From contig NZ_LRUE01000015.1 in NCBI RefSeq assembly GCF_001550135.1, positions 744,001-808,000 of the forward strand: DNA of 64,000 bases, given 5' to 3'. The notes beneath the pieces are model-generated. The model did no database searches. It saw only the letters and a list, made by a program, of their open reading frames with translations, and was not told where the DNA came from. The translations under genes and the position numbers were made by a program. Shown here piece after piece: positions 1 to 64,000 of this stretch; the stretch's first letter is position 1, and each line of letters opens with the position of its first letter. The DNA is from Pseudoalteromonas shioyasakiensis (GTDB lineage: Bacteria; Pseudomonadota; Gammaproteobacteria; Enterobacterales; Alteromonadaceae).

Positions 1-2
1 AC

Positions 3-1022
3 TATTTCTCGCGCTTAACACCGGCTATTCATAACGATGTTGTGTATGTAGCAAACCGCGAAGGTGAAGTTGAAGCCCTATCGCTTGAAAATGGCGATAC
101 GCTATGGCAAACAGATGTGCGTGAAAACCCAGCTTTCTGGCCTTGGGAAACCACAGAAAGTGCCAAGTTATCGGGCGGTATTTTACAAGCTTACGGCAAA
201 ATCTTCGTTGGTTCTGAGCATGGTTACTTAACTGCTCTTGACCGTGAAACAGGTGAAATTGTTTGGCGTAAAACGATGCCAGGCGAAGTACTTGCTAAAC
301 CAGCTGCAGGCGACGGCCTAATTTTTGTAAACCTAGGTTCAGGTAAATTATTAGCTGTACACCCAGATACAGGTGAAGAGCGTTGGAGCTTTGAACAAGA
401 AGTGCCACCTCTGACGTTACGTGGTCAAAGTTCACCAACTGTAGCCAACGGTGGTGTATTGCTAGGCCTTGAAACAGGTAAATTAAGCGTATTAATTTCT
501 GAAAATGGTTACTCTGCGTGGAGTGCTGAAATTGCTTCTCCAAAAGGTGCGTCTGAGTTTGAACGTTTGGTTGATGTAGATACACAAGCATTAATTAGCG
601 GTCCATATGCTTATGCAATCGCCTATAATGGTAACTTAGCAGCCGTTGATATTCGTTCTGGTAATGTTGTTTGGAAACGTGAGTACAGCAGCTACCGTGA
701 TTTATCAATGGATAGCCAGTCTATCTATGTTGTTGATAGCGATGGTGTTGTTTACGGTCTAGATAAAACATCAGGTATTGAGCGTTGGAGCCAACCGGCA
801 CTGCGCGGCTGGTACTTAACAGGCCCTACCGTGGCTGGTAAATATTTAGCACTAGGTGACCAAGAAGGTAACCTACACTGGTTAGACAAAGAAACGGGTG
901 AGCTTGTATCGCGCGAAGACTTTGACAGCTCAGGTTTCTTTATTGAGCCAGTTGTTGCCGGTGACAAGTTAATTTTATACACCCGAGATGGTGAAGTTAG
1001 CGCGGTTAAAATTCCAAACTAA
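3..1022 (+). CDS. bamB: BamB, outer-membrane assembly beta-propeller lipoprotein (5' truncated by window edge)
   Basis: This is a periplasmic scaffold of the BAM complex, which folds beta-barrel proteins into the outer membrane. The reading frame is open from base 3, so the N-terminus and its lipobox lie outside the window. About 340 residues are visible. They contain repeated PQQ-type propeller blades, seen as recurring Gly-Asp/Glu-Gly followed by Leu and Asp motifs, for example DREGEV-like, DRETGEIVW and DKETGEL. The C-terminal blade (GNLHWLD, then YTRDGEV) is typical of BamB. The next gene is der, the conserved gammaproteobacterial order, which supports the call over a generic PQQ dehydrogenase fragment. 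A strong hairpin terminator follows, so der probably has its own promoter or depends on read-through. Confidence 0.93.
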   Translation, partial: YFSRLTPAIHNDVVYVANREGEVEALSLENGDTLWQTDVRENPAFWPWETTESAKLSGGILQAYGKIFVGSEHGYLTALDRETGEIVWRKTMPGEVLAKPAAGDGLIFVNLGSGKLLAVHPDTGEERWSFEQEVPPLTLRGQSSPTVANGGVLLGLETGKLSVLISENGYSAWSAEIASPKGASEFERLVDVDTQALISGPYAYAIAYNGNLAAVDIRSGNVVWKREYSSYRDLSMDSQSIYVVDSDGVVYGLDKTSGIERWSQPALRGWYLTGPTVAGKYLALGDQEGNLHWLDKETGELVSREDFDSSGFFIEPVVAGDKLILYTRDGEVSAVKIPN

Positions 1023-1049
1023 CTTACTAATAGTAAACGTTATTTTTCT

Positions 1050-1072
1050 AAGGCTTCGCTTGGCGAAGCCTT
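1050..1072 (+). terminator. Rho-independent terminator after bamB
   Basis: A perfect 10-bp stem (AAGGCTTCGC / GCGAAGCCTT) with a 3-nt loop is followed by a T-rich run. It sits between bamB and der. Confidence 0.85.
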
Positions 1073-1097
1073 TTGTTGTTTTTTTAAGAGGTAGTTT

Positions 1098-2567
1098 ATG
1101 CTTCCCGTGATCGCTCTTGTTGGGCGACCCAATGTGGGCAAATCCACATTATTTAACCGTTTAACACGTACTCGTGACGCCCTCGTAGCCGACTTTCCAG
1201 GCTTAACACGAGATAGAAAATATGGCCAAGCTGATTACGATGGCTATGAATTTATCGTGGTAGACACGGGTGGTATTGACGGTTCTGAGCAAGGTATCGA
1301 AACTGAAATGGCTGAGCAATCGCTACTAGCGATTGAAGAAGCCGATATCGTGCTATTTTTAGTTGATGCCCGCGCAGGTATGACTGCCGCAGACCAAGCG
1401 ATTGCTAACCACCTTCGTAAACAACAAAAGAAATGTTTTGTTGTGGCAAACAAAGTTGATGGCATTGATGCAGATTCATACTGTGCAGAGTTCTACCAGC
1501 TAAGCTTAGGCGACGTACATCACATTGCAGCGGCTCACGGCCGTGGTATCACGCAATTACTTGAAACAACTCTACAGCCTGTTATTGCAGAACTTGCAGG
1601 CGAAGCTGAAGAGCTTGAAGAAAGTGATGACGAATTAGTTGATCTTTACAGCGAAGATGAAGAAGGCGAAGACAACCAGCAAGCCTTTGCTGACAAACCA
1701 GTAAAGCTTGCTATTATCGGTCGCCCTAACGTTGGTAAGTCAACACTTACAAACCGTATCTTAGGTGAAGAACGTGTAATCGTTTACGATATGCCGGGTA
1801 CAACCCGTGACTCTATCTATATTCCGATGACACGTAACGACAAAGAGTACATTCTTATTGATACTGCGGGTGTTCGTAAGCGTAAGAAAGTAAGCGATGT
1901 TGTAGAAAAATTCTCTGTGATCAAAACCCTTAAAGCGATTGAAGACGCTAACGTGGTATTGCTTGTGGTTGATGCGCGCGAAGGTATTTCTGATCAAGAT
2001 TTAAGCTTACTTGGTTTTGCCTTAAACGCAGGTCGTTCATTGGTTGTTGCTGTTAACAAATGGGACGGCCTTGATGATTACGTTAAAGAACGTATTAAGT
2101 CAGAGCTTGACCGTCGTTTAGGTTTCATCGATTTCGCACGTTTACACTTTATCTCTGCTTTACATGGCACAGGTGTAGGTCACTTATTTGAATCGGTAGA
2201 CGAAGCATACGAGTCAGCAACTAAGCGTATCAGCACAGCGATGCTGCGTCGTATCATGGATATGGCTCAAGCTGATCACCAACCGCCACTTGTTCGCGGT
2301 CGTCGTGTAAAACTTAAATATGCTCACGCAGGTGGCTATAACCCACCACGTATCGTGATCCACGGTAACCAAGTTCATGACTTACCTGATAGCTACAAAC
2401 GCTACTTAATGAACTACTACCGTAAAGCATTAGGTATTATGGGTACGCCGATTAAAATTGAATTTAGAGAAGGCGATAATCCATACGCGGGTCGCACTAA
2501 TAAAGTGACTTTATCGCAAAAACGTAAAATTCGTGCATTTGCGAAAGAAAACCGCAACAAGTCGTAA
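1098..2567 (+). CDS. der: Der (EngA), double-domain ribosome-assembly GTPase
   Basis: Der is an essential GTPase acting in late 50S subunit assembly. Two tandem TrmE-Era-type G domains are visible. Each has a G1 loop (GRPNVGKST near residues 9 and about 208), a DTGG or DTAG G3 motif, and an NKxD G4 motif (NKVD, NKWD). The C-terminal KH-like domain follows, with the [16 protein letters not shown] stretch. A very acidic linker (residues about 170-195) joins the two G domains, as is usual in this family. The length of 489 residues matches the roughly 490 of E. coli Der. A GAGG-type ribosome-binding site lies just upstream of the ATG. Identification is secure. Confidence 0.98.
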
Positions 2568-2592
2568 TTTCTACAGCTAAGCTTTAAGTATT

Positions 2593-2629
2593 AAAAAAAC
2601 CTTGTGAGTATGACTTACAAGGTTTTTTT
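2593..2629 (+). terminator. Bidirectional-looking terminator after der
   Basis: An A-run, the stem ACCTTGT / ACAAGGT and a T-run form an inverted repeat of about 13 bp per arm just downstream of der. Confidence 0.8.
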
Positions 2630-2682
2630 ATTACTAAAACTATGCTTTATTTAATAAACGAACAATAAATAGAGCAGCATAA

Positions 2683-3063
2683 ATGGACTTTTTAAGTCAG
2701 GTTATTTACGTCGATAACGTAGAAGAAGTACTCGACTTTTACTATCAAGCATTTGGTTTAAATACCAACCATATCAGTGACGATGCCGAATACGGTGAAC
2801 TTGTGACAGGATCTGTAAAACTTGCTTTTGCGACCCACCCGCATGCGCAATCATACTTCAAGCAAGGCTATATTCGCGCCCATCCTAAGCAACCAGCTCT
2901 TGGTTTTGAGCTAAGATTCAGCTGCCATAATTTAGTCGAAAGTTACGATAAAGCTGTGCTTGCTGGTGCTGAGCCATTGTGCCCGCCAACTAAAAAAGAC
3001 GCCCAGCATTATGCGTATGTTCGCGCTATTGAAGGCACTTTAGTGTGTTTAGTAGAAGATTAG
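2683..3063 (+). CDS. VOC-family (glyoxalase/bleomycin-resistance-like) protein
   Basis: A 126-residue single-domain vicinal-oxygen-chelate fold protein. The N-terminus reads like a VOC beta-alpha-beta unit (QVIYVDNVEEVLDFYYQAF), and a second half carries the GFELRF strand and a GAEPLCPP turn. VOC proteins bind a metal and act on lactoylglutathione, antibiotics or other small electrophiles; the substrate here cannot be read from sequence. The gene lies alone between the der terminator and the convergent MarR-type gene, and the two reading frames overlap by 4 bp at their 3' ends. A role in detoxifying electrophiles would fit the neighbouring OhrR-like regulator and oxidoreductase, but that is inference. 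Confidence 0.8.
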   Translation: MDFLSQVIYVDNVEEVLDFYYQAFGLNTNHISDDAEYGELVTGSVKLAFATHPHAQSYFKQGYIRAHPKQPALGFELRFSCHNLVESYDKAVLAGAEPLCPPTKKDAQHYAYVRAIEGTLVCLVED

Positions 3064-3500
3064 CTTTTTGTAAGGTCCGTTTTTGTTAGGTCAGTATGCA
3101 GCTCAAGGGTTAACTCGCGTAATAACTCGATTCGCTCCAAACTCATATTTGAGCGTGCCATTAACTTAGCCGTTAATTCTTCAGCATCAACTTTAAGTTG
3201 CATGCCCTGCTCTGTTAACGAAATTACTTTTTTACGCTCATCTTCACTTGATACCTGACGAGTCAATAAACCTTTGCTTTCTAGGCGCTTAACTATTGGT
3301 GTTAAGGTGCCAGAATCGAGGTGCGTGTCATGAGAAAGTGCTTTTAAGCTCACTTGGTTATTATACCAAAGTGAGTGCATCACAATATATTGCGGATAGG
3401 TTAAGTCATAAGCTTCGAGGATTGGTCGAAACGCTCTGATCAACGCATTTGTTGCACTGTATAAAGTGAAACATACATTGTCTGATAAGTTGTTGCTCAT
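3060..3500 (-). CDS. MarR-family regulator, OhrR-like thiol sensor
   Basis: A dimeric winged-helix repressor of 146 residues. The N-terminus has DNVCFTLYSAT, matching the conserved OhrR segment whose single Cys (residue 10 here) senses organic peroxides. The central wHTH contains LSHDTHLDSGTLTPIVKRLE and the wing contains SSEDERKKVISLT. OhrR normally represses ohr; here the divergent gene is a zinc-free medium-chain oxidoreductase, so the regulon may differ. Two near-identical palindromes in the 181-bp divergent spacer are probable operators for both this gene and its neighbour. Family assignment is firm; peroxide sensing is inferred from the Cys position. Confidence 0.88.
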   Translation of the reverse strand: MSNNLSDNVCFTLYSATNALIRAFRPILEAYDLTYPQYIVMHSLWYNNQVSLKALSHDTHLDSGTLTPIVKRLESKGLLTRQVSSEDERKKVISLTEQGMQLKVDAEELTAKLMARSNMSLERIELLRELTLELHTDLTKTDLTKS

Positions 3501-3545
3501 GCTGCTACCCTAAACTGAAATACAGCCGTATTATTGCCTTAATTT

Positions 3546-3632
3546 AGTTTGCGCGCAAATTATTTTCCGACGATCTATTGCCTTTTATAGTAAAGATCAT
3601 TAAATTGATCGCAAATAGTTTGCGCACAAATG
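3546..3632. promoter_or_regulatory. Paired MarR/OhrR operator candidates in divergent promoter
   Basis: Two copies of a near-palindrome lie 71 bp apart: AGTTTGCGCGCAAAT, with a perfect 12-bp core TTTGCGCGCAAA at 3548-3559, and AGTTTGCGCACAAAT, core 3619-3630. Size and placement between a MarR gene and a divergent oxidoreductase fit a two-site operator. No binding data can be inferred. Confidence 0.65.
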
Positions 3633-3681
3633 TTTTGTGCAACTCATTAATTGATTCTAATCTAGCAGATTCGAGGTTTAT

Positions 3682-4680
3682 ATGGCGACAAGTCAACAAA
3701 TTCATTTAGTTTCACGCCCAACGGGTGTACCAACACAGGCTAATTTTGCGCAGGTAGACGTAACACTTCCTGATTTGAACGACGGCGAAGTGTTAATTAA
3801 AAATACCTGGATGTCAGTTGACCCCTATATGCGCCCGCGCATGATTGATCGTAAATCATATATCGCGCCATTTAACTTAAACGAAGTGATGGAAGCCGGT
3901 GCTATCGGCGAAGTAGTTGAATCACGCAATGATGACTTTCCTGTTGGTAGCAAAGTAAGTCATATTAGCGGCTGGCGTACCATGCACATTAGCGATGGCA
4001 GCGACTTAACGTTACTGCCAAACGTACCATTACCAGACCAACTGTTTTTAAGTACTATGGGCATGACTGGGTTAACTGCATGGGCAGGTTTAACAAAGGT
4101 AATTAGCCTAAAAGAAACCGATACCGTGTTTGTTTCAGCTGCATCAGGCGCTGTAGGTAGCGTTGTTTGCCAAATTGCTAAGCTAAAAGGCTGTAAAGTG
4201 ATTGCTTCGGTTGGCTCTGACGAAAAAGCACAAATGGTTAAAGCGTTGGGTGTTGATGCAGTAATTAATTACAAAACGGTAGCAAACCTAACAGAAGCCC
4301 TTGAACAAGCGGCACCACAAGGCATTGATGTGTACTTTGAAAACGTAGGTGGCGATCACCTTGAAGCCGCACTCAATGTAATGAACGATTACGGCCGTAT
4401 TCCTGTATGTGGCATGATCTCAGGTTACAATAACGACACTGCACAACCTGGGCCAAGCAACCTGTTTTATATCAACTCGAAAAAGCTCACCATGCAAGGC
4501 TTTATCGTGATTGATTACTTTGATCAGTTCCCTGAGTTTATTGAACAAATGGGCGCGTGGATCAGCGAAGGTAAAATTAAATCTGAAGAAACGGTATACC
4601 ATGGCATCGAAAATGCCGTTGATGCATTTCTTGGCCTGTTCGAAGGTAAAAATAAAGGAAAAATGCTAGTTAAGCTTTAA
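3682..4680 (+). CDS. NADP-dependent medium-chain oxidoreductase (CurA/leukotriene B4 dehydrogenase-like)
   Basis: A cytosolic zinc-independent MDR-family enzyme that reduces the C=C bond of alpha,beta-unsaturated carbonyls with NADPH. The 332 residues show the family order: an N-terminal GroES-like half with WMSVDPYMRPRM, then TTMGMTGLTAW-like substrate-pocket residues (STMGMTGLTAWAGL), then the nucleotide-binding loop SAASGAVGSVVCQIAK (about residues 151-166). The C-terminal FEGKNKGKMLVKL is typical. No structural-zinc Cys cluster is seen. The gene is divergent from the OhrR-like regulator and shares the twin-palindrome spacer, so induction by electrophiles or peroxides is likely. A bidirectional terminator follows. 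Confidence 0.92.
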   Translation: MATSQQIHLVSRPTGVPTQANFAQVDVTLPDLNDGEVLIKNTWMSVDPYMRPRMIDRKSYIAPFNLNEVMEAGAIGEVVESRNDDFPVGSKVSHISGWRTMHISDGSDLTLLPNVPLPDQLFLSTMGMTGLTAWAGLTKVISLKETDTVFVSAASGAVGSVVCQIAKLKGCKVIASVGSDEKAQMVKALGVDAVINYKTVANLTEALEQAAPQGIDVYFENVGGDHLEAALNVMNDYGRIPVCGMISGYNNDTAQPGPSNLFYINSKKLTMQGFIVIDYFDQFPEFIEQMGAWISEGKIKSEETVYHGIENAVDAFLGLFEGKNKGKMLVKL

Positions 4681-4697
4681 CGCTTAGCATGCAAATA

Positions 4698-4725
4698 AAG
4701 CCTGTATCTTAGTTGGTACAGGCTT
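4698..4725. terminator. Bidirectional terminator between convergent genes
   Basis: A 9-bp perfect stem (AAGCCTGTA / TACAGGCTT) separates the oxidoreductase from the convergent zinc-ribbon gene. Confidence 0.75.
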
Positions 4726-4732
4726 CTTATTA

Positions 4733-5248
4733 TCAGTCATTCAAAATCGATAAATACGCAAGTTCTGCTAGTTTCTCTAATGATGACGTTGCATTAGACT
4801 CAGGCTTTTCAGCATGAACTGAGTAGCGCCTTTTTGGGATTTTAACTTGAATAAAACCATGATTATTGGCCATATCAATACGCAGCATTTCACGTTCTTT
4901 TGGCGTTAAATGATTTTCATGGATCTTTTCAAGCTCACCATGATCAAGCCAAATAGCAGCACAATTTGGACATTCGTCTATTTCAACCACTTTTAGTGGG
5001 GTGAAAAAGCGTCGCATCATCACCACGTCAGGGCAATTCGGACAATTAATTCGCTTTGCTAAATCAACACATTCTGTTGGCAGGGTTTGTAAATGAGCCA
5101 CCAGCACTTGCGCGGGTTTTAAATTCGGATCGCTAAAGTGAAATATTTGTCGGTTATCAAAAAATACCCCACCGCTTTTTGATAAATACACGTTAACGTC
5201 GCCAATGCTCACTGCTTCAAGGGCTGTTTTAGTACGCGGGCAAAACAT
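4733..5248 (-). CDS. TFIIB-type zinc-ribbon protein of unknown function
   Basis: A 171-residue protein with two degenerate-to-intact zf-TFIIB ribbons. The N-terminal one begins MFCPRTKTALEAV and then has a GGVFFDN turn. The central one has CPNC (near residue 68), an intervening RRFFTPLKVVEIDECPNCAAIWLD and an acidic tail. The Cys-X2-Cys ... Cys-X2-Cys plus Trp-Leu-Asp-x-Gly-Glu-Leu pattern is the hallmark of the domain. The role in the cell is not established for this family. The gene follows a DUF4202 gene on the same strand with a 20-bp gap and is probably co-transcribed. Confidence 0.8.
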   Translation of the reverse strand: MFCPRTKTALEAVSIGDVNVYLSKSGGVFFDNRQIFHFSDPNLKPAQVLVAHLQTLPTECVDLAKRINCPNCPDVVMMRRFFTPLKVVEIDECPNCAAIWLDHGELEKIHENHLTPKEREMLRIDMANNHGFIQVKIPKRRYSVHAEKPESNATSSLEKLAELAYLSILND

Positions 5249-5268
5249 AGTACATCCTTGTTTTATAA

Positions 5269-5856
5269 TTAATTTAGCGCTTTTGTAATTAACGGTTTAA
5301 GCGGCTCAGGTAAGCTGATGTTACCAGCTAATACAAAGTCATGTGCTTCATTTGACATTTTTTGCCATGTTTTACGAATAATACCCAACCATTTTTGCTC
5401 ATCGTAATCAGGCTTACTACTTGCAAAATCAAGCATGTAATGCTCAATAAACACAAGGCTTGCAATGTCTTCAATCAATTGGCTATCAGGGTTTCGTTTT
5501 ATGTTCTTTTTAGCAACGGCTGCGTATACGCGCTCACATTCTTCCGGCGCGTAACCCGCCGTTTTCATAAGGGCTGTTACACGCTCGGCATGAAAGTCAT
5601 ATAAAGCAGTACGCCATTGATAATAACCTTGCTTACCCATAGGAAAATCACTGCGAGGAGAGCGCCAACGCTCAATATGTTGGCCTCGCGCAGCAATATG
5701 CATCAACTCATCGGCTTGTGGATTAAAGCGGTTTAGCATATCGGTCATACGCATTGCATATAAAGACTCTTTTGCTAGCTCTTGATCATCTTGTTTTACA
5801 CGATTTGGGTCGACAGCATTCGCTGCATCTATCGCTTTTATAACGGCTTGGTACAT
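5269..5856 (-). CDS. DUF4202 family protein
   Basis: A 195-residue protein counted from the internal Met of MYQAVIKAIDAANA, which I prefer because the nine residues before it look non-conserved. It matches DUF4202: DPNRVKQ near the start, then LYAMRMTDMLNRF, HIAARGQHIERW and PRSDFPMGKQGYYQWR. The conserved His/Arg-rich helix and the later FHAERV and IEDIASLVF elements suggest an HD-like all-helical fold, but no activity is known to me. It probably forms a two-gene unit with the zinc-ribbon gene downstream. Confidence 0.82.
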   Translation of the reverse strand: MYQAVIKAIDAANAVDPNRVKQDDQELAKESLYAMRMTDMLNRFNPQADELMHIAARGQHIERWRSPRSDFPMGKQGYYQWRTALYDFHAERVTALMKTAGYAPEECERVYAAVAKKNIKRNPDSQLIEDIASLVFIEHYMLDFASSKPDYDEQKWLGIIRKTWQKMSNEAHDFVLAGNISLPEPLKPLITKALN

Positions 5857-6030
5857 AGTGTTTAATCTTACTTGTGCTTGCAATTCATTGTATTTAGGTA
5901 CAATTATTTTTTTAACTTGCTAAAAATTCAACTAAAATTCTAGATCTTCGCTAGACAACCAGCTAACCCTAAACTAGTATTTTTAAAAGCAAGATTAGCA
6001 CTTAAATACCTACTTAATTCAGAGACGCCA

Positions 6031-8541
6031 TTGCGTAATATTACATATTTTTCGTTGTTATTTACTTCTTTTTTTCTCAGTTTCTGTTTATTTTCGGCGA
6101 TCGCACTAAAAGTGTTTTACGATAGACAAGAAATGCATGAAATTGAGCAAAATGCAGCACTTAACAGTTACAGCAGTAACCTTGAAAAAGCACTTGATAG
6201 CGCACTCCTTGGTCCTTACCTTGTTCGCGCCGCGATGCGTGACTTTACATACACACAAACTGAATTCGAAACCCTTGCCACTGAGATATTAACTCATAGT
6301 GATGGTAGCCAAACTATTCAACTTGCACCAAAAGGGGTTATTCAATACAGCTACCCGCTAACCAGTCACGAGAGTGTGATTGGTGTCGACTTATTCAAGA
6401 TGCAAAGTATTGAAAAGTCATTACAAACAGCCATTGATACTCAAAAAATGCAAATCGATGGACCTAAAGAGTTGGCTCAAGGTGGTCAAGGCTTAGTCGC
6501 TCGATTACCAATTTTTGATCAAAATGAGTTTTGGGGGTTTGCAATCGCGGTGCTGCGTTTTCCAGAATTTATAGCAAATTTGAGCCCTGAGACTACTTCA
6601 CACCCTCACCTCTATGAGGTTTGGCAAAAAACAGCGAATAGCTACGCGCCGCTTTTAAATAACCACAGTTTTGAGCAAAGCCACTGGTCAACTTACAACC
6701 TCGATGTTGAAAATCAACATTGGGTTGTGGGTATTAAAGACGAGTTTGCTTATCGAGCGCATGTTGAATTTTTAGTATTACTACTCATAGCTCTGTTACT
6801 TTCATCGGTTAGCTGCTATTTGATTACGATTACTTGTCGGTTACGTGAGCATGAGCAAAACCTCGAAAAACTTGTGCAAAAGCAAACCTTAGAGCTGTCT
6901 GAACAGGCACTTGAATTAAAACAAGCTCAGTCACTCAGTGGCGTAGGCAGTTGGCATCTGTCGCCTGATAAAAGCATTAGGCAATTATCATCACAAGCTA
7001 AATCGCTATTCAAAGAACAAAGCAAAGCGCAATCAATTACTGATGTCTGTGAAAAAATCGATAGCTTTTATAAAAATTCGTTTTTAAATTTTATTCATAC
7101 TAAGCCTAGTAGCCCAACTGAAATTGAGTACACGATTAAACTCAATGGAGAAAAACGCTGGTTTCATGAACACGCTGAATGGAACCCTAAAACTAACACC
7201 TTGGTTGGTACGATTAAAGACATAAGTGCTGAAAAACAACGCCAACATGAGCTTTACCAACAAGCACATTTTGACTCGGTCACTGGCCTTGCCAATCGCC
7301 ATTACAGCGAAAAATATATCGCTAGTTTATGCCCTGAAGACCAATACAGTAGCGGTCTTACTTTATTGTGTGCCGAGATCAAAGGCTATCGTCAATTAGA
7401 AGATATTTACGGTCAAGATTACTTAAATGAACTACAGACAGCGATAGCTAACCGGCTAATTGAATTTTCTGACTTACATCAAGCGTTTTGCGCTCATATA
7501 AAACCTGGCTGTTTTTTAATATTACTAAAAGAAGCCATTTTTGATGAAAAGCTTGCCGCTCTATTAGATAAATTACAGCATCAGGTCGGCGGTATTATTG
7601 AAACCGCTGGTAGCGCTCATTTTTACCACTTATACATTGGCGTGGGTTATCCACACTTACAAAACATCGATGCGGCTGAGCAAATCAATACAGCCCTCAT
7701 TGCGATGAATGAATGCCCCCGTACACAAAAAACATTTACTGTTTATAGCCAATCTCTGAAAGATAAGCTTATTGCACAAAGTAACCTCGAAAGTGATCTA
7801 CGTCATGCGCTTGCGGCCAACGAACAGCTAAGTATGGTGTATCAGCCAATTGTAAACACTATAGATGGCACACTGATTGGCTGTGAAGCGCTTGTACGTT
7901 GGCAGCACCCTGTTAGAGGGTTTGTGTCACCAGTGGAGTTTATTGCAATCGCTGAGCAATCAGAGCTCATTAATTTATTATCACGTTGGATTGTTGCTAA
8001 GGTTGCTGAAGATTGCCACCGCATGGTTGATAACAATATTCGTATTAAAGTATCGATCAACCTGTCGCGTAAGCAGTTCTCTGATGTGCATTTAGTTAAA
8101 CGACTCAGTAAAGAAAAAGCTAAGCTATTTCCGGCTAATCAAAAAATTAATCTTGAGATCACCGAATCCGCCCTATTTCAAAATACCCAGTACGCCATAA
8201 ACCTAATGCATGAACTTAAATTAGCAGGTTTTAATTTATCACTTGATGACTTTGGAACGGGTTATTCATCACTGTCGTCGATTCAGCAGTTTCCGCTAGA
8301 TAACGTTAAGATTGACCGTGCCTTTATTTGTAATTGCGTGGATAACCCACGTGATGGTTTATTTTTACAAACGATGAGCGATTTAGCCCATCAACTAGAC
8401 TTAACGATTACCGCAGAAGGAGTCGAAAGCTCAGAGCAGTGGCAATTGGTGAGTGATAAAGGCATTGATTATATTCAAGGTTACTTAATTTCAATGCCCT
8501 TATCTATTGATGATTTTATAGCGTTTGACCCGGTTGCGTAA
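6031..8541 (+). CDS. Membrane c-di-GMP phosphodiesterase: CHASE - PAS - degenerate GGDEF - EAL
   Basis: An 836-residue inner-membrane enzyme predicted to hydrolyse c-di-GMP. A transmembrane helix at residues about 5-28 and a second at about 246-268 flank a periplasmic CHASE-type sensor. A coiled linker and a PAS-like segment follow. The GGDEF domain (residues about 412-570) lacks the signature motif and has KPGCF at that position, so it should not make c-di-GMP. The EAL domain is intact: CEALVRW, NLSRKQF, EITESALF, DDFGTGYSS, KIDRAF, AEGVES and QGYL are all present. The start is a TTG with a weak ribosome-binding site, chosen because later ATGs would lose the first membrane helix. The 3' end overlaps the convergent thioredoxin-like gene by 26 bp. 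Confidence 0.9.
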   Translation: MRNITYFSLLFTSFFLSFCLFSAIALKVFYDRQEMHEIEQNAALNSYSSNLEKALDSALLGPYLVRAAMRDFTYTQTEFETLATEILTHSDGSQTIQLAPKGVIQYSYPLTSHESVIGVDLFKMQSIEKSLQTAIDTQKMQIDGPKELAQGGQGLVARLPIFDQNEFWGFAIAVLRFPEFIANLSPETTSHPHLYEVWQKTANSYAPLLNNHSFEQSHWSTYNLDVENQHWVVGIKDEFAYRAHVEFLVLLLIALLLSSVSCYLITITCRLREHEQNLEKLVQKQTLELSEQALELKQAQSLSGVGSWHLSPDKSIRQLSSQAKSLFKEQSKAQSITDVCEKIDSFYKNSFLNFIHTKPSSPTEIEYTIKLNGEKRWFHEHAEWNPKTNTLVGTIKDISAEKQRQHELYQQAHFDSVTGLANRHYSEKYIASLCPEDQYSSGLTLLCAEIKGYRQLEDIYGQDYLNELQTAIANRLIEFSDLHQAFCAHIKPGCFLILLKEAIFDEKLAALLDKLQHQVGGIIETAGSAHFYHLYIGVGYPHLQNIDAAEQINTALIAMNECPRTQKTFTVYSQSLKDKLIAQSNLESDLRHALAANEQLSMVYQPIVNTIDGTLIGCEALVRWQHPVRGFVSPVEFIAIAEQSELINLLSRWIVAKVAEDCHRMVDNNIRIKVSINLSRKQFSDVHLVKRLSKEKAKLFPANQKINLEITESALFQNTQYAINLMHELKLAGFNLSLDDFGTGYSSLSSIQQFPLDNVKIDRAFICNCVDNPRDGLFLQTMSDLAHQLDLTITAEGVESSEQWQLVSDKGIDYIQGYLISMPLSIDDFIAFDPVA

Positions 8542-8980
8542 GATCCAAAGCCAAGCTTTGTTTTGGCTTTTCGATCATACGGGAAAGCTCTTTTTCGCCA
8601 TCAAGGACAATAATGGTTGGCGTATACATTAAGTCATACTGTTTTGCTAACCCTGCAGGGTCTAGCTTGTCGTAGCCAACGGCCACTAGTTTAAGTGAGC
8701 CTAACTGCACCTTTGCAGTATCGAGAAGCTTCAAAAATCGAGGCACTTCACGTTTTGAGTCATGACACCAAGTGCCTAAAAACACCAAAACTTGCTTACC
8801 TTGCAGTGCTTTTATCGTGGTTAACTCTTCTTCACTCGGTGTGTATTCATCGTACTCTTCACTAAGTGCAGAGTAGTCTTTAAGTAAGTCATCACGACTT
8901 ATCTCTCCACTGTATGGAGCGGTACCTGCAAATGTCAGGGCAGAGAATAACAAAGCGGCGATATAAATTAGTTTTTTCAT
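8516..8980 (-). CDS. Secreted thioredoxin-fold protein with single active-site Cys
   Basis: A 154-residue protein from the Met of MKKLIYIAALLFSALTFAG, a clean Sec signal peptide. The mature part shows a thioredoxin fold: VLVFLGTWCHDSKRE in place of WCxxC, then the cis-Pro region YDLMYTPTIIVLDG. The motif is Cys-His-Asp-Ser, so there is no resolving Cys; this suggests a chaperone-like or monothiol role rather than disulfide exchange. It is transcribed alone and converges on the EAL gene with a 26-bp 3' overlap. Confidence 0.82.
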   Translation of the reverse strand: MKKLIYIAALLFSALTFAGTAPYSGEISRDDLLKDYSALSEEYDEYTPSEEELTTIKALQGKQVLVFLGTWCHDSKREVPRFLKLLDTAKVQLGSLKLVAVGYDKLDPAGLAKQYDLMYTPTIIVLDGEKELSRMIEKPKQSLALDLTQPGQTL

Positions 8981-9136
8981 TTTTTTTGTTCTCAAGATAT
9001 TTTCCTCACCTTAACCAATTTAGCAACAACACTCCAGCAGGCTTTGTGCAAAGAATCGTTATTTTTTGCAGGTTAAATTGGCATGTAAAGTAAAAACAAA
9101 CTACTATATTAGATATATCTAATGTAAGGTTTTACT

Positions 9137-9703
9137 ATGTTTTCCTTCAGAACAATTGTGATTTGTACTGTGTTACTTTCACCTAGTCTTTATGCCGAAA
9201 CAAAATCAGCGACTCTAGAAACTCAAGCAGCGCAGCGAGCAACTGAATTTGCCACTACGCTTAAATCAGCTTTAGGAGCCGCAATCAAGCAAGGTGGTTT
9301 AGTCGAAGGAATTAACGTGTGCAAAATGCAAGCCCCGGCCATTAGCGATAGCTTATCAACTGATGGTTGGACGGTAGCACGTAAAAGCACTAAAAACCGT
9401 AATCCAAATAATCAACCCGATGAATGGGAAGCTGAAAAAATCGCCCAGCTGCTCGATATGATCAGAAACACTGAGAGCATCGACAATGTGACTTTTTCAA
9501 CCAATAAAGATGGTCAATTTCGCTTTGCTAAAGCGATAAAAGTCGCGCCAGTTTGCCTCAATTGTCATGGCCAAACAATTGCGCCAGAAGTAAAACAAGC
9601 ACTCAACGAACATTACCCAAATGATTTAGCCACAGGCTATCGGCTTGGTGATCTAAGAGGAATATTCTCTATTACCAAAACGCTCGAAACGCCTGAGCCA
9701 TAA
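9137..9703 (+). CDS. Periplasmic c-type haem protein, DUF3365 (Tll0287-like)
   Basis: A 188-residue exported protein with a signal peptide ending near SLYAETK. A single CLNCHG motif (near residue 140) is a covalent haem c attachment site. The flanking fold (VEGINVCKMQAPAIS, then VARKSTKNRNPNNQPDEWE, then GDLRGIFSITKTL) matches DUF3365, a redox or haem-sensing domain related to Tll0287. It may act as a stand-alone redox sensor or electron carrier. No partner gene is adjacent. Confidence 0.82.
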   Translation: MFSFRTIVICTVLLSPSLYAETKSATLETQAAQRATEFATTLKSALGAAIKQGGLVEGINVCKMQAPAISDSLSTDGWTVARKSTKNRNPNNQPDEWEAEKIAQLLDMIRNTESIDNVTFSTNKDGQFRFAKAIKVAPVCLNCHGQTIAPEVKQALNEHYPNDLATGYRLGDLRGIFSITKTLETPEP

Positions 9704-9778
9704 AATAAAAGCCTTGTACTCGCATAGTTTGCTCTTAGCCATTAAAATACCCTTTTAAAATCAACCATGGTGCCATTT

Positions 9779-10114
9779 ATGTCTTTTCCTCCTTGCCCAC
9801 AATGTAACTCTGAATACGTGTATGAAGATCAAAACAATTTAGTATGCCCAGAATGCGCTCATGAGTGGGATCCTAATGCGGTTGATACCGATGATGTGAT
9901 CAATGTGAAAGATGCTAACGGCACCTTATTGGTCGATGGCGATAAAGTGACTGTTGCGAAAGATTTAAAAATCAAAGGCAGCTCACAAGTGATTAAAATA
10001 GGCACCAAAGCCGTGATTCGCCGCGTGTTAGACAAAAAAGACCACGAATTAGACTGTAAAGTTGATGGCGTTGGTGAAATGATGGTAACCGCTAAGTTTG
10101 TTAAAAAAGCTTAA
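9779..10114 (+). CDS. yjdM: YjdM (PhnA) zinc-ribbon protein
   Basis: A 111-residue protein closely resembling E. coli YjdM/PhnA: MSFPPCPQCNSEYVYED at the N-terminus, a second CPECAHEW zinc pair, then VKDANGTLLVDGDKVTVAKDLKIKGSS and a C-terminal EFVKKN-like KFVKKA. The start was placed at the second ATG because the E. coli protein begins with the same MSxPxCP. The name PhnA is historical, and phosphonoacetate hydrolase activity does not belong to this family. The function is unclear. A strong terminator follows. Confidence 0.93.
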   Translation: MSFPPCPQCNSEYVYEDQNNLVCPECAHEWDPNAVDTDDVINVKDANGTLLVDGDKVTVAKDLKIKGSSQVIKIGTKAVIRRVLDKKDHELDCKVDGVGEMMVTAKFVKKA

Positions 10115-10125
10115 TAAGCAAATAA

Positions 10126-10153
10126 AAAGCCACACTGGTTTAAGTGTGGCTTT
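10126..10153. terminator. Bidirectional terminator
   Basis: A perfect 11-bp stem (AAAGCCACACT / AGTGTGGCTTT) lies between yjdM and the convergent subtilase gene, with A-rich and T-rich flanks. Confidence 0.85.
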
Positions 10154-10176
10154 GGTATACATAACCTAGGGGGTTA

Positions 10177-13100
10177 TTATTTAGCGGTAACAAATTTGCG
10201 TCGAGTTACCACCAACAAGCCTATTGCCAGACATGTAAGGAACGATAGCGAACCGCTACTTGATTTTTTAGACTCTGGCGCAACATTAATTGTCACCTGT
10301 TGCGACACACTTTGGCCGTATTCGTCTGTTGCTGTAACACTGAAAATAAGTGTTGTTGCTTCATCAAGCTCAGGCAAATTAAGAGTTAATACGCCTGCAT
10401 TGTCGTCATTTAATGTAACATTCACGCCAGAAACTTGGCTCCACACTAACGAAGTGCCTTCATTTGCTGACGCAGTCAATACCAGTGTAGCTTCTTCTAT
10501 TGCACTAACTATTAGGTTTTGTTCACCATTAACTGTCAATGTTATAGGGTCTATCACCTTAATAGATTCAGCGGTATAGCTATCAGTTTGCTGTTCTGAC
10601 ACTTCAAAAGACACACCAAAGTCAAGTTGAGATCCGACCATATCAGTAACATCTACCTGCATGCTAATGTCAGTTTGTCCGTTTAAGATCAGCTGAGTTT
10701 TTCCCTCTGTAGTAACGAGTTCTGCACCGTCTACAGAGAGTACTTCGGCCCCTTCAGTTAATAGAAACGATAGAACAGCCTCACTCGGAATTGATGAGCT
10801 ATTAATCGTTATTTCATAACTCACCTGTTCACTACGTAATACAACGTCTGAATCTGCTTGAATACTTAATAAAGGGTTTGTAATAACAAAATCAATTGGG
10901 GTATCTGCAAAACGTTGTCCTGATTTTGTTTTTGCGGCAAGTACACCTAAATAACGGTCACCTGGTTTTGCATCTTCTAGCTGCCAATTCGCTTTGATAG
11001 AAAATGCGCCTTCTTCACCAGCAATTAACTCTGCAGTTAAATTGTCCATTGATTCATCCTGTAACGTAGCGACTGTAAAACGAACATCATCCACCGCATT
11101 TGCTGCAGAACCTTCAAAGTTGTGGATCACGATGTAATACACACCTGGCTCAGGTTGTAATAGGTCGCATTGTTCATTGGAGTCAACTCCTGCACTGATA
11201 CAAATCATCTGATTTGAACCTTCATACGCGCTGACATCACCGTCTAAATCTTCATCTAGACCAATGTAAACATCTAAGTCTTTACTTGTCGTACTTTCGA
11301 TATTTACCCAAACACGTTGCGTACTGTTGTTTACAACTAATGGCAGAACATAGCGATTGTCTTTTACATAGCTCCAATCCATATTGTAAGGCTGAGTTTC
11401 AGGCGCTTTTATTTGAATTTGATACTCTTCTACACGTTTCAGACCACGCGCAAGCAAAGTTAAATCATCTAACTTAGCACCGCTTTTAAAACCTGATACT
11501 TGAAGGCTACCTGCTGCACTATGAGTTTGCACTTGTTGTGCTTCAGGACCAACACCCGCAATAAAATTAACCACTGCTGGCAGTGTTAATGTATGGCTTG
11601 GCTCGCCATCTTTCAAAATTAGATGCCCCATTTGCACATCGGTATCCGAACTATAACTACTGCTTGCGGTGATGGTCAGCGTTTGCGTTTCCCCTTCATT
11701 TAATGTGAATGAGGCAGGTTCCGCTGTTAATGTAATATCGCCTACTCTCGCAGCCGATGTTACTTGCCAGGTCCCTTTACGGGTTGCCTTAAACGTTCGA
11801 CTCCACTGACAACTAATAACACAAGCTTGATCTACAAGTTGTGCAAGATTGAGTGTTGCAGGGTTTCCGCCAGATTGTGGATCAGCCGCTAAATAATTTG
11901 CTTCTGTTTCGTTCAGTACAAGTCCTGCTTGTGCAGCATATTGCACCTGCAGCATACCGTTACCCATTTCATAAAAATTAGCTGGGGTTGGTTGTCCTGT
12001 ATTGTCATCATCAACAAAAGCATTACTATCGGCAGTCATAACAATCGCAGATTGTGCTTCGGCTGGTGTCCACTCTGGGTGCAACGCTTCAATTAGCGCA
12101 TATGCTCCCGCAACGTGTGGGCTTGCCATTGACGTTCCATCTAAAAATGCAAATTTAGCTTCAGATTTAGTGTTACTAAATGGCTGGTTTTCAGTGAAAG
12201 GTGCATAAATACTTACCCCTGGAGCGGCAATATCTAACGAAAAATAGCTATCGTAAGGAAGTCCTGGACCACGTGATGAGAAATACCCAGCAATAGAGCC
12301 AGCATCAGGATCGCTCACCATTTCACCTTCTTCGATTACGGCAATATGGTTGCTACCTTCTGCTAGCCAATTAACTAAACTCTGACCTTTAGTTGCATCT
12401 AAATGAATTGATGGCAGCACATGAAAATCATTATCTACCGTTTCACTGCCACCATCGACATTGATAAGTACTAAACCACCAGCGCCGCCAGCTTTAACAT
12501 TTGAGCCTTTTGCCACACGCGCAATTTCACCGCGTCGACACACAACGATTTCACCATTAAAAGTACCAGCGGCAAACTCCGTTAAACAGTCACCATCACC
12601 AAAGTCAGCAGCATCCACTATTTCAGCTGTTAAACCACCACTGGCACTGCGGCCAACTAAAGGTGACAAACTAAAATTACCACCAGTGAAGCTGATCTGT
12701 TTTTCTGCAAAGGTACGGTCATGTGTGAACGCAGCAACCGTTGTCACCCAAGGTAAGTTTGCAGGGGTACCTATGGTGCCACTATCTGGCCCTGAGTTGC
12801 CCGCCGATGTCGCCACATGGACACCAAAGGTACGTGCATTTAAAAAGGCTTGGCTTTCAAATCCATACCAAGGATCTGTTGCAGAACCACCAACTGAATA
12901 ATTCAGTACGCTTACACCATTTGCAATCGCATGCTCTACAGCTTGTAAAGTCAGCTCTGGTAAACAACCTACTAAATAATCATCGCTATTACCCGGATAA
13001 CAAACCTGATAAGACACAATATTAGCGTGTGGTGCCATGCCACTTATTTGCTCGAAAGCGAAATTAGACTCTTTTCCTTCTGCATTATAAGCAGGTACAT

Positions 13101-13929
13101 TTTTTAAGATATTACCTGCAACAGTACCCGCAACATGGCTACCGTGACCATTAAAATCAAACCCGATTTCCAAACGGCTTCCTAATTCATCATAGCGCTC
13201 TTCATCGATTGGCACTAAAGGATAGCCATTTAAGATATCGGCATAACTCACAATACCAATCAGTTTGCTATTACAAAATTCACTATGGGTTTGGCAGTCA
13301 CCAAGGTATTGCCCATCGCCCAGTGGATTTACATGGGTATAACCGTCATCACCCCTTGCTGCAAAGCTTGGGTGATCAGCATTAATTCCTGTATCCATAA
13401 TGCCGACAATGACGCCTTCACCTTTTGTCGCAACACCTGTCTCACCATCCCAAATAGCAGGAGCACCAACATAGCGAGGTCCTGAATCTGTGTGAAGATA
13501 ATGAATTTGACGTTTTTCAACGCGCTTTATGCCAGTTTGTTTACGTAACACATTCGCCGCATTTTCTGACATACGAACGGCAGCACCATTCATACTGTAC
13601 TGATACTGAAAGAGGGTATTAATTTTCTCACCAGCATGCAGGCTGGCTTGTTGTAAGATGCTTGTCTGCCCTGCTTTTAAATCAGCGGCATAATGTTTTA
13701 CCGCTGGCATGCTGGCGTTCAGTCGCGACAAGCCCGAGAATTGGGATGATTTAGCAACCGATGGGTCTGAAAATTCAACTAGATACACATCATCACTAAT
13801 TACAGCGCGACCTTTTAGCGCTGCAAGCGGTTGATAATTCAAGCGTGCATTATCATCACCTTCAACAGCTGAAACATGACTAACACTTAATAGGCCGACC
13901 ATACTGGCTAAAATGGAAAGTTTTTTCAT
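10177..13929 (-). CDS. Active S8 subtilisin-like secreted protease with PA domain and GlyGly-CTERM-like tail
   Basis: A 1250-residue secreted endopeptidase. A signal peptide (residues 1-21) and an I9-like propeptide precede the S8 domain. The catalytic triad is visible: Asp179 in GIMDTGI, His262 in NGHGSHVAG, Ser600 in DGTSMASPHVAG. The oxyanion Asn378 is in SAGNSG. A protease-associated insert (about 430-540) contains VVCRRG and GGAGGLVLIN. The C-terminal half holds fibronectin-like and PPC-like beta domains, with an acidic DEDLDGDV stretch that may bind calcium. The last 30 residues (KSSSGSLSFLTCLAIGLL, then RRK) resemble a GlyGly-CTERM sorting tail cut by rhombosortase. The gene starts 5 bp after the preceding pseudoprotease gene, with AAGGAAT as its ribosome-binding site, so the two form an operon. 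Confidence 0.93.
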   Translation of the reverse strand: MKKLSILASMVGLLSVSHVSAVEGDDNARLNYQPLAALKGRAVISDDVYLVEFSDPSVAKSSQFSGLSRLNASMPAVKHYAADLKAGQTSILQQASLHAGEKINTLFQYQYSMNGAAVRMSENAANVLRKQTGIKRVEKRQIHYLHTDSGPRYVGAPAIWDGETGVATKGEGVIVGIMDTGINADHPSFAARGDDGYTHVNPLGDGQYLGDCQTHSEFCNSKLIGIVSYADILNGYPLVPIDEERYDELGSRLEIGFDFNGHGSHVAGTVAGNILKNVPAYNAEGKESNFAFEQISGMAPHANIVSYQVCYPGNSDDYLVGCLPELTLQAVEHAIANGVSVLNYSVGGSATDPWYGFESQAFLNARTFGVHVATSAGNSGPDSGTIGTPANLPWVTTVAAFTHDRTFAEKQISFTGGNFSLSPLVGRSASGGLTAEIVDAADFGDGDCLTEFAAGTFNGEIVVCRRGEIARVAKGSNVKAGGAGGLVLINVDGGSETVDNDFHVLPSIHLDATKGQSLVNWLAEGSNHIAVIEEGEMVSDPDAGSIAGYFSSRGPGLPYDSYFSLDIAAPGVSIYAPFTENQPFSNTKSEAKFAFLDGTSMASPHVAGAYALIEALHPEWTPAEAQSAIVMTADSNAFVDDDNTGQPTPANFYEMGNGMLQVQYAAQAGLVLNETEANYLAADPQSGGNPATLNLAQLVDQACVISCQWSRTFKATRKGTWQVTSAARVGDITLTAEPASFTLNEGETQTLTITASSSYSSDTDVQMGHLILKDGEPSHTLTLPAVVNFIAGVGPEAQQVQTHSAAGSLQVSGFKSGAKLDDLTLLARGLKRVEEYQIQIKAPETQPYNMDWSYVKDNRYVLPLVVNNSTQRVWVNIESTTSKDLDVYIGLDEDLDGDVSAYEGSNQMICISAGVDSNEQCDLLQPEPGVYYIVIHNFEGSAANAVDDVRFTVATLQDESMDNLTAELIAGEEGAFSIKANWQLEDAKPGDRYLGVLAAKTKSGQRFADTPIDFVITNPLLSIQADSDVVLRSEQVSYEITINSSSIPSEAVLSFLLTEGAEVLSVDGAELVTTEGKTQLILNGQTDISMQVDVTDMVGSQLDFGVSFEVSEQQTDSYTAESIKVIDPITLTVNGEQNLIVSAIEEATLVLTASANEGTSLVWSQVSGVNVTLNDDNAGVLTLNLPELDEATTLIFSVTATDEYGQSVSQQVTINVAPESKKSSSGSLSFLTCLAIGLLVVTRRKFVTAK

Positions 13930-13934
13930 TATTT

Positions 13935-16900
13935 TTATTCCTTAATTCCAAATACTGCGGTGCGTTGAGCTCGCTTGAAGTACACCCATAACGCCATCAT
14001 CAGCAAAATAAATAGACCCGTGCTACCACTTGATTTATGTGTGCTTTGTTCAGCTTCTTGGGTAACCACCAAGGTAAAGTCTTGAGATGTTTGGTGACGA
14101 GAGTCTGAAACACTAATGGTGAAATCATAGCTTGCCGCACTGCTCACGCTACCCGCTAACACACCGTCGTCGCTTAGTGTCAAACCAGCAGGTAAGTTGT
14201 TACTTGAAAATAATAATGTGTCACTATCAGCATCGGTAAATAACGCATTTATAGCGATATTTAGCGCTTCACCAGCACTAGATTGAAGTTGTGTATTTGC
14301 GCTGTCCACTAGCACCGGCGCGTTAATGTTCAAGCTGCTCACATTGACCGTAATATCTGTCGTTGAGCTCATGATCACGTTGTTATCGCGCATTTGCCCG
14401 AATACGCTCAACACATATTCTGAATTAGTCTCTGCATTTAAAGAAGCGGGGTTATTTACTAAAATGCGACCATCAGGCATTAAGGCTAGTGAATCATCAA
14501 TAAGAGGGTTTGCTAGATAGAATTGATAAGTGCCAAAAATATCACCCGCTTCACCAGGCCCAATATTGAAGAAGTTGATAGACTCTAGTTGGATTTGGCC
14601 TACAAGATCACCCGCTTGCGCGCTCTCAAATACATCAAACTGCTGACCCGCAGATGGTTTAGCAATTGCACCTGACTGATCTGATAGCTTGGTTCTTGAC
14701 CACATATGATAATCAGCGTTGTTGCTGAACAGCACAAATCCTTTACCGCATACAGCGCGATAGTCACAATAGCCATCATGCATAGCTGTTAAGTAAGCTT
14801 GCTCACCGGGTGCAAGAGTCATTTCGCTATGGTAATTTTCAACCGCTTGCGCGCCAGGTGCCTTACTTAATTTTACGTAATTTGCTTCGTTAGAGATTGA
14901 TTCAATCTGATTACCAAACCAGTCATAGCTTATAGTCACCACTTTAGGCCCCATGTTGACTGGGTTAAATAATAAAGGCGCATCGCCTGTCGATGGAATT
15001 TGATCACGAACAGTTCGCACAAAATACCCTAGATTGCGATCAAACTCTTCTGCAGGTAAATCTTCGCGGATAAGTTCATCGGTACAATAATCAACGAGTA
15101 AACCTCGCGAGTCAGTTACAAATCGAATCGGCAAGCTTGACTGTTTTAAGTTTGCACTTGGATTCGATGGATCAGCTGCAATAGACGCATCGACATAATA
15201 AGCGGTAGGTACATTTTGCTCATCAATATCTATGAAACCATATAAAAGCAGATCCGCATTAGAGGCATAGTTCAGTAATGTTCCCGCTGCAGTGTCTGGG
15301 TACATTTCTAAGAATGATTCTCTAAAAATAAAAAACTCAATCGTACCGTTCATATCACTACGGTCGAAATACGTTCTAAATGCTAAGTCTTGTTTACTAT
15401 GAAACGTTAAGCCTAAGCTTAATTTTTGCTTGCTCTCACATTGCTCCTCTGGCACAACTGCACTGGCTAGGTTTTCAATAATCATGCTACTTTTAGCACC
15501 ATTTGCAGCTTCTGATATTTCGGTTTTGCGACCAACGGTCGGCAATACAGTGAATGTTGCATCGGTAGCAGAGGTATTTTCAAACGCTTGTTCGCGAGCA
15601 AAAAAGTCTTCAAATAAACTCTCACCCAGTGGATTATCGCCCGGTTCATTCAAGAAAACAGAACCGTAATACTCTTGATAAGTATCGTAATGAGCTTGAA
15701 TACTCGTTGCCGGTCTTGCACGTAGCAACCAAGGCAGATGCATAGCTGACAGAGACTCATCATTAGACGCAGTTAGATGCAAATCACCATCGAGTTCAGT
15801 GGCACGCCAGTTCTTTAGGGTGTAGTCTTTAGCATCAACCAGAGGCCATTTTTCAAGTAAAGCGCCATCAATAGTCACTGACACAGGGAAGGTCATGGCA
15901 CGATGAGCTTCAACCGTCACTGAACTTGGTAATTGCCATGTCAATGCAGCGTGCGAAGGGCCGCCTGTTTTTTGTGTTATCGATAAATCATAGGTAATTG
16001 CTTTGTCTGTTAGATTTTTAACATACACTTGCTCGGTTACTGTTCGCGTTTCATTGTCAGCAATATCAAGATTTCCTAAATGCAAAGACGGCTGACCATC
16101 TGGCAATGAAAATGCCACAGCTGTATTTTTTAAAGCCTCGGCTTGCTGTAATTTTCCTGCGCCGCTATGTGTTACTTCAGCTTGTTCTGAACCATCACGA
16201 TTTAACACATTGCTATTTGCGCTATTCATCAAAATAGCTTTTACTTCTTGCCCTGTTAAGGCGCTATTTTCACTTTTAACAACCGCTGCAGCGGCTGCAA
16301 CTTTAGCAGCGGCAAAAACAGCATCGCTTGCCGAAACCTGTTCACTCCCTGTGCCCACTAATGCCACCTGCACTGCGTCAGTCGAGTCGACTAAATCAGG
16401 TTTAATAGCATCAATGTCACCACGAACAGGACCATGTAATGAAGTGCTAGACATATAAATAGCACTGTCATCTTCAATTGATTGTGTTGTGCCTACAGAT
16501 ATTGCAGCTGGGGCTACAGCTTGAATAGGGGTTGCATAGTGACTCAATTGTTCACCACTGCCTTGTGGTACAATCACCACACTGCCTAAGGTTGCCGCTT
16601 TTTGAATGTTGACACCCAAACGTGCGTAGTCGCCAATCCAAACATCTTGGTTACTGTAATAACCAGGCCCAAAACCTGAGATATCTAATAAAATAATATC
16701 TGCTTTATCACTCGTATCTCCATCACCGTCTGGGTCCAATGCCCATTCAAGTGCTTGTGCGACAATATCAACAGTAGGCTGATATGGAACCACATTAGCC
16801 CCAACTTTAGAGGCACGGTATACCTTCGCAGCCCATAACTCAGCTGATGGTGCTAATTGATGGATGATTGAGGCTAATGCCGTACCTCGACTGCCACTTT

Positions 16901-17582
16901 CGCCATTCGGGTCGTATGCAGAATCAATTGGATTAAAGTCATGATAAGCCGCATATGACACACGCTCACCAAAAAAGTCCAATCCTTTGGTTACCACCGA
17001 GGTAGGGAAACCATCAAATGGCACATCCGCATATTTCCATGCTTTTTCATATGCTTCGACAGTCCCCTCTCCACCAAGAAGTTGATGAGTGTAATCGATA
17101 CCGGTAGAAATAATCGCAACACTTACACCGCGGCCTAAGTCACTATCGACAACCTGCGACTGTTCAACTGCTGTAAGCGTTTGCTTAATCGTCATTGGTT
17201 TTGGTAAAGGCACTAGTCCCGTTGTTGCATGAACATGTTGTACACCCGGCATAGACGAAACTAACTCGGCTTGTTCAGCAGTTAAATTGACCGTTAAGGT
17301 ATTCCCCAGAACTCGCCTTTGAGAGGCTAAGCTAATATCTGCAAACTCTTTTTTTAATGATTTAATAAAATCAGCTTGTTGCTCGGCTATTGCTTGAGTT
17401 TGATTTTTGTTTTGAATGGCTGAGCTTGCCACATCACTCAACACAATTAGGTACTGCTCTTTTTTGTTCGATGTTTTAATTTGCTCACCTGTTTGTGGTA
17501 AGGCAAACGCAGCAGAGCTGAGTAAACTTACACCACATAACAAGGAACAACCCCGTCTTATGGAATGAGATAAAAATCGCAT
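13935..17582 (-). CDS. Subtilase-like pseudoprotease with GlyGly-CTERM-like tail
   Basis: A 1215-residue secreted protein with a signal peptide, an I9-like propeptide region (residues about 40-125) and an S8 fold. The active site looks lost. Ser159 stands where Asp is expected (AIISTGID), Arg232 where His is expected (GSRGTALAS), and Ser342 where the oxyanion Asn is expected (PQGSGEQ). A Ser-rich stretch (SASDAVFAAAKVAAAA, about 417-432) aligns loosely with the GTSMA helix. Helix and strand order around these sites still follows subtilases. A cadherin-like C-terminal domain precedes KSSGSTGLFILLMMALW and a basic end, a GlyGly-CTERM-like tail. It is the first gene of the operon with the active protease. 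A regulatory, chaperone or substrate-binding role is inference. Confidence 0.85.
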   Translation of the reverse strand: MRFLSHSIRRGCSLLCGVSLLSSAAFALPQTGEQIKTSNKKEQYLIVLSDVASSAIQNKNQTQAIAEQQADFIKSLKKEFADISLASQRRVLGNTLTVNLTAEQAELVSSMPGVQHVHATTGLVPLPKPMTIKQTLTAVEQSQVVDSDLGRGVSVAIISTGIDYTHQLLGGEGTVEAYEKAWKYADVPFDGFPTSVVTKGLDFFGERVSYAAYHDFNPIDSAYDPNGESGSRGTALASIIHQLAPSAELWAAKVYRASKVGANVVPYQPTVDIVAQALEWALDPDGDGDTSDKADIILLDISGFGPGYYSNQDVWIGDYARLGVNIQKAATLGSVVIVPQGSGEQLSHYATPIQAVAPAAISVGTTQSIEDDSAIYMSSTSLHGPVRGDIDAIKPDLVDSTDAVQVALVGTGSEQVSASDAVFAAAKVAAAAAVVKSENSALTGQEVKAILMNSANSNVLNRDGSEQAEVTHSGAGKLQQAEALKNTAVAFSLPDGQPSLHLGNLDIADNETRTVTEQVYVKNLTDKAITYDLSITQKTGGPSHAALTWQLPSSVTVEAHRAMTFPVSVTIDGALLEKWPLVDAKDYTLKNWRATELDGDLHLTASNDESLSAMHLPWLLRARPATSIQAHYDTYQEYYGSVFLNEPGDNPLGESLFEDFFAREQAFENTSATDATFTVLPTVGRKTEISEAANGAKSSMIIENLASAVVPEEQCESKQKLSLGLTFHSKQDLAFRTYFDRSDMNGTIEFFIFRESFLEMYPDTAAGTLLNYASNADLLLYGFIDIDEQNVPTAYYVDASIAADPSNPSANLKQSSLPIRFVTDSRGLLVDYCTDELIREDLPAEEFDRNLGYFVRTVRDQIPSTGDAPLLFNPVNMGPKVVTISYDWFGNQIESISNEANYVKLSKAPGAQAVENYHSEMTLAPGEQAYLTAMHDGYCDYRAVCGKGFVLFSNNADYHMWSRTKLSDQSGAIAKPSAGQQFDVFESAQAGDLVGQIQLESINFFNIGPGEAGDIFGTYQFYLANPLIDDSLALMPDGRILVNNPASLNAETNSEYVLSVFGQMRDNNVIMSSTTDITVNVSSLNINAPVLVDSANTQLQSSAGEALNIAINALFTDADSDTLLFSSNNLPAGLTLSDDGVLAGSVSSAASYDFTISVSDSRHQTSQDFTLVVTQEAEQSTHKSSGSTGLFILLMMALWVYFKRAQRTAVFGIKE

Positions 17583-17864
17583 AGTTATTCTCTTTTTGGT
17601 TATTTTTATGGTTAGGAGCCCAGTACTCCATTAACACCGGCTTGTTATAAAAGCCGAAACACGCAAACACCATCTTAAGAACCTCAAATTTTTATCTTTT
17701 TTTATTTATTATTATTTTTCAACAAATTAGATGACCGCCGTTTATCTCAACTTTATTACTATAATATTTTTTAAATGTTATATTTGTTCACATTGCTGAA
17801 ACTGAAGGCGCATTTTTTTAACTTTATTTTGCCTTCGAATGTTAAATAAGTAGTCGAGTTCACT

Positions 17865-19934
17865 TTGTCATTGATTAATAAATCAAAATTAAAAAACGTC
17901 TCTTTGAATGAATGGACTGTCGTGCCAGATCAGCTTTTAATTAGAGGTAAAAAGGGTGAAGCAAAAGTACCTGCTAAAGTCATGAATGTACTTTTACTCC
18001 TTATCTCTGCTAAAACAAAAACCGTCGCACGAGAAGAATTCATAGAGAGTATTTGGCATAGCCAACCAGAAGTCGGCGAAAAAGCACTCAATCAAGCGAT
18101 ATGGCAGCTAAGGAAAGCATTTTCACAAACAGGGGCTGAACAAGATGTCATTCTTACAGTAGCAAAAACAGGCTACCGTCTTGATGAAGATTTATTCTCT
18201 GAGCCAGTAAAAAATGTAAAAACCGCTCATTGGTCACTTAAACACACCATTTTTATCATGTTGGCAATATTCATTTTGCCCATTTTATATTTTCAATTAG
18301 CACACTTAATGGCTGAAGAGGGCTCAAGTTCAGTGACTCAACGCCCCACTAATCTGTCATATTTTAAAGGTGCCGAAGAGAACCCTGCATTTACGACTGA
18401 TGGAAAAAAAATGGCCTTCCAATGGGATAATGGCGTCAATGTCCCAGGTATTTACTATATTGATTTAACAAAGAAAAGCTCTGTTCCCATTGCAGTTTCT
18501 GAGCTAGATGAGCATGCTGTGTCACCCACTTGGTCGCCCGATGGTGAAGCCGTCGCTTATATGGTTAGTAATGATGAGCACTGTAAAATCATCATCAAAC
18601 ATTTAAATACTGAAACGCGGCAGCAACTGAGTCCATGCTATGCGGGTAACCTGACCACAACGTTAAGTTGGTCTCGGATTGGTAATCAATTAGCCTATGC
18701 AAGACAAAATGATAAAGGTGGCGTAAACCTTCATAGTGTCGATATGGACACGGGTCTTGATAGTGAAATATCAATTGCTCAAGGGAAATTTCATGATTTC
18801 CCTTTTGCTTGGGCAAATACGAGTAGCGCGATTGCATACGCCAGCCGACAAGACCCTCTTGGCAACATTTATCTGCGCGATAAAAATGGTAAAACTCGGC
18901 CGTTATTGAAAGAAGAGCGAGAGATATTTTCACTGGCATGGAGCCCTAATGATACCTACCTTTATTTTGTGACGATTTGGCAATCAGAACTTGCCATATT
19001 ACGTATCACATTAAGTGATGGCACTGTTACGCCTGTTTCATATGAAAATATTCCAGGCCGGATCGCAGTACGTTTAGGTGAGCAACCGCAATTAGTCTAC
19101 CCCCGCTATACTTCAATGGAACAGCTCTATCAAATAATGCCAAGCGGAAATATCGCTGCTATGCCATTTTCATATGGCCGTGATCTTTATCCGGCTTATT
19201 CGAAAAGCCAAGAAAAAATCATATTCTTTAGCAACAAAGGTGGATTCTTCCAACTTTGGTCTGCAACACTGAATGAGAAATTCGCTCATAAATTTACCCG
19301 CCTAGATGGCAGTCCTTATATTCATGCTATTTCTCATAAAGGCGATAGATTTGTGATCCCCATGCAGGATAAGAAAGATAATCCATACCAACTTTATTTA
19401 GGTAATGTTGCCGATGGCAAACTTACCCAATTAAAATTTCTAGATTACGCCACCAAAAACTTTAGTTGGAGCCAAGACGATCAATCACTTCTTTACAGTG
19501 CAAATTTAAATGGTAACTGGCAAATATGGCAGCAAAATCTTCAGTCAGGGATCACCGAGCAATTAACCTTAGATGGCGGTATTTTTGCTCAGCAATATAA
19601 AGATGGTCGTATTTTTTATGTTAAAGCCGACAGTAATGGAATTTGGTTGCTTGATGACACAGCTAAACAACCGCTTATCGCAGATTTACAACCCAAAGAC
19701 TGGGGCAATTGGCAGCTAACTGAGCAAGGGGTGATATATTTATCGCGGACAGACAGTGCAGATGAAATTCGCCAATTTAGCTGGCAAGGTGAAGACCGCA
19801 TTTTACATAGTTTGCCACCACGCTCAGTCAAAGATGACCGCTCAATTGCGATGATGCCCGATGGCAGTATTATCGCTTCTATGTATCTGGGCAAAGAAGC
19901 GGATATTGTGGCCGTTGATTTAAAAGACGATTAA
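17865..19934 (+). CDS. ToxR/CadC-type membrane regulator with periplasmic beta-propeller sensor
   Basis: A 689-residue one-component transmembrane regulator. Residues about 15-110 form an OmpR/PhoB-type winged helix (VVPDQLLIRG, then REEFIESIWHSQPEV, then LNQAIWQLRKAF, then TVAKTGYRL). One transmembrane helix follows at about 126-148. The periplasmic part carries at least six TolB/PD40-like blades (PTWSPDGEAVAYM, LAWSPNDTYLYF, FSWSQDDQSLLYS and others). Such proteins bind promoter DNA while anchored in the inner membrane and respond to envelope signals. The start is a TTG; no ATG precedes the winged helix. The 282-bp AT-rich divergent spacer separates it from the pseudoprotease/protease operon, its likely target. 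Confidence 0.88.
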   Translation: MSLINKSKLKNVSLNEWTVVPDQLLIRGKKGEAKVPAKVMNVLLLLISAKTKTVAREEFIESIWHSQPEVGEKALNQAIWQLRKAFSQTGAEQDVILTVAKTGYRLDEDLFSEPVKNVKTAHWSLKHTIFIMLAIFILPILYFQLAHLMAEEGSSSVTQRPTNLSYFKGAEENPAFTTDGKKMAFQWDNGVNVPGIYYIDLTKKSSVPIAVSELDEHAVSPTWSPDGEAVAYMVSNDEHCKIIIKHLNTETRQQLSPCYAGNLTTTLSWSRIGNQLAYARQNDKGGVNLHSVDMDTGLDSEISIAQGKFHDFPFAWANTSSAIAYASRQDPLGNIYLRDKNGKTRPLLKEEREIFSLAWSPNDTYLYFVTIWQSELAILRITLSDGTVTPVSYENIPGRIAVRLGEQPQLVYPRYTSMEQLYQIMPSGNIAAMPFSYGRDLYPAYSKSQEKIIFFSNKGGFFQLWSATLNEKFAHKFTRLDGSPYIHAISHKGDRFVIPMQDKKDNPYQLYLGNVADGKLTQLKFLDYATKNFSWSQDDQSLLYSANLNGNWQIWQQNLQSGITEQLTLDGGIFAQQYKDGRIFYVKADSNGIWLLDDTAKQPLIADLQPKDWGNWQLTEQGVIYLSRTDSADEIRQFSWQGEDRILHSLPPRSVKDDRSIAMMPDGSIIASMYLGKEADIVAVDLKDD

Positions 19935-20338
19935 TAGCCAAACTTTTCAACAATAATCCCTGTTACTTCACAATGTTCGCAGCTCAACTGCCAACCTGCG
20001 GCCCATGAGGTTGCGTTAAGCTTTGCTTTGCAAAGCGGGCAAACTTCGCCAGCAAAGGTACTGGGAGTAATATCTTTAGCTTGCTTAGAAAACGGTCTTA
20101 AAAACCATAGAATATTATCGTCGATACTGATGGTTAGATCGTGGCGTAACGTCTCGCAATAAGCATCAAACACCGCTTGTTTGTACTGTTTTTCGTGCTC
20201 AGTAGATTGACTAGCATAAACACTCAACGCATTTTCGATTTTTTTTAGACGTTCGGGCCATGCTTGTGCGTCTATATTCGCTTTGCAATCTAACAACTCT
20301 TCAAGAGTGTAACTTGTATAGTTTGGTTCAAACATCAT
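19931..20338 (-). CDS. Hypothetical protein with C-terminal zinc ribbon
   Basis: About 135 residues. The N-terminus (YTLEELLDCKANIDAQAWPE) is a pattern I associate with small gammaproteobacterial proteins of unknown role. The C-terminus carries CPLCKAKL and LSCEHCEVTG, a four-Cys zinc ribbon. The Met at 20338 was preferred because an AAGG sits six bases upstream of it. The 3' end overlaps the convergent ToxR-type gene by 4 bp. No function can be assigned. Confidence 0.65.
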   Translation of the reverse strand: MMFEPNYTSYTLEELLDCKANIDAQAWPERLKKIENALSVYASQSTEHEKQYKQAVFDAYCETLRHDLTISIDDNILWFLRPFSKQAKDITPSTFAGEVCPLCKAKLNATSWAAGWQLSCEHCEVTGIIVEKFGY

Positions 20339-20375
20339 TGCCATCCTTGCTTTGGGTTATTAATTCTTTGGGTAC

Positions 20376-21356
20376 TCAGTGCTTTAGATATAACGTACCA
20401 TTTTTATTTATTTGCAAAAGCCATTGTTCAAATAAATTGTTCGCAATACTCAGCTCTTCATCTGAAAGTGTCGGGTATTGCCTTTGCTCAAACCACGCAT
20501 AACGATTATACACATCGTTATTTTGCGTGATTTCCATAATGAGTCGATTTATAGCGTAGGCTTTTGCTGCACTATGCTCACCAACTTGTTCGCTGTAATA
20601 CATGCTCGCTAAACTCATCAGCGCTTGTTCACTACCCTGCTTCGCTGCTTGCTCTAAAAATACGGTTTTACGCTCTTTAAAACTATCACGATTTTTGATG
20701 AACTCTGCACGTGACAACTTCTCAGGAAATTGCGACTTCATGTAAAATTCGGGCGTTAGCCCAGCAAACGTTTGCTGCGCATAAGCGGAGCCATTTTCTG
20801 CAGCCTCTGCCAAATAACTGTAAAAAGAACGCCGCGTTGCTAAATCTAATCCTTGGCAATGCTCATATTTATCTAAAACACGGCTTTGTATCTCGCCAGC
20901 ATCACTAAACTCATAGATTTCAGCCAACTTTACTTCCAGGACCTGTTCATCTAAAGGCGCATTAAAACAATACTTAAGGTTTTGCGCGATGAGGTAGTTA
21001 GCCTCCACATCACCTTGCTGAGCACGTTGCTTTAGCTCTGTAAAATGGTCTAGAAACACGCCATCAAAACGCCAGTTTGGTGGGTTTTTGATAATAAGCT
21101 CGCGACTATTATTTACCTCATTCCCTTGCTCAACTAATTTATCTGCTAACAAACTCGTTTCAAGCTTGGTAGCGGGCATGCTCACTTGTGCGTCAACTTG
21201 CTGCGTAGCTCTTTTATTATTCGATAGTTCTGAACTGGTAGCTAATGGAGCAGTTTTTTGAGAGACGTAACTGTTAATAAATATTACGCATACTAATACC
21301 ATAGCCACAGTTAAAAGTGGCTTTTTCCGTTGTTTAATAAAAGCATACCCAGACAT
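20376..21356 (-). CDS. Membrane-anchored protein with Sel1-like helical repeats
   Basis: A 326-residue protein with one N-terminal transmembrane helix (residues about 13-31) and a long soluble part. Helical pairs such as GDVEANYLIAQNL, NGSAYAQQTFAGL and GSEQALMSLASMYY look like Sel1/TPR-type repeats, which usually mediate protein contacts. The soluble part should face the periplasm. No catalytic motif was found. It precedes the zinc-ribbon gene on the same strand with about 37 bp between them. Confidence 0.68.
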   Translation of the reverse strand: MSGYAFIKQRKKPLLTVAMVLVCVIFINSYVSQKTAPLATSSELSNNKRATQQVDAQVSMPATKLETSLLADKLVEQGNEVNNSRELIIKNPPNWRFDGVFLDHFTELKQRAQQGDVEANYLIAQNLKYCFNAPLDEQVLEVKLAEIYEFSDAGEIQSRVLDKYEHCQGLDLATRRSFYSYLAEAAENGSAYAQQTFAGLTPEFYMKSQFPEKLSRAEFIKNRDSFKERKTVFLEQAAKQGSEQALMSLASMYYSEQVGEHSAAKAYAINRLIMEITQNNDVYNRYAWFEQRQYPTLSDEELSIANNLFEQWLLQINKNGTLYLKH

Positions 21357-21578
21357 AACAACCTACTTATCACTCTTGTTGCTAAGTAAGTTACAAGAAA
21401 ACAATAATAAAAGCGAAGCTAAACTTCTAAATATGACAGCCTAAAATCATGATGGCGATCAAACAAACTAACAACTTTGTACCCAAACATTGAGTTAAAG
21501 TTATTAACTTGCTAGATTATTTTTTGTTCGAAAAATAATCCCTTTACTTAAGTTTATGCAAAATATGGAGATCATCGA

Positions 21579-22649
21579 ATGCGCCTCATGCTCAATACAT
21601 CGATTTTTATAATTGCCGGTCTTACCCTTGCTGGCTGTGGCGATAATAAAACAGAAACAACAAATTCTGAAGATATAAAAACTGCGAGTTCTACTATTAA
21701 AAGCACGCAAAAATTAGTCACTCCAGAAAACTACATAAGAGCTGAAGATGACTTTTCATTTTTCGACTTTCAACTAAGAGCAGGCGGTAAAATCAATGAG
21801 TTCTTTTACATCACTGAACCAACGCCACTGGATCAGCAAAGTGTAGTGAGAATGAATAAAGATACTCTGTATGCAGGCGCTGTAGTAGATACTGAAGGAG
21901 GTGCTACTGTAACAATTCCTGAGTTTCCTGATGATCGATATTTCTCGGTCTATGTTGTTGATAATGATCACTACGCAACAGCGGTATTTTATGAATCAGG
22001 AACTCATGCTTTACCTAACACAACAAAGTATCAGGCAGTTATTCAAAGGATCCAGCTTCTTGCTCCAGATGACTCTGCTGATGTTGCTCTTGTAAATGAA
22101 TTACAAAAGAAAATTATCATTTCTACAAATAGTAATGACACTTTTCCAAAGCCTGACTGGGATAAGCCATCAATGCTTAAACTTCGCGCCGATTATGAAA
22201 AAGAGTTTCAAAAATTCGCACAATACGAAGCTGATTGGATGGGCAAAAAAGGAGAAGTTAACGAACAAAGCCGCCACTTAGCAGTGGCTGGTGCTTGGGG
22301 TCTATTTCCTGAAAAAGACGCTGTTTATATAAACTATACAGGCCCTGCCGATCCAAGTAAGTGCTATTCTGCAACATACGAAGTACCTGATAATGATGCG
22401 TTTTGGTCTATTACTGTTTATGGTGATGATGGCTTCATGAAATCAACGAACAACATAATTAATGATCGTAATGTTACCCTAAACGAAAATGGAACATTCA
22501 CCGCATTTTTCGGCTCAGAACAAGCTTGTGGCGATCAAGCTAATAGAGCTGATATTACTCAAGGCTGGAACTTTCTCATGCGAGTTTACAGGCCTGGCGA
22601 AAGTATTTTAGACAGAACATATAAGCTACCTGAAGTCACAGAAATTTAA
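21579..22649 (+). CDS. DUF1254/DUF1214 lipoprotein
   Basis: A 356-residue exported lipoprotein. The signal peptide ends in the lipobox LTLAGCGD, so the mature protein begins at Cys20. The N-terminal half is DUF1254-like (QQSVVRMNKDTLYAGAV, then GRYFSV-like DDRYFSVYVVDNDHY). The C-terminal half is DUF1214-like (DNDAFWSITVYGDDGF, then GWNFLMRVYRPGESIL). These two domains normally occur fused, as here. The biochemical role is unknown. It is transcribed alone, with about 220 bp of AT-rich sequence upstream. Confidence 0.88.
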   Translation: MRLMLNTSIFIIAGLTLAGCGDNKTETTNSEDIKTASSTIKSTQKLVTPENYIRAEDDFSFFDFQLRAGGKINEFFYITEPTPLDQQSVVRMNKDTLYAGAVVDTEGGATVTIPEFPDDRYFSVYVVDNDHYATAVFYESGTHALPNTTKYQAVIQRIQLLAPDDSADVALVNELQKKIIISTNSNDTFPKPDWDKPSMLKLRADYEKEFQKFAQYEADWMGKKGEVNEQSRHLAVAGAWGLFPEKDAVYINYTGPADPSKCYSATYEVPDNDAFWSITVYGDDGFMKSTNNIINDRNVTLNENGTFTAFFGSEQACGDQANRADITQGWNFLMRVYRPGESILDRTYKLPEVTEI

Positions 22650-22813
22650 ATTACTATCTTGAGCCTGAATTATGAACTTTAGGCTCATTACAGCCATTTT
22701 CACTGCTTAACTGCGGTTTCGCTTCGCTTGCTTTGAACAGGTGAAAAACTTAAAGTTAGAAAGTTACCAGAGCCTACTAAGGGTCTAGTTCGTCTTTATT
22801 AGGAATATTGTGT

Positions 22814-23572
22814 ATGGACGCATTACCGTATCTTCAAAAGATGACATTCAAACGAGAGCACGTTTTCTCTTTTGATACATATCCATTCTCTATTCCTGCG
22901 GTTAATCAGCTCTTTGAAATAGACTTTTCAAAACATGTCACAATATTTGTAGGTGAAAATGGTTCTGGGAAATCGACTCTTTTAGAAGCAATTGCTATCG
23001 CCTTAGGTTTTAACGCCGAAGGTGGTTCTAAAAACTTTAACTTTCAAACTCAGCAATCGCATTCAGAGCTTCATAAGTACTTGCTACTCTCAAAATCGTT
23101 TAAGAGATACAAAGATGGTTTTTTCTTGCGAGCTGAAAGCTTCTATAACGTTGCATCAAATATTGATGACTTGGATTCGGGATTTTCTGGAGGATCTAAG
23201 CTGATAGATGCCTATGGTGGTACATCCCTTCATCATCAATCACATGGCGAATCGTTTTTAGCGCTTATGGTAAACCGCTTCATCGGCAATGGGCTTTATA
23301 TTTTAGATGAGCCTGAGGCTGCACTTTCTCCTGCTAGGCAGTTGGCTGTTTTAAGTCGCATGTTTCAACTAATTGAACAGAACTCTCAGTTCATTATTGC
23401 CACACACTCACCGATTTTAATGGCATACCCGGGTGCGAGGATCTACCAAGTGGGAGCACAAGGTATTGAACAAATAAATTATGAGGATACTGAGCATTAC
23501 CAAATTACAAAGGCATTTTTAAACAACCCACAGCCAATGCTCGAAGAGCTTTTCAAGCCTGAAGGTGACTGA
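22814..23572 (+). CDS. AAA-type ATPase of the ABC/OLD-like superfamily
   Basis: A 252-residue single-domain ATPase. Walker A is GENGSGKST (near residue 50), a signature-like SHGESF lies at about 155, Walker B is YILDEPEAAL, and the switch His is in ATHSPILM. The ATG was chosen over an upstream TTG because an AGGA ribosome-binding site sits nine bases before it. Proteins of this type are often annotated simply as AAA family ATPase. No nuclease (TOPRIM) partner domain is present, so it is not a full OLD nuclease. No neighbour suggests a defence pair. The role is unknown. Confidence 0.82.
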   Translation: MDALPYLQKMTFKREHVFSFDTYPFSIPAVNQLFEIDFSKHVTIFVGENGSGKSTLLEAIAIALGFNAEGGSKNFNFQTQQSHSELHKYLLLSKSFKRYKDGFFLRAESFYNVASNIDDLDSGFSGGSKLIDAYGGTSLHHQSHGESFLALMVNRFIGNGLYILDEPEAALSPARQLAVLSRMFQLIEQNSQFIIATHSPILMAYPGARIYQVGAQGIEQINYEDTEHYQITKAFLNNPQPMLEELFKPEGD

Positions 23573-23733
23573 TACCAATCCGCAATAAGACTTAATCATT
23601 TTGAGGGATTAAACCTGTCGCTACCTGCGTTAAAAATTTCTGAGTTAGAACAACTAAATAACGAAATTTTTGCCTTGCTATCAACGAGGTTTCTTTGCCT
23701 CAAAATAGACTACTAAATTAAGCGAATTGGTAT
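23572..23733. repeat. Palindromic MITE-like intergenic element
   Basis: About 162 bp bounded by ATACCAATCCGC at the left and GCGAATTGGTAT at the right, near-perfect inverted termini. An internal sequence includes CCTGTCGCTACCTGCGTT and a shared AAATTTCTGAGTTAGAAC stretch. It begins on the stop codon of the ATPase gene. The layout is that of a non-autonomous miniature element or dispersed palindromic repeat, a type I recall from Pseudoalteromonas and relatives. Only one copy was seen here. Confidence 0.72.
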
Positions 23734-23763
23734 GATTTTATTATTTCTGATGCTATGCATGAA

Positions 23764-23795
23764 CAAAGGTAAGCAATAAAGCATGCTTACCTTTG
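23764..23795. terminator. Hairpin terminator at the end of the arsenic operon
   Basis: A perfect 11-bp stem (CAAAGGTAAGC / GCTTACCTTTG) with a 10-nt loop lies just downstream of arsJ. No long T-run follows. Confidence 0.65.
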
Positions 23796-23815
23796 TAGGG
23801 CGTGTTTAGATTTAA

Positions 23816-25024
23816 CTAAATTTGTTTTGGTAATTTAGTCGAAATAACGGCGGTAATAACAATAAATAACAGCGATATAGCCAAACAGGCTGCTAAGCCA
23901 TAAAGCTGAAACACTAAGCCCGACAACATAGTACCAATTAAGCGTCCCATGGCATTGGCCATATAGTAAAACCCGACATCAAGTGATACGCCATCGGCAT
24001 CAGCCATGCTAACAATTAAGTAGCTGTGCAATGATGAGTTAATCGCGAAGACTACGCCGAACAACATCAGTCCGCCTATCAACATTGGTTTTACTGCCCA
24101 GTCAAAACCAATGGCAAGAGCAATGGCTAAGGTGACTAAAGCAAGCAATGATGCCCACTTAACTGTCTCTGCACTTGGTGATGTTTGCTTATTAAGCTTA
24201 ATGATTTTAGGAGCAAAAGATTGCACAGCCCCATAGCCAATGACCCAACTAGCTAAGAAGGCCCCCACGGTCCAGTGGTCCCAATCAAAGGCTTGCGATA
24301 AAAACACCGGAAGTGCAACTACAAACCAAACATCACGCGCACCAAACAAAAACAACCTCGCGGCTGACAAGATATTGATTGAACTACTTTTTGAAAATAT
24401 CTCGTTAAACTTAGGTTTGTTTTTAGCTTTGCCTAAATCATTTTTAAGTGCATAAATACTAAAACACCACACCACCAGCAAAGTGGCAGCCATGGTTAGC
24501 ATTGCGCCTTTAAACGACATTAATGTGAGAAGTAAACCACCTAAAAAGAAGCCCACACCTTTTAATGCGTTTTTAGAGCCTGTTAGTATCGCTACCCATT
24601 TAAACAAGGTGCCTTCTTGGCCACTGGCAACCAGCATTTTAATTGAGCTTTTAGCACTCATTTTATTGAGATCTTTTGCAATCCCAGACAGAGCCTGCGC
24701 CAGCATCACATAGGCAACACTTAGCCATTCAGGGGGGACTGCCAACATGAACAAGGCTGCAACCTGTATGGCAAGGCCAATATTCATGGTTTTGTTTAAA
24801 CCAAGCCTTGCGCCTAAATAGCCGCCCACTAAGTTAGTGACAACACCAAAAATCTCATAAAACAAAAACAGCATGGCAATACTCAAAGGCGAGTAGCCAA
24901 GCGCATGAAAATGCAGTACCACCAACATTCTCAATGCGCCATCTGTAAGCGTAAATGCCCAGTAATTCCCAGTGACAATTAAGTACTGCTTTATATCAGC
25001 GGGAAGATTAGCCAAACGCGTCAT
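23816..25024 (-). CDS. arsJ: ArsJ, organoarsenical (1-arseno-3-phosphoglycerate) efflux MFS transporter
   Basis: A 402-residue major-facilitator transporter from the Met of MTRLANLPADIKQYLIV. It exports 1-arseno-3-phosphoglycerate, the unstable product formed when GAPDH uses arsenate in place of phosphate; the product then breaks down outside the cell. Twelve hydrophobic helices are visible, with the GNYWAFTLTDGALRMLVVLHF N-terminal stretch and DLNKMSAKSSIKMLV loop that mark ArsJ. The GAPDH gene ends 5 bp upstream, and this tight pairing is the standard ArsJ context. It is the last gene of the five-gene ars operon. Confidence 0.95.
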   Translation of the reverse strand: MTRLANLPADIKQYLIVTGNYWAFTLTDGALRMLVVLHFHALGYSPLSIAMLFLFYEIFGVVTNLVGGYLGARLGLNKTMNIGLAIQVAALFMLAVPPEWLSVAYVMLAQALSGIAKDLNKMSAKSSIKMLVASGQEGTLFKWVAILTGSKNALKGVGFFLGGLLLTLMSFKGAMLTMAATLLVVWCFSIYALKNDLGKAKNKPKFNEIFSKSSSINILSAARLFLFGARDVWFVVALPVFLSQAFDWDHWTVGAFLASWVIGYGAVQSFAPKIIKLNKQTSPSAETVKWASLLALVTLAIALAIGFDWAVKPMLIGGLMLFGVVFAINSSLHSYLIVSMADADGVSLDVGFYYMANAMGRLIGTMLSGLVFQLYGLAACLAISLLFIVITAVISTKLPKQI

Positions 25025-25029
25025 TGCTT

Positions 25030-26040
25030 TTAACCTTGAAGTGATCGCGCAACTTTTCGGGCAAGTTCGGCGGTACGGTTTGCATAACCCCATTCGTTAT
25101 CGTACCAAACATACAGCTTAACTTGTGTCTCGTTGACAACCATGGTTGATAGCGCATCAACAATGCTTGAGCGTGGATCAGTTTTATAATCGATAGAAAC
25201 AAGTGGCTTTTCTTCATAGCCCAAAATGCCTTTTAGCTCGCCCTCTGCGGCTTCTTGCATCCATTGGTTAATTTGCTCAGCAGTGGTTGGCTTTGTCACT
25301 TCAAACACACAGTCAGTGATTGATGCATTGGCTAACGGCACACGAACCGCGTGGCCGTTTAATTTACCTTTAAGTTCAGGGAAAATATGTGTAATCGCTG
25401 TTGCAGAGCCGGTTGTAGTTGGAATTAAGCTCATGCCACATGCGCGAGCACGGCGTAAGTCTTTATGGGGCGCATCTAAGATAGTTTGCGTGTTAGTGAT
25501 ATCGTGAATAGTGGTCATTGAACCATGTTTGATACCAATTTTTTCTTGCAATACTTTAACCACAGGCGCTAAACAGTTGGTAGTGCACGATGCTGCTGTA
25601 ACAATATCATGCTGATTTACATCGTATAAATCATCGTTTACACCCATTACAATATTCAGCACACCGTCTTCTTTTACAGGGGCGGTGACAACAACTTTCT
25701 TCACACCTTGATCAAGATAGGCTTGCAGTAACTCGGTTTTTTTCATCACACCAGAGGCTTCAATAACGATATCGCAACCAGACCAATCAGTGTCTGCAAT
25801 CGTTTTATTTTGCGTAACGTTAATTTCGTGGCCATCGATGATCACACTGTTGTCTTTACTTTCAACCTCATGAGGCCAAATACCGTGCACCGAATCATAC
25901 TTTAGTAAGTGAGCCAATGTAGCTGCATCACCCGCAGGATCATTAATTTGCACAAACTCAACGTCGTCCCATGCAAACGCTGCTCTTAGTGATAAACGAC
26001 CCATACGGCCAAAACCATTAATGCCTACTTTAATTGCCAT
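25030..26040 (-). CDS. gapdh: Arsenic-operon glyceraldehyde-3-phosphate dehydrogenase
   Basis: A 336-residue type I GAPDH. The NAD-binding [11 protein letters not shown] is at the N-terminus and the catalytic Cys sits in [12 protein letters not shown] (near residue 155). DPRSSIVDA and [11 protein letters not shown] close the C-terminus. In ars operons this paralogue makes 1-arseno-3-phosphoglycerate from arsenate, feeding ArsJ. Its position between a phosphatase gene and arsJ, with gaps of only a few bases, indicates this dedicated role rather than glycolysis. Confidence 0.95.
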
Positions 26041-26042
26041 TG

Positions 26043-26543
26043 TTAAGCTCCTACTTTTTGAAAATTGTCGAAAAATGAACGTTGTACTGGGTTATGCAAC
26101 GATTTAGGGCGAATAGCCTGCACTTGATTAACTATGTCATTTTTAGCATAGCCAAGCTCATGCATTAATAAACCAATAACTAAGCCTGTACGGCCTGAGC
26201 CGCCTTTACAGTGCACAGCCACGCTACCACCGCTTTTTATGATGGCAAGAATCTCGTTAAGGTGTTTGTTGAAAGCTAAACTAAACGCTTCGCTTGGCGC
26301 GTCATCATCGATAATAGGTAATTGAAACCAGCTGAGATCTGCTCGCTCACATTCGATTGCAAGCTGCTGCGCGCCATTTTTAACAAGCTCTTCATCGTAC
26401 ATCAGAGTAATAATTGCTTTTGCATCTGCCGCTTTTAAATCAGCAACAGACTGTGATAAACCAACGTCTTTTGTGCCAGGGCAAGGGGTAAAAATAAATG
26501 CCCCAGTTTCTAGTTGTAAAATATCAAATGGATGTGATTGCAT
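26043..26543 (-). CDS. CX5R dual-specificity/tyrosine-type phosphatase inside the ars operon
   Basis: A 166-residue cytosolic protein from the Met of [14 protein letters not shown]. The P-loop is [11 protein letters not shown] (Cys near residue 118) with a general-acid Asp candidate in PIIDDDAPS. The overall layout ([16 protein letters not shown], then [11 protein letters not shown]) matches the CDKN3/DSP-like phosphatases rather than the low-molecular-weight arsenate reductases. It lies between acr3 and gapdh, spaced by 13 and 2 bp. A link to arsenate or phosphoglycerate handling is suggested by position only; no established step of the GAPDH/ArsJ route needs it. Confidence 0.85.
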
Positions 26544-26556
26544 TATGATTCCCCAA

Positions 26557-27579
26557 TTATTCTTTAAACCAATGTGTTGTTTTATTGACGATTGCAACCA
26601 ACGACAGCATCACAGGTACTTCGACCAACACCCCAACAACCGTTGCTAATGCTGCACCCGAGTGCAAACCAAATAATGAAATAGCCACTGCGACCGCTAA
26701 CTCAAAAAAGTTAGAGGTACCAATTAAACATGCTGGCCCGGCAATGTTATGCTTAAGCTTAAGTTTTAACGCAATGAAATAGGTGATTGCAAAAATACCG
26801 TAGGTTTGCAAAACAAGCGGAATAGCAATCAGTACAATGTTTAGCGGTTGGGCTAAAATCGTGTTCGCCTGAAACCCAAACAGTAAGACCACAGTGGCCA
26901 ATAAGCCAACAACTGAATACGGTTTAATTTTCTCTAAAAATGACTGCACTGCAGCTTCATTTTGTGCTGAATTATTAAGCGCTTTTCGTGTTAATACCCC
27001 GGCGATAAGTGGCAGCAATACATACAACACAACCGAAATCATCAATGTAAGCCATGGCACATGAATATCAGATACACCCAGCAACACCCCCGCAATAGGT
27101 GCAAAGGCAAAAATCATAATGATGTCGTTCACAGACACTTGCACTAAGGTGTAATTTGCATCGCCTTTGGTCAGTTGTGACCACACAAACACCATTGCCG
27201 TACAAGGTGCAACACCAAGCAAAATCATCCCAGCAATATATTCTTGCGCCGTTTCAGGGCTAACCAAATCAGCAAATAACCCTTCAAAAAATAACCAACC
27301 TAACGCGGCCATTGAAAACGGTTTGATTAGCCAGTTAATGATTAAAGTGAGTATCAGCCCTTTAGGGTTATTACCGACTTCTTTAATCGTTGAAAAATCA
27401 ACTTGCACCATCATTGGATAGATCATTACCCAAATAAACAGTGCAACAACAATGTTTACATGGGCCACTTCGGCTTTCGCTATTAGCTCAAATAAAGGCG
27501 GAAACATCACCCCAAGCGTCACACCGATGGCGATAGCAGCAGCAACCCATACAGATAAATATCGTTCAAAAACACCCAT
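26557..27579 (-). CDS. acr3: ACR3-family arsenite efflux permease
   Basis: A 340-residue inner-membrane arsenite exporter of the ACR3 type, often named arsB in annotations. Ten hydrophobic helices are visible. Family marks include [39 protein letters not shown] (with the functionally essential Cys in helix 4) and [19 protein letters not shown]. It follows the arsC-arsR fusion gene by 9 bp. It handles arsenite produced by the fused reductase, while GAPDH and ArsJ handle arsenate directly, so the operon covers both forms. Confidence 0.96.
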
Positions 27580-27588
27580 TTTCAGTCC

Positions 27589-28353
27589 TTAATTGCAGCA
27601 ACGAGCAACACGAGTTGGGCGATCATCACCCATCGCATTTAGCCTTGCTAACTCGTTTTCTATGAAATTTGGTTCGTTTACCACGGTCGAGGTAATTGTT
27701 TGTTTCATCCACATAGGTAGAGTCGGGTTTAAAGAGTAAAATACCCACTGCTGGTGTTTTCTATCCGACAAAATGCCCTGTTTTTTAAGCTGCGCTAAAT
27801 GCCTTGAAACCTTTGGCTGACTCTGCTCGTTAAGTGCCGTCATTAGCTCGCATACGCAAACCTCTTGCTCAACGGCGATAAGCAATAAGCTTTTTAAACG
27901 AATATCATCTGCAAGGGCTTTATAAAATGTGGTTGGCGAAATCGATGCTGGTTTTTCTTTGTTATGGGATTGCACAAACTGTTTAATTCGCTCATTGAGC
28001 TCTTGCAAGGTTTTTTCAAAGGCGTGAGGTTCAGGACGCGTTTTTGGATCAATAAAGTCCCAGCCTAAACAATGTGTACCATCAACGCGATTAGCGCATT
28101 CTTTTGCAGCGTCATCACATAAGGTAATGACGTAATCAAAATGTAGGTTAGTTACATCGTTTAAGTGCTTTGAGTGTAAGTCATCAGTTTTTAGACCAAA
28201 ATGCTCAATCGCCGCAAGCGTACGAGGGTCTACCGCATAAGGTTCTGTGCCCGCACTAAACACCTCAAACTCACCTTTACCATGATGTTTAAGCAACGCT
28301 TCAGCCATAATTGATCGGGCTGAATTTTCTGTACATAAAAAGAGAACTTTCAC
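27589..28353 (-). CDS. Fused arsenate reductase (LMW-PTP type ArsC) and ArsR repressor
   Basis: A 254-residue fusion. Residues about 1-132 are a low-molecular-weight phosphatase-type arsenate reductase with the P-loop CTENSARS at Cys7 and later Cys residues near 80, 86 and 95 that could form the reduction relay. Residues about 140-254 are an ArsR/SmtB winged helix with VCVCELMTAL, the As(III)-binding Cys-Val-Cys motif, and SQPKVSRHLAQLKKQGIL as recognition helix. A Cys-Cys pair lies at the extreme C-terminus. Sensor and enzyme in one chain would couple repressor level to reductase level. It is first in the ars operon and should repress its own promoter. Confidence 0.92.
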   Translation of the reverse strand: MKVLFLCTENSARSIMAEALLKHHGKGEFEVFSAGTEPYAVDPRTLAAIEHFGLKTDDLHSKHLNDVTNLHFDYVITLCDDAAKECANRVDGTHCLGWDFIDPKTRPEPHAFEKTLQELNERIKQFVQSHNKEKPASISPTTFYKALADDIRLKSLLLIAVEQEVCVCELMTALNEQSQPKVSRHLAQLKKQGILSDRKHQQWVFYSLNPTLPMWMKQTITSTVVNEPNFIENELARLNAMGDDRPTRVARCCN

Positions 28354-28374
28354 GACTCACTCCATAACAATTTG

Positions 28375-28400
28375 GTTATATAATATTTTTGTTATATAAA
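28375..28400 (-). promoter_or_regulatory. ArsR operator candidate and promoter of the ars operon
   Basis: Two copies of the self-complementary octamer TTATATAA (28376-28383 and 28392-28399) lie 8 bp apart, about 25-45 bp upstream of the arsC-arsR start. Paired AT-rich half-sites at this spot fit an ArsR-family dimer site overlapping the promoter. Confidence 0.6.
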
Positions 28401-28454
28401 GTGCGCAAGTTATTTTTCTTGATGACTTAGTTTAAATTGAACTAAAGAAAGAAT

Positions 28455-28474
28455 CTGGCGCATCTTTGCGCCAG
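28455..28474 (-). terminator. Terminator after the serine hydrolase gene
   Basis: An 8-bp stem (CTGGCGCA / TGCGCCAG) with a 4-nt loop is followed, on the minus strand, by a T-rich tract. Confidence 0.6.
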
Positions 28475-28499
28475 CTTAGATCTTGCCGTTTTTAGAGGG

Positions 28500-29636
28500 T
28501 TATTTTGCTTGTAAGGTTAAATAGTCACTCATGACTTTTTCAAGATGATCGTAATCTTTTTGCTGAGTAACAGCCCCTGCGACCACCACCTGCGTTGTTG
28601 GCTCATACATCACCAAAGTGCCCCAAAAGCCACCATGTTGATAAACCAAGGTGCCGTTATATTCTTTTGCAAATACACCTAAACGGTAAGGGCTATCTGC
28701 TGGTAAGCCTTTATCCGAGAGCATGAGTTTGAGCGTTTCTGGATGTTTGAAGACCTTACCTGAAAATAAAGCCTGATAAAATTTAGCCATACCGATTGGG
28801 CTGGCAACAAGCCCACCGCCACCATATAAATCGACAGTTGGGCTCCAATTAAAAGTATCGGTGCCATGCAAGTATTGATGTACGCGACGAGATTCATCCA
28901 CAGCAACCGAATCACCCCGTTCCCAGATCACATTTTCAATATGATTTTTGTCGAAACTTAAGTATTGGCGAACCGCTTCAGGTAGCGGTAAATCTGTCAC
29001 TCTTTCAATAATATGGCCGAGTAACACATAACCGGTATCTGAATATGAAAAACGCTCACCAGGTTTACCAACTGGGTCGCCCCACTCTACACACCCTTTA
29101 ATTTGCTCGCGCATCGTAATATCTTGCTGCGGATTTGCCATTATGCCAGCTAAATACTGATCGCTTTGGGCGTGATCGTATAACCCTGCCGTGTGACTCA
29201 GCACTTGCTTAAGCGTCATTTTATCAAGGGCATAACCATCGCTTTCAAGAAGCGCAAAAAAGTCGTCAGAAATTAACTTATCAAGCGTTGTATCAAGGCT
29301 TAGTTTTCCTTCCTCGTGCAAACGTAGCACCGTTGCCGCAGTGAAAGTTTTGGTCACACTGGCAATTCTAAATAAACTATTTGGGTTAATAACTTGCGGC
29401 GCATTTTCTTTACTTTGCTTTGCCGTTGAAAAAGCATGTCCATCATCAACAATCACATGAAGTGCAAAACCTGTAAGGGGAGCTTGTTGGTTTGCATTGA
29501 GAACTTGGCTCATTAAAGCATGGTGAGTTTCGAGTGGCTTTGTAGGCTCAGCAGCCACTGGCAAAGCCATTAACGATAGAGCAACAAATAAAGAGCTTAG
29601 TGTTTTTTTACTCGCTTGAAAGCACCAGCGTTCCAT
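28500..29636 (-). CDS. Periplasmic beta-lactamase-like serine hydrolase (DD-peptidase family)
   Basis: A 378-residue exported protein of the serine beta-lactamase/class C and DD-carboxypeptidase clan. The signal peptide ends near PVAAEPT. The catalytic SxxK is SVTK (in FRIASVTKTF, near residue 94), and the second motif YSDTGY (Tyr-Ser-Asp) corresponds to YxN. A third motif of the HxG type is YQHGGFWGT near the end. Enzymes of this family act on D-amino acid peptides, esters or beta-lactams; sequence alone does not say which. It stands alone, with a hairpin terminator downstream. Confidence 0.88.
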   Translation of the reverse strand: MERWCFQASKKTLSSLFVALSLMALPVAAEPTKPLETHHALMSQVLNANQQAPLTGFALHVIVDDGHAFSTAKQSKENAPQVINPNSLFRIASVTKTFTAATVLRLHEEGKLSLDTTLDKLISDDFFALLESDGYALDKMTLKQVLSHTAGLYDHAQSDQYLAGIMANPQQDITMREQIKGCVEWGDPVGKPGERFSYSDTGYVLLGHIIERVTDLPLPEAVRQYLSFDKNHIENVIWERGDSVAVDESRRVHQYLHGTDTFNWSPTVDLYGGGGLVASPIGMAKFYQALFSGKVFKHPETLKLMLSDKGLPADSPYRLGVFAKEYNGTLVYQHGGFWGTLVMYEPTTQVVVAGAVTQQKDYDHLEKVMSDYLTLQAK

Positions 29637-29821
29637 AACATTTTCCTTAAAAAATAGTCCTTAATTAGCGCCTACAGCTTTCGAAAAAAGCAGTTAAGCA
29701 GCCTAAATACTGCTTAACTGACATTAACAAACGACTTTCCTCTTGTCGAATTAATACGTTAATGCTATTTAGTAAGCATAATTGCAGCCTTAGCAAACGT
29801 ATTTTGAGGCGTTTTAAGAAG

Positions 29822-30067
29822 TTACTGATGCTCCCTTAAGTCTCTTTCAAATTCAGTTTCTGTTTTAACTGGAGTGCAATGTGTAGTGACTTCAGTTTTG
29901 CCAATTTTTTCTGGTTCGTCTGAGCTATAAATCGTGGTGTTATAGCTTCGATCTATTTCCCCTGGGCAGTGATGATCTGCGATTACTACATCCTCAAATT
30001 CACCCATTTGCTGCTGTGAGGCACAGCCAGATAAAAGTAATGCAATAAAGGTTAGTGTGTATTTCAT
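29822..30067 (-). CDS. Small lipoprotein of unknown function
   Basis: An 81-residue protein with a lipoprotein signal (MKYTLTFIALLLSGCASQ), lipidated Cys at 15. The mature part is short, acidic and polar, with two further Cys residues. It overlaps the end of the upstream deacetylase gene by 4 bp, so translation is probably coupled and the two products may act together at the envelope. Confidence 0.75.
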   Translation of the reverse strand: MKYTLTFIALLLSGCASQQQMGEFEDVVIADHHCPGEIDRSYNTTIYSSDEPEKIGKTEVTTHCTPVKTETEFERDLREHQ

Positions 30068-31011
30068 AACAAATTCTCTTCAAAAGTTCGAGGTGAGTTT
30101 TTTGGCACATTGTCTTGGCGTAAAATCCATTTTGCTATGTCATCTTTACGCATAAACTTAACCCCCTTGTGCTGCTTTGCATAGGTTATAAAGTCATCCA
30201 ACGCTTTCACTCTAGCGGGAGTGCCCGCTAATCTATCGTGAGCACTGATAGACATCATTCTTCTGCGTTGTTTGCCTTCCTTGTAGAGCACATCAAACTC
30301 GTCCTTAAGCTCTTGTAAATACGCTTTACCAGTCATGGCTGTGCTGCCAGTGTACCGAACTATATCGTTGTTTCTATAAGTGTATGGAACAACAACAATG
30401 TCGTCACTTCCGACAGGTGTTAGCGATGGCTCATCACGAGATAAATCGTCTATATGATAAATAAAACCTAATTCTTTAAGGATTTTGAGTGTGTTTTTTG
30501 AGTGCCTCATCCAAAAAGCGTTAAACCCCACAGGCCGTTGCCCTGTGACTTTTTCAATGATATTTGCACTTTTTATGTATGACTGTCGCTCTTGCTCTTC
30601 ACTCATAGAGTATTGAGGGGTCCATGTTTGTCCGTGCCCTGATGCTTCATGCCCGCGCCGAACGACTTCTTTTGCTAATTCAGGATTTAATTCAACAGCT
30701 CGGCCAACCATATGAGAAGTTACTTTAATTTGATGCTTATCCCATAAATCTAGCAGCCTGGGTATGCCTTCATTCATGCCGTACTGGTACCAAGAGGGTG
30801 AAATAGTGTCTGGATAACCCAGCTCTTGCGGTGGAAACGGGCCTGGATCTGATTGGTCTTGCGCTGTTGCCTCAAACTGCATCGAAATTGAGATCACAAG
30901 TTGAGCATCATCAGGCCAAAATACAGATGTTGCCTCCTTAGCTTGAGCTACACCTAAGGAGCTTAGAACAAACACCGACGCAATTAAAATTGGCTTTAAA
31001 AATTTCATCAT
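30064..31011 (-). CDS. Exported polysaccharide-deacetylase-family hydrolase (PuuE-like)
   Basis: A 315-residue protein with a signal peptide ending in GVAQAKE. The NodB-like fold is visible: VISISMQFEA in the first strand, SHMVGRAVELNPEL, then RRGHEASGHGQTW, which matches the metal-binding HE..GHG site of allantoinase-type deacetylases, and later FWMRHSKNTLKIL. The family normally acts on N-acetylated or amide substrates; PuuE members hydrolyse allantoin but are cytosolic, so a signal peptide here is unusual. The start ATG overlaps the stop of the Old Yellow Enzyme gene (ATGA), so the genes are coupled. Confidence 0.82.
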   Translation of the reverse strand: MMKFLKPILIASVFVLSSLGVAQAKEATSVFWPDDAQLVISISMQFEATAQDQSDPGPFPPQELGYPDTISPSWYQYGMNEGIPRLLDLWDKHQIKVTSHMVGRAVELNPELAKEVVRRGHEASGHGQTWTPQYSMSEEQERQSYIKSANIIEKVTGQRPVGFNAFWMRHSKNTLKILKELGFIYHIDDLSRDEPSLTPVGSDDIVVVPYTYRNNDIVRYTGSTAMTGKAYLQELKDEFDVLYKEGKQRRRMMSISAHDRLAGTPARVKALDDFITYAKQHKGVKFMRKDDIAKWILRQDNVPKNSPRTFEENLL

Positions 31012-32111
31012 TTATTTCCCTGATATACTGGGTAGTCTGTGTAACCTCGCTCATCACCACCAAATAAAGTAGTAGGATCTGATATTTCATTCAAAGGTAA
31101 ATTGTGCTCTAAACGATAAGGTAAATCAGGGTTTGCAATAAACTTTCTGCCAAATGCAACATAGTCAACTAAGCCTTCACCAATTAGTTTATCGGCCTTT
31201 GCTAATGTGTAATTTCCTGCAACCACTATTTTGCCACCAAAGCTTTCACGTAATTTAACTCTAAACTCATCTGTTACGAGGGGAGCATCATCCCAATCAG
31301 CTTCCGCTAAATGCACATAAGCAATTCCAAGTTCATCAAACTTTTTAGCTAGATATAAAATGGCATCGATTGCTTGCGGATCATCCATGCCTCTTTGTGT
31401 AATAAAAGGAGCTAATCGAATAGCCGTTTTTTCTGGGCCGATAGCTTGGCTAATTGCGGTAATGATTTGCAGCGCGAACTTTGCTCTATTTTCAATATTA
31501 CCGCCGTATTCATCGGTACGTTTGTTTGATGTTTGCCTTAGAAATTGATCAATTAAATAGCCATTGCCTGCATGTACCTCAACGCCATCAAACCCTGCTG
31601 CAATCGCATTTAAAGCAGCTTGTTTATAGTCTTCAACAATGCCCTTAATTTCATTGGTCGATAATTCACGTGGTGTAGGACAATCAAGCATTTGGCCTTC
31701 GCCATTTTCATCAACCACCCACACTTGCGCATTTGGAGCAATAGCACTTGGCGCAACTGGCAAGCCGCCTGGATGAAAGACACTATGCGACATTCTGCCA
31801 ACATGCCATAACTGAGAAAAAATGAGACCATTTTGCTGATGAACAGCCTGCGTTACTTTGCGCCATCCATTGATTTGCTCTTCAGTATAAATCCCGGGGG
31901 TAAATGAGTAGCCCTTTCCTTGTGCAGAAATTTGCGTCGCCTCTGATACTATAAAACCTGCACTGGCTCGTTGCGCATAATATTCTGCCATTAAACTTGT
32001 CGGAATATCGCCTGGTTGAGCCGTACGTGAACGGGTCATTGGAGCCATCACTATTTTATTTGCGGTTTTATGATGACCAATTTGGTCTGTATTAAATACT
32101 CTATTTTTCAT
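31008..32111 (-). CDS. Old Yellow Enzyme family ene-reductase (NemA-like)
   Basis: A 367-residue FMN-dependent TIM-barrel ene-reductase that reduces activated C=C bonds or nitro groups with NADPH. Motifs include KIVMAPMTRSRTAQPGD at the FMN site, FSQLWHVGRMSH, DGVEVHAGNGYLIDQFLR with the active-site His-Ala-Gly-Asn pair, and VAFGRKFIANPDLP at the phosphate-binding loop. It is the second gene of the LysR-linked operon. Substrates may be electrophiles, which would fit the VOC gene upstream. Confidence 0.94.
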   Translation of the reverse strand: MKNRVFNTDQIGHHKTANKIVMAPMTRSRTAQPGDIPTSLMAEYYAQRASAGFIVSEATQISAQGKGYSFTPGIYTEEQINGWRKVTQAVHQQNGLIFSQLWHVGRMSHSVFHPGGLPVAPSAIAPNAQVWVVDENGEGQMLDCPTPRELSTNEIKGIVEDYKQAALNAIAAGFDGVEVHAGNGYLIDQFLRQTSNKRTDEYGGNIENRAKFALQIITAISQAIGPEKTAIRLAPFITQRGMDDPQAIDAILYLAKKFDELGIAYVHLAEADWDDAPLVTDEFRVKLRESFGGKIVVAGNYTLAKADKLIGEGLVDYVAFGRKFIANPDLPYRLEHNLPLNEISDPTTLFGGDERGYTDYPVYQGNK

Positions 32112-32122
32112 GTGTGTACCTT

Positions 32123-32536
32123 TTAAATAAGCTCGCTGCGTGTAAATAAAATTTCTATTTTTAAGCCATCAGGCCCTTGAATAAACACTTGATGCTCATT
32201 CGCTGCCGGCACTTCCCGCTCAACGAATGGTATTGAAGTTGCTTCTAGCCGTGCTTTAACTTCTTGATAATCAGTTGCAAAGAAAGCAAGGTGGTCAACC
32301 GTTGATAAGCCAACTGCTTCTGTTGATACCGAAGCTTGGGTTAAGTAATCAGATTGCGATTCATTTATGCCAAACTTAGCTGCTATATGAATGCATGGTG
32401 TATCCAAGTCGTCATATAACCAAACACCATCAAAACCAAATGCTGGCCTTGGCCCCTTTTTAAGGCCTAACGACTCTAAAAACTGAGCCATGTGCTGGAT
32501 ATTCGTTGCTAATAACAGAGCATGATTAAGCTGCAT
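32123..32536 (-). CDS. VOC-family (glyoxalase I-like) protein
   Basis: A 137-residue protein from the Met of MQLNHALLLATNIQHM, chosen because a strong AAGGAG ribosome-binding site lies seven bases upstream. The VOC fold is clear: an N-terminal metal-ligand His (NHALL), the central VDHLAFFATDY with a second His, and the C-terminal DPDG-like GPDGLKIEIL with a Glu ligand. These three residues (His, His, Glu) are the usual metal site. First gene of the operon with the ene-reductase, divergent from a LysR regulator. Confidence 0.87.
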   Translation of the reverse strand: MQLNHALLLATNIQHMAQFLESLGLKKGPRPAFGFDGVWLYDDLDTPCIHIAAKFGINESQSDYLTQASVSTEAVGLSTVDHLAFFATDYQEVKARLEATSIPFVEREVPAANEHQVFIQGPDGLKIEILFTRSELI

Positions 32537-32633
32537 TTCTATCTCCTTCAAGTGATGAAATGAGTTTAACTATTTTGACTAAATTGATAATTAGCCTTAG
32601 AGTTAAATAAGTATTCATTAAAACTGAAGAATA

Positions 32634-33548
32634 ATGTCAAAAATTGATGATATGGCGCTTTTTGTTCACGTTGTAAAAGCGGGAGGTTTAGCCGCTGCGG
32701 GAAGAAAATTGGGGCTTTCGCCTGCAAGTATGACAGCACGAATTAATAAAATTGAGCAAAATTACGATACGCGATTGTTAACGCGTAATACGCGCAGTAT
32801 TGCCTTAACAGATGCAGGTGAACGTTTTTATAGTGGCTGTTTAAGAGTATTAGCAGAAGTCGAAAACACAGAAAACATACTTCAAGAGTCGCAACAAAGC
32901 CTAAGAGGCCAGCTGAAACTCTCTGCAACATCTGACTTTGGTCGCCAGTTTGTTGCACCCGCATTAGCAGAATTCATCAATAGCCACCCAGATGTTAAAC
33001 CGCACTTAGTACTGACAGATGGGGTTACCAATATTGTTGAGGAAGGTATTGATCTGGCATTTAGATTCGGCAATTTGCCTGATAGTAACTTGATTAGCCG
33101 CCCGCTATGTAATAACCGCCGTGTGCTTTGCGCCTCACCTAGCTATATAGAATCGTTTGGCTTGCCAAGGCATCCCGAAGATTTAAAAAATCATCGTTGC
33201 CTTGTACTTGAGCGACTTGGGCAACCGCTAAATGACTGGCATTTTGAGGTAGATAACACGCACTTTTCTATTAAAGTAGCTCCCCACCTTTCATGCTCAG
33301 ACGGTGAGGTGGTAAGACGCTGGGCAAATCAAGGCCATGGCATAGCCTTAAAATCATACATTGATATCAAAAATGACCTCAAAACAGGCGACCTTATTTT
33401 GATACTAGATGAGTATGTTCGAGGCTTTAGCCACAGCGATAAAAAAAGTGTCGGCCTACAGGTGATATATCCAAGCAGGCAATTCCAACCTCGGCAAGTG
33501 AAAGCGTTTATAGAGTTTTTTGAGTGTTGGTTCAAAAAGCACTGCTAA
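32634..33548 (+). CDS. LysR-type transcriptional regulator
   Basis: A 304-residue LTTR. The N-terminal winged helix is LFVHVVKAGGLAAAGRKLGLSPASMTARI (given here only as the region of residues 9-38), followed by the linker helix and the periplasmic-binding-protein-like effector domain (LKLSATSDFGRQFVAPAL onward). It most resembles the AaeR/DsdC-type branch seen beside oxidoreductase genes. It is divergent from the VOC-OYE-deacetylase-lipoprotein operon with an AT-rich spacer of about 97 bp, so it is the likely activator of that operon. The inducing ligand is unknown. Confidence 0.92.
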   Translation: MSKIDDMALFVHVVKAGGLAAAGRKLGLSPASMTARINKIEQNYDTRLLTRNTRSIALTDAGERFYSGCLRVLAEVENTENILQESQQSLRGQLKLSATSDFGRQFVAPALAEFINSHPDVKPHLVLTDGVTNIVEEGIDLAFRFGNLPDSNLISRPLCNNRRVLCASPSYIESFGLPRHPEDLKNHRCLVLERLGQPLNDWHFEVDNTHFSIKVAPHLSCSDGEVVRRWANQGHGIALKSYIDIKNDLKTGDLILILDEYVRGFSHSDKKSVGLQVIYPSRQFQPRQVKAFIEFFECWFKKHC

Positions 33549-33585
33549 CTTTAAATAAATCGCAAAGTAGATTTAATAGTTAACA

Positions 33586-34395
33586 CTACTTTATAAGCAT
33601 ATTCACAGCCATAATTACCAAAAGCCCTGCAAAGATTTTCTTGATGGTAGACACAGGCAAATGATGCGTTGCTTTTGCACCTAATGGTGCGGTAAACCAC
33701 GAAGTACAAACAATACCAAACAAGGCTGGTAAATAAACAAAACCGGCAAAGCCCTCTTTTAATGTAAGGTACTGACTGCCCGAGCTGATGTAACCCACTG
33801 AACCAAATAGCGCAATGACAATACCGCAGGCCGAGGCACAGCCAATAGCTTTTTTCATATCCACCGAGAAAAACGTTAGTAACGGCACAAGTACCGCACC
33901 ACCGCCAATACCTATCATGGCAGAGAGCCCCCCCGTGATGCTTGTATAAAATGTTAACAGGCCTTTATTAGGTAGCGAGCGTAATGTTTGGCTGTCATTT
34001 TTACTGCCTAAAATCATTTTTAGTGCAATAAGCAATACACTCACAGCAAATACAATTCGCACTACATGTTCTGGTAATAGTGAAGCCAAAAAGCCACTGA
34101 TAAGTGCACCTAGTGCAACCCCAGTCATCACCCACGGAGCCAATTGCCAAGGCACATTACCATTTTTATGGTGAGCGATAGCTGATGACGTAGATGTAAA
34201 CAGAATTGAGGCAAGCGATGTAGCAATCGCCACCAGCACAACTTGCTCAGCAGGTAACACCTGAAAGTGCAGCAAGATCATGCTTAATATGGGCACAATC
34301 ACCAAACCGCCACCAATTCCTAATAGCCCCGCTAAAAAGCCAACCCCACTGCCAAGTACGGCGCAAGCGATAATAAGCACGATTAATTCATTCAT
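33586..34395 (-). CDS. TauE/SafE family permease
   Basis: A 269-residue membrane protein with about eight hydrophobic helices. The repeated family motif is present twice: GSGVGFLAGLLGIGGGLVIVP at the N-terminus and GLSAMIGIGGGAVLVPLLTF in the second half. TauE/SafE proteins are proposed exporters of sulfite or sulfonates. It converges on the LysR gene. The downstream neighbours concern methionine synthesis, so a sulfur-related role is possible but unproven. Confidence 0.92.
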   Translation of the reverse strand: MNELIVLIIACAVLGSGVGFLAGLLGIGGGLVIVPILSMILLHFQVLPAEQVVLVAIATSLASILFTSTSSAIAHHKNGNVPWQLAPWVMTGVALGALISGFLASLLPEHVVRIVFAVSVLLIALKMILGSKNDSQTLRSLPNKGLLTFYTSITGGLSAMIGIGGGAVLVPLLTFFSVDMKKAIGCASACGIVIALFGSVGYISSGSQYLTLKEGFAGFVYLPALFGIVCTSWFTAPLGAKATHHLPVSTIKKIFAGLLVIMAVNMLIK

Positions 34396-34769
34396 TGTAT
34401 TTGTCTATGTTGTTGGTTTAGGGAACCGAGTATAACAACAATAAAGTACGGGGTTGCTCTCAAAAGTCCTGTTAAGTAGTGAATATTACTCACGTTTTAT
34501 ATGAAATTACTGCAACTCTAACAAACCCATTTAGAAATCCAGACGTCCAAAATGACTTTAAAGCATTTTTTCACTATCCCTTCCTAAATGTTTTACTAAA
34601 ACAGTAAATATTTATGAATCTGCCTCATGTTTTACCTGAAATAAAAACGTTTTTCTTCATGATACTGAGCACGTATAAATTGATACCAAGCCACCTCAAG
34701 GTTAATGACCTAGCGATTTAAGGAAGGTGAGCAGCAATCATTTATCTCAGGAAATATGGACACATTGCT
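34396..34769. promoter_or_regulatory. Promoter region of mesX-mesD with possible MetJ boxes
   Basis: This 374-bp spacer has no gene that I can support. Within it, AGAAATCC-AGACGTCC (34533-34548) reads as two adjacent 8-mers; the second matches the MetJ box AGACGTCT at seven of eight positions, the first at five. A GTGAATATTACTCAC inverted repeat (about 34481-34495) and an AAAAACGTTTTT palindrome (about 34643-34654) also lie here. MetJ control would suit a methionine synthase operon but is inferred from one good box only. Confidence 0.4.
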
Positions 34770-35747
34770 ATGAACAACGATTTTAAATATACAGTTAAAA
34801 GTTTAAAGCTAGACGAAAACTATCACCCATCTAACAGCACGCGTATTACAACTAACTTTGCTAACTTGGCACGAGGCGCAAGCCGTCAACAAAATTTGCG
34901 TAATGCATTAAAAATGATTGATAGCCGCTTTAATGCACTAGCAAATTGGGATAACCCGCAAGGCAACCGCTATTCAGTAGAACTTGAAATCATTTCGGTT
35001 GATTTAGAAATTGCGGGGAGCGCTGAAGCTTTCCCATCTATTGAGGTATTAAAAACCAATATCATTGATCACCAAACTAATGAACGTATCGAAGGAATTG
35101 TTGGTAATAACTTTTCATCGTATGTACGTGATTACGACTTTAGCGTACTGCTGCTTGATCATAACAAAGCGAAAAACGAATTTAGCATTCCCGAAAACTT
35201 TGGTGATCTTCATGGCAAACTTTTTAAAAGCTTCATAAATTCAGAAACCTATAAACAACACTTTAAAAAACCTCCTGTTATTTGTTTAAGCGTGTCTGAT
35301 AACAAAACGTACCATCGTACAGAAAACCAACACCCAATTTTAGGTGCTGAGTACCAACCAAATGAGTCGTCATTAACCGAGCAATACTTTAAAAAAATGG
35401 GCTTGCAGGTGCGCTATTTTATGCCACCAAACACAGTTGCTCCGCTGGCGTTTTATTTCTTTGGTGACCTGCTGAACGATTACACCAACTTAGAGTTGAT
35501 CAGCACGATTAGCACCATGGAAACATTCCAAAAAATCTACCGTCCAGAAATTTATAATGCCAATGCCGTGGCGGGTAGTTGCTATCAACCAAATTTAAGA
35601 AACGCCGATCACTCGATCACGCAGATTGTCTACGACCGTGAAGAGCGCAGCCAACTTGCGATTGCACAAGGTAAATTTACAGAGCAGCACTTTATTAAGC
35701 CTTATCAATCAATGCTTGAGAAATGGTCTGCTAACTACGCGATTTAA
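34770..35747 (+). CDS. mesX: MesX (DUF1852), partner of methionine synthase MesD
   Basis: A 325-residue protein matching DUF1852: it begins MNNDFKYTVKSLKLDENYHPS and contains TNFANLARGASRQQNLRNAL and RFNALANWDNPQGNRYS. DUF1852 genes are found beside a short MetE catalytic-domain gene; the family has been named MesX and is needed for the oxygen-dependent MesD synthase to work. The start codon of the MetE-core gene lies only 11 bp downstream, so the two form an operon. The chemical role of MesX is not settled, but a cofactor or electron-supply function is plausible. Confidence 0.9.
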   Translation: MNNDFKYTVKSLKLDENYHPSNSTRITTNFANLARGASRQQNLRNALKMIDSRFNALANWDNPQGNRYSVELEIISVDLEIAGSAEAFPSIEVLKTNIIDHQTNERIEGIVGNNFSSYVRDYDFSVLLLDHNKAKNEFSIPENFGDLHGKLFKSFINSETYKQHFKKPPVICLSVSDNKTYHRTENQHPILGAEYQPNESSLTEQYFKKMGLQVRYFMPPNTVAPLAFYFFGDLLNDYTNLELISTISTMETFQKIYRPEIYNANAVAGSCYQPNLRNADHSITQIVYDREERSQLAIAQGKFTEQHFIKPYQSMLEKWSANYAI

Positions 35748-35758
35748 AGAGAGTAAAA

Positions 35759-36796
35759 ATGAGAAAGTTATTACCCACATCGACAGCTGGCAGCTTACCA
35801 AAACCTGCTTGGCTTGCTGAGCCTGAAACCTTATGGTCGCCTTGGAAATTGCAAGGCGCAGAGCTTATCGACGGCAAACAAGATGCGCTGCGTGTTGCCT
35901 TACAAGAGCAACAACAAGCTGGCGTTGATATCGTGAGCGACGGCGAGCAAACTCGCCAACACTTTGTAACGACCTTTATCGAACACTTAAATGGCGTTGA
36001 TTTTGAAAACCGTAAAACAGTGACCATTCGTAATCGCTACGAAGCCAGTGTACCAAGTGTAATTGGCCCGGTATCACGCAGCAAACCAGTGTTTGTTGAA
36101 GACGCCAAGTTTTTACGTTCGCAGACCAAGCAACCTATAAAATGGGCATTGCCAGGGCCAATGACCATGATCGATACCTTGTATGACGCCCACTATCAAA
36201 GCCGTGAAAAACTAGCGTGGGAATTTGCCAAAATCCTCAATCAAGAAGCGAAAGAGCTCGAAGCTGCTGGTGTTGATATTATTCAATTTGATGAGCCTGC
36301 GTTTAATGTGTTCTTCGATGATGTTAATGACTGGGGCATTAAGTGCCTAGAAAGAGCAATCGAAGGCTTAAAGTGCGAAACCGCCGTGCACATTTGCTAC
36401 GGCTATGGCATTAAAGCCAACACTGATTGGAAACAAACACTAGGCAATGAATGGCGTCAATACGAAGAAGTATTCCCAAAACTTCAAAAATCGAATATCG
36501 ATATTATTTCACTTGAGTGCCACAACTCTCGCGTGCCCATTGAGCTATTAGCACTCATTCGCGGCAAAAAAGTGATGGTTGGTGCCATTGATGTAGCGAG
36601 CAATGAAATCGAAACCCCTGATGAAGTAGCACAGACATTACGCGAAGCCTTGAAATATGTTGATGCCGACAAGCTTTACCCATGCACAAACTGCGGTATG
36701 GCTCCCCTTCCTCGCAACATAGCAAGCGCCAAGCTCAGTGCGCTAAGTAAAGGCGCAGAGATTGTGAGGGGGGAGGTTTTAGGGGCTAGGATTTAG
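35759..36796 (+). CDS. mesD: MesD, folate-independent core methionine synthase
   Basis: A 345-residue MetE C-terminal-domain protein lacking the N-terminal folate half of full MetE (about 750 residues). Zinc ligands typical of the fold are visible: the His of AVHICYGYG, the Cys of SLECHNSRV and the Cys of YPCTNCGMAP. The N-terminus (LLPTSTAGSLPKPAWLAEPETLW) and DGEQTRQHF are family marks. With its DUF1852 neighbour it fits MesD, which makes methionine from homocysteine without methyltetrahydrofolate as donor and requires oxygen. The TAG stop leads directly into a repeat-rich spacer. Confidence 0.88.
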   Translation: MRKLLPTSTAGSLPKPAWLAEPETLWSPWKLQGAELIDGKQDALRVALQEQQQAGVDIVSDGEQTRQHFVTTFIEHLNGVDFENRKTVTIRNRYEASVPSVIGPVSRSKPVFVEDAKFLRSQTKQPIKWALPGPMTMIDTLYDAHYQSREKLAWEFAKILNQEAKELEAAGVDIIQFDEPAFNVFFDDVNDWGIKCLERAIEGLKCETAVHICYGYGIKANTDWKQTLGNEWRQYEEVFPKLQKSNIDIISLECHNSRVPIELLALIRGKKVMVGAIDVASNEIETPDEVAQTLREALKYVDADKLYPCTNCGMAPLPRNIASAKLSALSKGAEIVRGEVLGARI

Positions 36797-36925
36797 GCTC
36801 TGGGCTCTAGGCTCTAGGCTCTAGGCTTTAGGAGTAGTTAGCGAGTTACTAGGGGAAAGGTGCGAGGTTCGAGGATCGAGATGCGAGGTGAGAGGATCGA
36901 AGTGCGAGACGCGAGGGTCGAGTCC
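36793..36925. repeat. Degenerate short tandem repeats (8-mer and about 10-mer)
   Basis: Successive copies of the octamer GGCTCTAG, with small variations, run to about 36832. A second set follows with GAGGTTCGAG, GATCGAGATGCGAG and GATCGAAGTGCGAG (about 36864-36922). Both are purine-rich low-complexity runs in the spacer behind mesD. Confidence 0.72.
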
Positions 36926-36927
36926 TT

Positions 36928-37403
36928 GTCGCCATAAATGACGACCTTGTAGGTCGGGCTTTAGTCCGTCAGATTTTATATTTGCTATGGACCTGATTGT
37001 GTAGCAGCCATTTTACATCGCGTTTATGGTTGTTTAATTGCGAGGGTAAGTTAGTGAGTTACTAGGGGAAAGGGGAAAGTTACGAGGAGCGAGATGCGAG
37101 ATGCGCTTCTACCTCACCCCTAGTCGCCATAAATGACGACCTACATGTAGGTCGGGCTTTAGCCCGTCAATTTTTGAATTTGGTCTGAACCTGATTGTGT
37201 AGCAGCCATTTTACATCGCGTTTATGGTTGTTTAATTGCGAGGGTAAGTTAGCGAATTTTTAAGAGAAAGTTGCGAGGTGCGCGTCTACCTCACCTCTAG
37301 TCGCCATAAATGACGACCTGTATTGTAGGTCGGGCTTTAGCCCGTCAGATTTTAAATTTGGAATGGACCTGATTGTGTAGCGGCCAATTTACATCGCGTT
37401 TTA
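36928..37403. repeat. Three tandem copies of a REP/BIME-like intergenic repeat
   Basis: A block beginning GTCGCCATAAATGACGACC starts at 36928, 37123 and 37300 (spacings 195 and 177 bp). Each copy includes the hairpin GGGCTTTAGCCC (or a one-base variant), a variable spacer, GACCTGATTGTGTAGC and ACATCGCGTT. The middle copy also has the perfect palindrome GACCTACATGTAGGTC (37138-37153). Copies one and two continue through a shared TTAATTGCGAGGGTAAG; copy three stops early, before the 7-mer tract. No gene fits here. Confidence 0.85.
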
Positions 37404-37410
37404 TCTCGCC

Positions 37411-37450
37411 TCTCGTTTCTCGTTTCTCGTTTCTCGTTTCTCGTTTCTCG
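37411..37450. repeat. Heptanucleotide tandem repeat (TCTCGTT)n
   Basis: Five perfect and one partial copy of TCTCGTT lie end to end. Seven-bp units would shift frame if translated, but no gene covers them. Just after comes a GCGGCATAAAGCCGC hairpin (about 37468-37482), similar in style to the neighbouring REP-like repeats. Confidence 0.85.
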
Positions 37451-37693
37451 TAAAATTTATCAATGACGCGGCATAAAGCCGCTGCTACAACGTAGGCGTG
37501 AAACCTGTTTCGCGCATCCTATCCTCTAACGACTATTCTCTATCAACTAACTCCTACGTCCCCCCTAATGCTTTTAAACCACCCCGTTCAGAAAGTGTTA
37601 ATCCAAAAGATGCAAAATTGAATTGGCTAGATTAATTATTTTTTGCTAGATTTCAGTTGTACCCAATGGATGGGCAAAAATTGAGGGATTAAT

Positions 37694-38029
37694 ATGAACG
37701 AATTTGATATTTTCATTAAAAATATTGTTTTAGATTGTATTCGTGAGCAAGGCACCTGTAGTGACATTTACGAAGAAGACGAGCAATTAACTTTTTATGT
37801 TGAGATTGAAAACCACGACAACGTGATATCACGCAAACAATTTAAAGTTACTTACCCAATTAACTACTCTATTCAGTCAGCTCTCAAGCATGAAACTGAT
37901 TTACTTAGGTATTTAGACTCTGGTGAAATCAGAACGCCATTTACAAACGACATTGTCGAAGTACTTAAATCTGAGTTACAAGCCTTTATGTTCAGCAACA
38001 AACCACATGGCGAATATCATATTTGCTGA
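37694..38029 (+). CDS. Hypothetical cytosolic protein
   Basis: A 111-residue acidic protein (MNEFDIFIKNIVLDCIREQ at the start) with no signal peptide, membrane helix or known motif. A GAGGG ribosome-binding site lies just upstream of the ATG. It stands alone after the repeat-rich spacer. I do not recognise the family. Confidence 0.6.
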   Translation: MNEFDIFIKNIVLDCIREQGTCSDIYEEDEQLTFYVEIENHDNVISRKQFKVTYPINYSIQSALKHETDLLRYLDSGEIRTPFTNDIVEVLKSELQAFMFSNKPHGEYHIC

Positions 38030-38063
38030 TTCTTGATTTATAGCCTGAAGCAAAACAACCAGG

Positions 38064-38540
38064 CTATAATTTAACTAAATCACTATTATAAATACGGTAG
38101 CGTAAAGTGGTTTTCTTGCTGGGGCAGCAACGAGGATCACTTTCATCATATGTACGTAATTGTATAACAAGCTGTTCGCCAATCTTTTTCGTACTATCTA
38201 CTACGCCGTTAATAGAAATAGACGACAATTCGCTATAACCATCATCTTGCACCTTAATGAGAGTCAGCTTCTCTAACCAAACATTGCCTGATTGATAAGT
38301 CCAAAATATAGAGACTCTTCCATCACTATGCTCATAAAAACGCTTTAATCGGCCAATTTCATCATCAGAGACTAATTCTGGAAAATGATCTTTATATTGA
38401 CTCTGAATAAACGCATCTACGTGCTGCTGAACTTGCTGCTCGGTGGCATATCCTGTTAAGGATACAAAAAGTGCTATTAATCCAAAGCTTTTCAACACAA
38501 AACTATGGGGCTTTAGTTTGTTATTTTCAGACAACCCCAT
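38064..38540 (-). CDS. Hypothetical exported protein
   Basis: A 158-residue protein with a hydrophobic stretch at residues about 15-32 (SFGLIALFVSLTGYAT) resembling a signal peptide after a polar leader. The mature part is beta-rich with a CCPSKKTTLRYRIYN end. No catalytic motif was seen. It lies 40 bp downstream of another unknown exported protein gene on the same strand, so the two may be co-transcribed. Confidence 0.65.
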   Translation of the reverse strand: MGLSENNKLKPHSFVLKSFGLIALFVSLTGYATEQQVQQHVDAFIQSQYKDHFPELVSDDEIGRLKRFYEHSDGRVSIFWTYQSGNVWLEKLTLIKVQDDGYSELSSISINGVVDSTKKIGEQLVIQLRTYDESDPRCCPSKKTTLRYRIYNSDLVKL

Positions 38541-38580
38541 TGTTTACTCCATTGATAACTGTTTGTTGATAAAACTTGGT

Positions 38581-39402
38581 TTAATTAGTTTGATAATAAA
38601 AACTTGTCTTGGAGAGTGGTTTGATTATTTCATACTCAAGGCCAAAAGCATTCCTATCCCCCTCCCTAGGTATACTATAATTGTCTAAAAGGACCACCCC
38701 CCAATGATTATCACTAAGACCACCGAAAATCACATTAATGTTGTCATACTCATCTTTTGTAATAGCTGCAACCTTATACTCAACCATTAAATCTCTGAGT
38801 TCTTGTGTATCAGCTGATAGCTCCATCAAGTTTGGCTCTGCATCAGGGCTTAGAATTTTATAATCGGCAGAGGGTACAAACCCAGCATATCTTGATGGTG
38901 TATAGCTTATTAATTGGGTGGGAGAGTAAAAAGTATTGTTAACACGGTAAACGTGCGGCGCAGATTGCTGTATGAGTTTCAAATTTTGGCTATTTTTAAA
39001 TGCTAAAATTTGTGCCTCTGATACATCTAAAAAAGACCTAATTAACTTAAGCCTTTGTTCAGTACACTGATCTTTTTTGCAAATAAATAAATTAGGGAGT
39101 TTTGTTCCGAACTGCTGTTCAACATTTAAATACTGACTACCAAGCACTCCTAAATTAAAGTTAGTGAACGCTTGCTTATCTTTGTCATTTTTAAATTTTG
39201 TGGCATGTATATCAAAGATGCTAAACGGGTAAAAAGAGGGTAAATAGGCAAGCTCTACATCGGTTTGCGGCATCATTTCGTCCATATGCTTTAAAACCGC
39301 GAGATACTCTTGCTCTATCTCATCATTAAAATAGTCTGGTCTTTCAGCCAGTGCTGTAACAGAAAATAACAAAGCACTACACAGTAATATTTTGTTTAAC
39401 AT
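38581..39402 (-). CDS. Hypothetical secreted protein
   Basis: A 273-residue protein with a clean Sec signal (MLNKILLCSALLFSVTALAE). Two Cys residues near 108 and 113 (FICKKDQCTE) could form a disulfide. No known domain was recognised. A SMI1/KNR4-like strand (the IFGGLSDNHWGVVLLDN region) is a possible weak resemblance but is not claimed. It is probably the first gene of the pair with the downstream exported protein. Confidence 0.65.
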   Translation of the reverse strand: MLNKILLCSALLFSVTALAERPDYFNDEIEQEYLAVLKHMDEMMPQTDVELAYLPSFYPFSIFDIHATKFKNDKDKQAFTNFNLGVLGSQYLNVEQQFGTKLPNLFICKKDQCTEQRLKLIRSFLDVSEAQILAFKNSQNLKLIQQSAPHVYRVNNTFYSPTQLISYTPSRYAGFVPSADYKILSPDAEPNLMELSADTQELRDLMVEYKVAAITKDEYDNINVIFGGLSDNHWGVVLLDNYSIPREGDRNAFGLEYEIIKPLSKTSFYYQTN

Positions 39403-39648
39403 GAAAAAAACATCCTTTTAATTAAAACTATTTAAAATAACCATACCATTTTAGGTACACAATTCCATTACTTTGTGTTGAGCTGCTTTCAAATCCCAAA
39501 AGTAACCAATCATAGCTTAAAGCATTAAATTATTTATATTTTTCAACGCAAAATCTTAAAAGCAAAAATTTCATTATGCTAAGCTAACTTCAATTATAAG
39601 AAAATATCATTGATTGGTATCAGAGTAGCTTTATGGAGTAATGCTCAA

Positions 39649-41487
39649 ATGATAAGGATATTGTGCTTGTTGCTATTTTTTGCAACCAATGTGGCTGCAA
39701 AGGATGTTCAGAGTGAAATCAGCCGTGTTCTTCACGGTTATACAACATATTCTGAATCTGTCGAAATTTTAGCTAGATTAGAAAAGCAAATGCCTTATGA
39801 AAATGCGCTAGATGATGCGCAAGTGATGGCGTTTAAATGTTGGTTTTCTAATGTATCAACCCCAAACAGGGTTAGCGAATATAAACATTTTCTAGAAACA
39901 GCCAAACCAGTCATTCATCAAGCAAACAATTTAAACTTAATACAGGAACTTGCTGTCTGTGAAGCAAACCAAGAGTATACACAAGGTAATTATCAAACAG
40001 CTCTAGAACACTTAAAACCAATAATTAACACGTCGTCATTAGACGAAATAACCTCTTCAAAAAAATTGTCAATCATTGCTCTTGCCCACATAGTACTTAA
40101 CCGTATTCAGTTAGCTAAAGGCAACTATCAAGAAGCATTCGACTCTGCTAAAACTGCTTATCAGTTATTTGAAAAAGCAGGTAATGACTACGAAAAAGCA
40201 CTCGCATTAAAAGAAATTGCCGATATTCACATAGCGTTGTACAACTATGAACTTGCAATTGAACAACTGCAGCGAGCCAAATTAGCGTTAACGAAATTCA
40301 ATGAGCAAGAGCAGTACAAAGTAGCGGATCAACTCGCGTATGCCTATGAAGAAAAAGGCGACTTAATAAAGGCTATTGAGCTATACGAGTCGATTAAAAA
40401 AGATGTTCGCCGTTTCGAAAGCGACAACGGATATGCTTACATATTAATTAAACTTACAGAACTCAATATAAAACTTAACAGTCTATCTCAGGCTGAGTCA
40501 TACCTAACTGAGTCGAACACGCTCTCTGTTACTGACAGCTGGATTTTGACTCTTTACAACTTCACTAAATCAGAATGGTACTTGGCTACAGCTCAGTTGC
40601 AAGCCGCCCTTTCATTTCATGAGAAGATAGCCGCCGCGCAACAACAATCTTGGCCCAAGAGCTTAAAGGAGCGTTATTTAAATTTAACCTCGCAGCTTGC
40701 AGCTGCAACAGGAGATACTTCCTTACAAATAGCATCTCAACAACAATTAATCTCTTTAATTAAAGATAAACAACAAGCTATCGCAAATAATACGCTTATT
40801 TCTGCCAGATTAAACTTTAATTATGAACAGCAGATCCTTGAGATTTCTCGTTTAGAACATGAGTCAAAGCTACAACAAAAGCTATTATCAGTAGCCGAAG
40901 ATAAGTCTTTTTGGCAAGGCTTAACTATGATGATAACTTGCTTGTGTTTACTCTTATTCGCCGTTTATACATTCAAACAAGTTCGCCAGAAAAAGTACTT
41001 TGAAATACTCGCTTTAAAAGATGAACTAACAGGCATAGCGAATCGCAGAGCTATATTAAATTTAAAACGAAGCGTCATGCTGCAAAACAAACTCAATCAG
41101 CAAGTCAGCTCATTAATTTCTATCGATATCGATCATTTTAAAGCGGTCAATGATCAATACGGTCACGATATTGGTGATGAATTAATCATTTCCATAACCA
41201 ATACGATTGTGCAAACCGTCCGTTGTTCTGATCGGGTAGGTCGTGTCGGCGGCGAAGAGTTTTTAATTGTGCTTGAGAATCAATCTTTAGAGCATGCAAA
41301 AGATATTGCCGAGCGCATCAGACTTTCTGTTGCCGAAAAGGAACATACATCATTGTCTATAAGCGCAACGATAAGCTTAGGTGTTATAGAAATTGCACCA
41401 AATGAAACGTCTGAACAGGCAGCCAAAAGGGTAGATTTACACCTTTATGAAGCAAAAAGAGGCGGCAGAAATACTGTTTATTCTTAG
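39649..41487 (+). CDS. Periplasmic-TPR diguanylate cyclase
   Basis: A 612-residue protein from the Met of MIRILCLLLFFATNVAAKD, a signal peptide preceded by a GGAG ribosome-binding site; a TTG further upstream would hide the signal. Residues about 30-400 form TPR-like helical pairs (YQEAFDSAKTAYQLFEKAG and similar). A transmembrane helix (near 425-445) leads to a GGDEF domain. The active site is RVGGEEF and the I-site RxxD (RCSD) lies five residues before it, so product inhibition is likely. It makes c-di-GMP in response to a periplasmic ligand or protein. It is the last gene before the Tn7-like element. Confidence 0.9.
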   Translation: MIRILCLLLFFATNVAAKDVQSEISRVLHGYTTYSESVEILARLEKQMPYENALDDAQVMAFKCWFSNVSTPNRVSEYKHFLETAKPVIHQANNLNLIQELAVCEANQEYTQGNYQTALEHLKPIINTSSLDEITSSKKLSIIALAHIVLNRIQLAKGNYQEAFDSAKTAYQLFEKAGNDYEKALALKEIADIHIALYNYELAIEQLQRAKLALTKFNEQEQYKVADQLAYAYEEKGDLIKAIELYESIKKDVRRFESDNGYAYILIKLTELNIKLNSLSQAESYLTESNTLSVTDSWILTLYNFTKSEWYLATAQLQAALSFHEKIAAAQQQSWPKSLKERYLNLTSQLAAATGDTSLQIASQQQLISLIKDKQQAIANNTLISARLNFNYEQQILEISRLEHESKLQQKLLSVAEDKSFWQGLTMMITCLCLLLFAVYTFKQVRQKKYFEILALKDELTGIANRRAILNLKRSVMLQNKLNQQVSSLISIDIDHFKAVNDQYGHDIGDELIISITNTIVQTVRCSDRVGRVGGEEFLIVLENQSLEHAKDIAERIRLSVAEKEHTSLSISATISLGVIEIAPNETSEQAAKRVDLHLYEAKRGGRNTVYS

Positions 41488-41559
41488 CTTTAAGAAGAGT
41501 TCAACAGCAATCAAAAAAGACACAGACTAAAATCCGACCAAACGAATGAAACACTCAAC

Positions 41560-41700
41560 TTGTTCTTTCTGATCCAAGACTGGAATTAAGCTAAAGAAAT
41601 AGTGGGAAAATTTAAGAGCACTTTCTGATTTGTATAGCTTCAAGTTTCTGATTAAACGCTAGAATTTGTTATTTTTCACGATTAATCGCTGGAATAAATT
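41560..41700. repeat. Putative left end of Tn7-like element with four TnsB-site-like repeats
   Basis: Four imperfect copies of a roughly 22-bp motif, consensus TTTCTGATTnAnnGCTrGAAT, begin near 41563, 41620, 41644 and 41672. The last two are the clearest: GATTAAACGCTAGAATT and GATTAATCGCTGGAAT. They lie directly beyond the tniQ terminator. Short reiterated sites inside the ends are what TnsB/TniA-type transposases bind. The sequence TGTTCTTTC at 41560 is a candidate terminus but is not proven. Confidence 0.5.
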
Positions 41701-41739
41701 TGCCATTAATATTTTGAGCAAAATCCAAACGAAAAAAAA

Positions 41740-41766
41740 GGCCAAGTGCATTAAATGCACTTGGCC
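41740..41766 (-). terminator. Strong terminator of the tns operon
   Basis: A perfect 12-bp stem (GGCCAAGTGCAT / ATGCACTTGGCC) with a 3-nt loop is followed on the minus strand by eight Ts. It closes the tnsA-tniQ transcript. Confidence 0.92.
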
Positions 41767-41843
41767 TATTATTAGAGTGATTTCAACTTTTTGTCAAATC
41801 AAGACAGCTAAGCGAAACTAAACAAGTCGACTAAAAACTCTAG

Positions 41844-43487
41844 CTAATGACGTCGTTTGTTTCTAAAAATGATGACGTCTTTTGATAAATCTATGTTTGA
41901 TTTACTAAAATGTGTAAATCGTGATTGTAATTTTTGCATACAACAATCATTGAGATGTGCTTTGTCATACAGAACAAAATCTGTCCTATTTGGATCCATG
42001 TAGATTTGAAAGATTGGCTGCACGTTACAGCACCCAGTAATACGTTTTTCGCACGTTCTCGCTTTTTCAAAATTAGCTTTTCTATTTAATATTAGGTAGT
42101 TAGAAACAAATTCACGTATGCTATCTGCATCTATTTGTTCACTGTTTTTCGTTGATAGTTTTAGATACTCATTTTCAATCAGTGTATCTAAAACATCAGC
42201 ATTTATTTTCAACATACGAATAGCGTCATACTTATTCACATCATCTATTGCTTTCCACTTTTCTTTCAATAATTGCTTTAACCCTTTCTCACTTACATAT
42301 AAATGATTAACACGCTCAATGCTTGTATTGACTTTATATAAACCTTCGACATGACTATTTAATACACAACTAACAAGCTCATCTCTCGATAAATCAAACA
42401 AATCATAGATGCCATTGGGCACATCACTTACTTTCAAGAATTTATCATCACATTCAGAAACTAGCTCAAATGATTTCGATAAAGCTTCTGCAACTTTTCT
42501 CATGTCATAAAATGACTTATCTTGTTGCTTACAAAGATAGATTGCATCAAACATGTTTTGCTGAGCAACATGAGAAAGCGACTTCATATTGATACCCAAA
42601 AACTCAGAAAGAGCTGCCCCGTCGACTTGGTAAGAAAAACTTTGTGAATCGAATTTACTGTCAAAGCGATGAGTAGAAACGTATAAAGACTTGTCAATCT
42701 GAGCACCATGATATTTTAATAAAAGAGTCTTTGCTTCTACCTCTTCAGTCGATTTTAAAAAGTTATACTCATGCTGAATTGAGTAGATTGAGTTAGCAAT
42801 CTCATCGAATCGATGATGCATGACTAACTCACCACATTTCTCAAATTGCGCTCTGTGCTTTAATAATAAGTGCCTCCACGTTTCACTTAGGGATGGGCAT
42901 GACAAAACCTTGAACACATCATCTAATAAAAACCTCATTTCCTGAACACTAAATTTTTGAAATTTAATTTTTGCTTGAATAAAGTCAAAGGGTCTGAATA
43001 AAAGGCTTGAGAACCCTAGTAGCTTTTCAGCAAACTCTGAGCTTTCAGTCTCACTCAAACACAGCATGTATCGCTCAAAACTCAGTAAATCATATGACTC
43101 TTGTAAGTCATAAAGAGGCAGGTTTTTTACATTGATTAGCGAACATTCATGTACCCGACAACTTGTCACTTCAATATGCTGCCATTGATAAAGTTGAATC
43201 CCCGTGTTGTGATAGCAGTGAGGACAAATCTTAATATTATCAGAGTCATTTATTGTGCCGCTTTTTTCAAGCACTTGCGCATAGTCTAATAATTTATATT
43301 GCTCAATATCCTGTTTAATCTGCTCATTTTCAAGTAACTTTTCAAAGTGAGAATGTGCATAAAGTTCAAATCGCGTTGGTGTCTGAATAGCATTAGATAG
43401 CATCAACTTTTTAACTGTTGCAAATCCATAAAAGCGAGCCACGGCCGCACACGCTGCATATGGTGATATAAAATGATTAGAGTTCAT
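41844..43487 (-). CDS. tniQ: TniQ/TnsD-family target-selection protein
   Basis: A 547-residue TniQ-domain protein. The N-terminal zinc-binding signature is visible: CPHCYHNTGIQLY and then CRVHEC, as in TniQ and TnsD. The rest is helical with no clear second motif. In Tn7 relatives this subunit recognises the attachment site or a guide complex and recruits TnsC. Its length lies between short CRISPR-linked TniQ proteins (about 400) and longer TnsD proteins, so it probably binds DNA on its own. It is last in the operon, overlaps tnsC by 11 bp, and has an AGGAG ribosome-binding site. No cas genes are near. Confidence 0.88.
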   Translation of the reverse strand: MNSNHFISPYAACAAVARFYGFATVKKLMLSNAIQTPTRFELYAHSHFEKLLENEQIKQDIEQYKLLDYAQVLEKSGTINDSDNIKICPHCYHNTGIQLYQWQHIEVTSCRVHECSLINVKNLPLYDLQESYDLLSFERYMLCLSETESSEFAEKLLGFSSLLFRPFDFIQAKIKFQKFSVQEMRFLLDDVFKVLSCPSLSETWRHLLLKHRAQFEKCGELVMHHRFDEIANSIYSIQHEYNFLKSTEEVEAKTLLLKYHGAQIDKSLYVSTHRFDSKFDSQSFSYQVDGAALSEFLGINMKSLSHVAQQNMFDAIYLCKQQDKSFYDMRKVAEALSKSFELVSECDDKFLKVSDVPNGIYDLFDLSRDELVSCVLNSHVEGLYKVNTSIERVNHLYVSEKGLKQLLKEKWKAIDDVNKYDAIRMLKINADVLDTLIENEYLKLSTKNSEQIDADSIREFVSNYLILNRKANFEKARTCEKRITGCCNVQPIFQIYMDPNRTDFVLYDKAHLNDCCMQKLQSRFTHFSKSNIDLSKDVIIFRNKRRH

Positions 43488-44397
43488 AATTAACTCCTAA
43501 TTCTACTTTTAGCAAAGAGAACTTTTTAGAAAATGGATTTGCTTGATTTTTCTTTGACGCACTAATTGAACTAAACACAGCAGCAAAATCTTTCACGAGA
43601 ACTTCATCTCTATTTTTGTCGCATGCATGAAAAACAGCCTTGCGAATAAGCATGCTCAGTTGACGCAAATCACCTTTTGTCATGGCAAAAATAGGCAAGC
43701 TGATTTCAGGGTTTGTGAAGTCAATTTGAGAAAATTTCAAATGTTCATTCAGAGTTATTAGATATTTCACAAAGTGAACATAATTTTTTCTTGTCGAGAC
43801 TGAAAGCAGTTTCTTCTCAATTATGAGTGAACATCGTGATGCGAATTGTTCATTAATTTCAAGTATATTCATGACTTTTGAAGTGCCTGCAAACACAAGA
43901 AACAACCCTAATTCATCAACTAACTCTTTAAGGTAATCAGCAATTTGGCGCGCCGATTTCACACCCACTTTTTCAACAACTTGCTGAAACTCATCAAACA
44001 CAAGAACACGATAACGCTTGTTCTTAACTTGCTGCGCGATACGTCGACGAAGCTCAACTTCAGAGCCTTGTATTGAGCCGGGCTCGGCCATACTACCTAA
44101 GATTGCACGGTAAAGGTCAAGCGGGCTCATGTTCGACGGCGAGCGAATATAACATGCTTTTATTGACTTGTTTTCACTTACGTCTGTGCTGTGCTTTTCA
44201 TTGAATCGCTTTATAAAAGCTTTAACCAGCGTTGTTTTACCACTGCCTGAGTCACCTACTATTACACTACAACTACCCACACCAAGACTCAGTGTCTGCT
44301 GTGATTCTTCAAGCAAATCAGCAAGCTCAAGACGATTATTCGCGCAATCAAATGTTTTACTGTATAACAATTCAGCCTTGCCTTTTAAACAACTCAT
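43477..44397 (-). CDS. tnsC: TnsC/TniB-family AAA+ transposition regulator
   Basis: A 306-residue AAA+ ATPase. Walker A is GDSGSGKTTLVKAF (near residues 48-61), Walker B is VLVFDEFQQV, and sensor-type residues follow in VFAGTSKV. In Tn7-like systems TnsC forms filaments on target DNA, links TniQ to the TnsAB transposase and gives target immunity. The protein lacks the long C-terminal extension of Tn7 TnsC (555 residues), so it is closer to the short forms of Tn7-like and Tn5053-like elements. It overlaps tnsB by 4 bp (ATGA), a sign of translational coupling. Confidence 0.9.
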   Translation of the reverse strand: MSCLKGKAELLYSKTFDCANNRLELADLLEESQQTLSLGVGSCSVIVGDSGSGKTTLVKAFIKRFNEKHSTDVSENKSIKACYIRSPSNMSPLDLYRAILGSMAEPGSIQGSEVELRRRIAQQVKNKRYRVLVFDEFQQVVEKVGVKSARQIADYLKELVDELGLFLVFAGTSKVMNILEINEQFASRCSLIIEKKLLSVSTRKNYVHFVKYLITLNEHLKFSQIDFTNPEISLPIFAMTKGDLRQLSMLIRKAVFHACDKNRDEVLVKDFAAVFSSISASKKNQANPFSKKFSLLKVELGVNYEL

Positions 44398-46385
44398 AGC
44401 TCACCACCGGGCTCAAAATCATCAAAAGTTGCACCAGTGTCGATATCTTCTTCGACAGCAACTTGCGCATTTAGCGAGTTTAAAATTTGCTCGCGCGCAT
44501 CAATAGAATCAACATCAATTGCTTTATCGTTATTGTATTTTGTCCGAGCTGCCTGTTTGCGACCTGTTTCAATCTCACGCTTTTCAGCTTGCTTTTGCTT
44601 AGCTTTTTTGAAATTAGGCAAACCCAGCTTGCTGCCATACTTATACTCATAATGCTTACGCTCAACAACATCACATTCACTGAATTGCGCGTTACGAGCA
44701 GCATCAAGCTCAGCTTGTTGAACCCCCACGTCGGTATGATGATTCATCTCACGCAGTGGCACGATAAATGTGTCGTTTTGATGCTTCACAACAACACTAC
44801 TTGTATCAATATCACTGTAAAAACATTCAACACTTTTCACATCTGACAAGCTCAAGGCTTTCAGCTCATCACTTACATACTGCTCATTTTTAAGCTTAAT
44901 TGAGCCGTTACCGTATAGCTTACACTTTGCACGATAACAGCCGCGAAATTCAGATAACTCTGCATTTTCAGGTACGGTTTGCAGCAGTGGATTTTTACTG
45001 ATTGCATTCATCCACACATCAAGCGGCGCACGATTTTTAAGTCCACTGTGAGCTGATTTCATATATGTATTTGTGATGTAATCTTCAAACGCAGCGACAA
45101 ATTCTTCAAGCGTCATTGATGCATGAAGTTCAGCATCTTCTGTCGCTTCTAGATGACTATTATTTATACGCGTTTTTGAGCCTAGATAGCCCGGCAGTTT
45201 ACTTAAAAACTCACGTCGTAGCGTGCGGAAGAAGCTTTCAATAAATGGCTTACTCTGCCCCTCGCCACTACGCGTGACGATTGGGTTCGAACCCAATTGC
45301 AAAGCAAGCGACTTGTACATATTGCCTTTAGTCGCAGTTGTTGCGTCTGTGATAATTTTTGACGGTATACCATACGCAGGCCATAATGGGTTATCTTTGG
45401 GAGTCACAACACTTTTCAAACATTCGATAGCTAAATCAGCAGATTCAGATGCGTTTTTACCTACATGAATTGAATAGCCGAGAGGGCAACGCGTACAAGT
45501 ATCAATCGCAATCATCATTACAATAGTGCCAAGATATTTGCTCGCGTCGTTGTTTAAACCTTGATTGATATAAACCGCGTCCATTTCAACCCGTTCCAAT
45601 GGGTCTTCAGGCACAAACTCACGACCCAGTTTATAACGCAGTTTTTTAGCTTCAGCTTTGCTTAAAGTCTTTTGTGTCGTCAATAATGCAAGCGATTCGT
45701 GAAAACGACGATATATAGTGTCGACACACGGTATGACTGGATAACACGCTGGCTTTGATTTACTAAGCTCGCGTATCTTGGCTCTCAACATATCTGCTAT
45801 TGCATGTACAGATTTTGCAGTTGCATCGCTTCTAACTAGATAATAATCACAAAAATACCCGTAGATTAAATCTTCTGTTGCAGCCGTCATTCGCTTTGAG
45901 CTTTTCTTTGCGTGATGGCCATGGCCAATTGATGAACGTATATCACAACCAGAATCTCGGTACGCTTTTATCTTCGCTTGGCACGTGCTACGCGAGTATT
46001 TTCTTGAGTTGTAACTTTGCCAACCGAAAGCTGCGATGCTTTCATCAACATTATGCTTTGCAGTAAAATTTTTACTGTGTTTCTCGAAATGCAAGTCAAA
46101 AAACGCTTGCCACATACTCATCTGATTTAATTGATTTTCAGTCAGCAATTGTTGCATTGGTATGTCAGAAGCGCGCTCATACAAAAGCGCTTCGCTATTT
46201 ATTAGCTTTTTATGAAGCTCAGATTGTGTCATGCACTCAATTCTTGCATTACTCATTTTCTGACTGTCATCATCAAGCAATGAGTAAAAAATCATATTAT
46301 CGAAGTGCTCTTGCGCTATCGAACGCACTATATAAGAACTGTTATCCATTCTAAACTTTGTGCCTTGTTTAATCACACCGCTCAT
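44394..46385 (-). CDS. tnsB: TnsB-family DDE transposase
   Basis: A 663-residue integrase-core transposase. The DDE triad is visible: Asp in VEMDAVYIN (near residue 268), Asp in IITDATTATKG (near 347) and Glu in KPFIESFFRTLRRE, giving the D-35-E spacing expected. An N-terminal helix-turn-helix region and a basic, helical C-terminal tail (EYKYGSKLGLPNFKKAKQ, then KREIETGRK) flank the core. It cuts the 3' ends and joins them to the target, while TnsA cuts the 5' ends. The start ATG overlaps the tnsA stop codon. Confidence 0.93.
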   Translation of the reverse strand: MSGVIKQGTKFRMDNSSYIVRSIAQEHFDNMIFYSLLDDDSQKMSNARIECMTQSELHKKLINSEALLYERASDIPMQQLLTENQLNQMSMWQAFFDLHFEKHSKNFTAKHNVDESIAAFGWQSYNSRKYSRSTCQAKIKAYRDSGCDIRSSIGHGHHAKKSSKRMTAATEDLIYGYFCDYYLVRSDATAKSVHAIADMLRAKIRELSKSKPACYPVIPCVDTIYRRFHESLALLTTQKTLSKAEAKKLRYKLGREFVPEDPLERVEMDAVYINQGLNNDASKYLGTIVMMIAIDTCTRCPLGYSIHVGKNASESADLAIECLKSVVTPKDNPLWPAYGIPSKIITDATTATKGNMYKSLALQLGSNPIVTRSGEGQSKPFIESFFRTLRREFLSKLPGYLGSKTRINNSHLEATEDAELHASMTLEEFVAAFEDYITNTYMKSAHSGLKNRAPLDVWMNAISKNPLLQTVPENAELSEFRGCYRAKCKLYGNGSIKLKNEQYVSDELKALSLSDVKSVECFYSDIDTSSVVVKHQNDTFIVPLREMNHHTDVGVQQAELDAARNAQFSECDVVERKHYEYKYGSKLGLPNFKKAKQKQAEKREIETGRKQAARTKYNNDKAIDVDSIDAREQILNSLNAQVAVEEDIDTGATFDDFEPGGEL

Positions 46386-47068
46386 TATGCATCACCGTGA
46401 ATATTGTTAGTTAAAACGGTTTCATTACAGATATTGCATGAAACATCCATTTTTACATAATCTTTCAAAATAAAATGACAAATCAGATTTCTATTTAAGT
46501 TCAGAGCATCACAAATTGCGTGTGCTTTCTGTAGAGTCAGCTCACTCGGTAAGACATTAAGCAGTATGTTCACATGCTCATCATTCACAACTTTCATTGA
46601 CAAAGCATTGCGTAATATCATCTTCATGTTTGATAAAGCCCTGCGTGACGGTAAGTCTTCTTCGGTCAAAACCGAAAATTTAAAGCCCAGCTTCGCAAGC
46701 GCTTTTTCAATCAAAAAATGAGTGCGTTTTGTCTTTTCATCAATCGCTTTTGAGTGCTTCACTTCGACCACACAAATACTTTCATCACAATAACTTAATG
46801 AGAAATCAGGTGTATACAACCGCTTCTTATTGTCATCTGTATAACTGATTGAAAATGGCTGGGTTCGAACAGATTTTATCGTTTGATCAAACTCAAACAT
46901 CAATGCAAAATGTGACTCATTGAACGATTCGAAAAAATGCGGCTGGTTATCTTTCAGTGTCGGGCAAAGGCCGCTGATATTAAAACGACTGAACCGATCA
47001 AGGCGACGTCGCATACTTTCTTTGTTATATACACTATCAATATTGCTGTGATTTGAATGTTCATTCAT
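46385..47068 (-). CDS. tnsA: TnsA-family endonuclease
   Basis: A 227-residue restriction-endonuclease-fold protein, taken from the Met of MNEHSNHSNIDSV, which has a GAGAG ribosome-binding site; an upstream TTG would add nine residues. The PD-(D/E)xK-like core is visible: YTPDFSLSY, then VVEVKHS, with a helix FLIEKALAKLGF after it. The N-terminal RFNISGLCPTLKDNQPHFFES resembles TnsA proteins of Tn7-like elements. Having TnsA beside TnsB predicts cut-and-paste transposition rather than the replicative mode of TnsA-less elements. It is first in the operon, next to the putative right end. Confidence 0.88.
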   Translation of the reverse strand: MNEHSNHSNIDSVYNKESMRRRLDRFSRFNISGLCPTLKDNQPHFFESFNESHFALMFEFDQTIKSVRTQPFSISYTDDNKKRLYTPDFSLSYCDESICVVEVKHSKAIDEKTKRTHFLIEKALAKLGFKFSVLTEEDLPSRRALSNMKMILRNALSMKVVNDEHVNILLNVLPSELTLQKAHAICDALNLNRNLICHFILKDYVKMDVSCNICNETVLTNNIHGDA

Positions 47069-47123
47069 AACGCTAACTCTCACTCTAAAATTCAATCTCT
47101 TTTTTTAAAGTAGCGGCTAAACT

Positions 47124-47275
47124 CACAAAATCAAGCTATTTACCATTTATTTTTAAGCTTAACGTCATTTCAAGCAATTAACGCCATATAAAGATAATTT
47201 AAAATAATAACTAATTGAAAAAGAAATATCTTTTTTTGTCACAAATACAAAAAACAAAACAATAAGCTCTCAAAT
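47124..47275. repeat. Putative right end of Tn7-like element with inverted TnsB-site-like repeats
   Basis: Read on the minus strand, GTTAATTGCTTGAAAT (within 47163-47185), TAAATAGCTTGATTTTGT (within 47124-47144) and a weaker AGAGCTTATTGTTTTGT (within 47253-47275) match the motif seen beyond tniQ, in opposite orientation. The region is AT-rich and lies between tnsA and the umuD promoter. The exact terminus should fall between here and about 47365. Confidence 0.45.
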
Positions 47276-47365
47276 AACCGGCCGTTATTAGCAGTAACTT
47301 TTTATGGGATGAAAATCTAAACGGAGAAACTTCAAAAGAGTGGAATGACACAGACAATCAAACTA

Positions 47366-47385
47366 TACTGTATGCATATACAGTG
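47366..47385 (+). promoter_or_regulatory. LexA (SOS) box upstream of umuDC
   Basis: A near-perfect 20-bp palindrome of the CTGT-N8-ACAG type (CTGT at 47368, ACAG at 47380) lies 8 bp before the umuD start codon, so LexA binding would block the promoter directly. Confidence 0.93.
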
Positions 47386-47393
47386 AGGTGCAT

Positions 47394-47807
47394 ATGTTTG
47401 TTATTCCAATTTTTATCGAAGCGGGCATTACCGGCTTTGAATCACCAGCAGCAGAATATACTGAGCTAGGCATATCGTTAGATGAGCTTGTTATTCGCCA
47501 CCCTAATGCGACCTTTATAGGCCTTGCATCTGGGCAGTCTATGCAAGATGTCGGGATTTTTGATGGTGATTTACTTGTCGTTGATAGAGCTGAGAACGTA
47601 TCTTCCGGTGATGTTATCGTTGCAAGCTACAACGGTACATTCGTGTGCAAAATTATCGATAAATCGAATCGCTTGCTAATCTCTGCATCTAAGAATTATT
47701 CATCTGTTTATATCTCACCTGAAGACGACTTCAAACTCGAAGGCGTCGTTACAACCAGTATTCGGCTTCATAAAAATAAAGTCGCACTCAGTAAATGTTT
47801 GCCCTAG
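47394..47807 (+). CDS. umuD: UmuD, SOS polymerase V subunit (self-cleaving)
   Basis: A 137-residue LexA-like (S24) protein. RecA-stimulated self-cleavage gives UmuD', which joins UmuC as DNA polymerase V. Catalytic Ser49 (SGQSM) and Lys86 (FVCKII) are present, 37 residues apart as in E. coli. The cleavage site by alignment is Thr13-Gly14 (GITGFESPAAEY), where Cys-Gly or Ala-Gly is usual. The ATG was chosen over a GTG six bases upstream because GAGG lies at the right distance. It overlaps umuC by 13 bp and sits behind a LexA box. Confidence 0.94.
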   Translation: MFVIPIFIEAGITGFESPAAEYTELGISLDELVIRHPNATFIGLASGQSMQDVGIFDGDLLVVDRAENVSSGDVIVASYNGTFVCKIIDKSNRLLISASKNYSSVYISPEDDFKLEGVVTTSIRLHKNKVALSKCLP

Positions 47808-49054
47808 TTGATGCAGTGGCATTTTATGCCAGTGCTGAGAAAGTGTTTGACCCAGCTATACGACACAAGCCCGTTGTTGTTTTAACAAATAACGATGGGT
47901 GTATATGTGCTGTATGTCCTATTGCTAGACAAATCAACATCCCCAAGTTTCAGCCTTACTTTAAAATTAAACGCTACTTAGAGCTGCATGATGTTGTTGT
48001 ACGCTCATCTAACTATGAGCTTTATGCTGATTTAAGTGAGCGAATGATGACGGTTATCGGGCGTTTTTGTGATGACCACTACGTATACAGTATTGATGAA
48101 TCATTTTTAAGTTTCTCTGGATTTTCTAAAGTAATTAGTGATTGGGCTGAGTATGGGCAGGTTATTCGTCGTGCCGTGTGGCGTGAAACGGGATTGCCTG
48201 TTGGTGTTGGGTTTGGGCCTACCCCCACGCTCGCAAAAGCAGCCAATCATGCCGCTAAGAAGCTGTTTGGATATAACGGTGTCGCCGTTATCAATGATGA
48301 TAAATCACGCTGTGAAATTTTATCTAAGATGGCCGTAACCGATGTGTGGGGAATTGGCTCTCGCCTAGGTAATAAATTAAAACAACTGAATATACAAACA
48401 GCCTTGGATTTAGCAAATCAAAACCCTAAAGCAATGAGAAAAATGTTCAGCGTCGTGGTTGAACGCACAGTTAATGAACTCAATGGTGTAGCGTGTTTAA
48501 CTTGGGATGAAGTAAAACAAAATAAGAAAGAAATCTTTTCAACACGCAGCTTTGGCGAGCGCATTACTGATATCACTCCTTTAAAAGCTGCGCTTGTAAC
48601 ACATGCTGCTATTGTGGCTAGGAAGTTAAGACGACAACACTCTTTAACAAAGCGTATTGTTATATTTGCAGCCAGCTCCCCGCATGAAGAAGTCTATTAC
48701 AAAAAGTCGATGCTGTATGACTTTATCACACCAACATCCGATACTCGCGTCATTGCAAAAGCGGTGTCAGAAGTTATCAATACACTATATAAACCCGATA
48801 CCCGTTTTTATCGATGTGGAATCGGTGCAATTGAACTTGAGAGTGAGTACTTTTATCAAACAGATATGTTTAACAAAAGTGCTGACAACCCTAAAATAAT
48901 GACGTGTATCGACACAATTAACAACCGCTATGGTGTTGGCGCTTTAAGCATTGGCAGTGAAAAGCTCACGCAAAAATGGGCTATGAGACGCGCTTTTTTA
49001 TCACCACATTACACTACCCGATGGTCAGATATTCCCGTGATTGACTGTGACTGA
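47795..49054 (+). CDS. umuC: UmuC, Y-family DNA polymerase V catalytic subunit
   Basis: A 419-residue translesion polymerase. Catalytic carboxylates are in FALVDAVAFYASAEKVF (Asp near residue 6) and SIDESFLSF (Asp-Glu near 101-102). VWGIGSRLGNKLKQL is the thumb helix-hairpin-helix. The little-finger domain and the C-terminal WAMRRAFLSPHYTTRWSDIP complete the chain, so the gene is full length (E. coli UmuC is 422). It is co-transcribed with umuD under LexA. A different, truncated umuC lies 1.5 kb further on. Confidence 0.96.
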   Translation: MFALVDAVAFYASAEKVFDPAIRHKPVVVLTNNDGCICAVCPIARQINIPKFQPYFKIKRYLELHDVVVRSSNYELYADLSERMMTVIGRFCDDHYVYSIDESFLSFSGFSKVISDWAEYGQVIRRAVWRETGLPVGVGFGPTPTLAKAANHAAKKLFGYNGVAVINDDKSRCEILSKMAVTDVWGIGSRLGNKLKQLNIQTALDLANQNPKAMRKMFSVVVERTVNELNGVACLTWDEVKQNKKEIFSTRSFGERITDITPLKAALVTHAAIVARKLRRQHSLTKRIVIFAASSPHEEVYYKKSMLYDFITPTSDTRVIAKAVSEVINTLYKPDTRFYRCGIGAIELESEYFYQTDMFNKSADNPKIMTCIDTINNRYGVGALSIGSEKLTQKWAMRRAFLSPHYTTRWSDIPVIDCD

Positions 49055-49099
49055 AACAGTGAAGTGAAAATATTTAGATAAAACTAAGCTAAACAGTCA

Positions 49100-49546
49100 T
49101 CATGCTGTGAAACCGTACTGAAGCTGCTTAATAACATTTTTAATTAGCTCACGTCCGCGTATTGAGTTCAACACTAATCGAGGTGCTCGACTGTTAAATT
49201 GAATATGAGCAGTATTTAACCATGCATTCCAATTTTCGATGCAACCAAAATAGTTAATTCCAATCATACTTAGTCTTGCAACTTCAATCGCATGTTCGCT
49301 AGTTTGTGAACTTAATGATTTAGATTTACATCGCGATAATGTTGCAGATGTTGTACCTAATGCGTTTGCGACTGTTGCCATATCCCACCCCATTAGACTG
49401 GCAAAAGCATACACTCCGGATGCATTCACACCATTTCTTACAACTGTTATTTCTGACAAAGGGTTTGAATGGGATGTAAGTTCTCCACATGAAATTATTT
49501 GAACTAAATCAGAGTTACTTGATAACTTTAACTGGCTTTCTGTCAT
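49100..49546 (-). CDS. MbcA/ParS/Xre-type antitoxin (DUF2384), orphan
   Basis: A 148-residue protein from the Met of MTESQLKLSSNSDLVQ, chosen because the upstream residues are not family-like. The Xre-type helix-turn-helix (GWDMATVANALGTTSATLSR) leads to the DUF2384 C-terminal domain (HAIEVARLSMIGINYFG, then WLNTAHIQFNSRAP, LVLNSIRGRELI and IKQLQYG). Family members pair with a RES-domain NAD-degrading toxin encoded just downstream. Here the downstream side holds only the end of umuC, so the toxin is missing. It may be a solitary regulator or a relic. Confidence 0.82.
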   Translation of the reverse strand: MTESQLKLSSNSDLVQIISCGELTSHSNPLSEITVVRNGVNASGVYAFASLMGWDMATVANALGTTSATLSRCKSKSLSSQTSEHAIEVARLSMIGINYFGCIENWNAWLNTAHIQFNSRAPRLVLNSIRGRELIKNVIKQLQYGFTA

Positions 49547-49679
49547 TTGACACCCGCTTAAAATCACGCATTGATTTAAGTTTAGCAGAGAAATCTTTTG
49601 AATTAGCATTAACGAAATGGAATGTATCGAGTCACATAAAAACACATGTTAGATTAGTTGCTATATCGATTTCAGCGTA

Positions 49680-49888
49680 ACTAAGAAATTGCTTATGATA
49701 CTTACTTAATGTAAGGGCTAATTTACCTTCTACGGCTTCGCGAATTAAAGTATCACCTTATTTAACCCCCAACTCTTCACAATGCTTGTCTGACAGTGGA
49801 ACGTCGACGTTTTAACCTCCTTTTACAGGCCATTAGCTTAGGACTTGTAATAAATTAATTTAACACAAAGTAAAACAGAAGCTTTATT
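49680..49888 (-). pseudogene. Possible degraded antitoxin remnant; no intact gene
   Basis: No intact gene was found. On the minus strand a strong AAAGGAGG motif (near 49816-49823) precedes a short broken frame. The peptide CEELGVK, a stop, then GDTLIREAVEGKLALT resembles an AbrB-type DNA-binding unit with an internal TAA at 49758-49760. The resemblance is weak and no start codon is clear. Confidence 0.22.
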
Positions 49889-50359
49889 TCAGCCTATCAC
49901 AGCCTCTTTTCCGGCATAATAGATCGTAAATTGACTTGTATTAAACTTATGATTTCCGAGCACTTTATATTTATGGTAAAGCCCTGTTCTCTCAGCGTTT
50001 TCAGATGCCATACGAATCACAAATTTATTAAGCCTATTCTGATGTGATATATGAATCGAGTCCTCAATTAGCTGTGTAGCTATAGACTGTCGGCGATTAG
50101 CAGAGTCGACATATGTATTGAATAATTCGCATACTCTGTTATGAAAGTAAAAATACCTAAACGCCACAATTTCGCCCTCTACGATAGCTAGCAAAATGTT
50201 ATGGGTATCATCAAGGCTTTCATAGCCTGTAGGAAAAAAATCCCTAAAAAACATTAATTGATTCTCAAGAAATAATTCATATTCATTCCTTACTTCCATG
50301 GTCATTTTAGACACTATAGCTTTTGAAAGTTGCAATGATTTTATATGCTTTAACTGCAT
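49889..50359 (-). CDS. GNAT-family N-acetyltransferase
   Basis: A 156-residue protein. The acetyl-CoA binding region is YVDSANRRQSIATQLIED, where the usual Gly of RRxxGxA is replaced by Ser; the following helix and the VIRMASENAERTGLYHKYKVLG segment fit the GNAT fold. An AAGGAG ribosome-binding site lies nine bases upstream of the ATG. The substrate is unknown. It sits alone between gene remnants, so mobile-region cargo is likely. Confidence 0.75.
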   Translation of the reverse strand: MQLKHIKSLQLSKAIVSKMTMEVRNEYELFLENQLMFFRDFFPTGYESLDDTHNILLAIVEGEIVAFRYFYFHNRVCELFNTYVDSANRRQSIATQLIEDSIHISHQNRLNKFVIRMASENAERTGLYHKYKVLGNHKFNTSQFTIYYAGKEAVIG

Positions 50360-50420
50360 TGTAATCGACTCCTTGGTAATTTAATTATCTAGACTAGCAT
50401 AAGAAAGCTATCTAAGTGAT

Positions 50421-50600
50421 TCATACATCAGAAAAGATTATTGGCCCGAGCTCACGTCCAAAGTTCTCTGCTCCTGCTACATCAGGTAGTCTATAGCGCC
50501 TCATATGCGGTCCTTTGTCATGCGGTCTTGGAGGAGTAATAGAATTTAGACTATTTGCTGAAGCTACTAGTCTAGTTAAGATTGGGAAGTCCAGACATTA
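50421..50600 (-). pseudogene. Unidentified gene fragment (C-terminal part)
   Basis: An open stretch on the minus strand encodes about 58 residues ending KGPHMRRYRLPDVAGAENFG, then RELGPIIFSDV and a stop. The ordered composition looks protein-like, but no start with a ribosome-binding site precedes it and it ends against the truncated umuC. I do not recognise the family. It may be the end of a gene joined to the umuC remnant by an old deletion. Confidence 0.25.
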
Positions 50601-51240
50601 GTTGGATCAAAAAGACGTTCACAGTTGTTCTTGCCCGTACTGTGGAAGAGTTACGAGGAAAACCTGCGGTAGAATTGAAAGATATTAACGACTCTCGCGA
50701 TAGAATTTGCGTATCTCAAAGTATGGGAATACCGGTGATTGAGCTTACGGAGCTTTCTGAAGCTGTTACAGCACATGCAACAAAAGCAGCGTTTAAGCTT
50801 CGTCGATTTAAATCTTATACATCAGCAATAACAGTATTCATCCACACAGATTCATTTAGACAGGCAGAGCCGCAGTATCATAAGTCACAATCAATAAAAC
50901 TACCCTACTCCACAGCGGATACATCTACACTGGTGTCTTATGCAAGCTTTGCATTAAAAGCTATTTTTAAGAAGGGGTTCAAATACAAAAAAGCCGGTGT
51001 TATTTTTGAAGAACTTTCATTACACGATGATATGCAACAACTTGAGCTTTTATCGGAGAATTTACCACTGAATATTAGCTCAAAAACGTTAGTCATTGAT
51101 GATGATAAATAGAAAATTTGGACGAAGTACATTGAAACTTGCAAGTGAAGGATTCTCTCACCCTTGGAGACCTAAAGACGATTTAGCACCGTTAAATTAC
51201 ACGACTAAACTTTCAGATATCCCTACTCCGAAAGCAAAGT
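50582..51240 (+). pseudogene. umuC remnant (C-terminal half, frameshifted)
   Basis: Residues matching the UmuC thumb and little finger are present (IKKTFTVVLARTVEELRG, then SQSMGIPVIELTELSEAV), but the palm and fingers are absent. Near 51104 an extra base in a GAT run closes the frame with TAG; the next frame continues as INRKFGRSTLKLASEGFSHP and ends NYTTKLSDIP, the normal UmuC C-terminus. The fragment is not a copy of the intact umuC nearby, since corresponding residues differ widely, so a second umuC lineage once stood here. Confidence 0.88.
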
Positions 51241-51243
51241 AAA

Positions 51244-51369
51244 TTAAAAGTAATTTTCAATTATTATAGCTCCCGAGTACAAGAGACAACCAAGGCCGGC
51301 TAGAATAATAGCAGTATTGAAAATAGACATGCCGATCTTGAATTTACGAGGTACCGTTTCTTCTTCCAT
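51244..51369 (-). CDS. Small single-pass membrane protein
   Basis: A 41-residue frame beginning MEEETVPRKFKIGMSIFN, with one hydrophobic helix (TAIILAGLGCLLYSGAIII) and a short tail ENYF. A four-residue longer form from an in-frame ATG at 51381 is also possible. The layout, charged N-terminus then one helix, is that of many small membrane proteins. There is no strong ribosome-binding site, and I do not recognise it. Confidence 0.42.
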   Translation of the reverse strand: MEEETVPRKFKIGMSIFNTAIILAGLGCLLYSGAIIIENYF

Positions 51370-51685
51370 GTTCAGACCCATTATGCAGTAATTGCTAAAC
51401 TGTAGTTATTACTAAAGTCCAAATTAAAGTATTTTGGTAGTTTAAATTGGAACGCCAACCCTAATTAAGGTACATCATTCTTGACATAATATAGCACATA
51501 TTTTGTGATGAAAAGAGTGAGCCTTTCTTACTGAGCTAACGTAAGGTTAGAAATTACATAAGTATAATATCGTAATCAATAAGTCATGAAGAGCAACAAG
51601 TGCACCTATTAATTACACATGGCGTTACCATATTTTTAGAACTTATGTACTATACTTCATTGTGATTAGTAGCTCTGGAGTTCGA

Positions 51686-52648
51686 ATGGCTGGATATCCT
51701 TATACATCACTTCACGATTTGGCACTTAAAGATATTGAGTGGGAACGTTGGCAAAGGCTCGTTAATTCAATTGCAGCGTTGTTCAACTCGCCAGTGGCAT
51801 TTATAAATCAAGCTTCCAACAAAGGCATTGAAGTTCTAGTTGCTTCAGAATTACCTACGACCCATTATTCCCCAGGCGGCTCTGCAAGTATTGAAACTAA
51901 TGTTTATTGCCATAAAGTAGTTAGAAGTAACTCGCCGCTCTACGTCAAGGATGCCTCAAAAACTAATGAATGGGATAATAACCCAGAAGTAACAGAAGAT
52001 AATTACGTATCGTACTTGGTTTATCCTATCCATTGGCCTGATGGTAAGTGCTTCGGTACTTTATGTGTTATGGATACATCGCCGACTAATTACAAGCAAC
52101 CTTTTCTTGAGATGCTTGAAGTATTAAGAGATGTGATCAGCAGTGATTTGGCACACCTTTATAAAGAGAGTGAATTAAAAATAGAAAGTCGATTAGATCC
52201 CTTAACTGAAATACATAATAGACGAGGCTTTGAAGAAGCCTTTATCCAATTTCAAAAATTAGGTAACCGTCTTAACAGAGCAGCTCAATTACTTTTTATA
52301 GATCTAAATAACTTTAAGAAAATAAACGATACTCTAGGCCATAATGCTGGTGACGAAGTCCTTAAACGTTTTGCCAATGTTCTAAGATCATGCATCAGAA
52401 AAACAGATTTGCTTTGTCGCTGGGGTGGTGATGAGTTTGTTATTATCTTAAATAATGAAGATAAAGTTGCACAAAAAGAGTTCATTGAACGAATTAAAGA
52501 AAAACAAGAGAATGATTTTAAGAACTATGGTTACAAAGAAATTTGTTTTTCTGTGGGTGCTGTAGAAGTAGTGCCAAATATAAACTGCGACTTAGCTCAG
52601 CTATTACACAAAGCCGATAACATCATGTACTCTTGCAAAAAAGATTAA
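51686..52648 (+). CDS. GAF-GGDEF diguanylate cyclase
   Basis: A 320-residue cytosolic protein from the Met of MAGYPYTSLHDLALKD, with GGAG at the right distance. Residues about 20-160 form a GAF domain (IAALFNSPVAFINQ, then YLVYPIHWPDGKCFGTLCV). The C-terminal GGDEF domain is intact: RWGGDEF, with the I-site RKTD five residues before it, plus DPLTEIHNRRGF at the start. It should make c-di-GMP and be feedback-inhibited. It is the first of three c-di-GMP genes in a 4-kb stretch. Confidence 0.92.
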   Translation: MAGYPYTSLHDLALKDIEWERWQRLVNSIAALFNSPVAFINQASNKGIEVLVASELPTTHYSPGGSASIETNVYCHKVVRSNSPLYVKDASKTNEWDNNPEVTEDNYVSYLVYPIHWPDGKCFGTLCVMDTSPTNYKQPFLEMLEVLRDVISSDLAHLYKESELKIESRLDPLTEIHNRRGFEEAFIQFQKLGNRLNRAAQLLFIDLNNFKKINDTLGHNAGDEVLKRFANVLRSCIRKTDLLCRWGGDEFVIILNNEDKVAQKEFIERIKEKQENDFKNYGYKEICFSVGAVEVVPNINCDLAQLLHKADNIMYSCKKD

Positions 52649-52877
52649 CCGCTTACAGTAAACAAGCTCTTACTACCAACCTTCCGCTTAAGCTCTATAG
52701 CAATATACAACAGCTGTGCTACCTGTCCTTAAAGGCGCCTAGCAATACTATAAGAACAAGGTTTATTTTTCCCTAAGCTATATCTAAAGAAACTCACTAC
52801 CAAATGGAAACTTGACTGAAAAAGAACTATTTTCTAGGCTTATTTTAGTATGACGCTAAGGCGCATTAAGAGCCGTA

Positions 52878-54596
52878 ATGAAAAAAAACAACTTTGAAAC
52901 TAACTCAACCTTCAGTCCTACAACAAACTTGCCTGACGTTCGCTTCTTAGAGCTCATTGAATCACTCTCAAAAGTAGCTGTTCAAGGCTACAATCGACAT
53001 CGTGAAGTAATTTATTGGAATAAAGCAAGTACCTTTCTATATGGGTACACTCAAACTGAAGCTTTAGGAAAAAAACTAGAAGATTTGATCATCCCTCCTT
53101 CAATGAAAAAGGATGTCATTGCAGCACATAAAAATTGGCTTGAACACAACATTCCCATTCCATCATCCGAATTAACTTTACAAGATATTAAGGGTCAGCC
53201 GGTGCCTGTTTTTTCATCTCATGTTTTATTAAAAACTAGAGGAGATGAATTTGAAATGTTTTGTTTAGATATTGATATTTCTGAGCAAGTATCTGTTCGT
53301 AAAGCTTTGGAAAAAATGGTGTCTTATGATCCAATAACTAACTGTTTGAATCGTCATTCCATCGAGTTAGTTATTAATGAGCTTATAACAAGCAATATAA
53401 AGGGCTTTTCTCTACTATTTATCGATATAGATCGATTCAAAGATGTGAATGATGTTTTCGGCTATGAAGCGGGTGATGAATTACTCCTTAAAGTTTCTGA
53501 GCGCCTCTCTACCCCATTAGAAAAAACTGACTACATAGCTCGCTTTAGCGCTGATGAATTCATAGTTATTTTGAGTTCGAAGCCCTCATCAAATCATGAA
53601 AAATTAACTCAGCTTTTGGTTGATTCATTTAATTCACCTTTAAAACTGCATGACCAACTGATTTTTATTTCAATTAGTGTCGGGATCTGTCGTTTTCCGA
53701 ATGATGGAAATTCAGTAAGAACTTTATTACAGTGCGCTGAAACCGCAATGTACGACGCCAAGGAAAATGGACGTAGTCAGTTTAGAATTTATAACAAAGC
53801 GATGAGCGATAGCTCGCATTTCCAGATTGAGATATCACAGCGCCTCAGAGAGTCACTAATACATGAAGAGTTTCACCTTGTATATCAACCCATCTACTGC
53901 GCTCAGTCTGAAAAAATAGTTGCTTGTGAGGCTCTATTGCGTTGGGATTCTAATGCTAATAAAAACAATACCACTCCTGATACTTTTATACCCATTGCGG
54001 AAAAAGTCGGTCTCATGATCCCAATTGGTAACTTAATATTTCATATGGCCCTCAAAGAACTAAAAAAATGGCGCTCTAATGGTATAAATGATGTTCGCAT
54101 GCTGATTAATATTTCAGGAAAGCAATTGCTCCAAAAGGAGTTCTTTTCACAGCTTTCTGAATTACTTGAAATATATGAACTTATCCCATCAGATATTGGA
54201 CTAGAGCTAACAGAGCATGCCTTAATTGAAGCTGATGATGAACTTCTAAAAAACTTATCATTACTTCAAGTACAAGGCGTAGACATTGCTATTGATGATT
54301 TTGGGACTGGCTATTCATCTTTAAGTTACTTAAATAAACTCCCAGTTAACACGTTAAAGATCGATAAGTCATTCGTAGACTATGCACCATACAGAAATAA
54401 TGATAGTGCCATATTTGAAGCTATTGTGGGTGTTGCGCATAAACTAGATCTTTTAGTTATTGCTGAGGGAGTAGAAACAACGCAGCATGTTGAATACTGC
54501 AAGTCTAAAAATGTCGACATGCTTCAAGGTTATAGCTATTCTAAGCCATTATCTTCACAAGATCTGGAAAGTTTTTTGTTACCGTTTAAATCTTAA
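52878..54596 (+). CDS. PAS - degenerate GGDEF - EAL phosphodiesterase
   Basis: A 572-residue cytosolic protein. A PAS domain (residues about 25-140, with WNKASTFLYGYTQTEALGK) is followed by a GGDEF domain whose signature is SADEF, so cyclase activity is unlikely; it may bind GTP as an activator. The EAL domain is complete: CEALLRWD, NISGKQLL, LTEHALIE, DDFGTGYSSL, KIDKSFV, AEGVET and LQGYSYSKPL. c-di-GMP hydrolysis is therefore predicted, opposing the two flanking cyclases. Confidence 0.92.
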   Translation: MKKNNFETNSTFSPTTNLPDVRFLELIESLSKVAVQGYNRHREVIYWNKASTFLYGYTQTEALGKKLEDLIIPPSMKKDVIAAHKNWLEHNIPIPSSELTLQDIKGQPVPVFSSHVLLKTRGDEFEMFCLDIDISEQVSVRKALEKMVSYDPITNCLNRHSIELVINELITSNIKGFSLLFIDIDRFKDVNDVFGYEAGDELLLKVSERLSTPLEKTDYIARFSADEFIVILSSKPSSNHEKLTQLLVDSFNSPLKLHDQLIFISISVGICRFPNDGNSVRTLLQCAETAMYDAKENGRSQFRIYNKAMSDSSHFQIEISQRLRESLIHEEFHLVYQPIYCAQSEKIVACEALLRWDSNANKNNTTPDTFIPIAEKVGLMIPIGNLIFHMALKELKKWRSNGINDVRMLINISGKQLLQKEFFSQLSELLEIYELIPSDIGLELTEHALIEADDELLKNLSLLQVQGVDIAIDDFGTGYSSLSYLNKLPVNTLKIDKSFVDYAPYRNNDSAIFEAIVGVAHKLDLLVIAEGVETTQHVEYCKSKNVDMLQGYSYSKPLSSQDLESFLLPFKS

Positions 54597-54667
54597 ATAA
54601 CTTGCTACACCACCCATTTGAACATTAGTTTGGAACGTGATTTTAATGAGTAGGTAACGTATTTTAC

Positions 54668-55717
54668 CTAGTATTCAACACGGTTTTTCCCTTCTTTTTT
54701 CGCTTTATATAGTAGTTTATCAGCTTGCTTTATCACATCTTTAATGGACAATTTTTTATGTAACTCAACCACACCGGCACTAAATGTAAAATTCAACGCT
54801 TTGTTACCATGGTTAATCAACATAGTTTTAACTCCACTTTGCAGCCTTACTAGAGCATTCTTAGCCTCTATGACATTGACCCCCTGAAACACAATAACGA
54901 ACTCTTCACCTCCAAAGCGAAAAATTAAATCTTCACGCCTAAGAAAAGTCTGAGCTATCTTTGAAAACCCCTTTAATACCTCATCACCTGCTTGGTGACC
55001 GTACGTGTCATTTATTGATTTAAAATTATCGAAATCAATAAAACCAATAGCCAAAGGCAAGCTTTTTCGTACATGGAGGCTTATAGTTCTTTCAATGGCA
55101 TCAAAAAAATACCGACGATTATAAACACCAGTTAAGTCATCATAAAACACTAAGTTAACAAGCTTATCTTCTAGCTTAGCTTGTTTTTGGGCCATAAATC
55201 GATATGTACAACAATCAGCAATCAACTCAGCAAAATAAACTTCATCCTTATTCCACTCTCTGAAATTGGCTTTTTGTTCAAAACAAACAACCCCGATAGG
55301 ACTCCCTTCACTAAAGATAATTGTATCAAGCATCGACTTGATATTTTCTGTTTTTAAATAAGTATAAGTGAAGTCGATTGTTCTATGATCAGTATGCGCA
55401 TTATCAGCTATAATTGGAGCGCCGAATTCTATTGCTTCAAAATAGCGCGGGTAATCACTCTTAGTTAGATATGGTAGGTCTTTAGGGATATCATTAACTC
55501 CCCAATCAGTATTTGCAACACACTCTAAAATGCTTTTTTCTGGGTCCGAATTAAGCAACCAAACAGAAATACGACTGACATCCAAAGTTTCAAGTGAATC
55601 CTGCAAAACTTGCCACATAAATACTTGCACCGGGGCACTGTAATCAACCTTCATTGATGCATGGCGCCGGATTAAATTGGAGCTAACTAGAATTTTATCG
55701 TAATTATCCAAAAACAA
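54668..55717 (-). CDS. GAF-GGDEF diguanylate cyclase
   Basis: A 349-residue cytosolic protein. The N-terminal half is GAF-like (SRISVWLLNSDPEKSILEC, then GSPIGVVCFEQK). The GGDEF domain has the intact active site RFGGEEF and I-site RRED five residues before it; DDLTGVYNRRYF and GFIDFDNFKSINDTYGHQAGD are typical. It is transcribed toward the EAL gene. With its two neighbours it makes a cyclase/esterase/cyclase group within the accessory region. Confidence 0.92.
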   Translation of the reverse strand: MFLDNYDKILVSSNLIRRHASMKVDYSAPVQVFMWQVLQDSLETLDVSRISVWLLNSDPEKSILECVANTDWGVNDIPKDLPYLTKSDYPRYFEAIEFGAPIIADNAHTDHRTIDFTYTYLKTENIKSMLDTIIFSEGSPIGVVCFEQKANFREWNKDEVYFAELIADCCTYRFMAQKQAKLEDKLVNLVFYDDLTGVYNRRYFFDAIERTISLHVRKSLPLAIGFIDFDNFKSINDTYGHQAGDEVLKGFSKIAQTFLRREDLIFRFGGEEFVIVFQGVNVIEAKNALVRLQSGVKTMLINHGNKALNFTFSAGVVELHKKLSIKDVIKQADKLLYKAKKEGKNRVEY

Positions 55718-55932
55718 CCCTTATAACTAACTATAGAAATCTTCAAAGAAATGTAACTTACACATATAAGGTTAAAATAACGTAATCGGTTAACACGTAA
55801 ATAACATACACAATTCCATGAAAACTCCAATTTGAATTAGAACAAAACACTTAGAGTGGTAACTTGATTTCAATTCAATGCAGAGAAAACAAAGAAGTAC
55901 CCCCGACGCCAACCAAATCACAAACTTAACAT

Positions 55933-56106
55933 GGCTATCACATCGATAAAATCAATCAACTCAAAACAAAACTTAAAAAAGCACTCAAGCGTGTAGATGA
56001 GCTTTGGGACGTTGCTGAACCTAACACTCCTAAAGGAGAAGAGCTTGTTATGCTTACTCAATTAATCGAAGATTACAAGTTAGCAAACACTGTTTCTCAA
56101 AGGTGA
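55933..56106 (+). pseudogene. higA antitoxin 5' fragment cut by the IS element
   Basis: The frame begins MAITSIKSINSKQNLKALK, then RVDELWDVAEPNTPKGEEL and MLTQLIEDYK, a good match to the N-terminal part of HigA-type antitoxins. After residue 57 it runs into the IS3-family element and stops at once (TGA inside the left inverted repeat). The helix-turn-helix half is missing and was not found on the other side of the IS. No higB toxin gene precedes it. Confidence 0.78.
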
Positions 56107-56153
56107 ATCGCCCCGAGTTTGCCAGAGACTCAATAACTTGAGAAACTGGAACT

Positions 56154-57373
<1,220 letters not shown>

Positions 57374-57567
57374 CTTAAACAAACTAGTCTCCGATGAACT
57401 CGGGGCGATTCATGAGTAACATCCGTATTCTTTTTTATATAAGCGGTATTGTAAAATAAGCTTTATTTAAGCCCATATTCCACTTGCTTGATCCTTAACA
57501 AACTTTTCATTTATCTTACTGGGTGGTCAAGTTAACTAACCACAATACCACTGAAAAACAGTAAAAC

Positions 57568-60500
57568 TTATTCGACAAGCGAAAGCCACTGCTCAAATTG
57601 CTTAATAGTAGTTTCATGCTTTCTTTTTAAGCCCAGTTCAGAGCACATCTCTTCTACAGGGTTTGAGCTATTATTACTTTTAGCAAAAGTTGCTAATCCT
57701 AGAGCTTCCTCAAAAGCAAGCTCTTTCCAGTTTCTCTCGTATCCAAACGCGTTCACACCACGCCAATGTATTAACTCGCAAGTATCTTCTGGCGATAACC
57801 AAACTGTTGGCGAGAAACCCGAATTCTCTTTAATTCCTGCCCATGGCTTTAAAAGCTCATAAATGTAATCAACTTGCTTTTTACTCGTACGTGTTAAGCC
57901 GTGTAAGTTAGCAATCTCCAATGCCAAAGTATGTAATGTGATACCGGGTCTTTCTTTCAATGTTTCTTGAGCAATTTCGGTTAACCGTGGCTTATACTCT
58001 TCTTTAAAGTAGTTGCTTGCATCAAGCACATTACTGGTAAGCTGTTGAGTATTTGCTACAAGAGATGTTTCATGTTGAGCTGAAGATGTTTTGCAATTGG
58101 TATTAGCAGCCGTTTTTAGAACCTCTGCTTCTGCTTCTGCTTCTGCTTCTGCTTCTGCTTCTGCTTCTGCTTCTGCTTCTGCTTCTGCTTCTGCTTCTGC
58201 TTCTGCTTCTGCTTCTGCTTCTGCTTCTGCTTCTGCTTCTGCTTCTGCTTCTAACAAGCTATCCTTTTCTCTCTCAGTAGCAAGTATTTCATTTAACTTT
58301 GAATCTAACTTTTTCAGTGCACTTTCTGAATCTACAAAATAGTCCGTAGACCAGAGCCTAACGATATTCCAACCTAAACTTTCAAGGATTATTTGTCTTA
58401 CGCGATCTCTATCTCTAGCTGCTGGTGAGCCGTGATATGTAGCACCGTCGCATTCGACACCAGCAATGTAGCATCCGGGTTTATCTGGATGAAGAATCCC
58501 TAAATCAACTCTGAACTTACTGACACCAACCTGTGTTTGGACCTTCCAACCCATGTTGCGTAATTCGTTTGCAACGGCTTGTTCAAAATCACTATCAAAC
58601 TGATCCACTCCGTAACGAGCCGACGTACTTTCCGCAAGTGAAATAGGCCCTCTTTCAGCAAACTCTAAATAATGTTTTAAATGTTCGATAGCAGTTGAAG
58701 AGGTACGGCTCAAATCAATCATTGAAGAATCAAAACTACTGAAAATTACGACTTCAGTCGTTGCTCTCGTAATGGCAACATTAAGTCTGCGCTCACCACC
58801 TTGTTTGTTTAATGGACCGAAGTTCATACTCATCGTTTTCGCTTCTGGCTCAGTAGGACCATAACCTAAACTAAGCATTATGATATCTCGCTCATCACCT
58901 TGAACTGACTCTAAGTTTTTAACAAAAACAGGCTCTCTAGTTTCTGCTTCATGAAAATACTTTTCAATTTTTGGGTTATTCCTTCTAGCATCGTCGAGTA
59001 AGTCTTCAATAGTGCGTTGCTGCTCTGTGTTTAAAGTAACGACACCAATTGACAATTTCTGTTGCTGCTTGTTGAGCAATCGCTTAGTGATTTCGTTTAC
59101 AACAGCCTGTGCTTCTTTGATATTGTTCCGACCCTTGCCCTTTGCATAAAGGCCATTAACCCGATGTAAAGAAACAGCTGACTCTTTTGTCTCTGATGAT
59201 GGGTAAGTTACTAATGAGTTTTCGTAGTACTTGCTGTTTGAGAATGCAATTAGAGTCTCATGTTTGCTTCGGTAGTGACCCATCAACCTTTTTAGCGGTA
59301 ATCGAGCAGCTAAAGCTTGATCTAAAATAGATTCAAGATCTTCTTCATCTGGGGCATCGGAAGTACCGGCCGCGAAGAAGTTGGTTGGAGGCATTTGTTT
59401 AGGATCACCAACAATAATTACATTGCGCCCTCTGGCAATTGAGCCGACAGAATCCCATGTTGTCATTTGAGATGCTTCATCAAACACAACTAGGTCAAAT
59501 CCTCTAAAGTCTGATGGCAGAAATTGAGCAACAGATAACGGTGACATCATCATACATGGAGTAAGCTCCAGCAATGACTCACCAAGCTCTTTAATCAAAG
59601 CTCTAATTGGGATATGACGAGTTTTTTTCTGGATCTCTTTCGACAAAACTCCGAAGTGAAGGTCGTTTTTAGCATCTTTGATTTCACTAGTTGGCACTCG
59701 ACTTGAAGCCAGAGCAATAATGTAATCACTTGTTACTTCAGCTACTTTTTCATCTAATTTACGGAATGCTTCAATAGTAGCTTCATGTGTTGAAGCCTTA
59801 AATTCTCTTAAAATTTCACTGTCATCAATCAAAAGAGGTGCAAGCCAAGAAAAATAAGCTAATTCAAATTGCTCTAGTAATTCTGAAGATGAAATAACAC
59901 CTTGGCTTAATGCCTGCTCAACAGACTCTAAACCAACGCTATTAGCTTTTGCTTTGGCACAAACCCACTCACACCAGCTTTTAAGTTTCGCTTGATTGTT
60001 TTTTATTACACTTAAGGCTTGACTTAATTCAGTTAAACTTGAACCTGAAGTATCTGTAACATTGAAATCGAGTAAGTTATTGTGCGCCTGTTCAAATTCT
60101 TTATAACTAAAGGCGAAATCATCTAATTTAGCCTCTAGTTGAGAGTTTTCAATAAAATCTCTGCCGTCAACAAATTGCTTTTTAATTACTATTAAAGCTT
60201 CTGTTGGGTCATTACATAACGAAAGAGCGCTATTTAACTTAGCTTTTACTTTTCTTCCGAACCCCACGGTAGCTATTAAGTCTTTCGAAGTTGTTAACCA
60301 ACCTTTCCAAATACCTAACGCTTCAAGTTCATCATTAGTTTCAGAAATATCATTGGCAAGCTGCTTTGCTTCTAATAGCTCAGCTAAAATAGAAAGATCA
60401 CTAAACTTCTTAAACCCAAACTCATTTGCTTGTTTATTAACTTTCCACTTAGCAAATAGAGATTTAAGCCAACTACTATTTGCAGCTTCATATTCTGAGT

Positions 60501-63474
60501 ACCACCTGCTTATTGGAGCTTTCAATAGCTGACTAACTTCAATATTGCTACCTAGCTTGCTAATAAGCTCATCTAACTTTTCTTTTTTGAGAGCTAAGTT
60601 CTCTATAAGCTCAAATCGCTCGTTAAAGCCTGATTTTAAGACAAAAGTTATATCACGGTACTTCACAAGTTCTTTTAATTCATAAAATGAATTCAAGGCC
60701 AAGAAATTCTTGTTGTTCAGCTCAGGTGCATCGATGCCTAGGGTAGAAAGAGCCGATTGGAATTTATCTGTAATACTTTCAAATTCAATAAACCAAGCTT
60801 CAACTTTATTTATTAGCTGGCTTTGCCAAACATTTGACCATGCAGTAGCATTTATATAAGAGAAGCTAGTAAAGTCGAGTTCTTGAATATCTTCAAAGGC
60901 AATTTTAAGCTGCAAAACGATTTCATTTAGTGTGTTCAAGTCACTTTTTAAGGTTTTATCTGCACTTAAATCTAATGGCCAATTTAAGTTAAGTTTGACT
61001 TTCCCCTTATGAAGAGCAAGCCTTGATATTGCGTCTCGAACGGATACTCCTGACTGTGATTTTTTATGTAGCTCTCTCACATAATCATTTAACTTATCTT
61101 TTTTATCCTTTAGCTCAGAAACATGCATAGACCACGCATTAGGATTTAATCCCTCTCTTGATTGCCAAGCCTGAGCTAATTGCTCTAAAACGACCTTTTT
61201 GTTCGCTTTATTACTGTGAAGCTCTAAACATAGATGGTCCAAACCTACTTTTTGCAATCGCTTGTATACTACATTCAATGCAGCCATTTTTTCAGCTACA
61301 AATAAAACCTTCCGCCCCTTACCAATATTATGAGCGATAATGTTAGCTATTGTTTCGGATTTACCTGTCCCCGGAGGTCCTTCAAGTACAAAATCTTGCT
61401 CTTTTGCTGAAGCATCAACAGCAACTAATTGCGAACTATCACAATTAAGAGGCGTAAACACTTCAGCAGGGTCTATAGCCTCATCAACTTGATGTTGTTC
61501 AACAAACTCAGCAGATTGAATATAAGCATCTTTTGGACTTTCTACTAAGTGCTGAACAAATCGATTTTCTTTTAAGTCATCCAATCTGTCTCTTAAATCT
61601 TTCCACATCAAATATTTTGCAAATGAAAATGAAGATAAAACTAATTCCTCAACTACCTCAAATCCCTTTTGCTCACTGACAGCCTGCCTTACCTGACTCC
61701 AAATAAATGGAACATCTATCCCACTTTCATCTTCAGGCAGCTCATCTTTAAATACATTTAAGTTGATATCGTGTTCAGATAGCAAAAACTCGATCAAAGT
61801 AAGATTAAAGATTGCTTCCTCACCTTGTAATTGCTCAACATAAATGGGAGCTCGAGCACTTTTTCGAGTGAGGTTAACTGGAATAAGAATTAATGGGGCT
61901 TTAAAGCTTCGGGTATCCTCTGGGTTCTCTTTCCACTTAAGGAAACCCAGTGCTAAGAAAAGTGTATTTGAACCACTTTCTTCTAAATCATTTTTTGCTT
62001 TCCGAAACAGCTCGATAGCATTTTTTTCTACCTTTTTAGGAGGCTGATTAGCTAATAAAATTTTATTATTTAACTGATTAAGAGCGTACTCTTTATGTAT
62101 TTCCGAGCCGGTTTGGAAACGAAATAACTCACTGTCTCGTTCTGAATCAAAATATGGACTTTCTTGAGTTGATAAGAATTTAAACTTTGTCCCATCCGCC
62201 AACATATCTTCCATATTAGCTATATCAGGACAATATAACTTTATACATACCGACTTATCATTGAAATTTAAAAGTTTATTTCTCTTAGTTAAATCAAGAA
62301 GCTTTCGGCACCATGAGTCAATGCGTGTTTCAGGGCTTTCTTCGACAACACGCTCTTCAGCACGAACGGGAGGTAAAGGAGGAACTTCAGGTAAAGTAAG
62401 TTCAACTGTTTCATCTACTGATTCAGTTTCAGCTTTAGCCTCTTCTATAGTTGATAACGGTTTAATTGACTGAGCTCGTGCTTGGCCAATATCTAAAACC
62501 ATTACAAACTCTTCTTCTTTATCCTCGGCAAGTAAATTTCTGGCATGATCTTTTGCTTGTTCAAATGTAACAGGGGAAGCATTTGTTACGAGCGTTGTTT
62601 CAAACAAGACTAAATCTCGGTTATCCACGCGCTTTCTTATATCCTGTGGATCATCATTACAAAGAATTGGCAACTTCTCATCAATTAACCAAGCACCAGC
62701 AAAAGCATGCCCACTAGTGATAGCCACCACAGGATTTAGACCCATAGCTTCTATACAACTTGCAAATAAGACAGAAGAATCTAAACAAGCGGCCATTTTA
62801 GATTGGCTGATATCCGCTGCTAGACGAATTCGTTGGCCTGTTTTTGCGAAGCCTTGAGGAGGGCTGACATATGCTAACTTTTCTTGAAAAATGACATTCC
62901 AAAGCGCAGCAAGCATCAAATATGGCTTTTCTCTAGTGTTCGACTGATATCCATCTACTGAGCGTCCATGGCCACTACTTTCTAAAAGTAAAGCGACTTT
63001 TCTAACTAAAGACTCTACGTATAAACCATTTGGCTTTACAAAAGCCGCTAGTAAATCTGGCTGACGACTCTCTCCACCCCAAAAATTGGCGGGGAGAATA
63101 CTCACTTTATGCTCACTACTACACAGGAGAAGGTTTTCATCATCCAGTAGCTCAAATTTAAGCCCTAGAAGAACTTCTTCGGTCAGGCCAAAAAGTGTTT
63201 CAAAAGGAAATTTAAGTTCTTTGACTGGTAATTTAACTGACTGTCCAGAAATCACTTCATCAATAAGCCACTCAGAGGAGTCTAACCAACCTTCAATAGC
63301 ATTCAATCTTAACTTTAAATTACGATGGACTGGTTTGTCGTAACATTCCGGTACAATGATTTGGATATTACGCAAAACTGAATATGAATTTTGCTGTGCA
63401 GCTAGTGAAAAAGTAGAAATCACATCAACTTCTAATTCAATATTGCCTTGGTTTTGCTTATTAACTTCTTCCAT
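57568..63474 (-). CDS. HheA-like defence protein: transglutaminase-like - DUF4011 - SF1 helicase - Vsr-like nuclease - DUF3320
   Basis: A 1968-residue protein. In order: a transglutaminase-like region with Cys and His motifs (MAACLDSSVLFASC near 230, TSGHAFAG); DUF4011 (CRKLLDLTKRNKLLNF near 391); an SF1 Upf1-like helicase with Walker A GPPGTGKSETIA near 703, DEAD-box-type FDEASQM near 1333, QGDERDIIML and AITRATTEV near 1568; a Vsr/MTES_1575-like nuclease (FRVDLGILHPD, then VECDGATYHGS near 1675); a (Glu-Ala)n linker; and DUF3320 near the C-terminus. This order matches the antiphage protein known as HheA. It probably unwinds and cuts invading DNA. It stands alone on its strand beside an IS element. 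Confidence 0.88.
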   Translation of the reverse strand: MEEVNKQNQGNIELEVDVISTFSLAAQQNSYSVLRNIQIIVPECYDKPVHRNLKLRLNAIEGWLDSSEWLIDEVISGQSVKLPVKELKFPFETLFGLTEEVLLGLKFELLDDENLLLCSSEHKVSILPANFWGGESRQPDLLAAFVKPNGLYVESLVRKVALLLESSGHGRSVDGYQSNTREKPYLMLAALWNVIFQEKLAYVSPPQGFAKTGQRIRLAADISQSKMAACLDSSVLFASCIEAMGLNPVVAITSGHAFAGAWLIDEKLPILCNDDPQDIRKRVDNRDLVLFETTLVTNASPVTFEQAKDHARNLLAEDKEEEFVMVLDIGQARAQSIKPLSTIEEAKAETESVDETVELTLPEVPPLPPVRAEERVVEESPETRIDSWCRKLLDLTKRNKLLNFNDKSVCIKLYCPDIANMEDMLADGTKFKFLSTQESPYFDSERDSELFRFQTGSEIHKEYALNQLNNKILLANQPPKKVEKNAIELFRKAKNDLEESGSNTLFLALGFLKWKENPEDTRSFKAPLILIPVNLTRKSARAPIYVEQLQGEEAIFNLTLIEFLLSEHDINLNVFKDELPEDESGIDVPFIWSQVRQAVSEQKGFEVVEELVLSSFSFAKYLMWKDLRDRLDDLKENRFVQHLVESPKDAYIQSAEFVEQHQVDEAIDPAEVFTPLNCDSSQLVAVDASAKEQDFVLEGPPGTGKSETIANIIAHNIGKGRKVLFVAEKMAALNVVYKRLQKVGLDHLCLELHSNKANKKVVLEQLAQAWQSREGLNPNAWSMHVSELKDKKDKLNDYVRELHKKSQSGVSVRDAISRLALHKGKVKLNLNWPLDLSADKTLKSDLNTLNEIVLQLKIAFEDIQELDFTSFSYINATAWSNVWQSQLINKVEAWFIEFESITDKFQSALSTLGIDAPELNNKNFLALNSFYELKELVKYRDITFVLKSGFNERFELIENLALKKEKLDELISKLGSNIEVSQLLKAPISRWYSEYEAANSSWLKSLFAKWKVNKQANEFGFKKFSDLSILAELLEAKQLANDISETNDELEALGIWKGWLTTSKDLIATVGFGRKVKAKLNSALSLCNDPTEALIVIKKQFVDGRDFIENSQLEAKLDDFAFSYKEFEQAHNNLLDFNVTDTSGSSLTELSQALSVIKNNQAKLKSWCEWVCAKAKANSVGLESVEQALSQGVISSSELLEQFELAYFSWLAPLLIDDSEILREFKASTHEATIEAFRKLDEKVAEVTSDYIIALASSRVPTSEIKDAKNDLHFGVLSKEIQKKTRHIPIRALIKELGESLLELTPCMMMSPLSVAQFLPSDFRGFDLVVFDEASQMTTWDSVGSIARGRNVIIVGDPKQMPPTNFFAAGTSDAPDEEDLESILDQALAARLPLKRLMGHYRSKHETLIAFSNSKYYENSLVTYPSSETKESAVSLHRVNGLYAKGKGRNNIKEAQAVVNEITKRLLNKQQQKLSIGVVTLNTEQQRTIEDLLDDARRNNPKIEKYFHEAETREPVFVKNLESVQGDERDIIMLSLGYGPTEPEAKTMSMNFGPLNKQGGERRLNVAITRATTEVVIFSSFDSSMIDLSRTSSTAIEHLKHYLEFAERGPISLAESTSARYGVDQFDSDFEQAVANELRNMGWKVQTQVGVSKFRVDLGILHPDKPGCYIAGVECDGATYHGSPAARDRDRVRQIILESLGWNIVRLWSTDYFVDSESALKKLDSKLNEILATEREKDSLLEAEAEAEAEAEAEAEAEAEAEAEAEAEAEAEAEAEAEAEAEAEVLKTAANTNCKTSSAQHETSLVANTQQLTSNVLDASNYFKEEYKPRLTEIAQETLKERPGITLHTLALEIANLHGLTRTSKKQVDYIYELLKPWAGIKENSGFSPTVWLSPEDTCELIHWRGVNAFGYERNWKELAFEEALGLATFAKSNNSSNPVEEMCSELGLKRKHETTIKQFEQWLSLVE
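58124..58252. repeat. Perfect hexanucleotide repeat inside the hheA-like gene
   Basis: 129 bp of uninterrupted GCTTCT (about 21.5 copies) encode about 21 consecutive Glu-Ala dipeptides on the minus strand. The length keeps the reading frame for any whole-unit change. It links the Vsr-like nuclease to DUF3320. Confidence 0.97.
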
Positions 63475-63898
63475 GAGAGATTGTAACCCTTTGTTCTTGC
63501 TTAAGTAGCAATAGTAGTTTTAACCAATGTAACTAGAACATTAGGATTGGTCAAGAAACGGGCGGCACACATTTAATCTATGTCAAAAAGTTTTTGGTTA
63601 ACCTACACAGTTGAGTGGCTTAAAATTGTTGTGCAAAGAAGTGGCCAATACAACGACCCTTCCAGAAAAAGGTATAACTTGAAAATACGTAGTTTCTGCC
63701 TCAAAACTATTCAAAATACGAGCTATAAAGGTCCACTTTGAGCTAAAACAGACGGTCGTTCTAGCTCATTTTTGGACATAAACGCGTTAAAATATTTGAA
63801 GAGTCATGACTAAATTAAGGCATAAAAGTATGCCACTACATGGTAGTATTTAGTAAGGAACGCTGTGAATTCATTTCAGCACAATATGGGCACTAAGC
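63475..63898. other. Spacer upstream of the hheA-like gene
   Basis: About 424 bp in which I see no convincing gene, repeat or RNA structure. It should contain the promoter of the hheA-like gene; no clear -35/-10 pair stands out. Confidence 0.4.
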
Positions 63899-64000
63899 CT
63901 AATAACTTGTGGCGTTTCTTTTTAACTGTGACAAGATATTATCATTCAATTTTAACCAATTAGTTTCGTATTCCCATGTCTTTTTGAAGTCGTCATTGCT
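63899..64000 (-). CDS. C-terminal end of an unidentified protein (window-truncated)
   Basis: The last 102 bases are open on the minus strand and encode 33 residues with a protein-like composition: DDFKKTWEYETNWLKLNDN, then ILSQLKRNATSY and a TAG stop. The rest lies outside the window. Being upstream of the hheA-like gene on the same strand, it could belong to the same cluster. The identity is unknown. Confidence 0.35.
   Translation of the reverse strand, partial: SNDDFKKTWEYETNWLKLNDNILSQLKRNATSY

Follow-up and report, generated by a model that had tools for sequence, protein, structure and literature searches.

Does the tnsABC-tniQ operon in the 64,000-nucleotide stretch of Pseudoalteromonas shioyasakiensis DNA analysed here (the window) constitute a Tn7-like element by itself, or is it one part of a larger element? 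An earlier note had described positions 41560–47365 as a compact module of ~5.8 kb with no visible cargo. We are highly confident that the operon is instead part of a Tn7-like, presumably cut-and-paste, transposon of ~49.0 kb, with its left end at 41561 (283 bp past tniQ) and its right end ~43 kb upstream of tnsA. The tnsABC-tniQ genes are thus the left-hand tip of a ~49-kb Pseudoalteromonas element whose cargo lies on the unusual, tnsA side.

The operon comprises four ORFs on the minus strand, in the tight overlap noted previously and with intact catalytic motifs, followed by a hairpin that agrees with the terminator proposed after tniQ:

46385–47095, minus strand: tnsA, 236 aa, PD-(D/E)xK-type endonuclease; E60, D97, E111 and K113 invariant in 7/7 aligned relatives
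44394–46385, minus strand: tnsB, 663 aa, DDE transposase; D269, D347 and E383 invariant in 7/7
43477–44397, minus strand: tnsC, 306 aa, AAA+ regulator; Walker A GxxGxGKT and Walker B DEFQ invariant in 7/7
41844–43487, minus strand: tniQ, 547 aa, predicted TnsD-like target selector; C88 C91 C110 H113 and C486 C487 C515 C516 invariant in 7/7
41733–41773: hairpin between tniQ and the left end, 20-nt arms, 90% complementary, probably an intrinsic terminator for the operon

Pfam/NCBIfam profiles matched TnsA (1.3e-10) and TniB/TnsC (1e-23), and TnsB matched an IS481-related DDE transposase model at 3.9e-13, under that model's cut-off. The Pfam TniQ match of the window protein (2.4e-4) was likewise under the curated cut-off; five of the seven aligned members matched Pfam TniQ at E <= 0.01 (best 2.2e-6), and PDB TniQ chains matched from 0.0013 upward. 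A Foldseek search with the weak predicted TniQ structure (pLDDT 71, pTM 0.44) gave no PDB match at E <= 0.001. The TniQ assignment is weak but consistent, the predicted gene standing in an operon with tnsC. Motifs and profile matches bear out the earlier identification of a TnsABC+TniQ element, and the predicted set of DDE TnsB, AAA+ TnsC, TniQ/TnsD selector and TnsA endonuclease points to the cut-and-paste branch of Tn7-like elements. It is best read as a probable homing element with TnsABC and a TnsD-like TniQ.

The left boundary of the proposed module stood up and the right one did not. Homology to two element-free genomes ends at 41559 and 41566, and the element starts with TGTTCTTTCTGATCC at 41561:

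41561–41695, plus strand: left end, terminal TGTTCTTTCTGATCCAAGACTGGAA and transposase-site-like repeats at 41566, 41645 and 41675, spaced apart
41561–64000: element portion within the window, continuing through C7:808001–818136 and then C2:1–18605 to the right end (total ~49,019 bp)

The element-free genomes, a comparison that the earlier note had suggested, agree with this left boundary; the sequence that follows it in element-free G358 recurs at C2:18734 of the window's genome (G000) and at C11:340724 of G309, not at 47.4 kb. Both of these far junctions bear a matching end. With up to two mismatches, the end pattern TGTTCTTTCTGNTCCAANNNTGGAA occurs exactly twice per genome, in opposite orientation, in G000, G309 and G343, and the closed A316 replicon has exactly two matches as well; the reversed-pattern control gave 0 matches in 108 genomes. 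An all-pairs end search in G343 recovered the left end/right end pair as the clear best (21/23; next 14). The predicted ends have the form TGT...ACA and carry repeated transposase sites, which lie apart at the left end and close together at the right; left-end sites were scored by scan, and the second, adjacent right-end site was recognized by eye, under the scan threshold. A search for TGT-terminated end pairs at 13 of 16 other Tn7-like loci (all but G273, G099 and G309 C16) gave best scores of 12–16/23, close to noise level; the G343 control reached 21.

A minimal 5.8-kb element with both ends flanking only tnsABC-tniQ would share this correctly placed left end, and homology to P. gelatinilytica NH153 does break 68 bp ahead of the umuD ORF, at 47320. 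That break is the presence/absence point of umuDC, however, and the elements of the window and NH153 both extend past it. The matching short repeats in opposite orientation said to lie outside both operon ends were not recovered: between 41401–41844 and 47096–47400 the longest exact match in inverted orientation has 8 nt (n = 6, five consisting of A apart from one or two G), and the longest direct matches are three 9-mers. The site scan found no transposase-site-like match near 47.1–47.4 kb, so that the boundary at 47365 is unsupported as an element end, and neither the exact-match comparison nor the scan revealed an end between tnsA and umuD. Since the mate of the left end is distant, in all four elements examined, a cargo-free minimal element is refuted; the ends do not flank the tns genes alone, and we regard this reading as having practically no chance of being correct.

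The mate right end lies ~43 kb beyond tnsA on contig C2, which is joined to the window's contig C7 by an exact 2,162-bp overlap, giving the length of ~49.0 kb. The exact length rests on the assembly, because the element spans two contigs whose overlap falls inside a repeated reverse-transcriptase-like gene; the elements of G309, G343 and A316 are each on a single contig. The order right end, cargo, tnsABC-tniQ, left end is common to the window's element and three relatives, with sizes of 32.9 kb (P. gelatinilytica NH153), 25.7 kb (P. shioyasakiensis A316) and 16.6 kb (a more divergent genome). Across the four elements the distance from tnsA to the right end is 11–43 kb and that from tniQ to the left end 282–302 bp.

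Cargo totals ~43 kb and includes umuDC, the Hhe-like helicase gene and the GGDEF/EAL genes. The following cargo lies within the window:

47388–49054, plus strand: umuD and umuC, which the NH153 element lacks (~160 bp in place of window 47321–49017)
49100–50359, minus strand: Xre/MbcA/ParS-type antitoxin-like gene and a 156-aa ORF, both present in NH153
50582–51112, plus strand: umuC C-terminal fragment
51662–55717: GAF-GGDEF, PAS-GGDEF-EAL and GAF-GGDEF genes
56477–57373, plus strand: IS3-type transposase (HTH_21, rve)
57568–63474, minus strand: 1968-aa DUF4011/helicase/REase protein, matching PADLOC PDC-S37 and Hhe models

The palindrome TACTGTATGCATATACAGT before umuD (47366–47384, plus strand) is presumably a LexA-like box. 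At the position equivalent to 49100–50359, A316 has genes named DUF2384 and GNAT, the latter name being that of the A316 annotation. No cas genes were recognized among the listed ORFs, the profile scan covering part of the cargo. The operon is not inserted between a cyclase gene and umuDC, as had been thought, umuDC being inside the element. A distant end with umuDC or the hheA-like gene enclosed, which the earlier note had named as evidence against its own reading, was found.

Among 108 Pseudoalteromonas genomes we found 15 right ends, twelve of which lie 111–130 bp upstream of the same small gene adjoining anmK, all twelve facing that gene; the other three (G218, G335, G127) are at another site. 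The A316 right end is a further case, 113 bp from the small gene. These positions define a recurrent attachment site beside anmK, with insertion at a fixed place and in one orientation, in keeping with the earlier expectation of a site-specific TniQ target. A conserved GTCATAA block outside the right end starts 44–48 bp away in nine of the twelve cases and 54–55 bp away in three. This block, ~44–55 bp outside the right end and upstream of the small gene, is a candidate TniQ site; it could instead be the small gene's promoter. The literature that we found contains no Tn7-like attachment site at anmK, and the site is not among the known or named targets in the sources consulted in part, consistent with the suggestion that the target is not a usual one. 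By analogy with Tn7, TnsB would bind the repeated sites at both ends and join them to the target, TnsA would cut the 5' strands, TnsC would bridge, and the long TniQ would recognize the fixed chromosomal site. At the anmK-linked site, the right end faces the small gene, and the cargo lies between right end and tnsA.

Flanking repeats were compared at five end pairs. Perfect 4-bp repeats abut both ends in three of the five elements (NH153, AACT; A316, ACTT; and a 3.4-kb unit in G304), and the repeat would be 5 bp if the left end began one base further in, at GTTC. The window's genome has a 2-bp match (CAACT vs CTTTC) and G343 one of 1–2 bp. We had considered the short repeats to be an eroded AACTT duplication; this was dropped, because on recount three elements have perfect 4-bp repeats, which in NH153 and A316 agree with the element-free G342 sequence with no base lost. 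The Tn7 target duplication is 5 bp, and the repeats raise the question of whether the stagger here is 4 or 5 bp.

The lack of a convincing target duplication around the window's copy would suit two other histories. The tns element may have lost its own right end beside tnsA; the right end that it now adjoins would belong to an older element at this site, and the cargo on that side would be a scar and not part of one transposing unit. Elements do accumulate at the site: in G098 the left end of the tns element is followed by a right end and by another left end, a degenerate right end was seen by eye outside the G343 left end, G304 has a junction of left array and right end, and 12/15 right ends come from genomes that lack a close tns set. 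Yet the same layout occurs in G343 with a TnsB only 62% identical and different cargo, G098 (TnsB 53%) also has a left end after tniQ, and the NH153 and A316 repeats match across the entire unit; we consider such a composite unlikely. Still less probable is that the tns genes are domesticated residents of an ordinary genomic island that moves by some other mechanism. Many relatives retain a right end without close tns genes, but the catalytic residues are intact, the ends are paired, and different cargo occupies the same site in different species.

Returning to a single transposing unit, we give even chances to a broader proposal: a stable Pseudoalteromonas lineage that keeps tnsABC-tniQ fixed at its left end and places every cargo gene between tnsA and the right end (the tns promoter thus tens of kb from the right-end TnsB sites). 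Its 547-aa TniQ would direct it to a block of non-coding DNA that precedes a small conserved gene, perhaps with a 4-bp rather than the usual 5-bp duplication, and right ends and small tns-less units, which it could mobilize in trans, would build up in its hosts. The layout raises the question of how tns expression is controlled with the promoter outside the right end. A Tn7-like element with cargo on the tnsA side may, when seen only in part, be mistaken for a cargo-free minimal one, and methods that assume a right end beside tnsA would overlook such elements. The non-coding stretch next to anmK is occupied, always in one orientation, in 12 of 108 genomes of the genus. As a candidate TniQ target it can be tested directly, and it might be turned into an integration site for marine Pseudoalteromonas.

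Of 394 genomes drawn from the order, three gave matches at E <= 1e-80 (G000, G098, G088), and viral contigs yielded only two distant TnsB-like loci. In prototypic Tn7, tnsA and its operon abut the right end, and cargo fills the interval from the tns genes to the left end. None of the four elements examined has this layout; their operon adjoins the left end, with the cargo between right end and tnsA. A right end far upstream of tnsA was not described in the Tn7-like literature that we found, although these elements may be listed in the supplementary tables of large surveys. The element otherwise resembles Tn7 (TnsABC+TnsD) and Tn7-like elements with one long TniQ/TnsD in its TnsA endonuclease, DDE TnsB, AAA+ TnsC, zinc-finger-type TniQ motif, TGT...ACA ends with repeated sites and oriented fixed-site insertion. 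It differs from Tn7 in its site upstream of a small anmK-linked gene rather than at glmS, and in flanking repeats of 4 bp (5 with a shifted left boundary); nor was a tnsE gene noticed in passing. Tn5469 is a cargo-free Tn7-like element already described (PMC11406308, seen in part) and matches what the earlier note proposed, in contrast to the ~43 kb of cargo here. The closest solved relatives are type I-F3 CASTs (PseCAST, VchCAST Tn6677), with matches to PseCAST TnsB (2.3e-23), PseCAST TnsA (2.3e-17) and Tn6677 TnsC (4.2e-31), and to Tn7 TnsB at only 2.1e-5; unlike in these CASTs (TniQ ~360–430 aa), the window TniQ has 547 aa and is encoded directly after tnsC.

Four minus-strand genes, overlapping between all neighbours, were called as ORFs in the window:

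46385-47095, minus strand, tnsA
44394-46385, minus strand, tnsB
43477-44397, minus strand, tnsC
41844-43487, minus strand, tniQ

Family searches clearly assigned TnsA and TniB/TnsC, identified TnsB as an IS481/IS3-like DDE transposase and returned a weak match only for TniQ. Residues D269/D347/E383 of TnsB and E60/D97/E111/K113 of TnsA, Walker A and Walker B of TnsC and two cysteine/histidine clusters of TniQ are invariant across seven relatives (in the TniQ alignment, the row of the more divergent relative G343 lacks about 43 N-terminal residues). The family matches and invariant motifs bear out the four genes named in the earlier note. Type I-F3 CAST proteins are the nearest solved relatives of TnsA, TnsB, and TnsC, and Tn7's own TnsB scored far lower. 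The nearest named TnsB is that of P. shioyasakiensis A316 (95.8% identical), while TnsB of P. gelatinilytica NH153 (G309) is 91% identical. A hairpin (41733-41773) lies 3' of tniQ.

The earlier note had proposed a 5.8-kb, cargo-free Tn7-like element at 41560-47365. Its left end holds: homology to the window stops at 41559 and 41566 in two genomes with the flanking cyclase gene and without close tns genes (G358, G288), and the end sequence TGTTCTTTCTGATCCAAGACTGGAAT starts at 41561, followed by additional site-like repeats at 41645 and 41675. The matching repeat proposed on the right is not supported as an element end, because the operon flanks share an inverted match of at most 8 nt and a window-wide weight-matrix scan placed three sites at the left end, its one other hit being a weak match at 49450 (two hits in one shuffled control window). 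No end adjoining tnsA was found by the flank comparison or the scan and the right end in the window's genome (G000) lies 43 kb upstream of tnsA, so a minimal element with only tns genes is rejected.

The G358 sequence after the left boundary contains a small ORF (MDSALV...), convergent with anmK and with no match in Pfam or NCBIfam. The same sequence is found at C2:18734, on a second contig of G000, and in NH153 at C11:340724, 33 kb from the left end of the element there. At both far junctions the end is present as an inverted copy, with a second site-like repeat immediately after it (by eye). Searching 108 Pseudoalteromonas genomes for the end pattern with up to two mismatches gave a single forward match and a single reverse match in each of G000, NH153, and G343, and one per orientation, on two different replicons, in G304; the reversed-pattern control gave no match in any of the 108. 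C2 and the window's contig, C7, share an exact 2,162-bp overlap, which gives a total element length of 49,019 bp. The join may be repeat-induced, since a reverse-transcriptase/maturase-like ORF (by eye) lies within the overlap; it probably accounts for the element being broken across two contigs. This ORF recurs at the end of C7 (L053 16092-17720) and the start of C2 (L052 117-1745).

One layout is common to four elements.

Elements with the shared layout (length; distance from tniQ to left end; position of right end)
G000: 49.0 kb; 283 bp; 43 kb upstream of tnsA
NH153 (G309): 32,889 bp; 282 bp; 27 kb upstream of tnsA
A316: 25,673 bp; 283 bp; 20 kb upstream of tnsA
G343: 16,624 bp; 302 bp; 11 kb upstream of tnsA

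The A316 element sits on a closed 859,666-bp replicon (CP076682.1). In a fifth case, G098 (TnsB 53% identical), the left end follows just after tniQ and the right side lies beyond the contig. Judged from its sequence, the window element is a putative Tn7-like homing transposon, with the following cargo.

In the window:
umuDC with a LexA-like box
Xre-like gene
GNAT-like ORF (named from the A316 annotation)
50582-51112, umuC fragment, C-terminal part only
GGDEF/EAL genes
IS3-type transposase
1968-aa protein matching PADLOC PDC-S37 and Hhe models
Beyond the window in G000:
Na/Ca exchanger-type gene
reverse-transcriptase-like ORFs
EptA-like gene and another sulfatase-family gene
sensor kinase

The NH153 element lacks umuDC; it has 14.8 kb of cargo in common with G000 at 97% (tns region 91%), and the rest of its cargo differs and includes apparent metal-efflux genes (by eye). 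The G343 cargo is unlike that of G000, and A316 is annotated with an SMR efflux gene, DUF3696, and IS genes. The intact umuDC and the truncated umuC are 1.5 kb apart; the truncated copy also occurs in NH153, there without the intact pair. A Glu-Ala repeat, probably variable, is present in the Hhe-like protein (residues ~1742-1783, window 58126-58251).

The 20 pattern matches were read as 15 right ends, four left ends, and one unrelated match (G018). Twelve of the right ends, each from a different genome, are located 111-130 bp upstream of a small-gene homologue, and every one faces it; A316 is an additional case at 113 bp. A block, GTCATAA...ATAATT, is conserved in the flanks of these 12; its distance from the right end is 44-48 bp in nine and 54-55 bp in three, measured to the start of the block. 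In Tn7, the TnsD binding site and the insertion point are similarly far apart. The block is a candidate target site but could instead be promoter DNA. The other three right ends (G218, G335, G127; stretches L059, L060, L064) are located upstream of a gene resembling an oxidoreductase (by eye), and a related TniQ may use this as a second attachment site.

Among five end pairs compared for flanking repeats, NH153 has AACT and A316 ACTT on both sides, directly outside TGT...ACA, and a 3.4-kb unit in G304 (L082 15941-19310) has a 4-bp repeat outside both ends; shifting the left-end start to GTTC gives a perfect 5-bp repeat in all three. The repeat is 2 bp in the window's genome and 1-2 bp in G343. 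The repeats of NH153 and A316 can be matched, one base apart, to the element-free G342 sequence without base loss. Such 'empty' sites may not be pristine, because the outer flank of the left end resembles a decayed right end (by eye) in G343, G342, and G369. In G369 and G342 (L030, L032), a diverged tail common to both takes the place of the cyclase 3' end, and a further GGDEF-like region comes after it (by eye), a pattern resembling recombination between cyclase genes.

Close TnsC occurs in four of the 108 genomes (G000, NH153, G343, G098), the first three of which hold three of the 15 right ends. In five of the other 12 right-end-bearing genomes TnsB found no match at E <= 0.001, and in seven its matches are all distant (9.3e-30 to 2.2e-7); no tns gene was found around these 12 right ends in fetched stretches of up to 20 kb. 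The 3.4-kb unit, on C1 of G304, has both ends and no tns genes, and G304 has no TnsB match anywhere at E <= 0.001; the unit is a candidate trans-mobilised element. Right ends in G304 C2 (L083 ~708-5300) and G349 (L084 ~16970-19370) have left-type site arrays 2.4-4.6 kb off and no tns genes; no intact left terminus was seen in these two units, where it looks fused to right-end-like sequence. End-to-end junctions are present in G304 and G098. Directly after the left end of the G098 tns element lies a ~0.46-kb unit (L037 ~5878-6338) with little beyond one right and one left end; more end-like sequence follows, making a tandem array of ends.

In a published survey, 6,549 elements were delineated, 96% with cargo, with median lengths of 14-29 kb (PMC8649781), and the Tn7-like element Tn5469 is described as cargo-free (PMC11406308). 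Main-text passages of PMC8649781, PMC10293859, PMC11406308, PMC12150760, and PMC12671221 do not describe the left-end-anchored layout or the small-gene site. By convention the right end is that upstream of the tns genes, and in Tn7 the sites are set close together at the right end and spaced out at the left (PMC11406308). Site spacing here appears to follow the Tn7 pattern at both ends. In Tn7, tnsA stands against the right end, with cargo towards the left end. Given the naming convention and the end positions, polarity here is standard, but, unlike in Tn7, the operon sits at the left end, with the cargo on the tnsA side.
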